DNA of 64,000 nucleotides. Source: Massospora cicadina (lineage: Eukaryota; Entomophthoromycota; Entomophthoromycetes; Entomophthorales; Entomophthoraceae). Positions 1-64,000 of this stretch are shown one piece after another (position 1 is the first letter of the stretch; each line of letters opens with the position of its first letter). The stretch covers positions 29,937 to 93,936 of the forward strand of contig JAKSZP010012182.1 in assembly GCA_022478985.1 (NCBI GenBank), given 5' to 3'. The notes beneath the pieces were generated by a model that was not told where the DNA came from, did not search any database, and saw nothing but the letters and a program-made list of their open reading frames with translations. The position numbers and the translations under genes were made by a program.

Positions 1-412
1 TCTATCAATGTTGTAGGTCCCTTGCCTAATATTTATGGGAAATTACAGTATATTTAGTAGCCATCAGGTATCGCATCAAGTGAGTGGAGGCCAAAGAAGT
101 TAAGAATTTTAGTATCATGGTTATGGATAGGTTCATTATAAAACAATATCTAATAGCACGGATGCACTAAGGTTCAGACTCATTGATAATAATAAATGAT
201 TTCACATTTCATTTATACCCAGGCTAGACAACCTGATTGGTGTTAAAGGGTCATTGATTGCGACTACACCATGAAACCAATAGCAGCATGGAATGAATAA
301 ATGGTATGCATGTTCTAATTTAGAAATTTGTACATTGGAAGGGTCTAAATGGAATCCTTTCCTGCCATATGCCATGTGTGCCTATAATAATGACTTTTAC
401 TCAATTAAAAGC
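1..412 (+). pseudogene. Ty3/gypsy integrase relic, 5' part
   Basis: Reading + frame 1 from the first base gives INVVGPLP, the start of a retroviral-type integrase catalytic core, where families normally have a catalytic Asp (IDxxGPLP); here it is Asn. It is followed by a degraded VAIRYRIKWVEAK block and, near 365-405, a WNPFLPYAMCAYN-like block matching the usual W..LP.A..AYN segment. Stops and frameshifts interrupt the frame, so it is dead. The relic stops abruptly at 412, where the LTR of Gypsy A begins, and resumes at 7745. It is the oldest layer at this end of the window. Its upstream part lies outside the window. Confidence 0.7.
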
Positions 413-1839
413 TGTCATGGAAACGGAAGAAGAAGTTTAGACTGGCCTTCCAGTCAGGATGTGTAAGAACCCAAAAAGCAAGCCAGAATGCCAGATGCAT
501 TTCCAACTGAACGACGTTATATGGAGCCAGGCATTGGGAAATTACGAATTGTTGGTGTAACACAACAGTGAGAATGATCCTGACGATGAACCAGATTGAG
601 CCCACTCCCAACCCAGGGGCCTCGCTGCAGGGAGTGGGATCACAGAAATAGTTTCAACAAGCTCATCGCATATTGGGTCATTTCAAATGGGGGGAAAGGA
701 GATGGATTCTCTCTTGCAATTGGCGGACATATGGCCACAAGATCCCCATGTATTATTACCAGAAGTTCATGATAATGGGTTTATAGAGCCAAAAATATCA
801 GACTCGCTGAATCCAACCAATGATGGAGGGGGCCATAGTGACCATAAGTACTGGTAGAGCCCATAAGGTATGTGGACTGATGGGCCACCAGGGAAACGCC
901 ATCAGGGATGTGGTCAGAAGGAGTAACACAATAAAAATTTGTTTGGTTTTTTGGAAAAAATTTTATTGAAGGGAAAAGGAAGAAAATCGGCCAACAATTT
1001 TCTCAGTGCTATGCAACTGATTAAATAGTGGTTGATTGGGGTAATAACAAGACGGGATTAGGGCCCTCAATTTCAACCTAACTGGAGAACTTTATTAATG
1101 TACAGGTTAGTTCCTTGAGAACTGACATCAAAAAACTTTTGTGGTGGGCTGAATCGCTGTTGGTTTGACCTCAAACATATGAACTGAGGCTCGGCTACAT
1201 TTCTGACAGTTGGTGTGACAGCGTTTAGCCTGATGAGCGATGGGAATCCCCCAAGGCCACCCCACATAGGGGCGGGTCCATTTGGTTAGAAACAGGTTTG
1301 GGATGCCCAACCCACCTGCGCTCGGTTGCTGGGCCATTTGTTCAGTCAGTAGCATCCCATTGGCTGCAATTCTCTAATTGTCAACAGGAGATTTTGAACC
1401 CTTATTGATGGCATCCAATGCTATAGCCTGCCCATCAAGGATGATCCCCGATGACTTTGGTAGGAAAGTGATTTGTTCAATTGACATTTTGATCAAATTG
1501 GAACCATTGGGCGTTCCAGCCAATAGCTCAGTCTTCATGCCTTTCCAGCCATTTGAGATCTGAGCATCAGCCAGATTACCACTCAAATTGGATCTGATTG
1601 ATTTTAATTTGACAAACTTGGTGCAGATTTCACTGTTTCCCCATAACAGTTTTGCTGAGGTGAGTGTGGGTACTGGGGGTGGGATCTATCGTGGAAGAGC
1701 TGTTACCCAGTGCTTGTCTACTACGTGAGTGAGATCGCCCTGAGTAATGAGGGGTACCGGCATACTCTTCAGTGTCTTCTTATTCTGGAATGGGAAAATG
1801 ACTCAATCAACAGCCAGAGGACGTTCCCCATAGCTTACA
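413..1839 (-). repeat. Gypsy A 3' LTR
   Basis: Direct repeat of 6309-7739, of nearly equal length (1427 versus 1431 bp). On the minus strand it starts TGTAAG and ends CATGACA, giving the usual TG...CA termini. Being downstream of pol in the minus orientation, it is the 3' LTR. The 242-codon frame present in the other LTR is broken here into overlapping shorter frames. Confidence 0.85.
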
Positions 1840-2550
1840 TTACCCTTTCCTTTTTCCAAAGGAAGGCCCCGCCACCAGGAAACTGCACAAGAGCCACATT
1901 ATTGTGCGCCTTGGGTAACTTAATCTCCATAATCATTGCAACTTTTTGGGGGGGGGGGCGGGGAGCATTGGGGTGGGATGTGTGGAACGCTTCAACCAGG
2001 GCCATGAAATTAGTGCAATCGCGCGCCTTGAACCAACTGTTTTTGTAGGTTGGATACCCTTTCCAGGCCATGAGATATTGTACAGAACGTCGGGATTTCT
2101 GGGATGCCAGGATAGCCTCTACCTCAGCCTCTTCCCCATTATCAACGACAATTGGTTCCAGTTCCACGGGAATTGCACCCTTGAAGGGAAACAGCTGGGG
2201 AACATGGAAAACAGGATGCTGCTTCCAATGTGCAGGGAGATTCAGTTGGAACGCCCCATTCCCCAGTACCTCCTCCACCAAATGGGGACCTGAGCGTTTA
2301 CTAGCGAATTTTTGGAAGGGGCTTGAATTTTTAAGTGATGGGTATAGAGCATGACATAGGAGCCCACCATAAAATTGTGACCCGGAAGGCGCTTACAATC
2401 CATGAACCACTTGTAGTCATCTATGGCTTTAGTGAGGTGTTCCCACACTAAGGCTTGAGTCAATATGATATGGGCAGCGTGATCCGTGGCAGTTTGAACC
2501 TCAGGATGCAAGCACGGCCTGACCAAAAACAAAGGATTGTAAGCCAGCAT
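1835..2550 (-). pseudogene. Gypsy A integrase C-terminus and chromodomain
   Basis: Two overlapping minus frames (2242-2550 and 1835-2281) cover the end of pol. The upstream part reads through a GPH/GPF-like integrase C-terminal module (VEEVLGNGAFQL, then HPVFHVPQL). Further down comes a chromodomain: VEAILASQK, then QYLMAWKGYP, then NSWFKA, with the conserved WKGYP and a following acidic/aromatic patch. Chromodomains direct chromovirus integration to particular chromatin. A frameshift separates the two frames. The PNAPRPPP tail after the chromodomain resembles fungal chromovirus ends. Confidence 0.85.
1840..1860 (-). other. Gypsy A polypurine tract
   Basis: Immediately inside the 3' LTR the minus strand reads a purine-only run containing GGAAAAAGGAAAGGG, ending three bases before the LTR. 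Such tracts prime plus-strand DNA synthesis. Position and composition support the LTR boundary at 1839. Confidence 0.7.
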
Positions 2551-2729
2551 TGCTTCATAGGGAGAAAACCCTGTGGAAGCGTGAGTCCCATTGTTGTAGG
2601 AGAATTGGGTGAGAGGAAGGTCACTTGCCCAAGTATCCTGCGCGGCTGCAGCATAGCAATGCAGGTACAGTTTGAGGACTTGATTAACTGCTCAGTTTGT
2701 CTGTCGGACTGGGGATGATATGCCGTGAA

Positions 2730-3211
2730 TCAACAGGGGGATATTTTCAGAATCAATAGAAGTTCACTCCAAAACTGCACGGTGAACTGAGGACCACGGT
2801 CACTGATGATCTCTTGGGAAAGACCAAACATCATAAACACATGGCATATGAAAAGACGGGCAGTTTCTTCTGAAGTAATTGTGGAAGTACAAGTTATAAA
2901 AAGGGAAAATTTCGTGAAGCAATCCACCACTACCATCACTGCTTTGAACCCATTAGAAGAGGGGAGTTCGATAATAAAGTCCACAGACACCAATGTCCAT
3001 GGCCCCTCCTACTGATGTAAGGGGTGCAGGAGGCCATTTTATTGGACTGATCTGACTTAGACCTGGCGCAAATAATACAATTGGCGATCCAGGCTAGAAC
3101 TTCTTCCGTCAGACCTGCCCAATTGAAGGTCCTCTTAATCAAATCGATGCATTTTTTGTTGCTGGGATGTCCAACTGTGGGGGGATCGTGATGTGTGCAG
3201 AATAACTCCAA
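2730..3211 (-). pseudogene. Gypsy A integrase HHCC and catalytic core
   Basis: 3211-3050 gives an HHCC zinc module (THHDPPTVGH, then WIANCIICARSK with CxxC). 2993-2730 gives the core: VDFIIELP with the first catalytic Asp, then IISDRGPQF with the second, then the WSELL segment holding the expected Glu. The two lie in different frames, so at least one frameshift separates them. The role was strand transfer of the cDNA into host DNA. Confidence 0.85.
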
Positions 3212-3499
3212 TCAGAAGGAGGGGGAACCCAGATGTGAGACCAAAAGTAAATGAGTCCCTCCTCTAAGGAGTATAGAGAATGTTTGTGACTCAGGTGAGC
3301 CAACTGCTCGACCAATGCTACGCCCTCAGGGCAAGCCATTTGGCTGGCTAAAACCTGGGCCACTAGCGGGGCGTCAGGAGCCAAAGTGACAAATGAGATG
3401 ATGGGGGGAACATTCAACAGAACTTGGGCAGCAGGAATCACGGTAACAAGGTCCAATTCCTTCAGGTCTGAGGAACAGTGGGCGGGACTACAACTCAGA

Positions 3500-3760
3500 A
3501 AATTGGGAAGTACATTGAGTGCACCTTTTACAAATTTGTATTTAAAGTTAAAACTGCACAGGTCCCCATATTTTGGGCTTACAGATGCACCAATTTCTGG
3601 GGTTTACTAAAATATAAAAGAGCCTGGTGATCCATGTAGACCATCAATTCATGTTGAGCACCCTGCAACAGATACCGCCAATGAGTTAATGCCCATGCAA
3701 CAGCAGCCAATTCTTTGTCATATATGGCCCAAGACTGCACCATTGCCGTGAACTACCAGG
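3500..3760 (-). pseudogene. Gypsy A RNase H remnant
   Basis: The minus strand around 3740-3590 reads a DKELAAVAWALTHWRYLL block followed by MVYMDHQALLYF. These correspond to the Glu-containing helix and the DH catalytic segment of Ty3 RNase H. The N-terminal TDAS segment was not clearly recovered. The frame is not open throughout. Confidence 0.7.
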
Positions 3761-4016
3761 AAAAGTAAGCAACCGGGTGTTCTAAACCATCATGCTCCTG
3801 AAGCAACACCAGCCCACTGCTACAACCAACAAGGCATCAGATGCAACAATATATGGCTTAGTGGGATTGGCATGCTTCAAGATGGGTGGAGACATGAACA
3901 CCTCTTTGATTGATTTAAACATCTGCTGGCATTTGGGCATCCAGCGAAATGGTATGTTTTTCCCTGTAAGGGGGTGGAGCGGTGCGGCCAGCTGGGAAAG
4001 TGCCAGTGAAAATTTT

Positions 4017-4769
4017 TTAGGAAAATGATGGTTCCCAAGAAACTTCGAAGTATTTTTGCGTAGTCAAGGTTGGCCATCCTTGGATTGTGTCTAACTTGTT
4101 GGGAGGGATTGCATAACTGTCCTTGAGGATGAGGTTCCCAAGGAAGGTAACCTCCTCCTTATAAAACTCGCACTTGGAAGGCTTGTCAAACAAGTCTGCC
4201 TTATGCAAGGCGGCCACCACTGCTTCCAAGTCAGTAGCGTGTTGTTCAGGAGTTGGGGAGTGAACCAGGATATCATTGATGTATGCAACTGCACAGGTAA
4301 ACTGAGGTCACCAAGTACATTTTCAATAATACGTTGAAATGTAGAGGGAGCATTCTTCAGCCCAAAAAGCATTACACGGAATTGGAAAATGCCACACTTT
4401 GTCTGAATCGCTGTTAACAATTCCTGCCCTTTCATTACCTGGATTTGGTTAAAGGCATTCACCAGATCCAGCTTAGAGAACACACAGGATTTAGCGATTA
4501 CCTGGCTGATTGTTTGCTTCAGGGGCAAGTGGTAGGGATCACAAACCGTCATTTTGTTTAAATGGCCATAATCTATGCAAGGATGAAGAGAACCATCCGC
4601 CTTTCTGGTGAAGACAATGGGGTAGGCGATGGGTGAGGTCTCCTTGAACAACCACCCTTTTTTCAGCATATTGTCCAACCTGGTATTGAGTGCAACTTCT
4701 TCCTCCGCTGTATGGGGATATAACGGGCAGTTGATGTTCACCAACTCCATGGTCATTCAAAACCCGCAA
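4017..4769 (-). pseudogene. Gypsy A reverse transcriptase
   Basis: The 221-codon frame 4091-4756 carries the Ty3 RT fingers and palm: FTRKADGSLHPCIDY, LPLKQTISQV, SKLDLVNAFNQIQV (first catalytic Asp) and FGLKNAPSTFQR. A frameshift follows. In the next frame, near 4270-4283, the YxDD box reads YINDIL, so the first Asp of the pair is Asn (ATC-AAT in place of ATC-GAT, a CpG-type transition). The thumb (KPSKCEFYKEEVTFLG) continues at 4229-4017. Enzymatically dead as seen. Confidence 0.9.
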
Positions 4770-5149
4770 TCAAGGTTAGTGTGTGGGGGCAGGCAATCCG
4801 CCCTTTCCAAGTTGAAGATTCTCCAATAGCACATTAAGCTCTTGGGAAAATTGGCTGGAATGCCCGCAGAAGTGACTAGGGAAGTAATAGAACTAATTCC
4901 TTGTGTCTTCTTAAGGGTGTCGATCAAGGGAAATTCTCCTTCCAGATGATCATTAGCAAATGATAACATATTAGAATCTAAGTGAATCTTAACATGTTGT
5001 TGGTGCCGTTACCCCACACTTAAGATCACCGGAAACACCAGGTTCAGCATGGTGAAAATGGATCACAGAAGCTGAACTGGTGGATTGAAAAAGGTACCAG
5101 TCAGTGAACAACATATGAGGTTTGAGAAGCAGATGAGGCCACCATCACT

Positions 5150-5563
5150 GAAGGACCCGCATCCATTCCCAGTTCTAATTGTTGAGCCATCTTGACACTC
5201 ATGAAGTTCCCTGCAGCTCTGGTATCCACCAGCGCCTCAAAGGAAACATGATGCGAGCTGACACTAATCTTCATAGGCAATAGGAAATAAGTGGAGTTTT
5301 ACGGAAGATTTGACTGACTCTTTTGCAACTAAAGAAATAACTGGCATATTGGGGGTAAGCTCAGGGGCTTTCACCGGAGCAAAGATTGGGAGTATGAGGG
5401 CGGGGGGAGCAACTTCCTCCGTCTGGGCCATAATAGATTCATTTATAGGTGATTCTGTATCAGCCAACTCGGACACAGGGGTTATAACAGAATCAGAACC
5501 CAGATCTACCACTATTTTGGAGGAAGGCGCATCATCTGTATCTACTTTGGGTAACCTGATCAT
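5150..5563 (-). pseudogene. Gypsy A gag-pol junction with aspartic protease
   Basis: A 99-codon frame (5264-5563) of acidic, Pro/Val-rich linker sequence is followed on the minus strand near 5240-5160 by FEALVDTRAAGNFMSVKMA. That matches the active-site loop of Ty3 proteases (normally hydrophobic-DSG/DTG-A). The Gly of the DTG triplet is Arg here, so it is probably inactive. No CCHC knuckle was found in the linker. Confidence 0.65.
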
Positions 5564-5748
5564 AAAATCTCCTTTTGATAATAGGTAATGTGGTGGGGGA
5601 AAGCATTAATGGAGGTCGCGGTAGCACATATTTGATCTACTGATCCTTGGGCGGTGGACTAGACCTCATGATGAGCGGAGCCTAAGTCCAAGCCTGATCT
5701 AAAGACTGCCTGAAGCATATTGATAGAGAGACCCAACGTGGGGGCCAG

Positions 5749-6197
5749 TTAACGGAAGGTAGAGATCAAAGAAACCAGGCTAGGAGCCTCAGCTATGGCA
5801 TATATCAGTCTGAATAGGTGGTCCAATTGTGGCACAGGGGGTTTCAGGGCTGCCAACATGAAAGCCATCAGTGGGGTGGGGTCTCCTGCTTGTGAGGAAG
5901 AGCGCAGAAGGCCTCTAACCCAGCGGCGGGCATCCTCTTCCACAGTGTCTAACGACGCAAGCCCTTGTTGGGCATGAGATAATTCGAAAGCATTGTTAAG
6001 CATGATAGCTGTACGCATTTGCACCTCAGTAAGTGTGTCAAGAACTTGATTGGCGATCTCTCAGGAAGGGATACTCGAGCTTCCTTCTGGGCTAGTGGAA
6101 GGAGGAGAAGGCACCATCTGCGCAGCTTGGGTGGACCAAAGAAGATTTCCCAAGGTATAGTGGATACTTCTCCAAAAATCGGAAAGTGACCAAACAA
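5749..6197 (-). pseudogene. Gypsy A gag-like region
   Basis: Two overlapping minus frames (5949-6197 and 5749-6024) lie between the 5' LTR and the protease, where Ty3 gag belongs. The second includes LDTVEEDARRWVRGLL and PTPLMAFMLAALKPP, helix-rich and consistent with a capsid, but no diagnostic gag motif is visible. Assignment rests mainly on position. The space from LTR to protease, about 1 kb, is short for gag. Confidence 0.5.
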
Positions 6198-6308
6198 TCA
6201 ACAAAAAGCAAGCTACTGATTACACATTCATTTGGTAAAGGGTAACCACTGCAGCGCCCAGTTCAAAGAACAAGGCGGAAGTGGCTGGGAATAATGGTTG
6301 GTCAATTA

Positions 6309-7739
6309 TGTCATGGAAATGGCAGAAGAAGTTTAGAACAGCCTGCCAGTCAGGATGTGTAAGCACCCAAAAAGCAAGCCAGAATGCCAGATGCATTGCC
6401 AACTGAATTACCTTATATGGAGCCAGGCATTGGTAAATTAAGGATTGTTGGAGTAACGCAACAGTGAGAATGATCCCAATGATGAACCACATTGAGCCCT
6501 CTCCTGACCCAGAAGGTCTTTCTGCTGGGGGGTGTGATAACTGAGATAGTCTTGATGAGGTCCTTGGAATATTGAATCATTTCAACTGGGGAGGCAAGGA
6601 GATGGATTCTCTCTTGCATTTGGCAGACATATGGCCACAAGATCCCTGTGTACTGTTGCCAGAAGTTCATGATAATGGGGTTATAGAGCCAAAAATATAA
6701 GACTCGCTGAATCCAATCAATGATGGAGGGGACAATAGTGACCATAAGTACTGGTAGAGCCCATCAGGTATGCAAATCAACGGGCCACCAGGGAAACGCC
6801 ATCAGGGATGCGGTCAGAAGGAGTAATTTAATAAAAATTTGTTTGGTTTTTTGGCAAAATTTTTGTTGAAGGTAAAAGGAAGAAAATCGATCAACAGTTT
6901 TCTCAGTGCTATGCAACTGATTAAATAGTGGTTAACTGGGGTAATAACAAGACGGGATCAGGGCCCTCAATTTCAACCTAATTGGCGAATTATTTGGGAA
7001 TGGACAGGTTTGTTCCTTGAGAACTGACATCAAAAAATTCAGCAGCGGGCCAAGTTGCTGTTGGTTTGACCTCGAACGTCCAAAACGAGGCTCAGCTACA
7101 TTTCTGACAGTTGGTGCAATGGCATTTAGCCCAATGAGCGACGGGAATACCCCAAGGCCACCCCACATAGGGGCGGGTCCATTTGGTTGGGAATGGGTTT
7201 GGGACGCCCAACTTGCCCACGCTTGTTGCTGGGCCATTTGATTGGTCAGTAGCATACCATCAGCTGCAACGCCTGAATTGTCAACAGAGGATTTCAAACC
7301 CTCATTGATGGCATCTGATGCTATAGCCTGCCCGTCGAGGATGATCCTCAACAACTTTGGTAGGGAGGTGGCTTGTTTGATTGACATTTTTATTGAATTG
7401 GAACTTTCAGGCGTTCCAGCTGGTAACTTAGTCTTCATGCCTTTCTGGCCATTTGAGATCCGAGCATTGGCCAGATTACCACTCAAATTGGATCCAATTG
7501 ATTTCAATTTGTCAATATTAGTGCAGATTTCGCTGATTCCCCATAACAGTTTTGCTGAGGTGAGTTTGGGTACTGGGGGTGGGATCTGAAGTGGAAGAGC
7601 TGTTACCCAGCACTCAACTACTATGTGAGCGAGATAACCCTGAGTAACAAGGGGTACCATTACTCTCTTCAGTGTCTTCTTATTTGAAAATGGGAAAATG
7701 GTCCAATCAATGGCCAGAGGACATTCCCCAGAACTTACA
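6309..7739 (-). repeat. Gypsy A 5' LTR
   Basis: Direct repeat of 413-1839. The right edge ends CTTACA at 7739, directly before the resumed integrase relic. The left edge is placed at TGTCATGG by matching the other LTR. Just downstream on the minus strand (below 6309) there is no clear TGG-initiated tRNA primer site, so the inner edge or the priming mode is uncertain. Confidence 0.8.
6932..7660 (-). CDS. 242-codon ORF inside the Gypsy A 5' LTR, unknown
   Basis: An open frame of 242 codons lies wholly inside an LTR, in element-sense orientation. The predicted protein is Ser/Asn/Ala/Gln-rich, with no transmembrane segment and no recognised domain. The homologous stretch of the other LTR (about 1073-1586) keeps recognisable segments (DGQAIA, MLLT-QMAQQ) but is split by a stop and frameshifts. 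It could be a real LTR-encoded product, a displaced gag segment, or chance openness. Confidence 0.3.
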   Translation of the reverse strand: MVPLVTQGYLAHIVVECWVTALPLQIPPPVPKLTSAKLLWGISEICTNIDKLKSIGSNLSGNLANARISNGQKGMKTKLPAGTPESSNSIKMSIKQATSLPKLLRIILDGQAIASDAINEGLKSSVDNSGVAADGMLLTNQMAQQQAWASWASQTHSQPNGPAPMWGGLGVFPSLIGLNAIAPTVRNVAEPRFGRSRSNQQQLGPLLNFLMSVLKEQTCPFPNNSPIRLKLRALIPSCYYPS

Positions 7740-7915
7740 GGCGCTCACCATTTTAGTTACTATATGGGAAGCATCCTAAGATAATCCTTACTTATACTTT
7801 TGCATTAACAAAGAGAAAATGAGCTATACATGATATAGAGAAATTCACCCAAATCATAATTAAACTGTAGACCAAAGCCTTCTCTAATGCACTGGCTAGT
7901 AAAACAAAGTATTGA
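7740..7915 (+). pseudogene. Ty3/gypsy integrase relic, 3' part
   Basis: Directly after the Gypsy A LTR the + strand reads SPF-stop-LLYGKHPKI, then helix-like residues ending near KTKY. This matches the integrase segment (T/S)PFxLLYGRxP and the following K..Y region. Joined to 1-412 minus one 5-bp duplicate, the frame runs YSIKS-SPF with normal spacing. It is the other half of the same relic; no coding signal was recognised beyond about 7915. Confidence 0.65.
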
Positions 7916-10579
7916 TAAAATTATTACCAGGATTGATGGACTTTACCCATCTTACCATAAAGTAGTTGTTATATATTATGAAAATTTTGGGTTTTAATGA
8001 ACTATTAAAGTTGGAGAACATTTAAAAAGTTCTTTTTAAATCACAAAGAAAATGTCTACTGTCGCTTAAACTCTAGTTAGGATCATCTTGGTTTATCTTA
8101 TTTAATGGGTTTGTTTTAAATTTATAAAGAGATATCAGCAGTGCGCCGGCTTAATGGTCAAGGCTTATCAACAACCCTGACGGCCCTAACTTATTTTTAG
8201 TTCACTGATGTTTGATATAAAGGGGGATTGTTAAGATTTTGATTGAACAATAATATGAGATTTTTATATAATTATTACCTTAATAGTAGAATTTTATCAA
8301 ATACTTTGCCCCTGATACAGCAACAACCAGTTATTTTTCTCCACTATGTTTAGATGGGCTATATTTCCAAAGCAAAGTAATATCACAGTTGTTCAATAAA
8401 GATCAATCCTATGACATCCTAGCGGCGCTAAACCTTATATTACGGATTTACTTTGATAATCTAGACTCAGCAGCCATTTACAATTAAATTTTTAGCTATA
8501 TTAGACTCTTGAGGAGTGGTAACATAGCAGGGTGGTTCCTGCTCCACTCTAGGTTGGATTTTGATTGAAAAAGGTTTGAAACCAGCACAGGAAAACTAAA
8601 ACTTGGCGTGGTATATTTGTCCTAAGGTTGACCTACCTCATTTGCCTTTTTTATATTAGACTCTTAGCAGCGCCGCCATAAACACATTGCTAAAGTGTTT
8701 TAATATCCTTGCTAAATTGTCACTGTATAATCAATATATGGGTGATTGCAAAAATTTGTGAATGTCCCAAGACCTAAAATAGTCTTTATGCCTTTTCCAA
8801 ATATTATGCAAATAACTTGAAATCTTAAGTGCTGCTCAGATACAAAGGATTTGGAACAATGAGAAACCTGTAGTTTGAAAAATCATATTAGGAAGTGACT
8901 CCCATTTAGTAAGTGGATCTTGTTACCATATTAAAAATAAAACCTACCAAAAAACTTTGCTATTGACTGTGAGCCCCCCAAGTCACTGTTAATATAAAAT
9001 ATACAATGTGCTTTATTTTGAGTTTTAAACCCTGTTTATAATGAGTAAGGTTTCATTTTATGTTCCAAAGGTCAATGTCTCATATGGTAATCTTAAATAC
9101 AATGCAAACCTAATTGTGCATTTTGAGACCTGAAACTACTGCACAAATTTCAACAAATTAACAAATCAACAAATGTTGCATTGATGTGGCTGTGGAATAT
9201 TGCAGGCCATTTTTTAACCAAACATTATGATCTAAAAATAGAAAACCTTTAAAATGCATAAAACAATATGTCATTACTGTCTCTTCTTAATGTGGATTTA
9301 GTTTAAATCGTTTAAGCAGTCATGCTTTGTGAAGACTTTGTTCTAATCACCAAATCTGATGATTTGAGATTCCATGGGATGGTATGCAGATCCAGTATTG
9401 TGACATTACCCAAGTTATCATAATTAGATGATGGGCGTAGAATACTATTTCAAATTGTCTCACTCACTCAGGGTGTTGATTAAAAGGTTGAACCACTTAT
9501 GATAGATTGTTTATTTGATCACAAAGTGCATCACCAGAAAGTTCAAAAGGCTGGTTCTTGGGTATTCAGGACTTTTATCTATGGTTTTAAGCATGTCCAA
9601 CCATATTAAAGCCTTGGAATATTATTAACAATGGATGGTCTTAAGCACATCAGAGCTCCTATTAACCTCTGCTCACAACAATAGTACTAAGTAAAACTTT
9701 TGGCAGAAATTTATGCTATTTGGCGTTATTAGCACCAAATAAAACAATAATAAAGGAAAATAACATACAAGATTTATATTATTAAATAAAGTAAAAGTAT
9801 ATATATTGCATAAGACATCTGGGTTGCTAGAAGTAGGACTTGATCTATATCAAACCAAATTCTTCTCATAAGGCGATTTTGCATTTGCAATATTTTTTCA
9901 ATTTCAGAAAATACAAATCCTGATTCTCTTTGATAAGCTCTTTGTTTCAATCATATAATATAATGTTAAGCTCTTTATGATTTGTATATATGTGGCTTTT
10001 TATTATGAGCCTACCTGTGGCTCCTGTTGTTTTCATGACCCTTGTGGCTCTTGAGGCTGCATGCGCATCTTAATCATAACAATTGATGGATTTTATAATT
10101 AATTACTACCCAATATATTTATAAGCTCATTTATAGAGCTGTGAAATGGGGAAACTCTCTTTATATGGGATTTTGTTAATCTATATGGCATTAACAGTTG
10201 AAACCAAGGGCATAAAAGGATTCCATAATACATTGTTTGTGATATTATGTGCATACTTTTTCAACCAGTATAGATAATGTTGCGTCCTTTGATGCAATAG
10301 TGACCAGCTGTAAAATATTGTGGAGGTCAGGGATATATAAAGCCCTATGTCATCAAGTACTTTGACAAACTAAAGGCCTTTAACAGTGGCTTTGGAATTT
10401 TATAAACCATTTTTGATTGCTGGTAAGGTTATATGAGACTCAATTGCTATCCAGGCTAGCTAATAAATCACAACTGATGTTATTATCAAAAGAAATGGGG
10501 CTTTCTGAAGAGGGGTTTCACTAGGGAGAGGAATTATACCCTGTATTTGAGCCTTTTTCAACATTACCTCCCAAGAAGA
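7916..10579. other. AT-rich region without recognisable genes
   Basis: No open frame of note on either strand and no domain recognised. It contains the interrupted hairpin at 8514-8549 and a short repeated phrase (ATATTAGACTCTT near 8499 and 8650). Probably old, degraded repeat or intergenic DNA. Confidence 0.6.
8514..8549. repeat. Two-part inverted repeat
   Basis: GAGTGG (8514-8519) pairs with CCACTC (8544-8549), and AGCAGG (8526-8531) with CCTGCT (8538-8543). A six-base bulge lies on the left side and the terminal loop is GTGGTT. Twelve base pairs in an AT-rich setting; function unknown. Confidence 0.55.
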
Positions 10580-10592
10580 GACCTCGCCTTAG

Positions 10593-11072
10593 CTGCGGTG
10601 GCCTCTCCTCATTGCCAAAACTACGCACCGCGGTAGCCCAGTCAGTGGCTCAGCTCCAGCATGGCCTGCCCACCATCTTCTTCCCCCCAACTTCCCTGAA
10701 TCTCCCTGCAGTGACATCTCAAAACTATTTGATGATGCTGAAATCGCTGTTATGAATGTCACAACGCTTGCTTCATTCAACCCCTCAGCCAAAATCACCT
10801 GCCACAGTATCTCCCTTTTCACCCAACTTCCTGAAGCCCGCAAAGAAGCTGAAGTTCTCCTCACAGCTTTTGTTGCAACACTTTCCCATCATTATATTGA
10901 TGCAGAAGTGGAAAACTCCTACTACGCTGACCTCAGCCCCCACTATGCAGATGCCTCAACGCCCTGGCTCTCTGCTCTGATCTGGTATTGTAACCAACAC
11001 CCTTTGATCGAGGTGGGTCTTTCTGAAAACCAACCCCCCAACCCCTCCTCACCCTCTGCCATGGTGGGTTAA
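10593..11072 (+). pseudogene. N1 ORF1-like C-terminal fragment
   Basis: One frame is open for 160 codons from 10593 to the TAA at 11070-11072; an internal ATG lies at 10752. Segments KITCHSISLFTQLPEA, YADASTPW and PSSPSAMVG align with N2's VITSHNIASFTLLHDA, HADATTP and PSSPSALVG. Both proteins end at the same place, so this is a conserved protein C-terminus. No similarity to LINE ORF2 was seen. Function is inferred only from the family: an ORF1-like nucleic-acid-binding protein. Confidence 0.6.
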
Positions 11073-11130
11073 GCAGTTTCTGCTTCCCACCTGGTTAGTA
11101 GTTTATATTGCCGTTTTGAGTGTTGTGATT

Positions 11131-11159
11131 GGTACTGTCCATCCCCTGGTCGGCGTACC
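11131..11159 (+). promoter_or_regulatory. N1 3'-terminal hairpin (LINE-like)
   Basis: GGTAC-TGT-CCA-TCCCC-TGG-TCGGC-GTACC: outer stem GGTAC/GTACC and inner stem CCA/TGG. The length is 29 nt, as in the LINE copies, whose outer stem is GGAAG/CTTCC. The changed stem bases still pair. Likely an RNA element recognised by the LINE reverse transcriptase. Confidence 0.65.
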
Positions 11160-11176
11160 TCGAATCAATCAATAAA

Positions 11177-11959
11177 TCCTAAGATGAGACCTCAAAAGAA
11201 ATTTAAGTGATACATGTGGACTCAGGTATAGCGATATATGAAGTATCAATCTTGATATTGTATTTTTTCATCTTCTCATGACAAAGGTTGAAGGTCCTGT
11301 CCAGACATTCTGTAAATTCTCAAGTTTTTCTCCCCTCACAAAACATAAAATCACTTTCTGTTCCACCTCAAATGAGGTAAACTAAGTTTTATGTCACTCT
11401 CTTTGGTACTCTCCTTGAGTGACTTAGTGATGCTTCTGAAGTTCATCTGAATCTTAACCAACCCCTCCCCTAAAACATCCTGATATCTTTCAGTGTATAG
11501 ATTTTTTGTATCTGCGTTCATTAATGAATTTACCACCTTGGTACGCAGCTTTTTATCTGTATAGAGCTTTGCATGGTGACATGCCAATAGTCCTGTGATA
11601 CTCATTTAGTAAGATCTGGGCTGAAGGCAGCAAGATGTCCCTTTTTGATCTCTGGTTGACTTTAATCTTTTTTAAGGTTGACGTGAGGGTTAAAATAAAC
11701 TCTTTCCAAACATTTTTGCTCAAGGTTTTTATATGATGTGGTAAACTACTTCTTAATACTCACTAAGCCCATCAGGCGTCTCACAACATCTATGATAAAA
11801 TCTGTCTATCAGAAAAGTAGCATCTGGGGAATCTAGGGTTAGTAATAAACTGGTTGTAGAGGAATCTTATTGTAACTTTAAAGGAAAGCAATAACTGCAT
11901 TCCCTCTATTTATTTAGTGAAGTGGTTCTTACATTAATGAATTATTGATTCCCATTAAC
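11177..11959. other. No recognisable gene
   Basis: AT-rich. A minus frame of 84 codons (11351-11605) has no recognised motif; it could be the downstream end of the Ty3 relic at 11960-12640, but no integrase core motif was found here. Confidence 0.4.
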
Positions 11960-12640
11960 TAATTTTGGAAATGGTCCTACAAGGTTGAATATTTATAAAA
12001 AAGGCGCGCTTGGAAAAGGACTTATTCTTGAACTTCTATTAAGTGGCTTGTATTGGGAAACATTTAACACAGAGCTCCAAAGCCTGGATGAAATCGTCCA
12101 ACTTTGCCTCCCAATAGAACCTCTCCTTGAGATGCAGGTATCTTTTTTTGGCCTTCCATGGACTACTTGTTGGTGCCATTTCATAATTATTTCCATTTAA
12201 TTGCTTGTCTTCGCATAGGGTACCTATTTCCCTTGCACTAATTTCTTCAGCTATATTTCACCAATTCTCATTGCTAATGAACAATTAAAAATAATCTTCT
12301 TCATGCGTCTTCTATTTCTTCCCATTCCTCCTCTGGCCATCATATTTATCTATAGATTTTATTGCTTTTGGGGTTTGCAAGTGGAAAATGGTTTATAGTA
12401 AAAGCCATCTTCATCAAGTGCTACTCTCCTACCAGGTGAAGGATCTTAAAGTCAAAACATTGCAACTGAACTATTATCTTGCAAGTATTCAATATAGGTC
12501 TTCTAATTTCATCACCATCTCAGTGAGGCGTGGTCTTTTATCATCTTAATGTAAGCCATAAACATAAGGTCAGAAGTGGTTTGCATCTTTGATCACAGCT
12601 AATGTAAGGCTTTCCATTATGGGCAAGAAGCCAGTTGGTG
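11960..12640 (-). pseudogene. Degraded Ty3/gypsy pol relic (RNase H to integrase HHCC)
   Basis: Several minus frames, broken by stops, give Ty3 landmarks in the right order. SLTLAVIKDANHF and DHASLRW (about 12.63-12.52 kb) resemble the RNase H Glu helix and DH motif. FDFKILHLVG (about 12.45 kb) resembles the FDF-I-H-PG connector. LHLKERFYW, then LELCVKCF (about 12.15-12.05 kb) resembles the RFYW...CxxC part of the integrase zinc module. No frame is intact. LINE copy 1 lies just upstream in element sense. Confidence 0.5.
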
Positions 12641-12962
12641 CCTACTGCCCCTTTTCATGTAGAAAAGGCTAATTTTTTTTGTAATAGATGTCCTATAATT
12701 GTGCTCACATCAATCCAACTCCTTCCTGGAACTTGGTATGTTAAAAAGGTTAAGCTCTTGCTAGAGAAATTCCTCAACCCTAACAAAACGCCAAAAGAAC
12801 ATCATGTGATTCCCCCAATACTGCCGCTCATTTATTCCAAAGATTACAATTTTCAAAAATGTTTAATGCATTTTGTTTTATGACATCCCAGAAATGATAA
12901 TTAAATTTTGCTGAGAAAGATTGAAAATTTTAATTCCATTTTTTTAGACTAAAGCAATAACA

Positions 12963-12980
12963 AATATCCCATCCCATGTT
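12963..12980. repeat. Target-site duplication of LINE copy 1, left
   Basis: AATATCCCATCCCATGTT, identical in all 18 bases to 18257-18274. It flanks the 3' end of the minus-strand LINE. Confidence 0.92.
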
Positions 12981-13007
12981 TTAAATTTAAATTTAAATTT
13001 ATTGCGG

Positions 13008-13036
13008 GGAAGGCTGACCATGGGACGGACACTTCC
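13008..13036 (-). promoter_or_regulatory. LINE copy 1 3'-terminal hairpin
   Basis: On the minus strand: GGAAG-TGT-CCGT-CCC-ATGG-TCAGC-CTTCC. Outer stem of five pairs; inner stem CCGT/ATGG with one G-T wobble. It lies just before the AATAAATTT tail. Confidence 0.7.
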
Positions 13037-13124
13037 AAATATGACTCAGACGAGACAAAACTCAGTACCAGGGGAGGCACCCCAGAGAAGCGATGCTATC
13101 TCTTGTTGCCAGCGGGAACGCCAC

Positions 13125-16100
13125 TTATGGGAAGGGGAGGGAACGTGTGTAGGGGACGTAGCCACAATTGAGCACGTGTGGAGGAAGGGGTCTGATTTGA
13201 TGAACCAGAATGGGAACCAGGAGGAGACCAGCTGTCAGCGATGCGGTGGGAGATATCCAAACATCCACGCTTGAAAGTGATCCACCAAATGAGACCGGAA
13301 TCTGTGGACAGCTTCAGGGAGGGTGGGGATGGATCCAGCGATGGCATCCAAGACAATCGTGTGGATAGTCCACATGGCGATTGCAACCACCAGAGCATGG
13401 AGGGAGGGTGGGAGGGGGAGGCCATTGATATAGCAAACATATAACTTGACAGACTGAAGGGATGTGTTTGATCCTGGCCTAGCAGACGTTGGACTTCGCG
13501 CCATATTACTTTAGAGGTGGGGCACTTCTCCAGGCGGTGAAACAGCGTTCCATACTGGCCACACACGACACAGGATGAGTGTAAAGCATTAGAGAGCTCA
13601 GCTGTACGATACACCCGCCTCAGGCAGCGCCACACATGGGAGCAGATTTGAGGCTGCAACAGAGGATGGTGTGCGTATTTCCAGATAGTCTTTTGGGTCT
13701 CAGTGGAATAAGGGATGTCCATCATGTCCAGGTAGTCCACCCTGGATAGGACTTAGGGTCGAATGGGGATCACGCCATCATGGATGGTTAGTACCTGTAC
13801 CTCTTGTGTGAACTGAGGAGAGGGGCGGCCTCTTCGGGTTGTATGTCCACTAATATGAATTCTCCACTCTGCGCTTCGCATGGAGAGTAGGATTCGTTTG
13901 TAGTGGGTTTTGGTCCCGTGAGGACCTGTGTCTGATGTGTGTGATGCGAGGTATTTCATCAGGGAGTGGGGGTTTGATGGATTGTTGAGGCCCAAGGCTC
14001 AGGAGAAGTTGGAGTGGGCCACGCGGGACCAGTGTTGGGATGGGAGTGTAGGAGCAGTGACGGCCGCAATCCAGGTGCCCAGGATCTTGGCGGCATGGGC
14101 TTTGAAGTCAAGTAGGCCCATGCCACCATGATGATGAGGGCCAAACATGACCTCTAGCCGTACTGGTGGAGGGCGGCCTGACCAAAGCCAACCTTGTAGC
14201 AAAGCATACAGGGATTTGAAGAAGCTTGGGGAGAAGGAGATGCGTGGGCTCCAAACCAGACTTTGGATAGGAGCATAGAGTTGGCAAGAACAACCCTGCC
14301 AGTGAGGGTAGTAGGGTGGGCTCTGAGAGAGGCAATTCGCTTCGTCACGTTGTCCAGTATATGGCACTCCATTACTGCTGACGCGTATCCACCTGCCTCC
14401 AACCATACGCCCAGATGGCGTACCAGTCCTATGAAGGTCGCGGCACAAAGGGGAGCACCAGTGGAGCGGTGTGTTTTGAGTTAGTAAGGCGTGGACTTGG
14501 GCGAGCAGATGGGCCAGGTTGGGATCTACTTGCTGGGGCCCAGCAGTTCTGAAACCGACCAAGGAGGATAATTTCAGTTTTGGAGGCGTTCAGTGCCGCG
14601 TTGCTTACCCGGGAATATTCCTGGATGAGGGCTTCAAGCGCGCGTGCATCTTTGTTATTAGACACCCCCACCACGCAATCATCTGCAAATGCCATCATCT
14701 TGACTGGGGTTTGGCCTGGCACATGGACCCCAGTGAGTTGGGCATTCACATTTCGCAGTAGTGGGTCAAGGCTGAAGTTGTATTAGAGTGGGCTCAGGGG
14801 GTCCCCTTGTCGCAGGCCCCTTTGAGGATGGACTACTTCCGTTAGGAAACCTGGGCCGCGCACTGCCATTGTTGCAATTCCGTGAGCAGCATCACCCAGT
14901 TAATGAAGCGGGGAGGTAGGCGGAATTGTTGGAGGCAGGCCCTAAGGTATTCCCAGTTTACTCTATCATAGGCCTTTTGTTGGTCCAAGAATACAAGTGC
15001 CCCAGAGGCTGTGGACTGACACACATTAGCCACAGAGTGCACGTTATCCCAAATTGACCTTCTGGGGATGAATCGAATTGTTCTGGGGAGATGGTGGCAG
15101 AGGCTACAATCCCTAGACGGTTAGCCATTATTTTAGTTAAAATCTTTATATTCATGTTAGTTAAAGAAATGGGGCGCCAGTTGGCTAAGTCTAGCCTATC
15201 CCCTTTCTTGAAGAGTGTGACCGTAAAGGCCTCATGTCCTCCTGGTAGGAGGCGCATTTCCAACAGGCTTTAATTAAGTGAGGCTAGCAGCAATGGGGAT
15301 ATTTATTTAAAATATTTTTTGTAGAACTCATATGGAATGCCATCTGGGCCTGGGAATTTTCAGTTTGGTGCACCGCGAATGTTAGTCCATAATTTGTCCG
15401 GAGTAATTAAATTCATTATTTCTGGGTATTGGAAAATGGTGCAGATATGAGCTCTGTCAAGAAATTCTGCCATTTTGGCTGGCTGAATTGGTTCAGCTTG
15501 GTATAACTCAGAGTAATATCTTAGCATTTCGATTGCCACTTCAGCTGGTGTGTCCACAATAGAATTATCCGATCTTCGCACCTGTGTGCAGGCCACGCTC
15601 TGGCGTGGTGCAAATTTTTTTTTTGAAGAAGTATGCAGTGCACTTGTCACCTTTAGTGATGCGTGTGGCCCTGTATTGGACACAAACCCGATGTTTTTGT
15701 TGCCTTTCAAGTGCGTTGAGGTGGGCGGCTGCCTCCGCCCACTTCTGGCCCCATGCAGGGCTATAACCTGAGGCTGGAATGTTGGACTCCAAATGGCCAA
15801 TTCTGCCAGCGCGCGCGATATAACCGCCGATGTGGCTCATGAGCTTCTGGATGAGAGATGGCGATAGTGGCGGATGGTGTCTTCTTTGAAAGTTGCCCAT
15901 GTGGAAATGGGGTCCACACAAAACGGTGCAACAAACAATTTTGCCAAAGTTGCCTCTTCCACCCACATGGAAAATCCTGGTGACGCAAGCTCTGGGGGCA
16001 GATTTCGCACCAATGTGGGGCCTTTGCAACTGTGACAGGTAAGTGGTATGTTATTGAGACCAGTCAGTGGTTGGAGAATTCCATTTTCGTTATTTTGAAA

Positions 16101-16746
16101 TGGGAGATGTGGGGTTGGAATTTCGCCGGCGCTAGAATAAGGTTGATGCAGGTCATGGACCTTAATTGGCCGTTGTGGACGTGGGGACGCATCATGTTTT
16201 CAAGCAGTGGGGCATGTCGTGGCAGCACATCCATTAACCCAAGGGTGGCTTTTAGAACGCGTAGTTCTACATGACCCTGTGGGGCATGGGGTGAGGGCAG
16301 CCATCGGTCTGTTGGTGAGGTTAGCCAACAGTTCATGTCGCCAATTGGGAAAGAATTGGGGGGTAGCGGGAGGGATTTGACCAACGAGAAAAATTCCTGA
16401 CGCTCTTGTGCACCGTTTGGGGCATAAATGTTGACAATTGTGTGTGCAACATCAGCCCATGAGAAGGTGACAATGAGCACTCAGCCATTTAGGAATATTT
16501 CTGAAGATGTAAATTTGAAAAAAATTGTTTTTCCAAATTAGCACCCCACAGTGCTTCGACCAAAAGGATAGGGATGGTAGGAGCATTGTTTTCTAAGCTT
16601 CCTTGGAACCTCGTGGACAGTGGGACTCCTGGATGGCCAGGATATCCACGGGTAAATTGTTTTGTAAAACTCAGTTTCCTAGCCCAGGACAGGGAGGCCT
16701 TGAGTCCGGCGATATTCAGCATCCCTAGAGTGAAGGTTTCCCCCAT
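13125..16746 (-). pseudogene. LINE copy 1 ORF2: endonuclease, reverse transcriptase, CCHC
   Basis: The ATG at 16746 overlaps the ORF1 stop (TGATG). Endonuclease (16746 to about 16050): LNIAGLK, NIYAPNG and GDMNCW are present, but the RIDLIL and SDH motifs read CINLIL and SNH, so two Asp have become Asn. RT (about 15.3-14.4 kb): LFKKGDRLDLANWRPISL, VFLDQQKAYDRVNW, MAFADDCVVG with the intact FADD pair, NASKTEIILLG. C-terminus: CVVCGQYGTLFHRLEKC (C-x2-C-x7-H-x4-C). An in-frame TGA at 15360-15362 and frameshifts near 14430 and 13415 are shared with copy 2. No RNase H was seen. Confidence 0.9.
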
Positions 16747-18162
16747 CACACCTTAGGTGCGAGGGGGTGGGCCCCAGGCCCACCAGCCTCTTCCAGGTCC
16801 CCACAGGCTTTCACAGCAGCGCGGGTATAAGCAGCAACGCTATCAGGGTTTTTGTTAATTTTTGTGGAAAGAGTCACATTGGCTTTGGCCTTCGCTTTTT
16901 GTTTTCCTGTTGTCAGATGAATTTTTTGCGGTGCGGATAAGTTCGGTGCACCGTCGAGTGGGGCAAAAATTTTTTGGTTGGGATAGGTCCCAAGTTGGTT
17001 TCAACCAGGGCTTGGGTGCAGCGATTGGGTGAGATTGAATCTCCCATCAGATCCTCAGATTGAGTGGCCCATTTGGCGTGGGCCTCCCAATCTGATTGGG
17101 TGATGGATTCCTGAGTTGCTTCCGCCGCGAAGGTCTCCATGTCCTCCTGGCGTTGTGAGTGTGGGATGGTGGTGGTGGCCTTGGCTGCTTCCTTGGCTGC
17201 GGTCCTACGGGCCTTCTTGGCCTTCTTCTGCTCCTGCGGGGAGATGGGCTTTACCAATAGGTAGCAGCCTTGTGCTCCCCATGGTAAAGCCTCCTTGGTG
17301 CTTGTGGTTGGTTCATAGTGCGCCTCTCCGCTGGCCATGGCCACCGAGGGGTGCTCTTGGAATGTGACGCCCTCTTTAATGGGGCACGCATGTGCCTTAT
17401 GGCCGAACGCGTCACAGTGGGTGCAAATGGGGGGCGCGCTGTCCATGGTTACCCGGAATGGGTGGGTGGTGTGCCCTGTGATGTCAATAAAGGTGGAGTA
17501 CGGGATCTGGGTTAGGTCCTTCACGATCTCCTCAGTTGGGGTCAGAACTGCAATGGCTTTGCCGGTGCACAGGTGTGGCATCAGCATGAAACGTTGCATT
17601 TTGGAAGATTGTATTTCGCCATATATGGCGAGACCATCTTTCAGGTGTTGCTCAAAATGTCACGTTTTACCGTAGTAGGCAAAAAGTCAAACGTGAGGAA
17701 AATATGGTTTGATTTTGTCCATCTGGTGCATTTAGTTTCAACGACCCATTGCCCTTCAGGGAGGTTGACCACTATGCGCACCGCTGCAGCCTCGTCTGCT
17801 GCTATTTTGCTTTCAAAACCTAGGTCCAGCCAACCGCGCGACATGGAGTGAGGTGAAACATACACCGCAGTCAGGAAAACTTTTGTGTACATCTTCACAA
17901 AATTTTTCTATAGGGCCGTTTTTTGGATGTCCAGATACACACGGACTCCAAATTCCACTGACAAAAGTGGCTGGGAATGTGGCGTGTTGATGTACTGGTT
18001 GCATCGTGCTTGCCACGCGAGTATCTCTGGGGAAATTGTGACCGCCAGTTTTTTTAGATTTTTTTCTATTCTGCCAGATTCTCTGGGGCGTTTTCGAACA
18101 TTAGAGGCTGCAGGCCTTCCGCCTGCTCCTCTTGCCTTGCTTGCCCAACTGCTCCCAGACAT
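16746..18162 (-). pseudogene. LINE copy 1 ORF1 (CCHC nucleic-acid-binding protein)
   Basis: Start ATG at 18162 (MSGSSWASKARGAGGRP) as in copy 2. It is split by frameshifts into 18162-17908, 17898-17641 and 17599-16913. The last piece contains CTHCDAFGHKAHAC, a C-x2-C-x4-H-x4-C zinc knuckle, then Lys/Ala-rich and acidic segments. The frame resumes to end APKV-TGA at 16748-16746, overlapping the ORF2 ATG. ORF1 proteins of LINEs bind their RNA to form the ribonucleoprotein. Confidence 0.88.
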
Positions 18163-18222
18163 GGGCGCAGACTAATCCCCTCTATGAGATTATCAAACTA
18201 GATTTAGTCTTGAATTGAATGG

Positions 18223-18242
18223 GTTGCAAAAGTGTTTGCAAC
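18223..18242 (-). promoter_or_regulatory. LINE copy 1 5'-terminal hairpin
   Basis: GTTGCAAA-CACT-TTTGCAAC on the minus strand: perfect 8-bp stem and 4-nt loop, starting 15 nt from the element's 5' end. The same structure occurs in every other copy, with changes. Confidence 0.7.
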
Positions 18243-18256
18243 GAGAAAGAAAAGTT

Positions 18257-18274
18257 AATATCCCATCCCATGTT
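18257..18274. repeat. Target-site duplication of LINE copy 1, right
   Basis: Identical to 12963-12980 over 18 bp. It flanks the 5' end of the LINE and fixes its first base. Confidence 0.92.
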
Positions 18275-18511
18275 AACTTTAATAAAAGCTCCAAATACAT
18301 TAAATATTTGATTTTATTAAAGAAAGGCAGTTAAATCTACAGAGTCCTCTTCAAATCCATTTTACCCTCCCTTAAATTATTCCCTCAATGTCCTTTCCTG
18401 ATAATTTAAAAATTTGCTGTTGACTGAGAGCTGGAACTACAAAGATGTAGCGCGCCTTGATTTAGAAAAATATTTAAAAAATAAAAATAGCTAAATTAGG
18501 GGCAACCAATT

Positions 18512-18742
18512 ATGGCGTACCACACCACCTCCCCAACCTCAGTTATCGCGCCGCCTCAAGAATTAGCTCTATACATTCCTCAACTCTGTGACATTTTTCA
18601 AGTTGACACTCTCCTCCTCAGCGCGAACCCTGGAAACCTGCAGCATGAGAAGATACTAACACAAGAGCTACATAACCCAAGAAGAGCGCCAAGAACCATA
18701 ATACCCCATACCCCCTATAAAGGTCAGTGCCCTTACTTGTAA
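18512..18742 (+). CDS. 76-codon hypothetical ORF ending in a hairpin
   Basis: ATG at 18512; the stop lies inside the hairpin loop region at 18740-18742. The peptide is Pro/Leu-rich with no recognised motif. The base composition is more coding-like than the AT-rich surroundings. It may be the fragmentary 3' end of another retroelement. Not supported by homology. Confidence 0.25.
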   Translation: MAYHTTSPTSVIAPPQELALYIPQLCDIFQVDTLLLSANPGNLQHEKILTQELHNPRRAPRTIIPHTPYKGQCPYL

Positions 18743-18754
18743 GGGTACTGGCCT
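18721..18754. repeat. 15-bp stem hairpin with CTTG tetraloop
   Basis: AGGTCAGTGCCCTTA (18721-18735) pairs with TAAGGGTACTGGCCT (18740-18754) with no mismatch apart from two G-T wobbles; loop CTTG. It is followed on the + strand by a T-rich stretch. It could be a transcript-end structure or the 3' end of an unidentified element. Confidence 0.6.
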
Positions 18755-18989
18755 ATTTTGTTTTATTTCATTTGTTTTTTATATATAGATTATTTCCCAA
18801 TCCAATCTTTGAATTTTTTGCCATTTTTGAAGAGAATTCTTTGCAGTATGTAGAGAACAAGGACAACATGCTCCACTAAGAAATGGTTGAGCCCTAGATG
18901 GATACAAAATTATGGACCCACATGGACAGCAATTGCTTTGTTCCTCTGGTGGCTGATTAGAAACCGCCAGTTTGGAACAATATCAAACT

Positions 18990-19960
18990 TGAGCACCCCC
19001 GCTCCCAACAGCTAGACACACATGCTCTGTAACTGTGCAATTTCGCTATAGTTTGGTGAATGTCTTTGATTAGACTCTATAAGGTGACTACTCCTTCTTC
19101 GTCCAACTGAAAAAGAGATGTAGTCCATACCCAAGTTGCTAGTGACGGTGTATATGTAGAAGTTTTTTTCAAAATCTGAGTATATCTTAAACTTGGGCTT
19201 ACATTGGTTTCTGCTTAAGCTGTTTGAAAGCATATTCTTGCTTTTGTTCCCAATTGAACTGTACTCCTTTATTGAACAGGTGTATGCGTGGCTTTGCACT
19301 GTCCTTAAATCTTGGCACAAATTAGAGCATATCCTAACATTCCAAAAAAACTTTGCATCTCTCATGCAAATGGGGAACTCATCCTGGCAATAACTTTGAT
19401 CTCCTTTTGCAAGTATTTAATTCCTCTTTTATTCACCTCATGGCAAAGAAATTATAGTTAGCTCTTAAAAATGACAAATTTCTTCTCTTTATCTTGAGAT
19501 TGTTCTCTCTCAGGCAGGTGAAAACCTCCTACAGGTGTGACAGGTAATTCTTGAATGCCTTGCTGAACACCATGATAAGTCTAAGTATATGAGTGCACTT
19601 GACATATTCAGATCTTAATATTAATCTATTACTCTCTATATTGTAGCTGGGGCGTTGCATAAACCCTATGACATATGTGTTTTGTGCAGTCCTTAGATGG
19701 TTATCAGCGTACAGTTCTCCTGGTCTTCTGTTGACAGCTCTATAAGACAGTTCCACTTGTCAGGTCCATTGCTGAGAAGTAGCGCGATCTTTTTTTAAGT
19801 TGTCAAGCATTGTCATTATGCGTTATTGTGACAATTATCTTTTAGTTAAGTCGTTAAGTCTTCATAATACATGACTAAATCTGTGGGTCCCATCCTTCTT
19901 TCACACCAGAAGAAGGAGAGACGCCCAAGGACTTTAGGAAGGGCGTACTAAGCCTACAAC
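18990..19960 (-). pseudogene. Degraded Ty3/gypsy RT and RNase H relic
   Basis: Reading minus frames in order gives SPWASLLLLV and KKDGTHRF (about 19.92 kb, RT fingers), GLCNAPATI (about 19.66 kb, the FGLxNAPATFQ box), IYLDLSWCS (about 19.58 kb, a YLDD box missing one Asp), then FNWEQKQEYAFKQLKQKP (about 19.25 kb) and TVTEHVCLAV (about 19.02 kb, RNase H). Many stops and frame changes. It could come from the same old insertion as 11960-12640, but both contain the E..xLAV segment, so two separate elements are as likely. Confidence 0.7.
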
Positions 19961-20770
19961 TTAAAATGTTACAATTCCTTTAGAGTGGCTTCTTTTGAAA
20001 TGTCAATATGGTCTTTATTGAAAGTTATGACACTTCCAGTATCAATTTTGAACTCCTCCCTTGCATAAGCCACAATCATTGGTTCTGTTGGTGAAAAATC
20101 TTGATATTACACCAAGATTTTAGTATGTTCACTTTCTCACTGTTTATTTAGGTATTGAAGCCCAATTTTCAATGCCAGCAGTAGCAAGACTTAAATCTAT
20201 GCCAAATAGAGATACATCTTTGCTTTAGCACTAGTTTGATCCTTCTTTATCTTAACAGGGGCTTTATAATGTTCCCATGGAGGCTTTTGTGTAAAGACCA
20301 GCAGGAAACATGCTATATGTTGCAGATACCAATACCATCCTAAAAGAACTAGCCACTTTTACTTGAACTAAAAACCAAAATACAAGATAAATTAGTTATG
20401 CTAGATTTATTAGAAATTTAAAGAAGGAATGATTGAGTGATGACTTGGATTTAAGTCTTTAAAAATATACTATCAATCTGAATTATATAAGGTTAGAGTA
20501 GACTTTGGGACTTATTTTCGTACATTCAAGTCTTTTAACTATTTATTAATTAAATATTGAGAATAAACAAATCGATTTGAGCTATTGAATGCAACTTTGT
20601 TCATTTTGATTAGATCAGTAATTGCTGAGTTACAATTGTTTAAACTTGGTTATTCAAAAATACAATTGTCAGGAGAATCCTGAATTTTTGATTTATCCTT
20701 GATGTCAATCATTAAAATCCAGGCACCACTCTAGATTCTTGATATTTAACTTCTTTGGGGCAGTAGATTA
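19961..20770. other. No recognisable gene
   Basis: AT-rich. Minus frames contain short Ty3-like phrases only near 19.95 kb, and nothing recognisable above that. Confidence 0.45.
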
Positions 20771-20804
20771 AAAATTTAAAATTTAAACTTTAGATTTATT
20801 TTGA

Positions 20805-20833
20805 GGTATGCCGACCAGGGGATGGGCATTGCC
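20805..20833 (-). promoter_or_regulatory. N2 3'-terminal hairpin
   Basis: Same 29-nt frame as the LINE hairpin. On the minus strand: GGCAA-TGC-CCA-TCCCC-TGG-TCGGC-ATACC. The CCA/TGG inner stem is intact. The outer stem retains three of five pairs; TGCC/GGCA gives an alternative stem. Confidence 0.55.
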
Positions 20834-20919
20834 AATGCTTCAAAAGCAAAAAAAGGAACCAAAACAAAAGAAATGACAAAACAAAAGAATCCTTCAACCA
20901 GGTATGGTGTAGAGGACCT

Positions 20920-22612
20920 CTAGCCCACCAAGGCAGAAGGTGAGGAAGGTTCAGGTGGCATCTCTGCAGGAACAACAGGTTTGACTGGAGTAGTATAATT
21001 GAAGAGGCGGATATAAGCCAAGAGCAAAGGCGTTGTGGCATCAGCATGTTGTGGGTCAAAGTGTGAACAAAAAGTTGATATCCTAAATATTAGCTTGGAT
21101 GATAACTTCTAAATAATCTGCAACATGATTTTCAGCTTGAAGGCAGGCATCATGGAGTAGGGTAAAACTGGCAATATTATGACTAGTAATCACAGTGTTT
21201 GGGGCAAATTTCGCTAGTTCAACAACATATGTGGTAGAGTTGATTGCGGCATCAACCAATAGTTGATTTCTTCGCGTGCTTCTTCAGGAAAATCAGTGGG
21301 AAGTTAGATAAGTGCAGCCCTTTGTTCAAATTCATAAACTGACTCTTCCACTGCTTTCCAGTGGCGGTGATAATAGGTGAGGCTACTGTTGCTAAGGCAA
21401 GCTGGTGGTCACTTTGGAAGGGGATGGCATTGGGCTTAAGGTCAATACGTCTTTGTGGGTGTGGTTTGTCAAAATCTTAGTTGAGAACTTCATTAGACTC
21501 ATATTAATCTGGGGCTTCTTCACCTTATTTGGCAATCACCTTTGGGACAAGTTCAACTAATTTGTCAACCTCATCCAATAGGGCCAAAGGATTTTGGTTC
21601 AACTCGAACAGAGGAGGCAGAATTTGGGTGAGTTGAAGTAGGCGATTGAGGAGTTGCTTGGGGCAAACAGTGGTCCAAACCTGATTATAATTGGTTGGGT
21701 TGAATTTGGGTGGGGGAGTGTGGCTGGAGGTTTTGGTGGGGCAGATTTCTTACTCTGGCCTCATAAGCTAGTGTGATGTTTGGGATGAGGCAACACAACA
21801 CACCATTCAAATGCCGCTGACAAGGGTTCAGAAACAGCATTAGAGGAAGCGGAATAAGAGCAGGACTTTTTAGAATGGCCAACCCCCAAAAAGAGGGGAC
21901 AAATCTGGCAACCATTATTGACACAAGCCTAAAAGAAATTCTCTGGTGCTGCCACAATGTGAGCATGGGGGATTTGTTGTGCTATGGCAGAGTGGTGTGA
22001 GATTAAGGTGGCTGTGACATGAGGTACAGTAAGGCGCTCTGCACCAAAGGGAACAGTGAAGATGATATTAGGTTGATTGCCATAAGAAAATGCTCCTCCA
22101 TCAACTATTTATACAAAAAATGGGGTAGGAGGTGGGAAAGGAGGGACGCAAATGTCACCACCAATGTGGGTCATAAGGGAGGCAAGTAAAGTTAGTAGTA
22201 AGGGGAGTATTTTTAAAAATGAGGGGAGTCAGATATGCTGTGGCAGTATACTCCTCCATTTGGAATCATATGTCAAAATAGCCATTAAAAGGGCGGAAAT
22301 CAATTAAGCCAGCTGGTGTGAGGCAGTGATGGCTAGTTCAATTATTGATTTTTTGGTATACTGGAATAAATGCCCATAGTCAATACAGAGGCAAAATTGA
22401 ATATTGGTTTGAGGAAGGGTGAGTGGGTGAGGTCAAGAAGAGTGGATGCGCGTAAGGTGGAGCACTAAGCTCCATGGGGGGACAAAACAACTGGAAGAGT
22501 TTAGTGGGCTATTTGATTCCATTCAAATGTGTTTGCCCACAGGGTGGAAAATGCTAGGTGGTGGAGCACCCCTGCCCCACACAGGGGCAGCAGGCGGCTG
22601 ATCCAAGGACAT
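20920..22612 (-). pseudogene. N2 ORF1-like protein with zinc-knuckle remnant
   Basis: From ATG 22612 (MSLDQPPAAPVWGRG) the frame runs a long way with only isolated stops. It includes PNIIFTVPFGAERLTVPH, an RNA-binding-fold-like strand pattern, and CQICPLFLGVGHSKKSC, a C-x2-C-x7-H-x4-C knuckle. After a Pro-rich linker and at least one frameshift come VITSHNIASFTLLHDA and the terminal PSSPSALVG, shared with N1. Estimated size is about 560 codons. The layout parallels LINE ORF1 (knuckle, then linker) but direct similarity to it is weak. Confidence 0.6.
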
Positions 22613-22660
22613 CAATGAAAGAGACGTGGCCAGGCGGCTGTGGTAGTTTAACTTTTTTAT

Positions 22661-24308
22661 ATATATTCGCTTTAAAGTGATATTAAGCGGAATAAAAAAC
22701 TTTTTGGAGTTGGTAATTTTTAGTTTAGTTATTTCAGTTGTGTTAACATGGGACAATACCTCACCAGATTATTTGAATATGAGAAATTCAAATGAATGAG
22801 AAAGGAGGATGAATCTATTAAATCTCCACATATGCCATTCTGGTAGGCTAGGAAGTCCATGGACCGCCTAGCTATTCAAAATCTCAGTTTAGGGCATTGG
22901 TCACAAGGCTATCACATTCAAAGATTGTCCTCTATACAAAGTTATCTACCAGAATCAAACTTGGGAGGTAGTGGTCATTAAGTCCACACTCAACAACTGG
23001 GGCACCCTCCCCTGTTAGTTTTATAAGACTTTAACAAAATTTGTTTGAAAAAGAAAGTTAAGCTGAAATAATTGTTCCCTTAAGATATATGTTAATTGCA
23101 TTAGTATATTGATGGTGGTTTCATTTTAAAACTTTCTTTACACATTCCCTACCCCAGACTTTATATAATGGATTGATGTTGGAGCATTAGCCTGTGGCAC
23201 CAGCCAATATTTTTCTTCACCATCCTATCAATCTTGAGCGCCTCATGGCACCCTAAGTTAGTGCCACCATATCCTCCGCCACCTTAATACTGCCCAACAG
23301 ATCACCTCATGTGCTCACATTACATCAGTTTTGACCATTCATTCTGTAATAAATTTAATTACGGTTGGAAAAATAGCCCCTTTTCTTTGTGTTAGATCAC
23401 TTAAAAAGTCTTTTTTCATGTCACAAACACTACTAAAAACTCTTAGTCTTGCTGACAAGCCTCTTCCATTTAACTGGTAACTTGTTGTCCCATCAACCCT
23501 ACTTACTCATTATCAAATAAGAATTTTTCCACTGAACAAACAACCAATCACATTATTTGTCCTAAATTTTGTTATATACAATTAGGAAGATGCTTAAACC
23601 TCCATTATCACCTAATAATCACCCCAATTTCTTGCCCAAGTCCAACAAAAACTAAAATGTCCCATTAAATATTTCGATTTTATTTTAATTATTGAATAAG
23701 TTACTGAAATATGTTATATTTCTGTCCTCACACAAGACAAATGCTTTTTAATTTTGGCGTAGATTCTGATTCTGATCATAAACTTAACCTATGTGCTATG
23801 TATCAAAACCAATGCCAAATAAATCATTGATGATCATAAAATCAGCATGTTTTTAGTTTTTAATAAAAAGTCTTTCCTTCCACATTGCACTTTTGAGTCA
23901 GTATGTCTTCTAGCATCTAACTTGCCCTCTATCGCTTTTCCCAATTTTCATCACACTACTAGAAATAAAAATCAACAGACTTAACAAAACTGCATCATGC
24001 CTCTCAAGAAATTTTATATATCACTTTTTTTCTGATAACAAGATTGTCACCTCAAATAAAAATTACTTTGCCCAACTCCTCAATACTCACATATAAGTGA
24101 AATTACTTCACTGATTATTTTGAAGCCCTTGGCTTGAGTGCCAGAAAATTAACCAGATGGATTTCTCCCAATAAAATCAGAGGTAGGGGTTTCAGTTAGT
24201 TAGGGGTGATTACTGGCTATTTGCCTAGTTCAATATTTTAATGTTAAATAGAGGGTTAATACTTGTGACTAATGCTAAGTATGGTGACCAATTAATACTA
24301 AACTTATT
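22661..24308. other. No recognisable gene
   Basis: AT-rich sequence. The frame 22523-22756 mostly overlaps the N2 5' region. No retroelement motif was recognised between 22.8 and 24.3 kb. Confidence 0.5.
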
Positions 24309-24512
24309 GGGCTTGGTGGATTCTCAGTTTAAAACTGACTTCAGATATTGGGTGATTGTGGGACTTTCTGGCGGAAAGCCAATGTATTAGTTAGCAACCA
24401 TATGATAATGATTTTGCTTCCTCAAATCCAAGTTTTACAGAAAGGGCTTGATGCTGACTGCAATTTGTGAGAGATTGTGGATTTTCTGGCAGAAAGCCAA
24501 CATATTCATTAT
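24309..24512 (+). repeat. Imperfect direct repeat, spacing about 120-135 bp
   Basis: 24309-24384 and 24444-24512 share GGGCTTG..., a central GATTGTGG...TTTCTGGC and GAAAGCCAA...TATT with scattered differences and a small indel. It may be a subrepeat inside an old LTR or promoter region. Confidence 0.6.
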
Positions 24513-24759
24513 CAATTTTCTGACTACAATTTCACTGCACAAATTAAAATATTAGTAGCTTATGCTAAGGATGCTCAAAGTATCTATAATAATAGTATAT
24601 ATATATGACTGACCAGTTACTCATGCCAAGGATGAGTTGATCTAATATTTGGTGATCAGGACAAGTGGAATTGGTTGGAATCGTTAGAAATGGACAACTG
24701 CAATTAGAGAAGTTCCAGCATAGATAGCTGAGGGGTTTTTATAAGCGCATAGCCTAGAG

Positions 24760-24767
24760 TATAAATA
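24760..24767 (+). promoter_or_regulatory. Candidate TATA box
   Basis: TATAAATA, about 90-100 bp upstream of the first ATG followed by GC-richer sequence at 24852. It resembles an LTR or gene promoter, but no supported ORF follows. Confidence 0.3.
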
Positions 24768-25001
24768 GTCATTCTTCCCTACAAAATATAGATCTCTTCT
24801 TTGCCCACTTTTTATTAGTTGTTAGTAGTTAACCAGCTATAGCAAGGGAAGATGGGACTGGAGATCACCAAGGTAGGTGCAGAGTGACGCGCCTGGAGTG
24901 GCTGACGCTGCTAGCTCTATACCTCAGCCCTACAAGGAACCAACTGGAACCTGGCCAACTGGCCTTCAATGATGAGGTGCTGATGGCCATCATCCAAGAG
25001 A

Positions 25002-25161
25002 GTGGTGCAGTGCAAGAGTGCCATAGCTGCCCAGGATGAGGGATGGACACTCTGGGGAACACTCAAGAGGGTCTGGAGATTGGTCATAAGGGTGGTGCAA
25101 TGTGGGAGTGCCATGGCTGCCTAAGATGGGGAATGGACTCGCTAGGGCACACCCAAGAGGG
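25002..25161 (+). repeat. Two tandem 70-bp units, period 90 bp
   Basis: 25002-25071 and 25092-25161 align without gaps over 70 bp, with about 80% identity (GTGGTGCA, GAGTGCCAT, GCTGCC, CAAGAGGG conserved). Differences are mostly transitions. The unit is GC-rich against AT-rich surroundings. Confidence 0.75.
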
Positions 25162-26115
25162 ACCATGGGGCTAAGGAGAAGTCATTAGTCTGTTGGGTTG
25201 GTGGGCTGTATATGGACTTGTGGGGGGTTTTTGTACGCCTATTAAGACTAAAAAGCAATGGTCAGCCAGCCTATATACTGGTTGGTCTGGCACACTAGTG
25301 GAGCCTCTATTGTTGGAAAAGCGATTTTCTGACAATGGTCTAGATTTAAACATTTACACTCCATTTTCACGCATTAAGCCTCAATCTGTGTTTGCTACAT
25401 ATCTTTGCTTTAAGTCTGTCACATAAAAATGCGCCAAAGCCCAAGGTAGCTATGTCTCTCATTTCCTCATCTGCCATGGTCAGTCAGAGGTTTGCCACCT
25501 CCCGCCTAGTTAGATGTTTCATTTTGTGTAGCTTTAATTTTATTTTGTTTCACTTTTCAACTTTTTATGGACCAGGTTTCTTTTTTTGTTTATTTAATTT
25601 ACCATTTATTCATTTACAAGTATCTTTCCCATGGTCCGCTTGTCTTTGATAAATAACATTTTTATGAAATAGAGATAGTATGACAAGAGTTTTATTTCAA
25701 GTAAAGCTAGTGCCCAAAATTCAATTACTACTGTTGCAATATGAAAACGCTTATAACACAGAGTTATGCTACTAATATAAATATGATATATACAAAAGCT
25801 CAACTCAGTTAAAGAATAAATGCAATAATGTAAATTAAAAAATCTAAAGTGCAGGAAGAGTTCTAATGCATACTCATTACATAAAAGTGTATAAGCTTAA
25901 GTACATAAACTAACCCTGTATACTATTATATAAATATCCTTATTTATATAGTAAAAGGAAGTGGTTGTGTGCGTTCATTGTCCAGCCAAAACTATGGCAC
26001 TCAGACCTTTATATTTCTATATGTTGAAGGAAGGTTTCAGCAAATACCTTAACGCTAGACTTTTAATCTTTATATAAAAAGATTTCATGTATAGTTATTA
26101 AAAATTATATACTAT
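25162..26115. other. No supported gene
   Basis: + frames 25193-25426 and 25392-25649 overlap but carry no recognised motif. The second encodes a Phe-rich hydrophobic stretch typical of T-rich DNA. Left unassigned. Confidence 0.45.
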
Positions 26116-26134
26116 TTTATTGTTAATCAGTAAA
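26116..26134. repeat. Target-site duplication of LINE copy 2, left
   Basis: TTTATTGTTAATCAGTAAA matches 31418-31436 with one difference (C/T). The right copy partly merges with the AAATTT tail. Confidence 0.85.
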
Positions 26135-26148
26135 AACTTTTCTTTCTC

Positions 26149-26218
26149 GTTGCAAACACTTTTGCAACCCATTCAATTCAAGACTACATCTAGTTTGATA
26201 ATCTCATAGAGGGGATTA
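26149..26218 (+). promoter_or_regulatory. LINE 5' UTR hairpins (copy 2)
   Basis: Hairpin I: GTTGCAAA-CACT-TTTGCAAC, 26149-26168. Hairpin II: TAATCTC (26199-26205) with GGGATTA (26212-26218), ending 10 nt before the ORF1 ATG. In copies 3 and 4 hairpin II reads TAATCTC/GAGATTA, fully paired. Probably structured 5' UTR RNA acting in translation or RNA packaging. Confidence 0.6.
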
Positions 26219-26228
26219 GTCTGCGCCC

Positions 26229-27652
26229 ATGTCTGGGAGCAGTTGGGCAAGCAAGGCAAGAGGAGCAGGCGGAAGGCCCGCGGCCTCTAACGTTCAAAAA
26301 CGCCCCGGAGAATCTGGCGGAATAGAAAAAGATCTAAAAAAACTGGCGGTCACAATTTCCCCGGAGATACTCGTGTGGCAAGCACGATGCAACCAGTACA
26401 TCAATATGCCACATTCCCAGCCACTTTCATCGGTGGAATTCGGAGTCCATGTGTATCTGGACATCCAAAAAATGGCCCTATGGGAAAAATTTTGTGAAGA
26501 TGTACACAAAATTTTCCTGACTGCAGTGTACATTGCACCTCACTCCATGTCGCGTGGTTGGCTGGACCTAGGTTTTGAAAGCAAAATAGCAGCAGACGAG
26601 GCTGCAGCGGTGCGCGTAGTGGTCAACCTCCCTGAAGGGCAATGGGTCATTGAAACTAAATGCACCAGATGGATAAAATCAAACCAAATTTTCCTCACAT
26701 TTGACTTTTTGCCTACTACGGTAAAACGTGACATTTTGGAGCAACACCTGAAAGATGGTCTCGCCATATATGGCAAAATACAATCTTTCAAAATGCAACA
26801 TTTCACAATGATGCCACACCTGTGCACCGGCAAAGCTATTGCAGTTCTGACCCCAACTGAGGAGATCATGAAGGACCTAACCCAGATCCTGCACCCCACC
26901 TTTATTGACATCGCAGGGCACACCACCCACCCATTCTGGGTAACCGTGGACAGCGCGCCCCCATTTGCACCCACTGTGATGCATTCGGCCATAAGGCACA
27001 TGCGTGCCCCATTAAAGAGGGCGTTACATTCCAAGAGCACCCCTCAGCGGCCATGGCCAGCGGAGAGGTGCACTACAAACCAACCGCAAGCACCAAAGAG
27101 GCTTTCCTGTGGGGAGCACAAGGCTGCTACCTATTGGTAAAGCCCATCTCCCTGCAGGAGCGGAAGAAGGCCAAGCAGGCCCATAGGACCCCATGGCCAA
27201 GGAAGCGGCCAAGGTCACCACCACCATCCCACACTCACAACGCCAGGAGGACATGGAGACCTTCGCGGTAGAAGCAACTTGGGAATCCATCACCCAATCA
27301 GATTGGGAGGCCCAAGCCAAATGGGCCACTCAATCCGAGGATCCAATGGGAGATTTGATCTCACCTAATTGCTGCACCCAAGCCCCAGTTGAAACTGACT
27401 TGGGACCTATCCCAACCAAAAAAAATTTTTTTGCCCCACTCAACGGTGCACCGAACTTATCCACACCACAAAAAATTCGTCCGACGTCGGGAAAATAAAA
27501 AGTGAAGGCCAAAGCCAATGTGACTCTTTCCGCAAAAATTAACAAAAACCCCGATAGCGTTGCTGCTAATACCCGCACTGCTGTGAAAGCCCGTGGGGAC
27601 CTGAAAGAGGCTGGTGGGCCAGGGGGCCCACCCCCTCGCACCTAAGGTGTGA
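26229..27652 (+). pseudogene. LINE copy 2 ORF1
   Basis: ATG at 26229, open for 303 codons to 27140. Basic Gly/Ala/Ser-rich N-terminus, then a folded region (VYLDIQK, IFLTFDFLPTTVK, GKAIAVLTPTEEI). One base is missing in a C-run just before the knuckle, so the CCHC is read out of frame (copy 1 has CTHCDAFGHKAHAC here). The original frame resumes in 27193-27498 (Ala/Lys-rich and acidic) and ends APKV-TGA at 27650-27652, sharing a base with the ORF2 ATG. Near-intact but inactive. Confidence 0.9.
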
Positions 27653-27654
27653 TG
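27650..27654 (+). promoter_or_regulatory. ORF1 stop / ORF2 start overlap TGATG
   Basis: The ORF1 TGA (27650-27652) and the ORF2 ATG (27652-27654) share an A. The same TGATG occurs in copies 1 and 3 and TAATG in copy 5; copy 4 has CGATG. Such overlaps mediate termination-reinitiation in other retrotransposons and viruses. This decides the ORF2 start. Confidence 0.75.
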
Positions 27655-30600
27655 GGGGAAACCTTCACTCTAAGGATGCTGAATATCGCCAGACTCAAGG
27701 CCTCCCCATCCCGGGCTAGGAAACTGAGAGTTTTACAAAATAATTTACCTGTGGATATCCTGGCCATCCAGGAAACCCACTGTCCACGAGGTTCTGAGGA
27801 TGCTTGGAAAACAATGCTCCTACCATCCCTATCCTTTTGGTCGAAGCACTGCGGGGTGCTAATTCAGAAAAACAATTTTTTCAAATTTACATCTTCAGAA
27901 ACATTCCTAAATGACTGAGTGCTCATTGTCACCTTCTCATGGGCTGATGTTGCACACACAATCATCAACATTTACGCCCCAAACGGTGCACAAGAGCGTC
28001 AGGAATTTTTCTTGTCAGTCAAATCTCTCCCGCTACCCCCAATTCTTTCCTAATTGGTGACATGAACTGTTGGCTAACCTCACCAACGGACCGGTGGCTG
28101 CCCTCACCCCACACCCCACAGGGTCACGTAGAACTACACATTCTAAAAGCCACCCTTGGGTTAATGGATGCGCTGCCATGACATGCCCCACTGCTCGAAA
28201 ACATGACGCGTCCCTACATCCACAACAGCCAATTAAGGTCCATGACCCGCATTGACCTTATTCTAGCGCCGGCGAAATTCCAACCCCACATCTCCCACTT
28301 CAAAACAACGAAAATGGAATTCTCTGACCACACGACTGGTCTCGATAACATACCACTTACCCATCACAGTTGCAAAGGCCCCACATTGGTGCAAAATCTG
28401 CCCCCCAGAGCTTGTGTCACCAGGATTTTCCACATGGGTGGAAGAGGCAACTTTGGCAAAATTGTTTGTTGCACCGTTTTGTGTGGACCCCATTTCCACA
28501 TGGGCAACTTTCAAGAAGACACCATCCGCCACTATCGCCATCTCTCATCCAGACACTCACGAGCCACATCAGTGGTTATATCACATGCGCTGGCGGAATT
28601 GGCTTACTTAAAGTCCAACATTCCAGCCTCAGGATATAGCCCTGCATGGGGCCAGAAGTGGGCGGAGGCAGCAGCCCACTTCAACGTACTTGAAAGGCAA
28701 CACAAACATCAGGTTTGTGTCCAATACAGAGGCCACACGCATCACTAAAGGCGACAAGTGCACCGCATACTTCTTCAAAAAAATTTTGCACCACGCCAGA
28801 GCGTGGCCTGCACACAGGTGCGAAGATTGGATAATTCTATCGTGGACACACCGGCTGAAGTGGCAATCAAAACGCAAAGATATTACTCCGAGTTATACTG
28901 AGCCGAACCAATTCAGCCAGCCAAAATGGCAGAATTTCTCGATAGAGCTCATATCTGCACCATTTTCTGATACCCAGAAATAATGAATTTAATTACTCCA
29001 AACGAATTATGGACTACCATTCGTGGTGCGCCAAACTGAAAATGCCCAGGCCCAGATAGCATTCCATATGAGTTCTACAAAAAATATTTTAAATACATAT
29101 CCCCATTGCTGCTAGCCTCACTCAACCAAAGCCTGTTGGAAACGTGCCTCCTACCAGGAGGACATGAGGCTTTTACAGTCACACTCTTCAAGAAAGGGGA
29201 TAGGCTAGACTTAGCCAACTGGCCCCCATTTCTCTAACAAACACAGAAACCAAAATTTTAACAAAAATCATGGCTAACCGTTTAGGGACTGTAGCATCTG
29301 CCACCATCTCTCCAGAACATTTTTGGTTTCATCCCCAGAAGGTCGATTTGGGATAACGTGCACTCTGTGGCTAATGTGTGTCAGTCCACAGCCTCTGGGG
29401 CACTTGTATTCTTGGACCAACAAAAGGCCTATGATAGAGTAAACTGGGAATACCTTAGGGCCTGCCTCCAACAATTCCGCCTACCTCCCCGCTTCATTAA
29501 CTGGGTGATGCTGCTCACGGAATCTGCAACAATGGCTGTGCGCGGCCCAGGTTTCCTAACGGGAGTAGTCCATCCTCAAAGGGTCTGCGACAAGGGGACC
29601 CCCTGAGCCCACTCTTATACAACTTCAGCCTTGACCCACTACTGCGAAATGTGAATGCCCAACTCACTGGGGTCCATGTGCCAGGCCAAACCCCAGTCAA
29701 GATGATGGCATTTGCAGATGATTGCGTGGTGGGGGTGTCTAATAATAAAGATGCACGCGCGCTTGAAGCCCTCATCCAGGAATATTCCCGGGTAAGCAAC
29801 GCGGCACTGAACGCCTCCAAAACTGAAATCATCCTCCTTGATCAGTTTCAGAACTGCTGGGCCCCAGCAAGTAGTTCCCAACCCAGCCCAGCTGCTCGTC
29901 CAAATCCACGCCTTACTAACTCAAAACACACCGCTCCACTGGTGCTCCCCTTTGTGCCGCGACCTTCATAGGACTGGTACGCCATCTGGGCGTGTGGTTG
30001 GAGGCAGGAGGATACGCGTCAGCATTAATGGAGGGCCATATACTGGACAACGTGACGAAGCGAATCGCCTCTCTCAGAGCCCACCCTACTACCCTCACTG
30101 GCAGGGTTGTTCTTGCCAACTCTATGCTCCTATCCAAAGTCTGGTTTGGAGCCCACGCCATCCCCTTCTCCCCAAGCTTCTTCAAATCCCTGTATGCTTT
30201 GCTACAAGGTTGGCTTTGGTCAGGCCGCCCTCCACCAGTACGGCTAGAGGTCATGTTTGGCCCTCATCATCATGGTGGCATGGGCCTACTTGACTTCAAA
30301 GCCCATGCCGCCAAGATCCTGGGCACCTGGATTGCGGCCGTCACTGCTCCTACACTCCCATCCCAACACTGGTCCCGCGCGGCCTGCTCCAACTTCTCCC
30401 GAGCCTTGGGCCTCAACAATCCATCAAACCCCCACTCCCTGATGAAATACCTCGCATCACACACATCAGCCACAGGTCCTCACGGGACCAAAACCCACTA
30501 CAAACGAATCCTACTCTCTATGCGAAGCGCAGAGTGGAGAATTCATATTAGTGGACATACAACCCGAAGGGGCCGCCCTCTCCTCAGTTCACACGAGAGG

Positions 30601-31276
30601 TACAGGGGCTACCCATCCATGATGGCGTGATCCCCATTCGACCCCAAGTCCTATCCAGGGTGGACTACCTAGACATGATGGACATCCCTTATTCCACTGA
30701 GACCCAAAAGACTATCTGGAAATACGCACACCATCCTCTGTTGCAGCCTCAAGTCCGCTCCCATGTGTGGCGCTGCCTGAGGCGGGTGTATCGTACAGCT
30801 GAGCGCTCTAATGCTTTACACTCATCCTGTGTCGTGTGTGGCCAGTATGGAACGCTGTTTCACCGCCTGGAGAAGTGCCCCACCTCTAAAGTAATATGGC
30901 GCGAAGTCCAACGTCTGCTCGGCCAGGATCAAACACATCCCTTCAGTCTGTCAAGAGATATGTTTGCTTCATCAATGGCCTCCCCCTCCCACCCTCCCTT
31001 CGTGCTCTGGTGGTTGCAATCGCCATGTGGACTATCCACACGATTGTCTTGGATGCCATCGCCGGATCCATCCCCACCCTCCCTGAAGCTGTCCACAGAT
31101 TCCGGTCTCATTTGGTGGATCACTTTCAAGCGTGGATGTTTGGATATCTCCCACCACGTAGCCAGCAGCTGGTCTCCTCCTGGTTCCTAGTCTGGTTCAT
31201 CAAATCAGACCCCTTCCTCCACACGTGCTCAATAGTGGCTACGCCCCCTACACACGTTCCCTCCCCCTTCCCATAA
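27652..31276 (+). pseudogene. LINE copy 2 ORF2: endonuclease, reverse transcriptase, CCHC
   Basis: Endonuclease: LNIARLK, VDILAIQETHC with the catalytic Glu, NIYAPNGAQE, SMTRIDLILAP and FSDH, interrupted by a stop near 27918 and a frameshift near 28050. RT: IPYEFYKKYF, LFKKGDRLDLANW (two bases lost directly after), VFLDQQKAYDRVNWEYL, FADD at 29711-29722, NASKTEIILL. C-terminus: CVVCGQYGTLFHRLEKC near 30828. Shared with copy 1: TGA at 29037-29039, a frameshift near 29965 and one near 30990. ORF2 length, about 1200 codons, fits LINEs lacking RNase H. Confidence 0.9.
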
Positions 31277-31364
31277 GTGGCGTTCCCGCTGGCAACAAGA
31301 GATAGCATCGCTTCTCTGGGGTGCCTCACCTGGTACTGAGTTTTGTCTCGTCTGAGTCATATTC

Positions 31365-31393
31365 GGAAGTGTCCATCCCATGGTCAGCCTTCC
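31365..31393 (+). promoter_or_regulatory. LINE copy 2 3'-terminal hairpin
   Basis: GGAAG-TGT-CCAT-CCC-ATGG-TCAGC-CTTCC: five- and four-pair stems separated by an asymmetric internal loop, 3 nt before the AATAAA-containing tail. The reference form of the structure found in all copies. Confidence 0.75.
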
Positions 31394-31436
31394 CCGCAAT
31401 AAATTTAAAATTTAAAATTTATTGTTAATTAGTAAA

Positions 31437-31891
31437 TTGTTTCAACTAAACATACAATAAAGTTGATTCAATATACACAGTGTTTTCCAACTGGTTGGTG
31501 GTTTTGCTAATTTTATAGGTCCAAATGGTTTGATCTAGTGGTAGGTGCTTTTTTAATTGATTTGATAATCTTAATGGCTTTATTGAGTGAATGGTAATTT
31601 TTTGGTTTATATCACTAGATTTAGTTAATCCTAAAACTTATTAATGCCCATCTACTAATATAAAAGATTATAATAAGTTATTTTATATGGAAATATAATC
31701 TAAAAAGCAACATTGGATGTTATCATCTCTATAATAAGCTAAATATCAATTAGAATTAGCTGTTTTCAACAAGATCATTAAAATTTTAATCTTTTAAAAA
31801 TATGCTGTAACAGGATGGGTTATTAATTACATAAAATATGAACCCATGAAGCGCTAATAAAGATACTATCTTCAATCTACTTATCTTTATC
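31437..31891. other. AT-rich spacer between LINE copies 2 and 3
   Basis: No open frame or recognised repeat. Probably a remnant of the original locus. Confidence 0.6.
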
Positions 31892-31907
31892 TATATATAA
31901 AAACTAA
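31892..31907. repeat. Target-site duplication of LINE copy 3, left
   Basis: TATATATAAAAACTAA, identical to 37171-37186. Confidence 0.88.
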
Positions 31908-32002
31908 AAAAATTTCTCTCTCGTTGCAATCACTTTTGCAACTCATTCAATTCAAGTCTGAATTTGGTTTGATAATCTCACAGAGGAGATTAGTCTGCGC
32001 CC

Positions 32003-33417
32003 ATGTCTGGGAGCAGTTGGGCAAGTAAGGTAAAAGGCACAGGTGGTAGGCCCACGACTTCCAACATTTGCAAACACCCCAGAGAAACTGGCGGATTAGA
32101 TAAAAATAAAAAACTGGCGGTTACTATTTCCCCTGAAATCCTCACTTGGCAGGCGAGATGTAACCAGTAAATCAACACGCCGCACTCTCAACCACTCTCA
32201 TTGGTGGAATAAAGAGTCTGGGTGTTCCTGGATATTCAACAAACAGCGCTGTGGGAAAAATTTTGTGGGGATGTGCACACTCATTTCCTGACCACGGTGT
32301 ACGTCGCACCTCACTCCATGTCATGTTATTGGCTGGATCTTGGTTTTGAAAACAAGGAGGCATTAGACAAAGCTGCTGCAGTGTGCATTGTGATCAACCT
32401 CCCCGAAGGGCAGCAGATCATTGAAACCAAGCGCAACAGATGAACAAAATCTAACCAAATTTTCCTCACATTTGACTTTTTGCCCACTACAGTCAAGCAT
32501 GCCAGTCTGGAGCAGCACCTGAAAGCTGGTCTAACTGTATATGGAGAAATAAAATCCTTCAAGATGCAATGCTTTACGCTGATGCCACACCTGTGCACTG
32601 GCAAAGCCATTGCAGTTCTGACTCCAACTGAGGAGATTGTGAAGGACCTAACCCAGATCCCGCACTCCACTTTTATTAATATTGAAGGGCATACCACCCA
32701 CCCTTTCTGGGTAACTGTAGACAGCGCACCCTCCATCTGCACCCACTGTGATGCGTTCAGCCATAAGTCACATGCATGCCCCACCAAGGAGGGCATCACA
32801 TTCCAAGAGCACCCATCAGTGGCCATGACCAACAGGGAGGTTCACTATGAACCAACCACCAGTACCAAAGAGGCCTTCCCGTGGGGAGCACAAGGCTGCT
32901 ACTACTAGTAAAGCTTGTCTCCTCTCAAGAGCAAAAGGAGGCCAAACAGGCCCGCAGGGCTGCGGCCAAGGAAGCGGCCAAGGTCGTCTCTGCTATCCCA
33001 CACTCCCAACGACAGGAAGACATTGAAACCTTTGTGGCGGAAGCAACTCAGGAATCCATCAATCAATCATATTGGGATGCCCAAGCCGATTGGGCCACCT
33101 AATCTGAGGATCCAATGGGTGACTCAATCTCACCTGACCTTTACAACCAAGCCCCGATTGGAACCAATTTGGTCTCCAACCTACCTAAATTTTTTTGACC
33201 TGAACATTGGTGCACCAATCTCATCTGCACCGCAAAAAAACCAATCAACAGCAGGGAAACCAAAAGCAAAGGCAAAAGCCAACGCGACCCTGTCTGCTAA
33301 AATTAACAAATCTTCTGATAGCATTGCTGCAAACACCTGCGCTGCTGTGAAGGCCCATGAGGATCCAGAGAGGAGGCTGGTGGGCCCAGGTGCCCACATC
33401 TCACACCTAAGGTGTGA
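32003..33417 (+). pseudogene. LINE copy 3 ORF1
   Basis: ATG at 32003 (MSGSSWASKVKGTGG). Stops occur near 32170 and 32210, and at 32441 (TGA for Trp in RWTKSN). The frame 32480-32908 keeps ICTHCDAFSHKSHAC (CCHC intact). The C-terminal part is split between 32881-33102 and 32915-33439. A one-base loss near the end puts the TGATG stop out of the original frame. Confidence 0.88.
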
Positions 33418-36400
33418 TGGGGGGAAGCCTTCACTTTAGGGATGTTGAACATTTCCAGACTCAAGGCCTCATGGTCCCGGGCTAGGAAACTGAGTTTTTT
33501 ACATTAAAATTTACCCGTGGACATCCTGGCCATCCAGGAGTCCCACTGTCCACGAGGTTCCAAGGATGCTTGGAAAACCATGCTCCTCCCTTCCCATTCC
33601 TTCTGGTCTGAGCACTATGGGGTGCTTGTTTGGAAAAACAATTTTTTAAATTTTCATCATCTGAATCCTTCTTCAATGGCCATGTCTCGTTGTCACATTT
33701 TTGTGGGCCAATGTGGCGCATGCTATCATCAACATTTATGCCCTGACCTGTGCATGAGAGCATCAGGAATTTTTCTCGGTGGTCAAATCCCTTCTGTTGC
33801 CCCCTGACCCTTTCATAGTTGGTGAAATGAACTGTTGTTAAACACATCCACGGACTATTGGCCTTCCTCATCTCATGCCCCCAGGGTCACATAGAACTTT
33901 ACGTTCTAAAGGCCACCCTTGGGTTGTATGATGTGCTGCCATGGCAGGCTCCGCTGCTCGAGAACATGATGCGCCCTTACGTCCACAACAGCCAATTAAG
34001 GTACATGTCCATCATTGACCTTATCCTAACGCCAGTGAAATTTTGATCCCATAATTCCCACTTCCACACTTCAAAAATTGATTTCTCTGATTACCGGCTG
34101 GTCTTGATAACCTACCACTTACCCATCACAGTGGCTAGGGCTCCGCATTGGTGCAAATTCCGCCCACCCAAACTCATGTCGCCAGGATTTTCCACATGGG
34201 TGGAATCAGCGACTTTGGCAAAAGAGTTTATTACACCATTTTGCGGGGACCCAATTTCCACATAGTCAGCCTTCAAAGTGGAAACCATTCGCCACGCTCA
34301 CCACCTCTCCTCCCGACGCTCACAAGCTACATTAGCCATCATCTCGAGCACTCTGGCAGAGTTGGCACACCAGGAGTCCAACATCCCAGCCACAGGCTAT
34401 AGCCCTGCTTGGGGCCAGAAGTGGGCAGAAGCAGCCGCCCACCTCAACGCGCTTGAAAGGCAACACAAACATCAGGTTTGTGTTCAGTACAGGGCCAAAC
34501 ACATTACAGAGGGTGGCATGTGCTCCACTTATTTTTTAAAAAATTCTTTGCACCGCGCCAGAGCGCGGCCTGCACATAGGTGCAGAGGTCAGATGATTCC
34601 ATCGTGGATACGCTGGCTGAAGTGGCGATTGAAACACAAAAGTATTACTCCAAGTTGTACCGATCTGATCCAATTCAGCCAGCTGAAATGGTGAAATTTC
34701 TTGATAGCACTCACATCTGCACTGTTTCCCAATACCTGAAGTTAATGAATTTAGTTACTCCAGATGAACTCTGGTCCGCCATCCACGGTGCACCAAATCA
34801 GAAATGCACAGGCCCTGATGACATTCCGTATGAGTTCTATAAGAAGTACTTCATATATCTATCCCCACTGCTGCTTGCCTCCCTTAACCAGAGCCTTCTA
34901 GATACGCGCCTTCTACCAGGAGGGCAAGAGGCCTTCACCATCACACTTTTCAAGAAAGGGGATAAGCTAGACCTAGCCAACTGGCGCCCCATTTCTTTAA
35001 CTAACATGGATACAAAGATTTTAACTAAAATAATGGCTAACCGTCTAGGGATTGTAGCCTCTGCCACCATCTCCCCAGAACAATTTGGTTTCATACCCAG
35101 AAGGTCGACTTGGGACAATGTGCACTCTGTGGCTAACGCATGCCAGTCCACAGCCTCTGGGGCACTAGTATTCTTGGACCAACAGAAGGCATTTGATAGA
35201 GTAAACTGGGAATACCTCAGGGCCTGCCTCCATCAATTCCGCTTACCCCCTCGCTTCATCAGCTGGGTGATGATGCTTACGGAATCTGCAATAATGAAAG
35301 TGCGTGGCCCTGGCTTCCTCACGGAAGTAGTCCGCCCTCAAAGGAGCCTACGCCAAGGGGACCCCTTTTGCCCACTCTTATATATCTTCAGCCTTGACCC
35401 ACTACTTCAAAACGTGAATGCCCGCCTCACTTGGTTCCATGCATCAGGCCAAGCCCCAGTCAAAATGATGGCATTTGCAGATGATTGTGTGGTCGGGGTA
35501 TCTAATAATCAAGATGCACGCGCGCTTGAAGCTCTCATCCAGGAATATTCCCGGGTAAGTAATGCTGCATTGAACGCCTCCAAAACTGAAATCATCCTCC
35601 TTGGTTGGTATCAAACCTGCTGGGCCCCAGCGACCAGTGCCCATCCTGAACCATCTGCTCGCACATGTGCTCGCCTTCCCTGCTCACCCTACACCGCCCC
35701 ACTTGTGCTCCCCTTCATGCTACGCCCTACCATAGGGCCCGTCCGCCATCTGGGCATGTGGGTGGAGGCAGGCGGGTATGCCTCAGCAGTAATGGAAAGT
35801 CATATTCTAGACAACGTGATGAAGCGCATCGCCTCCCTCAGAGCCCACCCTACTTCCCTTACTGGCAGGGTTGTTTTAACCAACTCTATGCTCCTCTCCA
35901 AAGTATGGTTTGGAGCCCATGCCATCGCCTTCTCCTCGGGTTTTTTTCAAATCTATGTATGCCCTTCTACAAGGGTGGCTCTGGTCAGGCCGCCCTCCGC
36001 CAGTGCAGCTTGAGGTCATGTTTGGCCCTCGTCATCATGGTGGCATGGGCCTGCTTGACTTCAAAGCCCATGCTGCCAAGATCCTGGGCACCTGGATTGC
36101 GGCCATCGCTGCCCCTATGATCTCCTCCCAACACTGGTCCCGCGCAGCCCACTCCAACTTCTCCCGCGCCCTGGGCCTTACCAATCCATCGAACCCTCAC
36201 TCCTTGATGAAATATCTGGCTTCCCACCCATCGGCCACAGGTCCCAATGGTACTAAACCCCACTTTAAACGAATCCTCCTCTCCATGCGGAGCGCTGAGT
36301 GGAGAATCTGTATTTGTGGACACACAACCTGAAGAGCCGCCCCTCTCCTCAGTTCACACAAGAGGTACAGGGGCTACCCATTTAAAATGGCTTGATCCCC

Positions 36401-37034
36401 CACGGCCCCATGTTTTATCCAGGGTGGACTACCTGGAAATGATGGACATCCCTTATTCCCTTAAGACCCAGAAGGCTATTTGAAATACGCACACCCCCTG
36501 CTGCTGCCTCATATCCGTTCCCATGTGTGGCGCTGCCTGAGTCAGGTGTACTGTAAGGCTGAGCGCTCTAACGCTTTACACTCATCCTGTGTCATGCGTG
36601 GCCAGTATGGAACGCTGTTCCACCGCCCGGAGAAGTGCCCTACCTCAAAGCAATATGGCGCGAGGTTCAATGTCTGCTTTGCCAGGATCAGGCACATCCC
36701 TTCAGTCTGTCTAGGGATATGTTTGCTCTATTCACTATTTCCCCTCTTCCACCCTCCCTTCATGCTCTGGTGGTTACAATCGCCATGGGGACTATCCACA
36801 CGATTGTCTTGGATGCCATCGCAGGCTCCACCCCCACCCTCCCAGAAGCTGTCCACAGATTCTGGTCCCATTTGGTGGACCACTTCAAGCATGGATGTTT
36901 GGGTACCTCCCACCGCGTCGCTGTCAGTTGGTCTCCTCCTGGTTCCCAGTTTGGTTCATCAACTTGGACCCTTCCTCCACACGTGTTCAATTGTGGTTAC
37001 GGCCCCTTTACACGTTCCCCCCTCCTCCCCATAG
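33417..37034 (+). pseudogene. LINE copy 3 ORF2
   Basis: The endonuclease part (33.42-34.1 kb) is broken but shows VDILAIQESHCPRG and SIIDLILTP. A 477-codon open frame, 34580-36013, spans the whole RT: GPDDIPYEFYKKYF, LFKKGDKLDLANWRPISL, ISPEQFGFIPRRSTWDN, VFLDQQKAFDRVNW, LRQGDPFCPLLY, FADD at 35474-35485, NASKTEIILLG and the thumb. Later frames (35910-36332, 36480-37096) hold the C-terminal CCHC remnant (CVMRGQYGTLFHRPEKC, second Cys lost) and the LPPSLHALVV helix. This copy is the best reference for the RT domain. Confidence 0.92.
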
Positions 37035-37170
37035 TGGCGTTCCCGCTGGCAACAGGAGATAGCATCGTATCTCTGGGGCGCCTTCCCTGTTACTAAGTTT
37101 CATTTTATTTCGTGTTTACTTTCAGAAGTATCCATCCCCTGGTCAGCCTTCCCCAAAATAAATTAAAAAT

Positions 37171-37186
37171 TATATATAAAAACTAA
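37171..37186. repeat. Target-site duplication of LINE copy 3, right
   Basis: Identical to 31892-31907. Confidence 0.88.
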
Positions 37187-37671
37187 TGATTATGTATAAA
37201 AAAGTGGGGAAAGCCATGGCACAATTTTAGTAATCCATATATGGCTAGTTTACAAAAATATTTTCTTTAAAGAATTTATCCATTATGTATACATATGCAC
37301 TTAAAATATTAGGATTACTAAATTTTCTTGTCTGATAGTTGTTAACTTACAGTGTGCAAGATTGCAAAAGGTAGGTTGGGACCATCTAGTACTAAAAAAA
37401 AAGATTGCAAAAGGTAGTTACTTTACCATTCTAGTAGTACATATAATTTAATTGCTGCTTTTCTAATTAGATAAAATTTTTTTGAGTTTTATAACCATTA
37501 TGTCTCTATTTAAATGAAGTTTTTCGGATCAAAACACGATTATAGGCATCCATAAGCCATGATAATAATCAAAGTGTGACCTTCTTTCATAAATATTATG
37601 TATATGCTATATTACTTAAATTCACTTATCAATCTTTAATATAAAGTATTTTTGATTTTAATATAGCTTTA
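37187..37671. other. AT-rich spacer between LINE copies 3 and 4
   Basis: No gene. Contains a short direct repeat, GATTGCAAAAGGTAG, near 37362 and 37404. Confidence 0.55.
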
Positions 37672-37682
37672 AATTAATCAAA
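37672..37682. repeat. Target-site duplication of LINE copy 4, left
   Basis: AATTAATCAAA, identical to 52563-52573 on the far side of the interrupted copy, directly against the first base of copy 5. Confidence 0.75.
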
Positions 37683-37776
37683 AACTTTTTTCTCTCGTTG
37701 CAAACACTTTTACAACATATATAATTTAAGTCTAGGTAAGTTTGATAATCTCGTCAAGGAGATTAGTGTGCACCCA

Positions 37777-39190
37777 ATGTTGGGTAGCAGTTGGTAGAGC
37801 TCAGTTAAGGGCACAGGTACAGGCTCCACATCATCTAAGTTTTGTAAACGTTCCAGCGAAACTGGAGGCATAGATAAAATTAATATTAAAAAAGGCGTTT
37901 ACCATTTCCCCAGAAATTTTGGCCTGGCAAGCGCGCTGCAACCAGCTCATCAATACGCCACACTCCCAACTACTATCATAAGTAGAACATGGGGTGCGTG
38001 TCTTTCTAGGTATACAACAAAAGGCGCTTTGGGAGAAGTTTTTGGAGATATACACACACATTTCCCAAATGCAGTGTACATCACACACACTCCATGACTT
38101 GCAGTTGGCTGGATCTTGGATTTAAAAACAAAAATGCAGCGGATGAAGCTGCAAAAGTGTGAGTGGTTGTGGACCTCCCAGATGATCAATGGGTAGTCAA
38201 AATGAAGTGCACTCGCTGGACTAAATTTAACCAAATTTTTATAACTTTCAAAATCCTACCTACTACAGTTAAGTGCACCATACTGGAGCATCACCTGAAG
38301 GATGGGCTCGCCAAATATGGGGAAATCCAATCCTTTAAGATGCAGTGCTTTACACTCATGCTGGACCTGTGCATGAGCAAAGCGATTGCTGTTCTCACCC
38401 CATCCATGGGGATAGCAGAAGATTTGACCCAAATCCCTCATACCACTTTTGTAGAAAATAATGGGCAAGACTCCTGCCCATTCAGGTCACCATGGATAGC
38501 GCGCCTCCTATCTGCATTTTCTGTCACGCTTTTGGCCACAAGGCCCACACCTGCCCCACCAAGGAGGGCATTACTCAAATTGAAATAATTTCAGAAGCAA
38601 TGGGTGATGCAGACGCCCACTATGAACTGGCAGTAGACACCAATGCAGCCTTCCCATGGGGAGCGCAAGGATGCTACATTCATGTAAAACCTGTGTCCCC
38701 TCAGGAACGTAAGAAGGCCAAGCAGGCCCATAAGGCGCTAAGGAGGCAGTCAAGGCCGCATCTGTAAGCCTGTCAGCCCAGCTCCAGAAGGACATTGAGA
38801 CTTTCACGGTGAAAGTGGCTTGCAAATCCCTCCACCAATCAGATTGGGACGCCCAAGCCAATTGGGCCACCCAAGTTGATTACCTGATGGGTGAGTCAGT
38901 TTCACCTGACCAATGCTACCAAGCATTGATTGGAACTAAGTTGCTCAACAATATTCCTTCCATAATTCCAACTTCATGTGATGGTGCACTGCAAGTGCAC
39001 ACAACGCCAAAAACTCATATCACAGTGGGGAAAGCAGAAAGCAAAAGCCAACGCGAACCCCACAGCTAAAGTTTCCCATATCAAACTATACTCTGTTGCA
39101 CAAAATACCCATGCTACCAAGCAGTGATGTGCTGAGAATGAGAAGGCTGAAGGGCATGGGTGCCCTTCCCCTCACACCTAAGGTGCGATG
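37777..39190 (+). pseudogene. LINE copy 4 ORF1
   Basis: ATG at 37777 (MLGSSW in place of MSGSSW). The frame 38163-38588 covers the IFITFKILPTTVK and KAIAVLTPS region; 38492-38767 has ICIFCHAFGHKAHTC (CCHC intact). The terminal overlap reads CGATG at 39186-39190: the ORF1 stop has become CGA while the ORF2 ATG remains. Confidence 0.85.
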
Positions 39191-42100
39191 GGGGAGCCTT
39201 TAATTTAAGGACGTTGAACATCACTGGACTCAAGGCCTCGCTGTCCCAGGCTAGAAAACTATGTTTTTTAAAAATAATTTACCCGTGGACATCCTGGCCA
39301 TTCAGGAAACCCACTGTCTGAGCGGTGCAGAGGAAGAATGGGCCATGCTCCTCCATTCCCTTTCCTTTTGGTCTATGCACTGTGGGGTGCTTGTTCACAT
39401 GAACTGTAGGTTTAAATTTATTTTGTCACAATTGTATCTCAATGGCCACGTCCTTGTAGTCACCTTTTTGTGGGACGACAAAATGCATGCTGTCATTAAC
39501 ATTTACGCCCCACCTGTGCACAAGATTTTTGGAATTCTTCTCAGCCATCAGTTCACTTCTGCTACCCCCTGACCCATTTGTTGTTGGTGGCATGAACTTC
39601 TGGACAAACCCAACTATAGACTGCTGGCCCTCGTCGCCTACACCCCCACAGGGGCATGTTGAACCTTGCATTCTCAAAGCCACCCTAGGGTTGCTTGATA
39701 CTCTACCGCATCATGCACTGCTACTCAATAACATGTCTCACCCTCATGTGCACAACGGCCAGCTAAAGTCTATGACCCGCATAGACCTTCTCTCATACTA
39801 TTGAAATTTCAATCCCAATTTTACCACATTATAATGACAAAAATCAATATATATGACCATAGAATAATATCAGTTTCCTTCTCTTTTTACAATCTGGCAG
39901 CACAGGCGCTGAAGTGGTGCAAACTCCGCCCTACCAAGATCATGTCGCCCAGGTTTTCCTTGTGGGTGGACACCAAGACCTCAGCTCTAAAGGTTACCAC
40001 ACCGCTATATGCAGACCCAATCTCCACCTGGTCAACCTTCAAAGCGAACACCATCCGCCAGCTCGCCATACCTCATCATGTCACTTGCAGGCTGCCTCAG
40101 CAGTCATTTTGCGCACGCTGGCAGAAGTGGACCATCTGGAATCCAATGTCCTAGTGGCAGGCTACAGTTTGGTTTGGGGTCATAAGTGGTCAGACATGTC
40201 CGCATGCCTCAACACACTGGTAAGACAACACAAGCATCAGGTTTGTGTTCAGTATAAGCAAAGCATGTATCAGCGGCTGATACATGCTCCGCTTACTTTT
40301 TTTAAATTCTCTGCACTGCACCAGAGCTTGGCCTGCACACAGGTGCAGAGGCCAGACCACTCCATCGCAGATACTCTGGATGAAGTGGCAATCAAAGTAT
40401 AAAACTATTACTTCGAATTGTATCACTCCAATCCAGTTCAGCCAGCCAAAGTGGACAATTTTCTCAAAAGTGCACATATCTGCATCATTTCACATTATCC
40501 AGAGTTGATGAATTTGATTTCTCAGGATGAACTCTGGTATTATGTTTGCAGTTCACCATATAGGAAATGCCCAAGTCCATATGGGATCCCTTATGAGTTC
40601 TATAATATTTTTCAAATATTTTTTCTCCTTGCTGCTTACCTCAATAAAGCAGTGCCTTATGGAAACGCGCCTCCTTCCTGGAGGGCAAGAGGCCTTCATG
40701 ATAACGTTGTACAAGAAAGGGGTAAGCTGGACTTGGCCAACTGGCACCCCATTTCACTTACTATCACAGACACTAAACTTTTACTAAAATCATGGCAAAC
40801 CGTCTAGGGGTAGTTGTCTATGCTCTCATTTCCCTGAACAATTTGGTTTAATTCCCAAAAAGTCTATTTGGGACAACATACACACCGTAGCCAATGTCTG
40901 CCAATCCCCAGCTTCTGAGCACTTGTTTTTTAAACCAACAGAGGCTTATGATAGAGTCAACTGTGATTATCTCAGAGCCTGCCTCCACAAGTTCCACCTC
41001 CCCTATCATTTCATTAATTGGGTGATGTTGCTCACGGAATCTTCCACAATGGCTGTGCGTGGCCCTGGCTTCCTCACGGATGTAGTTCGCCCTCAAAGGG
41101 GCCTACGCCAAGGGGACCCTTTAAGCTCATTCTTGTATAACTTCAGCCTTGACCCACTTCTTTGAAATGTGAATGCCCACCTTACTGGTGTCCATGTGCA
41201 AGGCCAAGCACCAGTCAAGATGTTGGCGTTTGCTGATGATTGTGTGGTTGAACTTTTTTAATAATCATGATGCACGCGCTCTTGAAACTACTATCCAGGT
41301 TTACTCCAGGGTAAGCAATGCTGCACTTAACGCCTCCAGAACCGAAATTGTTCTCCTTGGTTGGTATCAAGCCCGCTAGTCCCCGCGCCCTGTTTTCTAC
41401 CTGCTTCAACAACTTGCTCACTGGATCGTTTGCCCTGCCCACCCCACACCTCCCCGCTTGTGCTCCCCTTTGTGCCAAGCCCCACCGCTGGCCCAGTCCG
41501 CCATTTGGGGGTGTGGTTGGAGGCGGGAGGGTATGCCTCAACGGTTATGGAGCATTATAACTTAGACAACGTTTAGAAACGCATAGCTTCCCTCAAAGCC
41601 CGCCAGATCTCTCTTACAGGCAGGGTAGTGCTATCAAACTCTATTCTTTTTCTAAAGTTTTGTTTGGGGCCCAAGCCATCTCTTTTTCCCTTGTTTCTTC
41701 AAGTCATTATACGCCCTTCTGCAAGGGTGGCTTTGGTTAGGCCACCCACCGCCAGTGCGCCTGGACTTCATGTTTGGCCCTCGCCATAGTGGTGGTATGG
41801 GCCTGCTTAACTATGAGGTCCACGCCGGCAAATCTTTGGCACCTGGATCGCTGCAGTCACCAACCCAACGCTCTCATCCCAGCACTGGTCATTCATGGCC
41901 TGGTCCAACTTCTCCCGCGCCCTGGGCCTCACCAATCCTACCCACCCCCATTCTCTGTTAAAGTACCTCGCCTCACACCCTTCTGCTGTGGGCCCACATG
42001 GGACGTCACACCGCTTCAAAAGAATTCTCCTCTCCAGGAGGATACTGAGTGGTAAATTTGCATCAGCGGGCACACTGCCAGAGGGGGCGCCCTACTCCTC

Positions 42101-42296
42101 GGTTCACCCAGGAAGTACAAGGACTACCCATTCAGAACGGAGTGATACCCATGAGGTCCCCTACCATAGCCAGGGTGGACTACTTGGACATGTTGGACAT
42201 CCCCTACTCCCCTGATACCCAGAAAGCCATTTGGAAGTATACCACCACCCTCTTCTGCAGCTACATATTTGTTCCCATGTGTGGTGCTGCTTGAGT
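39188..42296 (+). pseudogene. LINE copy 4 ORF2, N-terminal to C-terminal junction
   Basis: Endonuclease: LNITGLK, VDILAIQETHC, NIYAP and SMTRIDLLS. The RT is fragmented over 40418-41379: LYKKG, ANWHPISLT, TEAYDRVNCDYL, RPQRGLRQGDPL, FADD at 41229-41240. After the RT, 41895-42296 retains NFSRALGLTNPTHPHSLLKYLASHPSA. The remainder lies at 51924-52560. Confidence 0.88.
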
Positions 42297-42301
42297 TGGG
42301 T
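42297..42301. repeat. Target-site duplication of Gypsy B, left
   Basis: TGGGT, repeated at 51919-51923. Deleting one copy plus the element restores LINE sequence continuity (compare copy 2 at about 30780). Confidence 0.88.
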
Positions 42302-43468
42302 TGTAAAAATTTACTCTAAGCTGATTATTGGTCGTCAACCCAGTAACCTTTTTACTGCACAGGTTCAATTTCCTCATACACCTCACGTTGTATAGAATGT
42401 ATTATCTGATAATAGTATGGAGACTATTATCCGTAGTTGAGTTCAAACTATTATTTTGCCCAACGCTTTGGTAAGTAATTTAAATTATATACTTGATAAG
42501 TCGTACTCATAGGAATTTGTTCCCTATATTACTGTCCAACCGATCTTTGTCAAGATTTCCTGATGACAGTCTCTTTTGGCCCAACACACAGTCTGCAGCT
42601 ATCCCTGCTTGTGTTCCCTTCATCTCTAGATCCCCGCTTAGATATCTACTCTTCTCTCTGAGAGTCTTTCAATTATTGCCATCTGAAATAATATCCTTAA
42701 GATGGTTTTTTCACACTGGATGCTGATAGTCTAACTGTAACTGAATTGACAATATTATTAAAAATATTATAAATACTGAAAGGTGGTATCCATTGTCTGT
42801 GTTTTCCAATGTGGGGCTTTCAATATTTTTATTATAGTGAATCCTAGGGAATTATATAGTTGGGGATTTAGCCATCTAACCCTTGGTTGACACCACCTTG
42901 ATGAAATGGCAGCCATTGCTGTTGAATCACCCTTCCTCATCTCAGCAGCGATGTTTTTCACATCCTGGTTAGGATTCCATAATTGGACATCCTCAAAACC
43001 TCAAATGGAAAGAGTCAGAAAATGTGTCCCTAACGTTTTTCTCTAAAACCAAGAAAACCAACCATAATTGGCTAGTGACCTGCTTAGGTAATAAGACTTT
43101 TTACCCATTATGGCAGGTCACTTCACTAACCAATTGATTCACTAGTTGCAGGCGGCATTACTCGCCTCACAACTCACTACTCATTCCCAATCAGTTGATG
43201 ATGAAACCTGATTGATCCCAATTGGTACACCTGATAGTTAATTACTATCAGATGCCCCTATTTCGTCAGCAACTCCGCCTGATGAGATATTAGGTATTAA
43301 TCTGGATCGATCCCTGATGGATATGACCAGGCGAACATTCCAAAATCCCCCAAATGTAGTTCCTCTAAAATTCAGATCCAACTGATTTCTGATTCACTTC
43401 ACTTTATAATTACCCCTATCAACACCAGTTAATCTAGTAAGCTAGGAATATGGTAAAAAATCCTAACA
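42302..43468 (-). repeat. Gypsy B 3' LTR
   Basis: Direct repeat of 50738-51918. On the + strand it begins TGTAAAAATTTACTC and ends TAACA, giving TG...CA termini on the element strand. The + frame 42493-42726 is matched in the other LTR (50999-51286) but shows no motif. Confidence 0.92.
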
Positions 43469-43483
43469 AATCCCCCTCTTGTC
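43469..43483 (-). other. Gypsy B polypurine tract
   Basis: The minus strand reads ACAAGAGGGGGATT immediately before the LTR start TGTTAGG. Purine-rich, in the correct place to prime plus-strand synthesis; confirms element orientation. Confidence 0.75.
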
Positions 43484-45240
43484 TAGATTTCCAGAGAGAA
43501 AAGGACTGGGGCATGAGAACACCACTTCAGATACCTGGTCGAATACTTCAATAATTCAAGTGGAGTACACACATCAATGCTCAACGCTGCTCAGGATGAC
43601 TTTTGGCGTATGGCGTTCCTCCTCTTCCTCCTTGCTATCGCCTACTCAAAGCGCGGTCCCCACGACCTTCTGTCATGCTGGTCTGATCAATTTAATAGTG
43701 ATAGTATGAGTCCCAGGATCTGGTTTTCCCCCCGTCAGGGCATATGACCCATTGTCATATTCAGGATTCTTGGTCCAGCGTCCTTGAATTCCTGATTCTC
43801 TCCTCATTCTAGACAAGAGACTCTTGCCATCAATGTTTATTTTGCAGCTTGATTAAGAATACTTATTTCTATTCACCCTCATTATTTTGATCATAACCTC
43901 TTGGCTGTAAGTCATTCTTAATTCTTCCCTCAGAAAGCTTATCTCATTAATTTTGAGACTAATTTCCCTGAAATTGGAGCCTAATGGATTATAGAGTGCA
44001 TAAAGTCAACTTCTATATAAGTCTGACATCCCCCTCTAGACCTGCTCATATTTCAAATTCAGAATCCCACTACCACTGCTCCTTAACAGTCTGTCAGATC
44101 TGGACCTCCGCCTCTTCAAGCAGATGAGTTGGGATGCTTGACGGATCCTCTTCTATGGTCCCTCCAGGACTCATACGCCTAGTCTGCCATAAGTGGCTAG
44201 TCCTTCCATCAAATTACTGGAAACAGTAACCAGTCCCTCCAAAACCAGGCATGCCATCATTTTGAACAACTCTCAGCTGACTCTTCCTTTACAGTCAATT
44301 CCCGAGTTGGACTTTGAAACCCTCCTGGATTCAGCTCCTTTTGCTGATGCTCCAAACATCATCGTCAATGCTCTGGAAATCATGCCATTTGCTCTTGATC
44401 GCTCTTTTCTTGCCAGGTTAAGCCTGCTTCCTGAGTTCCTCTTCTGACTTGGGCAATTCTACCAACCCGCTGTGCTAGTTTCTGAGCTTTCAATTGGAAA
44501 CAGCATACACTTCAAGCTCCCCTATGCTGAACTCCAGGCCCAAGTCACCAAGGCGTTGACATTAGCACTGAATCCCTCTGATCTGGACAACCTTTTGGAT
44601 TGGGATACTGCCGCTTATTCTCTCCATTTTGCTGGCCAAGTTCTTTAAAGTTGGTCAACGAAGCTTCCAGTCTCACCTGGCTTCCATTGGTCATTCAGCT
44701 TTAGCTTCCATGAAGAATATAGTCATCATTTGCAAGATGCAATATGCTCTTTGCACAACTACCTCTTCTTCAGAGCTTCTCATCGCTATCTTCTGTTGAT
44801 GGCATTGATTGGGGGCAAGATTCAACAACCCCCATCGAGTATTCCTTCTTCGCTGCTGGCTCACATGTCCAGTGTCCTTGATGAAGCCCATCGGCAGGCG
44901 CTCAAGACAAATCTTCTGGCACCAGTGCCTTATTGGGATTACTCGGGGTTATTCATCAATTGCCTCTTTCTCTATTGCTGTTTTCTCCCCGCTCTGGGGT
45001 TTCACGATTAGCATCTTCTGACATTTCAGTTTCCCTTCCCCTAGTCATGTTTTCTCAGGGATTGGCGTCCTCTCAACGAGCGTGGTTTCATGTAGGTCTC
45101 ACCCTCGCAAGTGTCCAATTGCTTATTGATTTTGATGGGCTATTTCTTCCTTCCGCGATCCATCCTCCCTCCCACAAGAGGTGACATAGGCGGAATCATC
45201 CCCATCCTGAGGATGATCAATAAAAATAAAATTTTTTAAA
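43484..45240 (+). other. Unexplained + strand ORF-bearing block inside Gypsy B (N3)
   Basis: Lies antisense between the integrase end and the 3' LTR. It contains coding-like frames, a 7-bp-stem hairpin, ATCATCC (45195-45201) with GGATGAT (45211-45217), and CAATAAAAATAAAATTTTTTA directly after. This order of ORF, hairpin, AATAAA and AT-rich tail parallels the LINE, N1 and N2 ends, although the sequence differs. Possibly a third retroposon inserted into Gypsy B, or captured cargo. No target duplication was seen; the left edge is approximate. Confidence 0.45.
44193..44648 (+). pseudogene. N3 hypothetical ORF with one internal stop
   Basis: ATG at 44193, open to a TGA at 44445-44447; then the same frame is open to 44648. 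About 150 codons, Leu-rich and helix-like (FETLLDSAPFADAP, SFLARLSLLPEF, LPYAELQAQVTKALTLALNP). Not recognised. Downstream frames at 44809-45184 may be its continuation after frameshifts. Confidence 0.4.
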
Positions 45241-45589
45241 AATATATTGGTTTTTTTTCTATGCATTTTAATCTTTTTTCCCAATAACTTTTATTGGTTT
45301 TATATCTTTATTCTCCCTTTTTTTTCTATGGGACTTGACCTTGTCTCAGTTCAGAGGTTTATTTTCCCCCCAAACTGGGTCCTGGGCACTTAAACTTACC
45401 AGTTTTCTATGGTTCAGAGGTCCTTTTTTCGGACTTAACCATCTAGATTTGTTCAGAGGTCCTTTTTTTGGACTTGACCTAATCATCAGGACATGACCAA
45501 CTTAATGGCTCATTGGTCCTTTGAGAACTCTTTTATTTTTTCCTTTGATCCAATGTTTAAATACTTTTTGTGGACTTGATTTACTACTC

Positions 45590-46725
45590 TTCCATCCAAG
45601 ATATTCTTGATGGAGTCAGCATCAATCACCGTCTTGGCAATTACTTTGAACGGACCTGACCACAACATATACAATTTGTTTCTTCATCCAAAACCATGCT
45701 TATTGCAATAGGCGACTATTTCTCCTATTAATATATTCTTCTAATGCCAGTCATTTCTTGTCATCCGTCGATTTTGCTCATATCCTTTTCTTCAAGGTCA
45801 TATCAAATGCTTGTGATTGCATATTGATCAGGATACTCATCAGTCAGTTCAAGTATTGTTTGGTATTCATCCCTGATGTAGGTTCTACTATTAAATATAA
45901 TATTGGTGGAAACACGGCCTTCCTCCCGTATAGTAATTCAAATGGCGTCTTCCCCGTCGCCATATGATGACTAATATTAAAGGCGAACATCACTGAACTC
46001 AGGTAAGTTCCCCACATGGAAGTTCTCCCTGTGACTAGCTTCCTCAGCGTCGCGGCCAGCGTCCCATTGACCCATTCTAACAGTCCATTTATCTCTGGCT
46101 GGTATGGTACTGACACAACCCCTCAGATCCCCGTTATTTCATTTAGCCTTGGGATCACATGAGACATGAAGTTGGTCCCATTGTCACTCAGTAGGACTTG
46201 TGGACATCCATGCCAGTATACTACTTGATCCAGGATGAATCTCGCAGTACTGGTAGCGTCAACTCTGGTTAGGGCTTTCATTTTGACTCATCTCATCAGA
46301 TGGTCGATGGCTACTATGATGTACTTGACTCTGCCTGTACTCATTGCCAGTGATCCCATCACGTCAATGGATACCATGTGCCATGCAAATACAGGTCAGA
46401 CCAGTTGGTATCCAGTTGTATTTTTTTGTGGTTTATGCAGCTGGAATTCCACACAACAAGCCAGATGATCCATGACATTGTAGTTAATCAATTCCCAGTA
46501 ATAATACTGGCGAATATGATCTGTTGTTTTTCTCAGGCCTCCTTGCATGACAACCTTATGAGCTGCTTGAACTATTTCTGCTCTTTCTGACATTTTCAGG
46601 AATAATAGCCACTTACCATTGATCGTCTTAAATACTTGTCCATCCACAGTCTCGGTGTTTTCCATCACTTTTCTAAGCGCATCTTGGATTTCTCGAGGCT
46701 CATCCTCAATTCTTCCTTTGACCAT
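45590..46725 (-). pseudogene. Gypsy B integrase
   Basis: 46725-46396: zinc module with AAHKVVMQGGLRKTTDH and YYYWEL, then HLACCVEFQLHK (second Cys of CxxC replaced by Phe). 46390-46100: VSIDVMGSLA (first Asp), LLSDNGTNF (second Asp). 46116-45844: PYQPEINGLLEWVNGTL (catalytic Glu) and FELLYGRKAVFPP. After a frameshift, about 45690-45590: SGPFKVIAKTV and HKKYLN, the GPF/Y module. No chromodomain was recognised after it. Confidence 0.88.
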
Positions 46726-46869
46726 TCTCTGGAATAGCTCATCTGCCTACGGATATATCAATTGGACCATTGGTAACCGCAATAACTTATCCGCGTTCTG
46801 GTGAAAATCCCCCGCTTGGTGGAATATCTCATAATCATAATCCTGGAGCTTAAGTGCTTATTGGGCCAG

Positions 46870-47148
46870 TCATCCTTCAGGTTCCTGTAAATTGTGCAGC
46901 CAACGCAGCGAAGAGTGATCCATCACCACCCTAAAGTGCATTCCATGGACATACACCCAAAACTGCTTACAGGCATAAATGACCGCAAGCCATTCACACT
47001 CAGTTCCATTGTAGTTCCTCTCAGCGGCTGAGAATGTCTGGCTCACATATGCCACCAGATGTTCGTCCCTAAGTTCATCTACTTGGCTCAGTATGGCTCC
47101 AATCGCCATCAATAAAGAATCAGTTTGAATGATAATATTACCGATCAA
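46870..47148 (-). pseudogene. Gypsy B RNase H
   Basis: A 92-codon frame: QTDSLLMAIGAILSQ (first Asp), TFSAAERNYNGTECEWLAVIYA (Glu) and VVMDHSSLRWLHN (DH). All main catalytic landmarks are present. Confidence 0.88.
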
Positions 47149-47277
47149 AATTCAGATTTTTCAGAATCAGCAAATCTACCAAATACTGGCGTAACTCATT
47201 GAAGGAGTCCTGAGCCTCTTCATTCCATACGAATCCTTTTTTGGATCCTTTAATAAATGAAATAAAGGCTCAGCTAT

Positions 47278-48016
47278 TCAGGCGAAGTCCCAAATAAATC
47301 TTCTGTAGTATCCAACCATCCTAAGGAATACTTGGATGTCTTGGACACTCTCTGGAACAGCCATGCGCTCTATAGCTGCTATCTTCCAGGTTTGCAGCTG
47401 CAATCCATTTGCATTGATCATAAATCCCAAATAATCCAACTCTTTCTTGAAGAAGTGGCACTTCCTTGGCTTGATCTTCAGGTTAGCTGCGGACAGTCTC
47501 TTAAAAACTTCATCCAAGTGGTGCAGGTGATCAATAAACGTTTTACTGAAAACATTGATTATCCAGATATACCAGGACGCATGCTAACTTCAGGTCGCTT
47601 AATATTGCATCCATGGTCCTCTGGAACATCGCGGGCGCATTGCAAAGACCCTGGGGCATCCTCGTTGGCTGGTATAACCCCTGTGCAGTGATAATCACAC
47701 ATTTATCTTGGTCTTCTTCAGGCAAGTCAATCTGCCAGTATCCCAAGATTAGGTCCATCATGGAGAAATACTTCGCTTCTCCTAATCAATCCAGCGCATC
47801 ATCAATCCTTGGTAGGAAATATGAATCCTTCTTTGTAATTTTGTTCAGCCTCTGATAGTTGATCACCACCCAGATCAATCCACCCTTCTTCTTCATGATC
47901 AGAATTGGACTTGCCCAGGGACTTGACGACAAAACTAGAAGCCCATGCTTCACTATTTTGCTGATCTCATCTTCTAAAACCGCTTTGGCAGCTTTCAATC
48001 TTTGTATCATTCTCAT
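47278..48016 (-). pseudogene. Gypsy B reverse transcriptase
   Basis: 48016-47786: SSPWASPILIMKKKGG and INYQRLNKITKKDSY. 47761-47543: DLILGYWQIDL, RMPQGLCNAPAMFQR, then VYLDN, so the second Asp of YLDD is Asn. 47517-47278: KPRKCHFFKKELDYLGF and VGYYRRFIWDFA. Split by a stop at about 47780 and frameshifts. Confidence 0.9.
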
Positions 48017-48557
48017 CCTTATTGGTAGATTTTCCCCAGTGTCAACCTTGTAAATTATGTCTCATGCGCATCCCAAATTGTGGTCGTCCTGAGCAAACAC
48101 TTCCCGATATTTCTTGAATCATTTGAGCACCTCCTCCTTCTGCCCTTCCAGCAGATCTGCGAGCTGCTCCCTATCAACCAATAGGTTGATGCTTTTGGCC
48201 GCCCAGCCAGTAATCCCATTTCCTCAAGAGACCCAAAATCATGGAATCATCTCAATTCTGCTGTTAGGATGAAATGAATAAGTGCGATGATTTGATTCCT
48301 CTTGATCTTCATCAGTTTTTCGCTCAGATTCGCCAAGAGAACTCATATTTCTCCATGGCCCGGCATTATTATCCTGGGAGCCACCCATGGCTCCACTCTG
48401 GACTTCTTCCAGGGGCTTCTGACTTCTCCATACAACATCTCCAAAATCTCTAAAGTCAACCCTGTGTTGACTATCATCTGTAATCTGGCTGGTATATCCT
48501 TTCCTTCTTGATCCTTAAGGGAATTCCCCAGTTTTCTAGGATTTCTGCCAACATCTC

Positions 48558-49000
48558 TCATCGCTTCCTACCAACTAATTGGTATTGAATTGGTACAATG
48601 CCATCATTGTATATCAGATTAATGAGGTTGTTCCTCCGATTTAATGGAACTTCACCATCCTTCTGGTATACCAATGGTAACGTCTGACCCAGGATGGTCA
48701 ATGTATTATCCTCAAAGTTACATTTAACTCTGTACTTCCGCAGAAACTCTGTTCCTATCAGAATATCATAGTTTTGGTTCAACAATACTATCGCTGGCGC
48801 AGATACCACCAACGACCTGAATCATAGTGGCAGCACACTACATGCTCCACAGGAAACGGTGGTGTTTGGCCCAGCTGTTCCATATTCTTTCTTGTGTTCC
48901 AAGTCTTGGGAGATCTTGTTTCTTTTCACCAGCTTGGTTGACACAATATTAATGGGTGCTCCACTGTCGACAATCGCCCTCACCCTCACTCAATTCATCT
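48558..49000 (-). pseudogene. Gypsy B protease
   Basis: VRAIVDSGAPINIVSTKL near 48985-48935 is an intact DSGA active-site loop. 48812-48558 continues with YDILIGTEFLRKYRVKCNF, the second hydrophobic ILIGTEFL segment of retroviral proteases. A frame break lies between them. Confidence 0.85.
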
Positions 49001-49160
49001 GAATATCTATATATGTACACTCAGAGTATTGTAATATAGTATTTACTGAGTGAATTGTGGCATTATTAGCCAAATCTAGGGTATTAATAATCTGCGCAAA
49101 TAATTCAGGAAATGATTCCTTTATCACACCAAGGGGGATCAACAGATTGGCCTCATCTAA

Positions 49161-50112
49161 TCAAATGTCTGCTAAGTTATCAGGATTCTCGGTGATCCAA
49201 ATCTTCTCCACCAGTTGTCGGGCATATGCCCATGCAACTTCCTGAATTATCTTGGGGTTGATCTTCTTTGCCCCAGCTCTAGTCACAGCATTTATATCCA
49301 TGTTGACCACTTGGTATAGCTGATCCTGCTCGTCATCTACAAACAGATTGCTATTGTCTATCTCTTCATTCATGATATCAGGAGGAACAGGTTTATCCGC
49401 CACTCTAGACTGTTCCTTGTATAGGCAGTGGGCCCTTTTCCCAAATCTTTGGAAGCTTCTGTCTATTTAGCCTGGACCACGTTAATTTGATCCTTCAGCT
49501 TTTTGCAGTGTGCGGCGAAATGTCATTTCCCGCCACACTAAAGCAGACCTTCTCTTACTTATTTGACTGTCTGAAATCTTCAGGCTTATTTCCCAGCACA
49601 GCTTGGTTAAAAGCCTCTTTTGCTCCTTCGCTTCCCTTAATGGGATTCAGATTTCAGGCCATATTAGACTTGAAGCTTCTATTTGGGGCATCAAGCGTCG
49701 CTCCCAAAATCTTCAGGTTATCTACCATTTGCAAGGTAGTTATCTCAGTCATGAATACAGAAGACATCATTTGATGAAAATTTTGATAGGGCCAAAGAGC
49801 CACTTGCAAAGAGATTCTTGCATCAAAGTTGTCTAACACTTTCGCTCCAGCCAGGATCTGCAACTCCTGGTAAAATTGATCTGCGAAGCTAGCAAGAGAT
49901 TTATCTTTATGGAATTGAATTCCCATAAATTCTTGTTTGCGTTTTGACATGCGGGTTGGACTCCCAAACTCCTTCATTATGGCCGCTTTAGCCTCAGCAT
50001 ACGACCAGCTGTCCCCCTCCAAGTGGGGTAATGCTAGATTCTGGCAGTCTGTGTCCAAACAGTTAATGACCATTAACGCTTTTTGACAATCCCCATATCC
50101 ATTCATAGTCAT
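49161..50112 (-). pseudogene. Gypsy B gag capsid and linker
   Basis: 49654-50112 (152 codons) resembles retrotransposon gag capsid: LPHLEGDSWSYAEAKAAIMKEFG, ASFADQFYQELQIL and DARISLQVALWP. Downstream, about 49560-49500, a degenerate knuckle reads CGGK-stop-HFAAHC. 49403-49161 is the gag-pol linker, with EVAWAYARQLVEKIW. Confidence 0.75.
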
Positions 50113-50223
50113 GTCAAATAGTCAGAAAAATGCTGAGGCATTATCCCGATGGAATGTTGGCAATTTTGGTGTTGATCTAAATTCCTCTGAGTCTTTTTGG
50201 GCCAATTCTCTCGGTTTGGTTAC

Positions 50224-50709
50224 TCAGTTAACTTGTGGAGTGACTTCAGGCGTCATCTCCAAAAATAGCATTAAAGGCAGGCAGCATATTTTTGGGATAT
50301 TTGTCTTCCCAAGTATCATACAAGGACTTCTTTCTTTGGCATCACTGGTCTTATCAGGCTCACTTGCACATTGGTGGGCTTTCAAGTCCTCTACTTCTTT
50401 CATCAACTTCTTGTTATCTGCACTAAACTTTCTCAAATAAACGTGATCTGCTTCTCACTCCGTTTTCAGGAATAGGACCTCTTGAACGAGGTCTCCTTCT
50501 TTCTTCTTTAATGAGTTTACTTTGCCAAGTAACTCGTTCCTGAAGTTGGCTACGTTTTCTAACCCTTTTTCCACCTTGGTGACTTGCTCTTCCAAGGCCA
50601 CGAACTCCCAATGGTCCACTGAGTTTAAGGCATTCTGATTCACTGTGGCGATCTCAGTCCACAACTTGCGCATTTCTTCTCCATATGACATTGTTAATAA
50701 ATTCTTCAC
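50224..50709 (-). pseudogene. Gypsy B gag N-terminal coiled-coil region
   Basis: 50709-50455, then 50436-50224 after one stop, encode a charged helical stretch (EEQVTKVEKGLENV, LLGKVNSLKKKEGDL, NKKLMKEVEDLKAH) with heptad-like hydrophobic spacing. First ATG downstream of the primer-binding site, so a likely gag start. Confidence 0.6.
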
Positions 50710-50716
50710 TCAGCTA

Positions 50717-50734
50717 CCCCTGTAGTGAGCACCA
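50717..50734 (-). other. Candidate Gypsy B primer-binding site
   Basis: Three bases after the 5' LTR the minus strand reads TGGTGCTCACTACAGGGG. TGG at its start would pair with the CCA end of a tRNA whose 3' terminus is ...GUGAGCACCA. Which tRNA cannot be told here. Confidence 0.5.
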
Positions 50735-50737
50735 CCT

Positions 50738-51918
50738 TGTAAAAATTTACTCTAAGTTGATTATTGGTTGTCAACCCAGTAATTTTTTTACTGCACAGGT
50801 TCAATTTCATCGTGCACCTCACGTTGTATAGAATGTATTATCTGATAATAGTATGGAGACTATTATCTGTAGTTGAGTTCAAACTATTATTTGGCCCAAC
50901 GCTTCAGCCAGTACTTCTGATTAAATACTTTATAAGTCGTACTTGTAGGGATTCATTCCCTATATTACTGTCCACCTGATCTTCATCAAGATCTCCTGAT
51001 GACAGTCTCTTTTGGCTCAACACACAGTCGGCAGCTATCCCTGCTTGTGGTTCCCTTTATCTCTAGATCCCCACTTGGATCTCTACTCTTCTTTCTGAGA
51101 GTCTTCCAATTATTGCCTTCTGCAATAATATCCTTGAGATGGAACTTCACACTGGATGCTGATAGTCTAACTATAACTGAATTGACAATATTAAGAATAT
51201 TAATAATACTAATAGGTGGTATCCAATGTCTGTGTTTTCCAATGTGGGGTTTTTTTAATGTGGGGTTTACAATATTTTTATTATAGTGAATCCTAGGGAA
51301 TTATATAGTAGGGGATTTGGCCGTCTAACCCTTGGTTGACACCTCCTTGATGAAACGGCAGCTGTTGCTGTTGAATCACCCTTACTCGTCTCAGCAGCAA
51401 TGATCTTCCCCATCCTGGCTAGGATTCCATTGTTGGACATCCTCGAGACCTCAAATGGAAAGAGTTGGAAAATGTGTCCCTAACGTTTTCCTCTCAATCC
51501 AAGTGAACCAACCATATTTGGCTAGTGACCTGCTTAGGTAATGGGAATTTTACCCTTTATGGCAGGTCACTTCACCAAACAATCGATTTGCTAGTTGCAG
51601 GTGGCATCACTCGCCTCACAACTCACTACTCATTCCTAATCTTTTGGTGATGAAACCTGACTGATCCCAATCAGTACACCTGATAGTTAATCACTATCAT
51701 ATGCCCCTATTTCGTCGGTCACTTCACCCAATGAGATATTAGTTATTCATCTGGATTGATCCCTGATGGAATGACCAGGCGAATATCCCAAAATCCCCTG
51801 AATGTAAGTTCTCCAAAATTCAGGCCAACCAATTTCCAATTTACTTCGTTTTAAGGAATTTTCCCCTAGCGACACCAGGTAATCTAGCAGGTTGATAATA
51901 TGGGCAAAAATCTCAACA
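50738..51918 (-). repeat. Gypsy B 5' LTR
   Basis: Direct repeat of 42302-43468; starts TGTAAAAATTTACTC and ends CAACA on the + strand. Carries the 5-bp duplication TGGGT on its outer side. Confidence 0.92.
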
Positions 51919-51923
51919 TGGGT
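51919..51923. repeat. Target-site duplication of Gypsy B, right
   Basis: TGGGT, matching 42297-42301. Confidence 0.88.
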
Positions 51924-52562
51924 ATACCATAATGCTGAGCGCACTAAGCTTTGCACTCATCTTGTGTCGTGTGTGGCCAGTATGGAACTTTGGTTCACCG
52001 CCTGGGAGAGTTCCTTCCCACAAAAGTGATAAGGCGTGGGGTTCAGCATCGCTTTTGCAAGGATCAGGCACAGCCCTTCAACCTGCTTAAGGACATGTTT
52101 GCTTTATCCATGGTTTCCCCTCTACCTCCTTCCCTCCATGTCTTAGTGGTTGCAATCGCTATGTGTATTATCCACACGATTGTCTTGGATGCTATCTCAG
52201 GATCTACTCCCACCCTCCAGGAAGCTATATGCCAGCTCCAGTCGCACCTTGTGGACCACTTTCAGGCTTGAATTTTTGGGTACCTACCACCCCATCACCG
52301 CCAGTTGGTCTCATCCTGGTTCCCGGTGTGGTTCATTGCTTCAGACCTCTTCCTACATAAGTGCTTAATTGTGGTGAAAGCCCCTACACACGTAACCCCC
52401 TTCCTTCTCTTGGCGTTCCCGCTGGCAGCAGTAGATAGCGTTTGTTTCTCTGGGGTGCCCTCCTCATGCCAATGTTCATTTTGTTATTTTGGTTTGTTTA
52501 TAGGAAGTTTCCATCCCCTGGTTGGCCTTCCCCAGATAAAATTTAGAATTTAAAATTTGATT
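51924..52562 (+). pseudogene. LINE copy 4, 3' portion (ORF2 C-terminus and tail)
   Basis: Resumes exactly where copy 4 stopped. SSCVVCGQYGTLVHRLGEF keeps C-x2-C and His; the last Cys is lost. KDMFALSMVSPLPPSLHVLVVAIAMCIIHTIVLDA is in one frame here, showing that copies 1 and 2 lack one base at this point. 3' hairpin at 52503-52531 (GGAAG...CTTCC, inner CCA/TGG), tail ATAAAATTTAGAATTTAAAATTT. Confidence 0.9.
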
Positions 52563-52573
52563 AATTAATCAAA
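52563..52573. repeat. Target-site duplication of LINE copy 4, right
   Basis: AATTAATCAAA, identical to 37672-37682. The next base is the first base of copy 5. Confidence 0.75.
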
Positions 52574-52669
52574 AAGCTTTTCTCTCTCATGTTGCAATCG
52601 CTGATTGCAACAAATTTGATTCAAGACTAAGTAAGTTTAATAATCTCTTTGAGAGTAATTAGTGTGCAC

Positions 52670-54065
52670 CTAATTCAGGTAACAGTTGTGTGAGTAAAGT
52701 AAAGGGCACATGTTTGGGCTCTGCACCATTCAAAATTTGTAAACGCCCTGGCAACAACGGCGTACTAGATAAAAATAAAAGCTGGCGGTTAGTATTTCCC
52801 CAAAGATTTTGGCCTAGCAAGAAAAATATAACCAGTTCATCAATACTCTGCATTACCAGCCCCTGTCATTAGTGGAGCACAGGGTTCAAGTTTTCTTGAA
52901 TATTCAACAAATGGCGCTTTAGAAAAGTTCTGTGGAGATGTGCACAAACTTTTCCCAAAAGCAGTATACTTAGTACCACACTCCATGACCTGAGGTTAGA
53001 TGGATCTCGGGTTTGAAAATAAACAAGCAGCAGATAAATCTGTACAGGTGCATGTGGTGGTAGACCTCCCAGATGGTCAATGGGTGTCAAGTCAAAGTGC
53101 ACTTGGTGGACCAAATCAAATCAATTTTTTGTCACCTTTTACTTTCTCCCCACAACAATAAAGCGCACAGTGTTGGTGCTCCACCTCAAGGAAGGGCTTA
53201 AAAGCTATGGGAAAATTCACTTCTTCAAGATGCAACACTTTATGCTCATGCCATACCTGTGAATTGTCAAAGCAATTTCTGTGATCACCCCATCCACAGG
53301 CATTTCAGAAGATTTTGCTCAAATCCCCCACACCACAGTTGTGTTTGTTGATGGTCTGGAATACCGCCCGTTCTGAATCACAGTGGATAGTGCACCCCCC
53401 CCCCCCATCTGCACCTTTTGTCACGCTTTTGGCCACAATGCCCATACCTGCTCCGCCAAGGAGGGCATTACACAAAACGAAATCCTCCCTGAAGCAATGG
53501 GAAGTGCAGACATCCATTATGAACAGCCTATAGACACCAACGCCTCCTTCCCATGGGGCGCACAGGGGTGTTACATTCAGGTCAAACCTGTGTCACCGCC
53601 AGAATGCAAAAAGGCTAAGAAGGCCTGCAGAGCAGCGGCCAAGGCAGCGGCCACAGCTGCATCCATGATTTCACCCACCCAGATTCAGAATGAAATTAAT
53701 TCATTTGCAGTAGAAGCAGTTCAAGAATCTGAGCACCAATCAGATTGGGCCAACCTACCTGATGACCCAATAGGTGAGTCAGATTTCCCTGAGCAAACTT
53801 ACCAAGCCTTGATTGAAACAAATTTTACTAACATTTCTTCCCAAATTTCTGTCAACCTCAATTGATGCACTGCAGGAACACAGCAATTCAAAAATTTGAG
53901 CCAAATAAGCAAAAAAGAACACAAAAACCACAAATACTTCCAAAGTAACAGAGTTCCTCAAGCCCTCTTATAAAAAAGTGCACCAAACATGGTTTACAAC
54001 TACTGCTGCTGAGAAAGCGGCAATGGAAGGCCAAGGAGACCCTTCCCATTGCACCTAAGGTGTAA
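52670..54065 (+). pseudogene. LINE copy 5 ORF1
   Basis: The ATG of other copies is replaced here by AAT. 53383-53865 (160 codons) holds ICTFCHAFGHNAHTC (CCHC intact), FPWGAQGCYIQVKPVSP and the Ala/Lys-rich linker. A C11 run at 53397 marks local slippage. The ORF1 stop is TAA at 54063-54065, overlapping the ORF2 ATG as TAATG. Confidence 0.85.
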
Positions 54066-57000
54066 TGGGGGGTGCCTTAACAATAGGGTTGTTGAATATT
54101 GCTGGACTCAAGGCCTCACTATCCCAGGATAGGAAACTGAGATTTTAAAAAAGAAATTCACCTGTGGACATCCTGGCCATTTAGGAAACCCACTGTCCAC
54201 ATGGTGCTGAGGAAATATGGGCAACCATGCTCCTCCCCTCCCTTTCTTTTGGTCGCGACACTGTGGGGTGCTTATATACGCGTCCCATAATTTTAAATTT
54301 ATTTCTAACCATTCTTACCTTGATGGCTATGTTCTTGTGGTTTCCATCTTGTGGGATGATGAAGTTTACACTATCATCAATCTCTATACCCCAAACTGTG
54401 TGTGGGCTCACCAGGAATTTCTCACAGCTTTACTTCCCTCCCACTTCCTCCTGACCCATTTTTGGTGAGTGACATGAGCTGCTGGGCCAACCTGGCCACT
54501 GACTGCTGTCCTTCTTTGCCTGCTTTCCCCCACAGGGGTATGTATATCTTCGCATTATAAAAGCCACTATGGGGCTGTTTGATACCTAACCTAAAAATGC
54601 ATCACTGCTCCCCAACATATCTCGTCCCCATGTGCAGAACGGTCAGCTGAGGTCTATGTCCCACATTGACCTTATCCTTTCCCTGTTGAACTTTTGGTCT
54701 CAGGTTGCACACTTTACAACAACAAAAATTGATTTCTCTAACCACAGGTTGGTGTCAATTTCATTTCTCTTTGGAGCACCCAGCCGAACAGGTGCCAAAG
54801 TGATGCAAACTTCATCCAGCTGAGATCATGTCTCCCAGATTTTCCTCATGGGTGGACACCAAAACTTTGGCACCAGAGTTCACTACACCCATCTTTGAAT
54901 ACCCGCTTTCTACTTGGTCATCCTTCAAAGTAAACCATCCACCAGACATTTCACCTCTCATAATGTCGCTCTTATTCTGCCTTGATAGTCATTATGTGCA
55001 TGCTTGTAGAGGTGGACCATCTGGAGTCTAACGTCCCTGCTGCAGGCTACAGCTCAGCTTGAGATCATAAGTGGGCAGAAGTGTCCACTTGTCTTAACGC
55101 ACTAGTAAGTCAACACAAACATAGTGTTTTTGTACAGTACAAAGCAAAAAATATAACAATGGGTGACATGTGCTCCGCCTTTTTTCCAGAAAATTCTTTG
55201 CACCATGACAGAGCTTGGCTTTCACACAAGTGAGGCGTCTGGACCACTCCATCGCAGATACTCCAGTTAAAGTGGAAATTAAAGTTTGAAACTATTACCC
55301 TAAATTGTATCAATTCAATTCAGTCAAACTGTCTGAAGTTGAAGAATTTTTCAAAAGTGCATATATCTGCACTATTTCTCATTATCTGGAGTTAGTAAAC
55401 TTAATTTCTAAGTATAAACTCTAGTATGCTGTTTGCGGTGCACTGCAAAGAAAAATGCCCAGGTCCAGATGGGATTCCTTATGAGTTTTTTAGAGATATT
55501 TCTAATTTTTCTCCTCTTTGTTGCTTGCCTCAATGAATCAGTGTTTGTTATAAATGCGCCTCATTCCTGGGTGCCAGGAGGCTTTCACAATAACTCAGTC
55601 TAAAAAAGGGGATAAGCTGGACTTGGTCAACTGGCGCCCCATTTCACTTAATACACAGATACCAAATTATTTACTAAAAATATGGCCAACCGCCTAGGGG
55701 AAGTTGCCTCTGATATATTCTCCTCTAAGCAATTTGGTTTCATTCTCATGCAGTCTATTTGGGACAATTTACATACTGTAGCCAACGTCTAACAATCCAT
55801 GGCTACTGCGCACTTGTTTTCTTAGACCAGCAGAAGGTTTATGACAAATTTAACTGGGATTACCTCAAAGCCTGCCTCAACAAGTTCCACCTCCCCCATC
55901 AGTTCATTAATTGGGTGATGTTGCTTACGGAATATGCCACAATGGCTGTGTATGGCCCTGATTTCCTAACTGATGCAGTTCACCCTCAAAGGGGACTCCA
56001 CCAAGGGGACCCTTTAAGCCCACTCTTGTACAACCTCAGCTTCGATCCACTTTTATGCAATATGAATGCCCGCCTTACTGATGTCCATGTGCAAGGACAA
56101 GCACCAGTTAAGATATTGGCATTTGCTGACGATTGTGTAGTTGGGCTGTCTAACAACTAAGATGCACGTGCGCTGGAGGCAACTATCCATGATTACTCCA
56201 GGATTATTAACGCTGCACTTAACGCCTTGAAACCAAAATCATTCTCCTCAGCCGAAATTAAGCCTTCTTGTCACCAGCATCCCGTTACCTACCTGCTTCA
56301 GAGGCTAGCTCATAGGTTCACTTGCCCCGGCCATCCAATACTACCCATTTGTGCTCCCTTTCATGCCAAGACCCACTGCTGGTCTGGTACGCCATTTTGG
56401 AGTGTAGCTGGAGGCGGAAGGGTACGCCTCATCAGTGATGGAGCACCACATCCTTGATAATGTCACAAAGTTCATCGCTTCCCTAAGAGCCCCCAGACTA
56501 CCCTCCCAGTCCAGTTTGTGCTTGCCAACCCTATGCTCGTGTCTAAAGTCTGGTTTGTGGTCCACGCCATCTCCTTTTTCCCTCTTTCTTCAAACCTTTG
56601 TACTCCCTACTACAAGGGTGGCTTTGGTTAGGCCGTCCTCCCCACGTGCGCCTGGATGTCATGTTTGGCACTCACAATAGTGGTGGTATGGGCCTGCTCA
56701 ACTTTGAAGCCCATGCCGCCAAGATATCTGGCACCTGGGTCACTACGGTCACCAACCCCACACTTTCAACTCAATACTGGTTATGCGTGGTCCGCTCCAA
56801 CCTTTCCTGCACCCTTGGCCTCCGCAATCCTACCCAACCCCCTTCTCTGTTAAACTATCTTGCCTCACATCCCTCTGCCGCGGGCCTTCATGGGACACCA
56901 ACTCACTTCAAACGTATTCTCCTCTTTATGTGGAGCGCTAAGTGGAGAATCAGCATCAGTGGACACACCGCCCTGAAGGGTCTCCCTACTCCCCATTTCA

Positions 57001-57707
57001 AAGAAAATTCTGTGGGTAAATCATTTTAAAGAACCTGGTACCCCAATGTCCCATCCAAATTGCCTGTGTGTTATTGACAAGCTTAACATCCTATACTCTT
57101 TGGAGACCCAGAAGGACATTTGGCGGTACACACCATCCATTTTTATAACCCCAGATTCGCGCCCATGTGGGAATATGCCTGAGAAAGGTATACCGCATGG
57201 CTGAGTGATCCAATGCCTCTCAATTTTCATGCATTGTATGCAATCAATATGGGTCATTGGTCCATTGCTTTGTAAGATTTCCCGCCATCACAAGCAATTT
57301 GGAGGGATGTTATGCGCCTCTTTTGCCAGAATAGTAAGAAAGCTTTCATTATGTCCAAAATTCATCTTCGCCTTTTCCATGTGCTCTTTGCTATCCACCC
57401 TTTTCTCCACGCTTTAATTGTTGCAATACCACTATGGATGATCCACACTATTGTTTTTTTGCACTATCTGAAAATACCCCAACCCTCCTTGAAGCTGTGT
57501 GCCGCTTCCACTCCCGCCTCACGGATCACTTTCAAGCTTGGCTGTTTGGCCACCTGCCATCCCGCCAACGTTGGTTGGTGTCATCCTGGTTCCCCATCTG
57601 GTTCCTCTCATTGGACCCTTTCCTTCATTTGTGTGCAGTTTTGGCCCAGGCTTACCTTTCACTCAAATCTTCCTTCCACTGGCAGTCCCGCTGGCAGCAG
57701 GAGGTAG
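54065..57707 (+). pseudogene. LINE copy 5 ORF2
   Basis: Endonuclease: LNIAGLK, SMSHIDLIL and FSNH, heavily broken. RT: 55759-56160 with VFLDQQKVYDKFNWDYL, HPQRGLHQGDPLSPLLY and LAFADDCVVGLSN (FADD at 56122-56133). Thumb and C-terminal parts at 56598-57029 and 57312-57707. The C-terminal CCHC is mostly lost (FSCIVCNQYGSLV near 57230). Even this old copy keeps FADD. Confidence 0.88.
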
Positions 57708-57810
57708 CCTCAGCTCCTCTAGGGTGCCTCTTGTTTTTCTTGGTGTCTTGTATTTGGTGTTTATTTGAAGTGTCCATACTCTGGTCAACCTTCACAGATA
57801 AAATTTAAAT

Positions 57811-60754
57811 GATTGAATCCTTTAGATGGGCATAATTGGCATGTTCAATTGAATGAAATCCCTTGGACAGTTATATCTGCTCCACAGAAGCAGTGATCAA
57901 AGAACTTTCATCAAATAGGAAGCCTCAGAGTAGACTGGAGAAAAAGGGGTATCATTCTTAAAAGTTTGTGAAACCCCTCAATTTGAGGAATCAGAAAAAC
58001 TAGTCACTATGACCAATTCTGAGGACCATAGTAAAAAGCATAAATCTTAGGAATGGCACTGGGCAAGTTCTTGGGGACCTTGAGAAAAAACTATTACCAC
58101 TTACTTTTCATAGACATATACTAGGACTCGCCTCCTCCATTATACCAGTATAAATGACCAGCTCTCTGAGAGTAACAATTGGCCTTGCACAAGATGGTTC
58201 CAAATGCCAAACCCATAGGGAATTCCATCTTGTCTGATGGTTGCAATTTAATTTTTGAATCTTAAAATTAAATAGATTGTCAGTTTTAAGTTGAAATTTA
58301 TTTTCTTTCAATTTAGTTTCTAGTCAGCCATTAGTGCTGGGATCTAAGAGGCTTCCATGCCTATTCTATTTCAATAAATTTAGCTCTCAGGTTTTCTTAA
58401 TGACACAACATTTGTAAACTTGGCGTATTCTGAGTGTTACATCCAGTATTAGATCGTTAGGTTTTTTGTATCTACTTAATATATTTTTAAGATTTCACAA
58501 AAATAAAGCTACATTAATTCTGTTATATTCTTAAGAATTTTGCATTTTTCAACAAATTTGTCTAGACTAATGAGAGCCCCACTCAATGATTTTTGTGATG
58601 GCAGTAGCCATCTCCAAAATATTTTTGGAACAAGCCTCCCTCAATGTGGGGAGACTAAGTAACACACCATAGAGAACTGCAATATCAACAATCTACCCAT
58701 GAAAGCTTTTTGGATAACACTTACTTTAAAAAAACTCCTAAGACTCAGACCCACTCCATGATAGCCAAAGTTAGGATGGAGAAGGCCCCACAACGAAATG
58801 GAAAATGGGGAAAGATGCCAGAAGAGTCAGGATTAGGTACATGTCAATGGACTCACCTCAGTATCAAGTGCACCTCCAGGCAACCCTAACCTTGGACCTA
58901 ATCATAAGAAAGAACGGCAGGTGGAGCTACCCCTGCTCAAAGAAAGTAGCCACAAAATCATTTAATAAATGTGGACAGGACTGCTGTTGGTTCTCAGCAT
59001 ATTATTTGAGGTAGGAATAATGTTTGTTGATAGATACTTTCCTACCTATTCGATCAGATCATACTCCTGAATCCTCATAACGGCGATGTCCTGTGGACTA
59101 TGGATGATATCATGGGTATTGCATTACCCCCAATGGAAGCCAAGTCTTTCCTTGACACATCAGATATCTTACACCCTCTTAACAAACTTCTTTTAATTCT
59201 TCTATTTATTAACAAAGTAGAATTCTAGTATAACATCAGCTCCTCCTCATCAGGGGAGAACAAGCAAGGTCTATATAAAAATAAGTGGAGTTTTTTATTA
59301 ACCAAGGAGGCAATGACCACTCCCATTCCAGAGAGAAGGGCGGAGAATGCTAAAAATTGTGACAAGTTTATTATATCTTGAATGCAGCTGATTGAAATAA
59401 GACTGGGCTTCCAATCTGGGCGTGTCAGTACCCAGTGGAGATCTCAGAATGCCAGGGGCACAGCTGTCCTAGCAACTCTGAATAGAGAGGTTCTAGAGCT
59501 ATGTGATTAACACTGTTCAATATATATATATATTAAAGGCTTAATAACCAACCAAATGGTTGCAATGGGGAAACCGCGGGTCTTGTTGGGGCAATCCCCC
59601 AGGGATAGGAGAGTCATGGAGTATGATGACTCCTCTGTGTTACGCAATTGCTGAGTAGTGGATGTAATCTAACCAGAATAGTGGAAGTAATATACATCAG
59701 ATGGTTCTGTTATATTGGCGATATATTGGTAGGCCAAATTGAAGTAACAGGCATTCTACGCATGTGTTACAGATCAGCAAGAAAACTTAGGAGCATAAGC
59801 TCTTACAAGATTGGCTTCAGTGTGGCAAGTCAATTTGTTGATGGATCAGGATTCTAACCTCATGATTTTTTAAACTGTTATGCAGATATCAACGTGCTTT
59901 TTTGAATCCATTTGAGAGAGCTTTATGATATAATGTAGAAGGCGGACTCTGTTGTAAATAAATTAAGGTGATAATAAATTTCCAAAGTGGTATAGTATGT
60001 AATCAATGAACACTGCCTTCCAAGTTCAATCCAAGTATATGAACTTTAGTAGGGGACAATTAATGACTGAGTTGGCATTGCACACCAATGCCCCAAACAA
60101 AGGTAGTAAATAGAAAGGTGTTCCATAAGGTCTTGCCTATTGTAATGATGCGCGTGAAAATTTTTAATATTATTCTCATTTCCCTTTGATTTTTATTTCC
60201 CGTTTCCCATTACTTGGTGAGGTTTTGCCACATGGTCGTCCCACCTCAAATTAATACTTTCTAATGATAATAAGCTCATCTAAAATTAAGTCAGGTATAA
60301 GATAAGCTGTAAACAGACCCCAAGGTGGTGCTGTTGCCTTTATAGGAGGGGAGGGAAAGGATTGGAGAGAAGCCCAAAGCATTGGTATGGTCCTGGGCCC
60401 ATGAAGCATATGCTAATTGTATGATCATAAAGAATGTTTATGGGTTGAGGAAAGTTTTGGATCACATTAAAAAAATCTTGATATCTTTAATTTATGGACT
60501 GATGAGTAATCTAGATTATTAGTGTTATTTCATGCTAATATGCTTTTACTGGTTAATAGGTGCAGCCATATATGCAAGGATTTGTTTTGACTTAGAATTT
60601 GATTATAATAACCTTAGTGTGGATTTAATGATCTGGTAGAATGACCTGCAATCTGTTCTACTAGTGATAATCCAATCTGAATCATTTAGTTTTAATTGAT
60701 TTTTGGGTCAGATTTAGTCATCTTTTTGATTATTAATAGCATCAAGGCTATGAG
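57811..60754. other. No recognisable gene
   Basis: Mixed AT-rich sequence with short frames only (58805-59014 and 59648-59857, 69 codons each) lacking known motifs. A TA dinucleotide run lies near 59521-59533. Confidence 0.5.
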
Positions 60755-61665
60755 TGTGATGAGCCCTATGGTACCGCTAGAGGCCCCTATACTGGACCAC
60801 ATCCCTGAAACCCCTTATATTATTTTCATCAAGATAGGATAAGTTAAGGGGGAAGAAAGAGAGGAGCCTTGGGGGCAAGGCATTAACCTATCGCTCATCT
60901 TACATGTACCATGTCTGTTTGATTTGATGGTTGGAAAAAGGCTCGCTGGTGTTGATAGCCTCAAATCCAACAATATAGGTGAGAAGCGTATCTCACCAGA
61001 TATGTAAAAAAAATAAAACAAGTAAATAAAGTGGTTTTTGGCTTTATGGATTTTAATTATGGGCCGCGTGGGGGTAAAAGAGAGAATCCCACATAATAAG
61101 TTGATAGGAATATTAAATGTGTTGAGGCTTGACGTTCAAATAGCTTGGGGAATTCCAAATTAGGTAATCCAATTTTAGCCTATCAAGTCTTGACAAACTC
61201 ACATCTCTTTGATAATTTGATGGATGGGGAATTACTATCGGCCAAAACATAGCTATGAGGTAATGGCTTGGTGTATTTCAGCCAATCCCCATCCAAAAAA
61301 TTATTTCACCTGGGGGACCCCTGCCACGCCTATAAAAGGGAGAGGCCCCGCGTAGGTGCTTGAATGGACCTGGGCATTGTTAGGGAAGAACCATCCTATG
61401 GATTCCCCATGGTCTGCTTTGTGGTCAGAGTAATCCAACTATTGTTTCTTGATTTGTTTTCCTGTCAAGGAGTCAAAATAATATTACCTCAATTTGCAGG
61501 GTTCCACTGAGAATTGGCCAGGGTCTTTTGGCTGACAAAATCACTATTATTATTAAATTTGAATTCCTTTTTTTCGTGGACTCATATTTGTCCAACATTC
61601 CCTTATTTGGCTGAAATTCACCTACAACGTTTTCATTCTGGAGCCTTGGAGGCAAATGTCCAACA
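60755..61665 (-). repeat. Gypsy C 3' LTR (single copy in window)
   Basis: The right edge is set by the polypurine tract: the minus strand reads TTGAGGGGGGTAA, then TGTTGGACA. The left edge is a guess at TGTGATGAGCC (60755), which gives ...CATCACA on the element strand. The partner LTR is outside the window, so the length (911 bp) is provisional. Confidence 0.55.
61330..61339 (+). promoter_or_regulatory. TATA-like box antisense within the Gypsy C LTR
   Basis: CTATAAAAGG in a GC-rich setting (GCCACGCC upstream, GAGAGGCCCCGCG downstream) near 61330-61355 on the + strand, opposite to the element. It could drive an antisense transcript or mark a foreign promoter. Confidence 0.35.
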
Positions 61666-61679
61666 TTACCCCCCTCAAT
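61666..61679 (-). other. Gypsy C polypurine tract
   Basis: TTGAGGGGGGTAA on the minus strand directly before the LTR start TGTTGG. Confidence 0.65.
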
Positions 61680-61749
61680 AATGTTGGGGGTGGATAGGGC
61701 CAAAGGAATTGTCCATGAACTCTATTGATGGTGAGGACGGAGAAGAGGG

Positions 61750-62700
61750 ATTTGATAGAATACTAATCCCCTTGCTTAAATGTGACTGAGAATGGCCCTT
61801 CCCATATAGAACCGAGTTTTACACTTCTTGGAGTTATTTTGTTATGGTCATAAAGTACCACTTCAGCTACTTGGAATGAAGGAAGAGGGGCACTGAGCAC
61901 ATTTGTGGCATGGCCTTCTTTGGTAACAGTCTTAGCTAAGTTAGTAATGGCTTCTTGTTGTAATTAGATGATGTGTTGGTCCAACTTTTTCATGGCTTAT
62001 TCCAGATCAGTCTGATCAGAGAAATATCCTTGGCTAATAGTGCTGGAACCCCCGGTTCTCACCCATATAACACACATAAAGGTAACATCTTGAAAATCCG
62101 ATGGTAGCTAATATGATAGGCCATGAGTGCACTGGGAAAATAAAGATCCCAGTGGAGAGGGTCAGAAGTGGCCATTTTGTGTAATATTGGGACCAGAGTC
62201 ACATTAACTCTTTCTACCTTACCATTTATGAATGGGCTATATGGGCTGAGAGGAGTTGTTGAGCTCCCATAGAAGTGGCAAGGAGCTTAATTACTCGGCA
62301 AGTAAAGTTTTCTCCATTGTCACATAAGAGGACCTGAGGGAACCCATGCCGGGTGAAGATGTACTGGTGTAAGAAGGTAGATGTAGCTTTGTCAGTCTGA
62401 GCGGGAAGAACAATAGCTTCATCCCACTTGGTGAAATGATCAATACAAGCTAAGATATAGTGATTTCCACCTATAGTTTGAGGGAGACAACCTACCACGT
62501 TCAAACTTATGATGTGGAAGGGTTTGTGTGTTGTTGTAGGTTGATACTGATATCAGGTCTTGAAGCTGATTTGTTTTTTACGGGTCAGTCATGCTTCCAG
62601 TACTTTTGTTATAAAATTTCCATGATGCCCTCCGAATAGTACCGCTCTTTTATCCACACAGGTTTTGCATACTCCACCATGCCCCATGAGAGTGTGAAAC
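61750..62700 (-). pseudogene. Gypsy C integrase
   Basis: 62504-62226 (92 codons): LNVVGCLPQTIGGNHYILACIDHFTKW, with Asn where the first catalytic Asp is expected, then LLCDNGENF. It continues below 62226 with GKVERVN (catalytic Glu), HWDLYFPSALMAYHISYH and LLCVLYG-like residues, then LGSIWEGPFSVTFKQG (about 61800), the GPF/Y module. The upstream zinc module near 62.7-62.6 kb is degraded. Confidence 0.85.
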
Positions 62701-63099
62701 TCTTTAATGACAGGCACTTACTCAGATGGCCAGAGATAGGGAAAACAATTTACTCCTACTTTCAAATAAATTTTCCATTTTTTACCTTCATATTGCAGGA
62801 GTGCCGAGAAAGCATCTTCTGTACTGGTTTATATTAACCATCCTATGCGTCAGGAGTCCTTAGGAGGTCATACAACTGCTCAGCTTCGCTATTGTCAAGG
62901 TGAAGGATAGGCAGCCATGTCAGCCCATCAACGTTCATATGGCGTGTCCCAGCTCAGTGCTCAATGGTTATATCTTAATGCTAGAGCTTAAGATCCCAGC
63001 GATCCAACCGCCCAGTGGGATCTTTCATATTCTGTAATCACTTCAATTAAGCGTGGTCTGTGATTACTTTGAAGGGAGTCCCATATAGGAATAAGCGGT

Positions 63100-63680
63100 A
63101 GTGTTTGACAGCGAGCAGGTCAGCCAAGCACTTTTTCTGTGATGCTATAATTACGATCAGCTTCTGAAAGCAATTTGCTGAAGTAAGGCATGGGATGATC
63201 GACTCCATGTACATCCAACTGAGCTAATATTGATTAACAGCGTAGTCAGAAGCATCAGTGAACAACATGAAGGGTTTTCTATAATCAGGGTGACAGGGTA
63301 TTGGGCGTTTTTGTAATAGCGCCTTCAGGTTCTTAAAGCAGTGTTTTAGTTCCGCACCCCAATGGAAAGGGATGTTCTTAGTTAAGAGCCAGATGAGGGG
63401 CTCACTGAGCTGCACAAATTTTGGTATTAATTGATGGTAATACCCCATCATACACAAGGATACCTGGATGTCACGAAGGGTTTTGGGCTCAGGCATCTTG
63501 GATATTGCTTCAACTTTATCTTGAAGCGGTTGTATCCCATCTTAAGAGATATCATGTCCAAGAAAGTCCAACTTTTTCTGGAAAAATGTGTATTTAAAGG
63601 GCTTCAATTTGATATTAGAAGCTTGCAAGCATTGAAACACCTCCTTTAGATGTACAAGGTGTCTGTGAAAATCCGAGGAT
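63100..63680 (-). pseudogene. Gypsy C reverse transcriptase end and RNase H start
   Basis: About 63680-63540: HRHLVHLKEVFQCLQ, NIKLKPFKYTFFQKKLDFLGH, the RT segment after YxDD; the box itself reads HIDM, with an Asp missing. 63496-63224: KTLRDIQVSLCMMGYYHQLIPKF, then FHWGAELKHCFKNLK and LFTDASDYAVNQY, the RNase H start with catalytic Asp. A stop and frame breaks are present. Confidence 0.85.
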
Positions 63681-63749
63681 TGCTTGCTTGTTTATTGTTA
63701 TCCTGCATGTCTATATGGGTCAACGTTACAGTGACTGATCCTCTATAGT

Positions 63750-64000
63750 GCCTGTAGTTTACAGTATTCAGACCGTTCAAAAACTCAAGAGGCTTACTAT
63801 ATTAGCCTCGACTCTTCTGGCCAATTTTGGGCATATTTTCCCTTTGTGTTTGAGAGCTTCTTATGAGGCAAGTAGATATACAAGCTGTGGATCAGGCGCA
63901 TCCAGCTTGTCAACAATTTCTCCAAAGAAAGGTTTCAATGAAAAAACCAAGAAAGAGATGAAATGATATAACTTTTATTATAAGCTATTTATTAGATAAT
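63750..64000 (-). other. Unassigned coding-like segment at window edge
   Basis: A minus frame reads KPFFGEIVDKLDAPDPQLVYLLAS, then EALKHKGKICPKLARRVEANI. It does not match RT palm sequence, which would be expected upstream of the box. It may be gag joined by deletion, or another element. Confidence 0.3.

What the first reader, a model, noticed from the sequence alone, without database searches (positions are those of the whole stretch)
10580..22660. ORF1-only retroposon family (N1, N2) riding on the LINE machinery
N1 and N2 encode homologous protein ends (ITxHxI..FT.L..A, ADA(S/T)TP, PSSPSA(M/L)VG-stop) followed directly by the LINE-type 3' end. N2 has a long ORF with a zinc knuckle but no endonuclease or RT. 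That is the layout of 'half-LINEs' such as mammalian HAL1: an RNA-binding protein on a non-autonomous element. The protein is not simply the LINE's own ORF1, so it may descend from a separate LINE lineage that acquired, or kept, the same 3' signal.
Basis: partly seen in the sequence, partly recalled or inferred. Interest (0 to 1): 0.8.

Follow-up and report, generated by a model that had tools for sequence, protein, structure and literature searches.

The report
Gag-only LINE parasite in cicada fungus
A very common jumping gene in a cicada-killing fungus makes an RNA-binding protein but no copying enzyme, and carries the same kind of end signal as the fungus's self-sufficient jumping genes, which probably copy it.

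Summary
The finding is real and larger than described. The window is inferred to be Massospora cicadina. N1 (10586-11176, +) is a 5'-truncated copy with target-site duplications; N2 (about 20757-22704, -) is an old full-length copy with broken frames. One genome search returned 30 near-full-length relatives: a 1.9-kb element, copies 96-97% alike, one ORF (568 codons open in 3 of 30) ending PSSPSAMVG-stop shortly before a LINE-type 3' hairpin. 27 of 30 have 13-20 bp target duplications (0 of 150 controls); 0 of 30 hold a detectable EN or RT inside. The ORF's first half (RRM-like, CCHC knuckle) is a distant homologue of LINE ORF1; its C-terminal part has no detectable counterpart there. Three further lineages (N2, N3, N5) have the same ORF-then-tail layout, and the N and LINE 3' stems covary. 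Best reading: an old gag-only retroposon lineage mobilised by LINE enzymes, like HAL1 and HeT-A in layout, apparently of separate origin. Not settled: whether an ORF2-bearing relative exists, because the genome search answered once only. What the protein does is inferred; 19 of 27 readable young copies share a run-length difference that shifts the ORF's end, real or an assembly error.

The parts
10586..11176 (+). N1: 5'-truncated copy of the gag-only element (C-terminal part of the ORF plus 3' UTR and tail)
   Evidence: 96.8% identity to the 3' part of L010, homology starts at 10583; TSD
10569..10585 (+). N1 target-site duplication, 5' copy
   Evidence: 15 of 17 bp match with 11177-11193; 0 of 300 control position pairs score as high
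11177..11193 (+). N1 target-site duplication, 3' copy
10593..11072 (+). N1 open frame, 159 codons, end of the N protein (PSSPSAMVG-stop); its first codons, before the C-rich run, are in another frame than the N protein
   Evidence: 28 proteins match, top hit 91% identity
11131..11159 (+). N1 3' hairpin GGTAC...GTACC, just before the AATC/AATAAAT tail
   Evidence: folding energy alone not significant
20757..22704 (-). N2: old, full-length, broken copy of a second subfamily; ends approximate, TSD not established
   Evidence: end-to-end alignment with L002 and L027; TSD test weak, 11 of 300 controls as good, and run with a wrong 5' boundary
20920..22612 (-). N2 ORF remnant (frameshifts and stops), start near MSLDQPPAAPVWG, end PSSPSALVG-stop
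   Evidence: third-codon-position excess against L001, p 6.9e-6
21860..21910 (-). N2 CCHC zinc knuckle CQICPLFLGVGHSKKSC
   Evidence: read; corresponds to QICSLCFGLDHAKKAC of P0030
22668..22689 (-). N2 5' hairpin CGCTTAATATCACTTTAAAGCG
   Evidence: alignment to CGCTCAAAGTCACTTTTGAGCG of L002; for the relatives
20793..20834 (-). N2 LINE-type 3' end
12996..18256 (-). LINE_A (LINE1 family), frame-broken; ORF1 with CCHC; 18/18 bp TSD
26132..31405 (+). LINE_B (LINE1 family); zf-RVT E 4.6e-5 (below its cut-off); TSD 18/19
31906..37164 (+). LINE_C (LINE1 family); RVT_1 E 2.2e-33; TSD 16/16
37680..52533 (+). LINE_D, split by an insert between about 42301 and 51920; its tail is at 52516
52572..57730 (+). 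LINE_E

Best explanation
N1 and N2 belong to a gag-only, non-autonomous retroposon lineage in the fungus Massospora cicadina. SHOWN: a full-length unit is about 1.9 kb: AAAACT(T)CTCTTTAACC, a 5' hairpin, one ORF of about 570 codons (an RRM-like fold at residues 70-147 of P0043, a second possibly RRM-like stretch, a CCHC knuckle, a C-terminal part of roughly 300 aa), a short 3' UTR, and a 3' hairpin followed by (GAATAAATC)n or a related tail. Copies sit in 13-20 bp target duplications and can be 5'-truncated, the signature of target-primed reverse transcription. The 3' stem is of one kind with that of the fungus's LINEs; the nearest LINE tail seen for N3 and for young N alike is that of LINE2. 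The protein's first half is a distant homologue of LINE ORF1. INFERRED: the RNA is translated into the N protein, which coats it in cis as LINE ORF1 proteins do; the RT of a LINE such as LINE2 then recognises the 3' hairpin and tail in trans and copies the RNA into a nicked site. The lineage probably descends from a LINE of the same group that lost ORF2 before the known subfamilies split.
For: 30 of 30 fetched copies share the ORF and the 3' end (26 by a strict tail pattern, 4 by a relaxed one); 24 of 30 reach the common 5' start. TSDs of 13-20 bp in 27 of 30 against 0 of 150 mismatched pairs (score 11 or more); N1 15/17, 0 of 300 controls. Empty site: removing one copy (L007) and one TSD restores a continuous LINE RT match, residues 39-216. 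No LINE match inside 30 of 30. ORF1 homology: hhalign 95.3% and 96.8% probability, E 2.4e-8 and 2.1e-10 for the single comparisons, on thin alignments; BLASTP P0043 against LINE2 ORF1 34% over 120 aa, E 5e-13. RRM-like fold. Tail: 89.4% of cells paired and 14 double-change cells, 0 of 500 shuffles reach either, slid versions at most 57.6%; N3a and N3b each 38 of 42 to LINE2b, young N (NL16) 36 of 42. Selection: L001 and N2 differ 176/147/240 at codon positions 1/2/3, p 6.9e-6. P0043, an open 587-aa relative from an unnamed source, 41-44% alike where matched over most of its length, has a similar C-terminal end.
Against: None of the 8 LINE tails seen equals the young N tail (GGTAC/GTACC, GAATAAATC). 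Use of LINE RT is inferred from signatures. N2's TSD is not established; 3 of 30 copies lack a clear TSD. In one search two measures are not beyond shuffles: pairs with a double change (3; 33 of 500 shuffles) and further pair types (5; 220 of 500); the stem was drawn from these same sequences, and folding energies of the N1 and N2 ends are not significant. 19 of 27 young copies with a readable C-rich run have one base fewer there than the copies with the whole ORF open, N1 too, putting the last quarter in another frame (3 copies not readable): either an assembly homopolymer error or a spreading broken form. The 30 copies were chosen by protein score; only 74 of 101402 first-look candidates were scored.
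Confidence: 0.84

Rival explanations
1. An autonomous LINE with the N-type ORF1 and its own ORF2 exists in this genome, and the ORF-only copies are internal deletion derivatives of it (a TAHRE to their HeT-A).
For: The N ORF1 half is a LINE ORF1 homologue and both ends of the element resemble LINE ends, so such an ancestor probably once existed. The genome-wide test could not be run.
Against: Four lineages (young N; N2, 65% identical in DNA; N3 in L033/L039 and N5 in L039, about 45% and 27-30% identical in protein to the query) all show ORF then tail with no ORF2 seen, so the loss is older than their split unless it recurred. Most rows match only the N-terminal half, so ORF2-bearing elements could have scored as well, yet 30 of 30 fetched are ORF-only.
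Confidence: 0.2
2. The N protein is only a passenger, or is supplied in trans: copies move like SINEs by the 3' tail and their own ORF does not matter.
For: 27 of 30 copies do not have the whole ORF open, and 19 of 27 readable ones share one run-length difference that shifts the last quarter, as if broken copies spread, unless it is an assembly error. Codon-position bias among young copies is not significant (L001 against 5 others, p 0.079 to 0.76). SINEs need no protein (established knowledge).
Against: Third-position excess between subfamilies, p 6.9e-6; shared variants are synonymous in 37 of 79, singletons in 82 of 245, Fisher p 0.044 (counts, test; weak, see report); 568 codons open in 3 of 30 copies and a 587-aa open relative.
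Confidence: 0.18
3. A host gene family, or retrocopies of a host gene that picked up a LINE tail.
For: The C-terminal part has no relative outside this family in the searches run, and records label the pieces hypothetical proteins of M. cicadina.
Against: Common ends, TSDs in 27 of 30, nested copies, several subfamilies, an ORF1-type RRM-CCHC half.
Confidence: 0.02

Closest known systems
HAL1 (half-L1) retrotransposons of mammals (Bao and Jurka 2010; seen here only as a reference and one sentence in PMC4161310; the layout is recalled)
   Same: An ORF1-only LINE relative, likely moved by a LINE of the same genome.
   Different: HAL1 is LINE-1 derived (title of the reference). N belongs with a fungal LINE whose ORF1 has RRM-CCHC; its ORF1 is only distantly like the resident LINE's and has a C-terminal part that does not match it; its tail is a short hairpin that covaries with LINE tails.
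HeT-A of Drosophila telomeres with its relatives TAHRE and TART (passages of PMC4700185)
   Same: One gag-like ORF, no RT, depends on another element's machinery; an ORF2-bearing relative (TAHRE) exists there.
   Different: HeT-A forms arrays at chromosome ends. N copies are interspersed with 13-20 bp target duplications, one inside a LINE RT gene. No TAHRE-like relative seen in the sample.
SINE-LINE pairs that share a 3' hairpin (recalled; e.g. UnaL2 and UnaSINE1 of eel)
   Same: Non-autonomous element ends in a stem-loop and short repeat like the partner LINE's.
   Different: N encodes a protein of LINE ORF1 type; SINEs do not.
LINE1 and LINE2 families of this genome (window, L009/L038, L032/L037, L035)
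   Same: 5' start, 5' hairpin position and similar loop, RRM-CCHC half of ORF1, 3' hairpin.
   Different: N has no EN-RT ORF and a different second half of its protein.

Membership tests
LINE-type (target-primed) retroposon | Target-site duplications of variable length | tested here: met
   27 of 30 copies with 13-20 bp, 0 of 150 controls; N1 15/17; N2 not established
LINE-type (target-primed) retroposon | 5'-truncated copies with an intact 3' end | tested here: met
   N1; 6 of 30 loci start later than the common 5' start
LINE-type (target-primed) retroposon | 3' end shared with an autonomous LINE of the same genome | tested here: met
   N3a and N3b 38 of 42 to LINE2b, young N 36 of 42; stem covariation. 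No identical LINE tail for young N among 8 seen; autonomy of LINE2 not shown
HAL1-like / half-LINE | ORF1-type protein without EN or RT in full-length copies | tested here: met
HAL1-like / half-LINE | Descent from L1 (L1-type ORF1) | tested here: inconclusive
   Pfam scans of P0030, P0032, P0039, P0043, P0048, P0014 gave no L1 ORF1 family; no direct comparison with L1 ORF1 was made
HAL1-like / half-LINE | Mobilised by the LINE enzyme in trans | not testable with these tools
   needs a mobility assay
HeT-A type telomeric element | Gag-only coding capacity | tested here: met
HeT-A type telomeric element | Insertion at chromosome ends in tandem arrays (passages; absence of target duplications is recalled) | tested here: not met
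   single copies between unlike flanks with TSDs; one copy inside a LINE RT gene
LINE ORF1 proteins with RRM and CCHC | RRM fold | tested here: met
LINE ORF1 proteins with RRM and CCHC | CCHC knuckle after the RRM part | tested here: met
   QICSLCFGLDHAKKAC in P0030 aligned with the LINE knuckle; Pfam zf-CCHC_4 only at E 0.26 in P0030 and none in P0032, P0043

The most novel reading that the evidence does not exclude
N is a long-lived, independently evolving gag-only LINE lineage. It lost ORF2 before its known subfamilies split, kept its own RNA-binding protein under selection, has a C-terminal domain unknown in LINEs, and follows the resident LINE families by re-fitting its 3' hairpin and tail (N3 shares even the outer GGTTAAATAA of LINE2; young N has its own GAATAAATC), so that coding parasites of LINEs, not only SINEs, evolve by tail matching.
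Probability: 0.3. Interest if true: 0.75.

Novelty: new variant of a known kind. Interest (0 to 1): 0.6.

Why it matters
Gag-only LINE relatives are known to me from HAL1 in mammals and HeT-A in flies. This would be a further, apparently independent case, in a fungus with a 1.5-Gb genome, with several subfamilies. It makes testable why a non-autonomous element keeps an ORF1 protein when SINEs manage without, and whether the 3' hairpin alone decides which LINE copies it. It also warns that dozens of deposited 'hypothetical proteins' of M. cicadina (47 clusters met here) are pieces of a transposon.

Tried and rejected
Host gene family: rejected by TSDs and common ends. Internal deletion of the window's own LINE1: rejected, because the ORF is only a distant homologue and its C-terminal part matches nothing in LINE ORF1 (hhalign 0.1% probability). 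N2 TSD: the formal test used a 5' boundary (22640) that proved wrong once the end was found near 22704; at the corrected end I saw no clear duplication by eye and did not repeat the test. Pfam found nothing below E 0.1 for N1 or for six N proteins. The structure model of LINE ORF1 (mean pLDDT 40) is not used. A fold family absent from the lists is not thereby excluded. Viral contigs held no relative of P0043. RNA folding energies of the single 3' ends were not significant for N1 and N2 (z -0.74 and -0.27). In one search the row 'C-term' starts at codon position 3, so its list 104/78/60 is positions 3/1/2. The synonymous test compares with copy L001, so L001's own private changes count as shared; the copies were picked by protein score; a first Fisher test used a mistyped cell (45 for 42; p 0.064), the right one gives p 0.044. 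In some searches the row named LINE_E is in fact the tail of LINE_D. An early count of open ORFs read only one strand of each locus; one search recounts all 30 in the right orientation (3 open, not 2). Papers: search listings, with starts of abstracts; passages of PMC9584336, PMC11105155, PMC4161310 and PMC4700185. I saw no report of gag-only LINE relatives in fungi in those listings; subscription journals are not held.


Full report
WHERE IT IS. The window is G000:C10547:29937-93936 of a 1.47-Gb assembly. The N1 frame matches 28 proteins, all 28 named Massospora cicadina, top hit 91% identity, and a 1.488-Gb M. cicadina assembly with 92% transposable elements is published (abstract and passages of PMC9584336). 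The host is therefore inferred to be M. cicadina, a fungal parasite of cicadas. A comparative paper says that M. cicadina shows an expansion of LINE elements after its Ty3 expansion (passage of PMC11105155).

OBSERVATION. The motifs of the finding are there. The N2 C-terminus matches N1-type proteins at 35-42% identity, and N1 and N2 run into CCCCTGGTCGGC(G/A)TACCTC, twice in the window with 0 expected; LINE copies end in CCATCCC(A/C)TGGTCAGCCTTCCCC or a near form, four times with 0 expected. N2 has no ORF of 150 codons. Five LINE copies are in the window: A 12996-18256 (-), B 26132-31405, C 31906-37164, D 37680-42301 with its end at 51920-52533, E 52572-57730. All five show ORF1 pieces with a CCHC knuckle; RVT_1 was found in LINE_C (E 2.2e-33) and zf-RVT, below its cut-off, in LINE_B (E 4.6e-5). 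LINE_A, B and C have TSDs of 18/18, 18/19 and 16/16, 0 of 300 controls each.

THE FULL ELEMENT. With the 587-aa relative P0043 as query the genome gave 84 matches; 74 of 101402 first-look candidates were scored. 30 loci were fetched. All 30 hold the same unit, 1828-1941 bp as cut, each with a median identity to the others of 95.6-97.2%. The 5' start is AAAACT(T)CTCTTTAACCGCTCAAAG; 24 of 30 reach it, 6 start later. The 3' end is ...TACCTCRAATAAATC, in some copies followed by repeats of that unit. 27 of 30 have direct repeats of 13-20 bp with at most one mismatch at or near the ends; none of 150 mismatched pairs scored 11 or more; the three without are L002, L009 and L016. The copy in L007 sits in a LINE RT gene; taking out the element and one TSD in a script turns two RT matches (residues 39-133 and 108-216) into one (39-216). 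In 30 of 30 the order is N-terminal part, C-terminal part, tail, with no LINE1 ORF1, EN, RT or zf-RVT match at E 1e-3 inside.

THE ORF. Three of 30 (L001, L021, L028) have the whole ORF open, 568 codons from the first Met, ending PSSPSAMVG. In 12 of 30 the frame runs to the same other stop, at 2868 in locus coordinates. The cause is the length of one C-rich run: 19 of 27 readable copies, and N1, are one base shorter there than the open copies, 7 are of the same length, one is longer, 3 were not readable (my classification of its printout). Nanopore assemblies often shorten such runs (recalled; a repository named is for an ONT assembly), so this may be an error; if real, broken forms have spread.

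N1 AND N2 IN THIS FRAME. N1 is a 5'-truncated copy, 96.8% identical to L010 over 592 aligned positions, with a 15/17 TSD, 0 of 300 controls. N2 aligns end to end with L002, 1250 of 1934 aligned bases identical; its 5' end is near 22704 and its TSD is not established.

OTHER LINEAGES. By chance a more diverged copy lay beside L026 (L033): ORF end PSPSTMEG-stop, then a tail. L039 holds a second copy of this kind (N3, ORF end PSPSAMEG-stop) and a still more distant one (N5, 27-30% identity to N queries over its N-terminal part), again ORF end and then a tail-like stretch. P0043, from a source without organism name (lgn, contig of 1857 bp), is open over 587 aa and ends PPSPSAMDSS; genome copies matched over most of its length are 41-44% identical to it. 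So at least four lineages in this genome have the ORF-then-tail layout.

THE 3' END. On 17 tails (9 N, 8 LINE, picked by hand from those I had; four of the 30 young copies) the five-pair stem is mostly GGAAG/CUUCC in LINE1, GGUAA/UUACC in LINE2 (AGUAA/UUACC in N3), and GGUAC/GUACC or GGUAC/AUACC in young N. 89.4% of cells pair and 14 cells change on both sides, 0 of 500 shuffles reach either; slid versions pair in at most 57.6%. Two other measures are not beyond shuffles (33 of 500 and 220 of 500). N3a and N3b each agree with LINE2b at 38 of 42 positions, NL16 with LINE2b at 36, N3a with NL16 at 34, N3a with LINE_B at 26, NL16 with LINE_B at 28, N2 with LINE2b at 28. Upstream of these 42 bases the N3 and LINE2 3' ends are not alike by eye.

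THE 5' END. Young N (2 copies) and LINE_A, B, C start with a similar run and then a stem of 7-9 bp about 15-17 bases in; LINE_E has a longer one (z -2.7 to -4.0 over the six). Stem sequences differ (CGCUCAAAG, GUUGCAAA; in LINE2 GUAAC by eye) while the loop keeps TCACTTT or similar. Covariation of this stem was not counted.

SELECTION. L001 and N2 differ at codon positions 1/2/3 by 176/147/240 (p 6.9e-6); the C-terminal part alone gives 78/60/104 (p 0.0032) once its offset is corrected. L001 against five young copies shows no significant bias (p 0.079 to 0.76). Among the 30 copies, variants in 3 or more are synonymous in 37 of 79, singletons in 82 of 245 (Fisher p 0.044; variants in exactly two copies, 29, left out). 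The reference is one of the copies and the copies were picked by protein score, so this test is weak.

ABUNDANCE. Two N copies in 64 kb would scale to some 46,000 in the genome if the window were typical; the 101402 first-look candidates are of that order, but this is no count.

MECHANISM. Shown: LINE-type insertion, ends, lack of detectable EN-RT, ORF1 homology, a shared kind of 3' stem. Inferred: translation, binding of the RNA in cis, copying by LINE RT in trans. LINE2 has the nearest tail to N3 and to young N among the LINE tails compared, so it is the best candidate partner; an exact partner of young N was not found.

WHAT IS OPEN. HAL1 and HeT-A are precedents for the layout, so the kind is known; the apparently separate origin, the extra protein part and the several lineages make it a new variant.

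Noticed in passing
window 26132-57730: Four LINEs (B, C, D, E) lie head to tail in the same orientation with short spacers; the spacers B-C and C-D are not alike, and B and C have different TSDs, so they look like separate insertions. LINE_E starts right behind the end of LINE_D.
   Followed up: partly
window 42301-51920: LINE_D is split by a 9.6-kb insert with a direct repeat near both ends (42301-42600 and 50737-51036, 90%), probably an LTR retrotransposon; a gag-like frame lies at 49654-50121 (-).
   Followed up: no
window 689-988 and 6589-6888; 1325-1624 and 7225-7524: Direct repeats spaced 5900 bp (82-90%) around RT-like frames at 3.1-4.8 kb and a chromodomain-like frame at 1835-2392 (-); looks like a Ty3-type element (labels recalled, no search).
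   Followed up: no
window 26132-26172, 18216-18256, 31907-31947, 22668-22689; L002:1388-1432: A 5' hairpin at a near-constant distance from the start in N and LINE elements, with different stems and a similar TCACTTT loop: a possible packaging, translation or priming signal.
   Followed up: partly
C-rich run in the N ORF (e.g. L007:2796; window near 10683): 19 of 27 readable young copies, and N1, are one base shorter here than the open copies: assembly homopolymer error, a spreading frame difference, or a slippery site.
   Followed up: partly
P0001-P0042 and P0044-P0048: 47 protein clusters named hypothetical proteins of M. cicadina match this retroposon; several look joined by false introns.
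   Followed up: partly
P0043: A 587-aa open relative on an 1857-bp contig of a source labelled lgn without organism; 41-59% identical to the genome copies over the parts matched (N-terminal and whole-length rows), so perhaps another species or an old lineage.
   Followed up: partly
L036:4340-4381 (-): 3' end of a further LINE (GGAAG...CTTCA) unlike LINE2 and somewhat unlike LINE1.
   Followed up: no
L005, L007: Young N copies inserted in the RT genes of LINE copies.
   Followed up: partly
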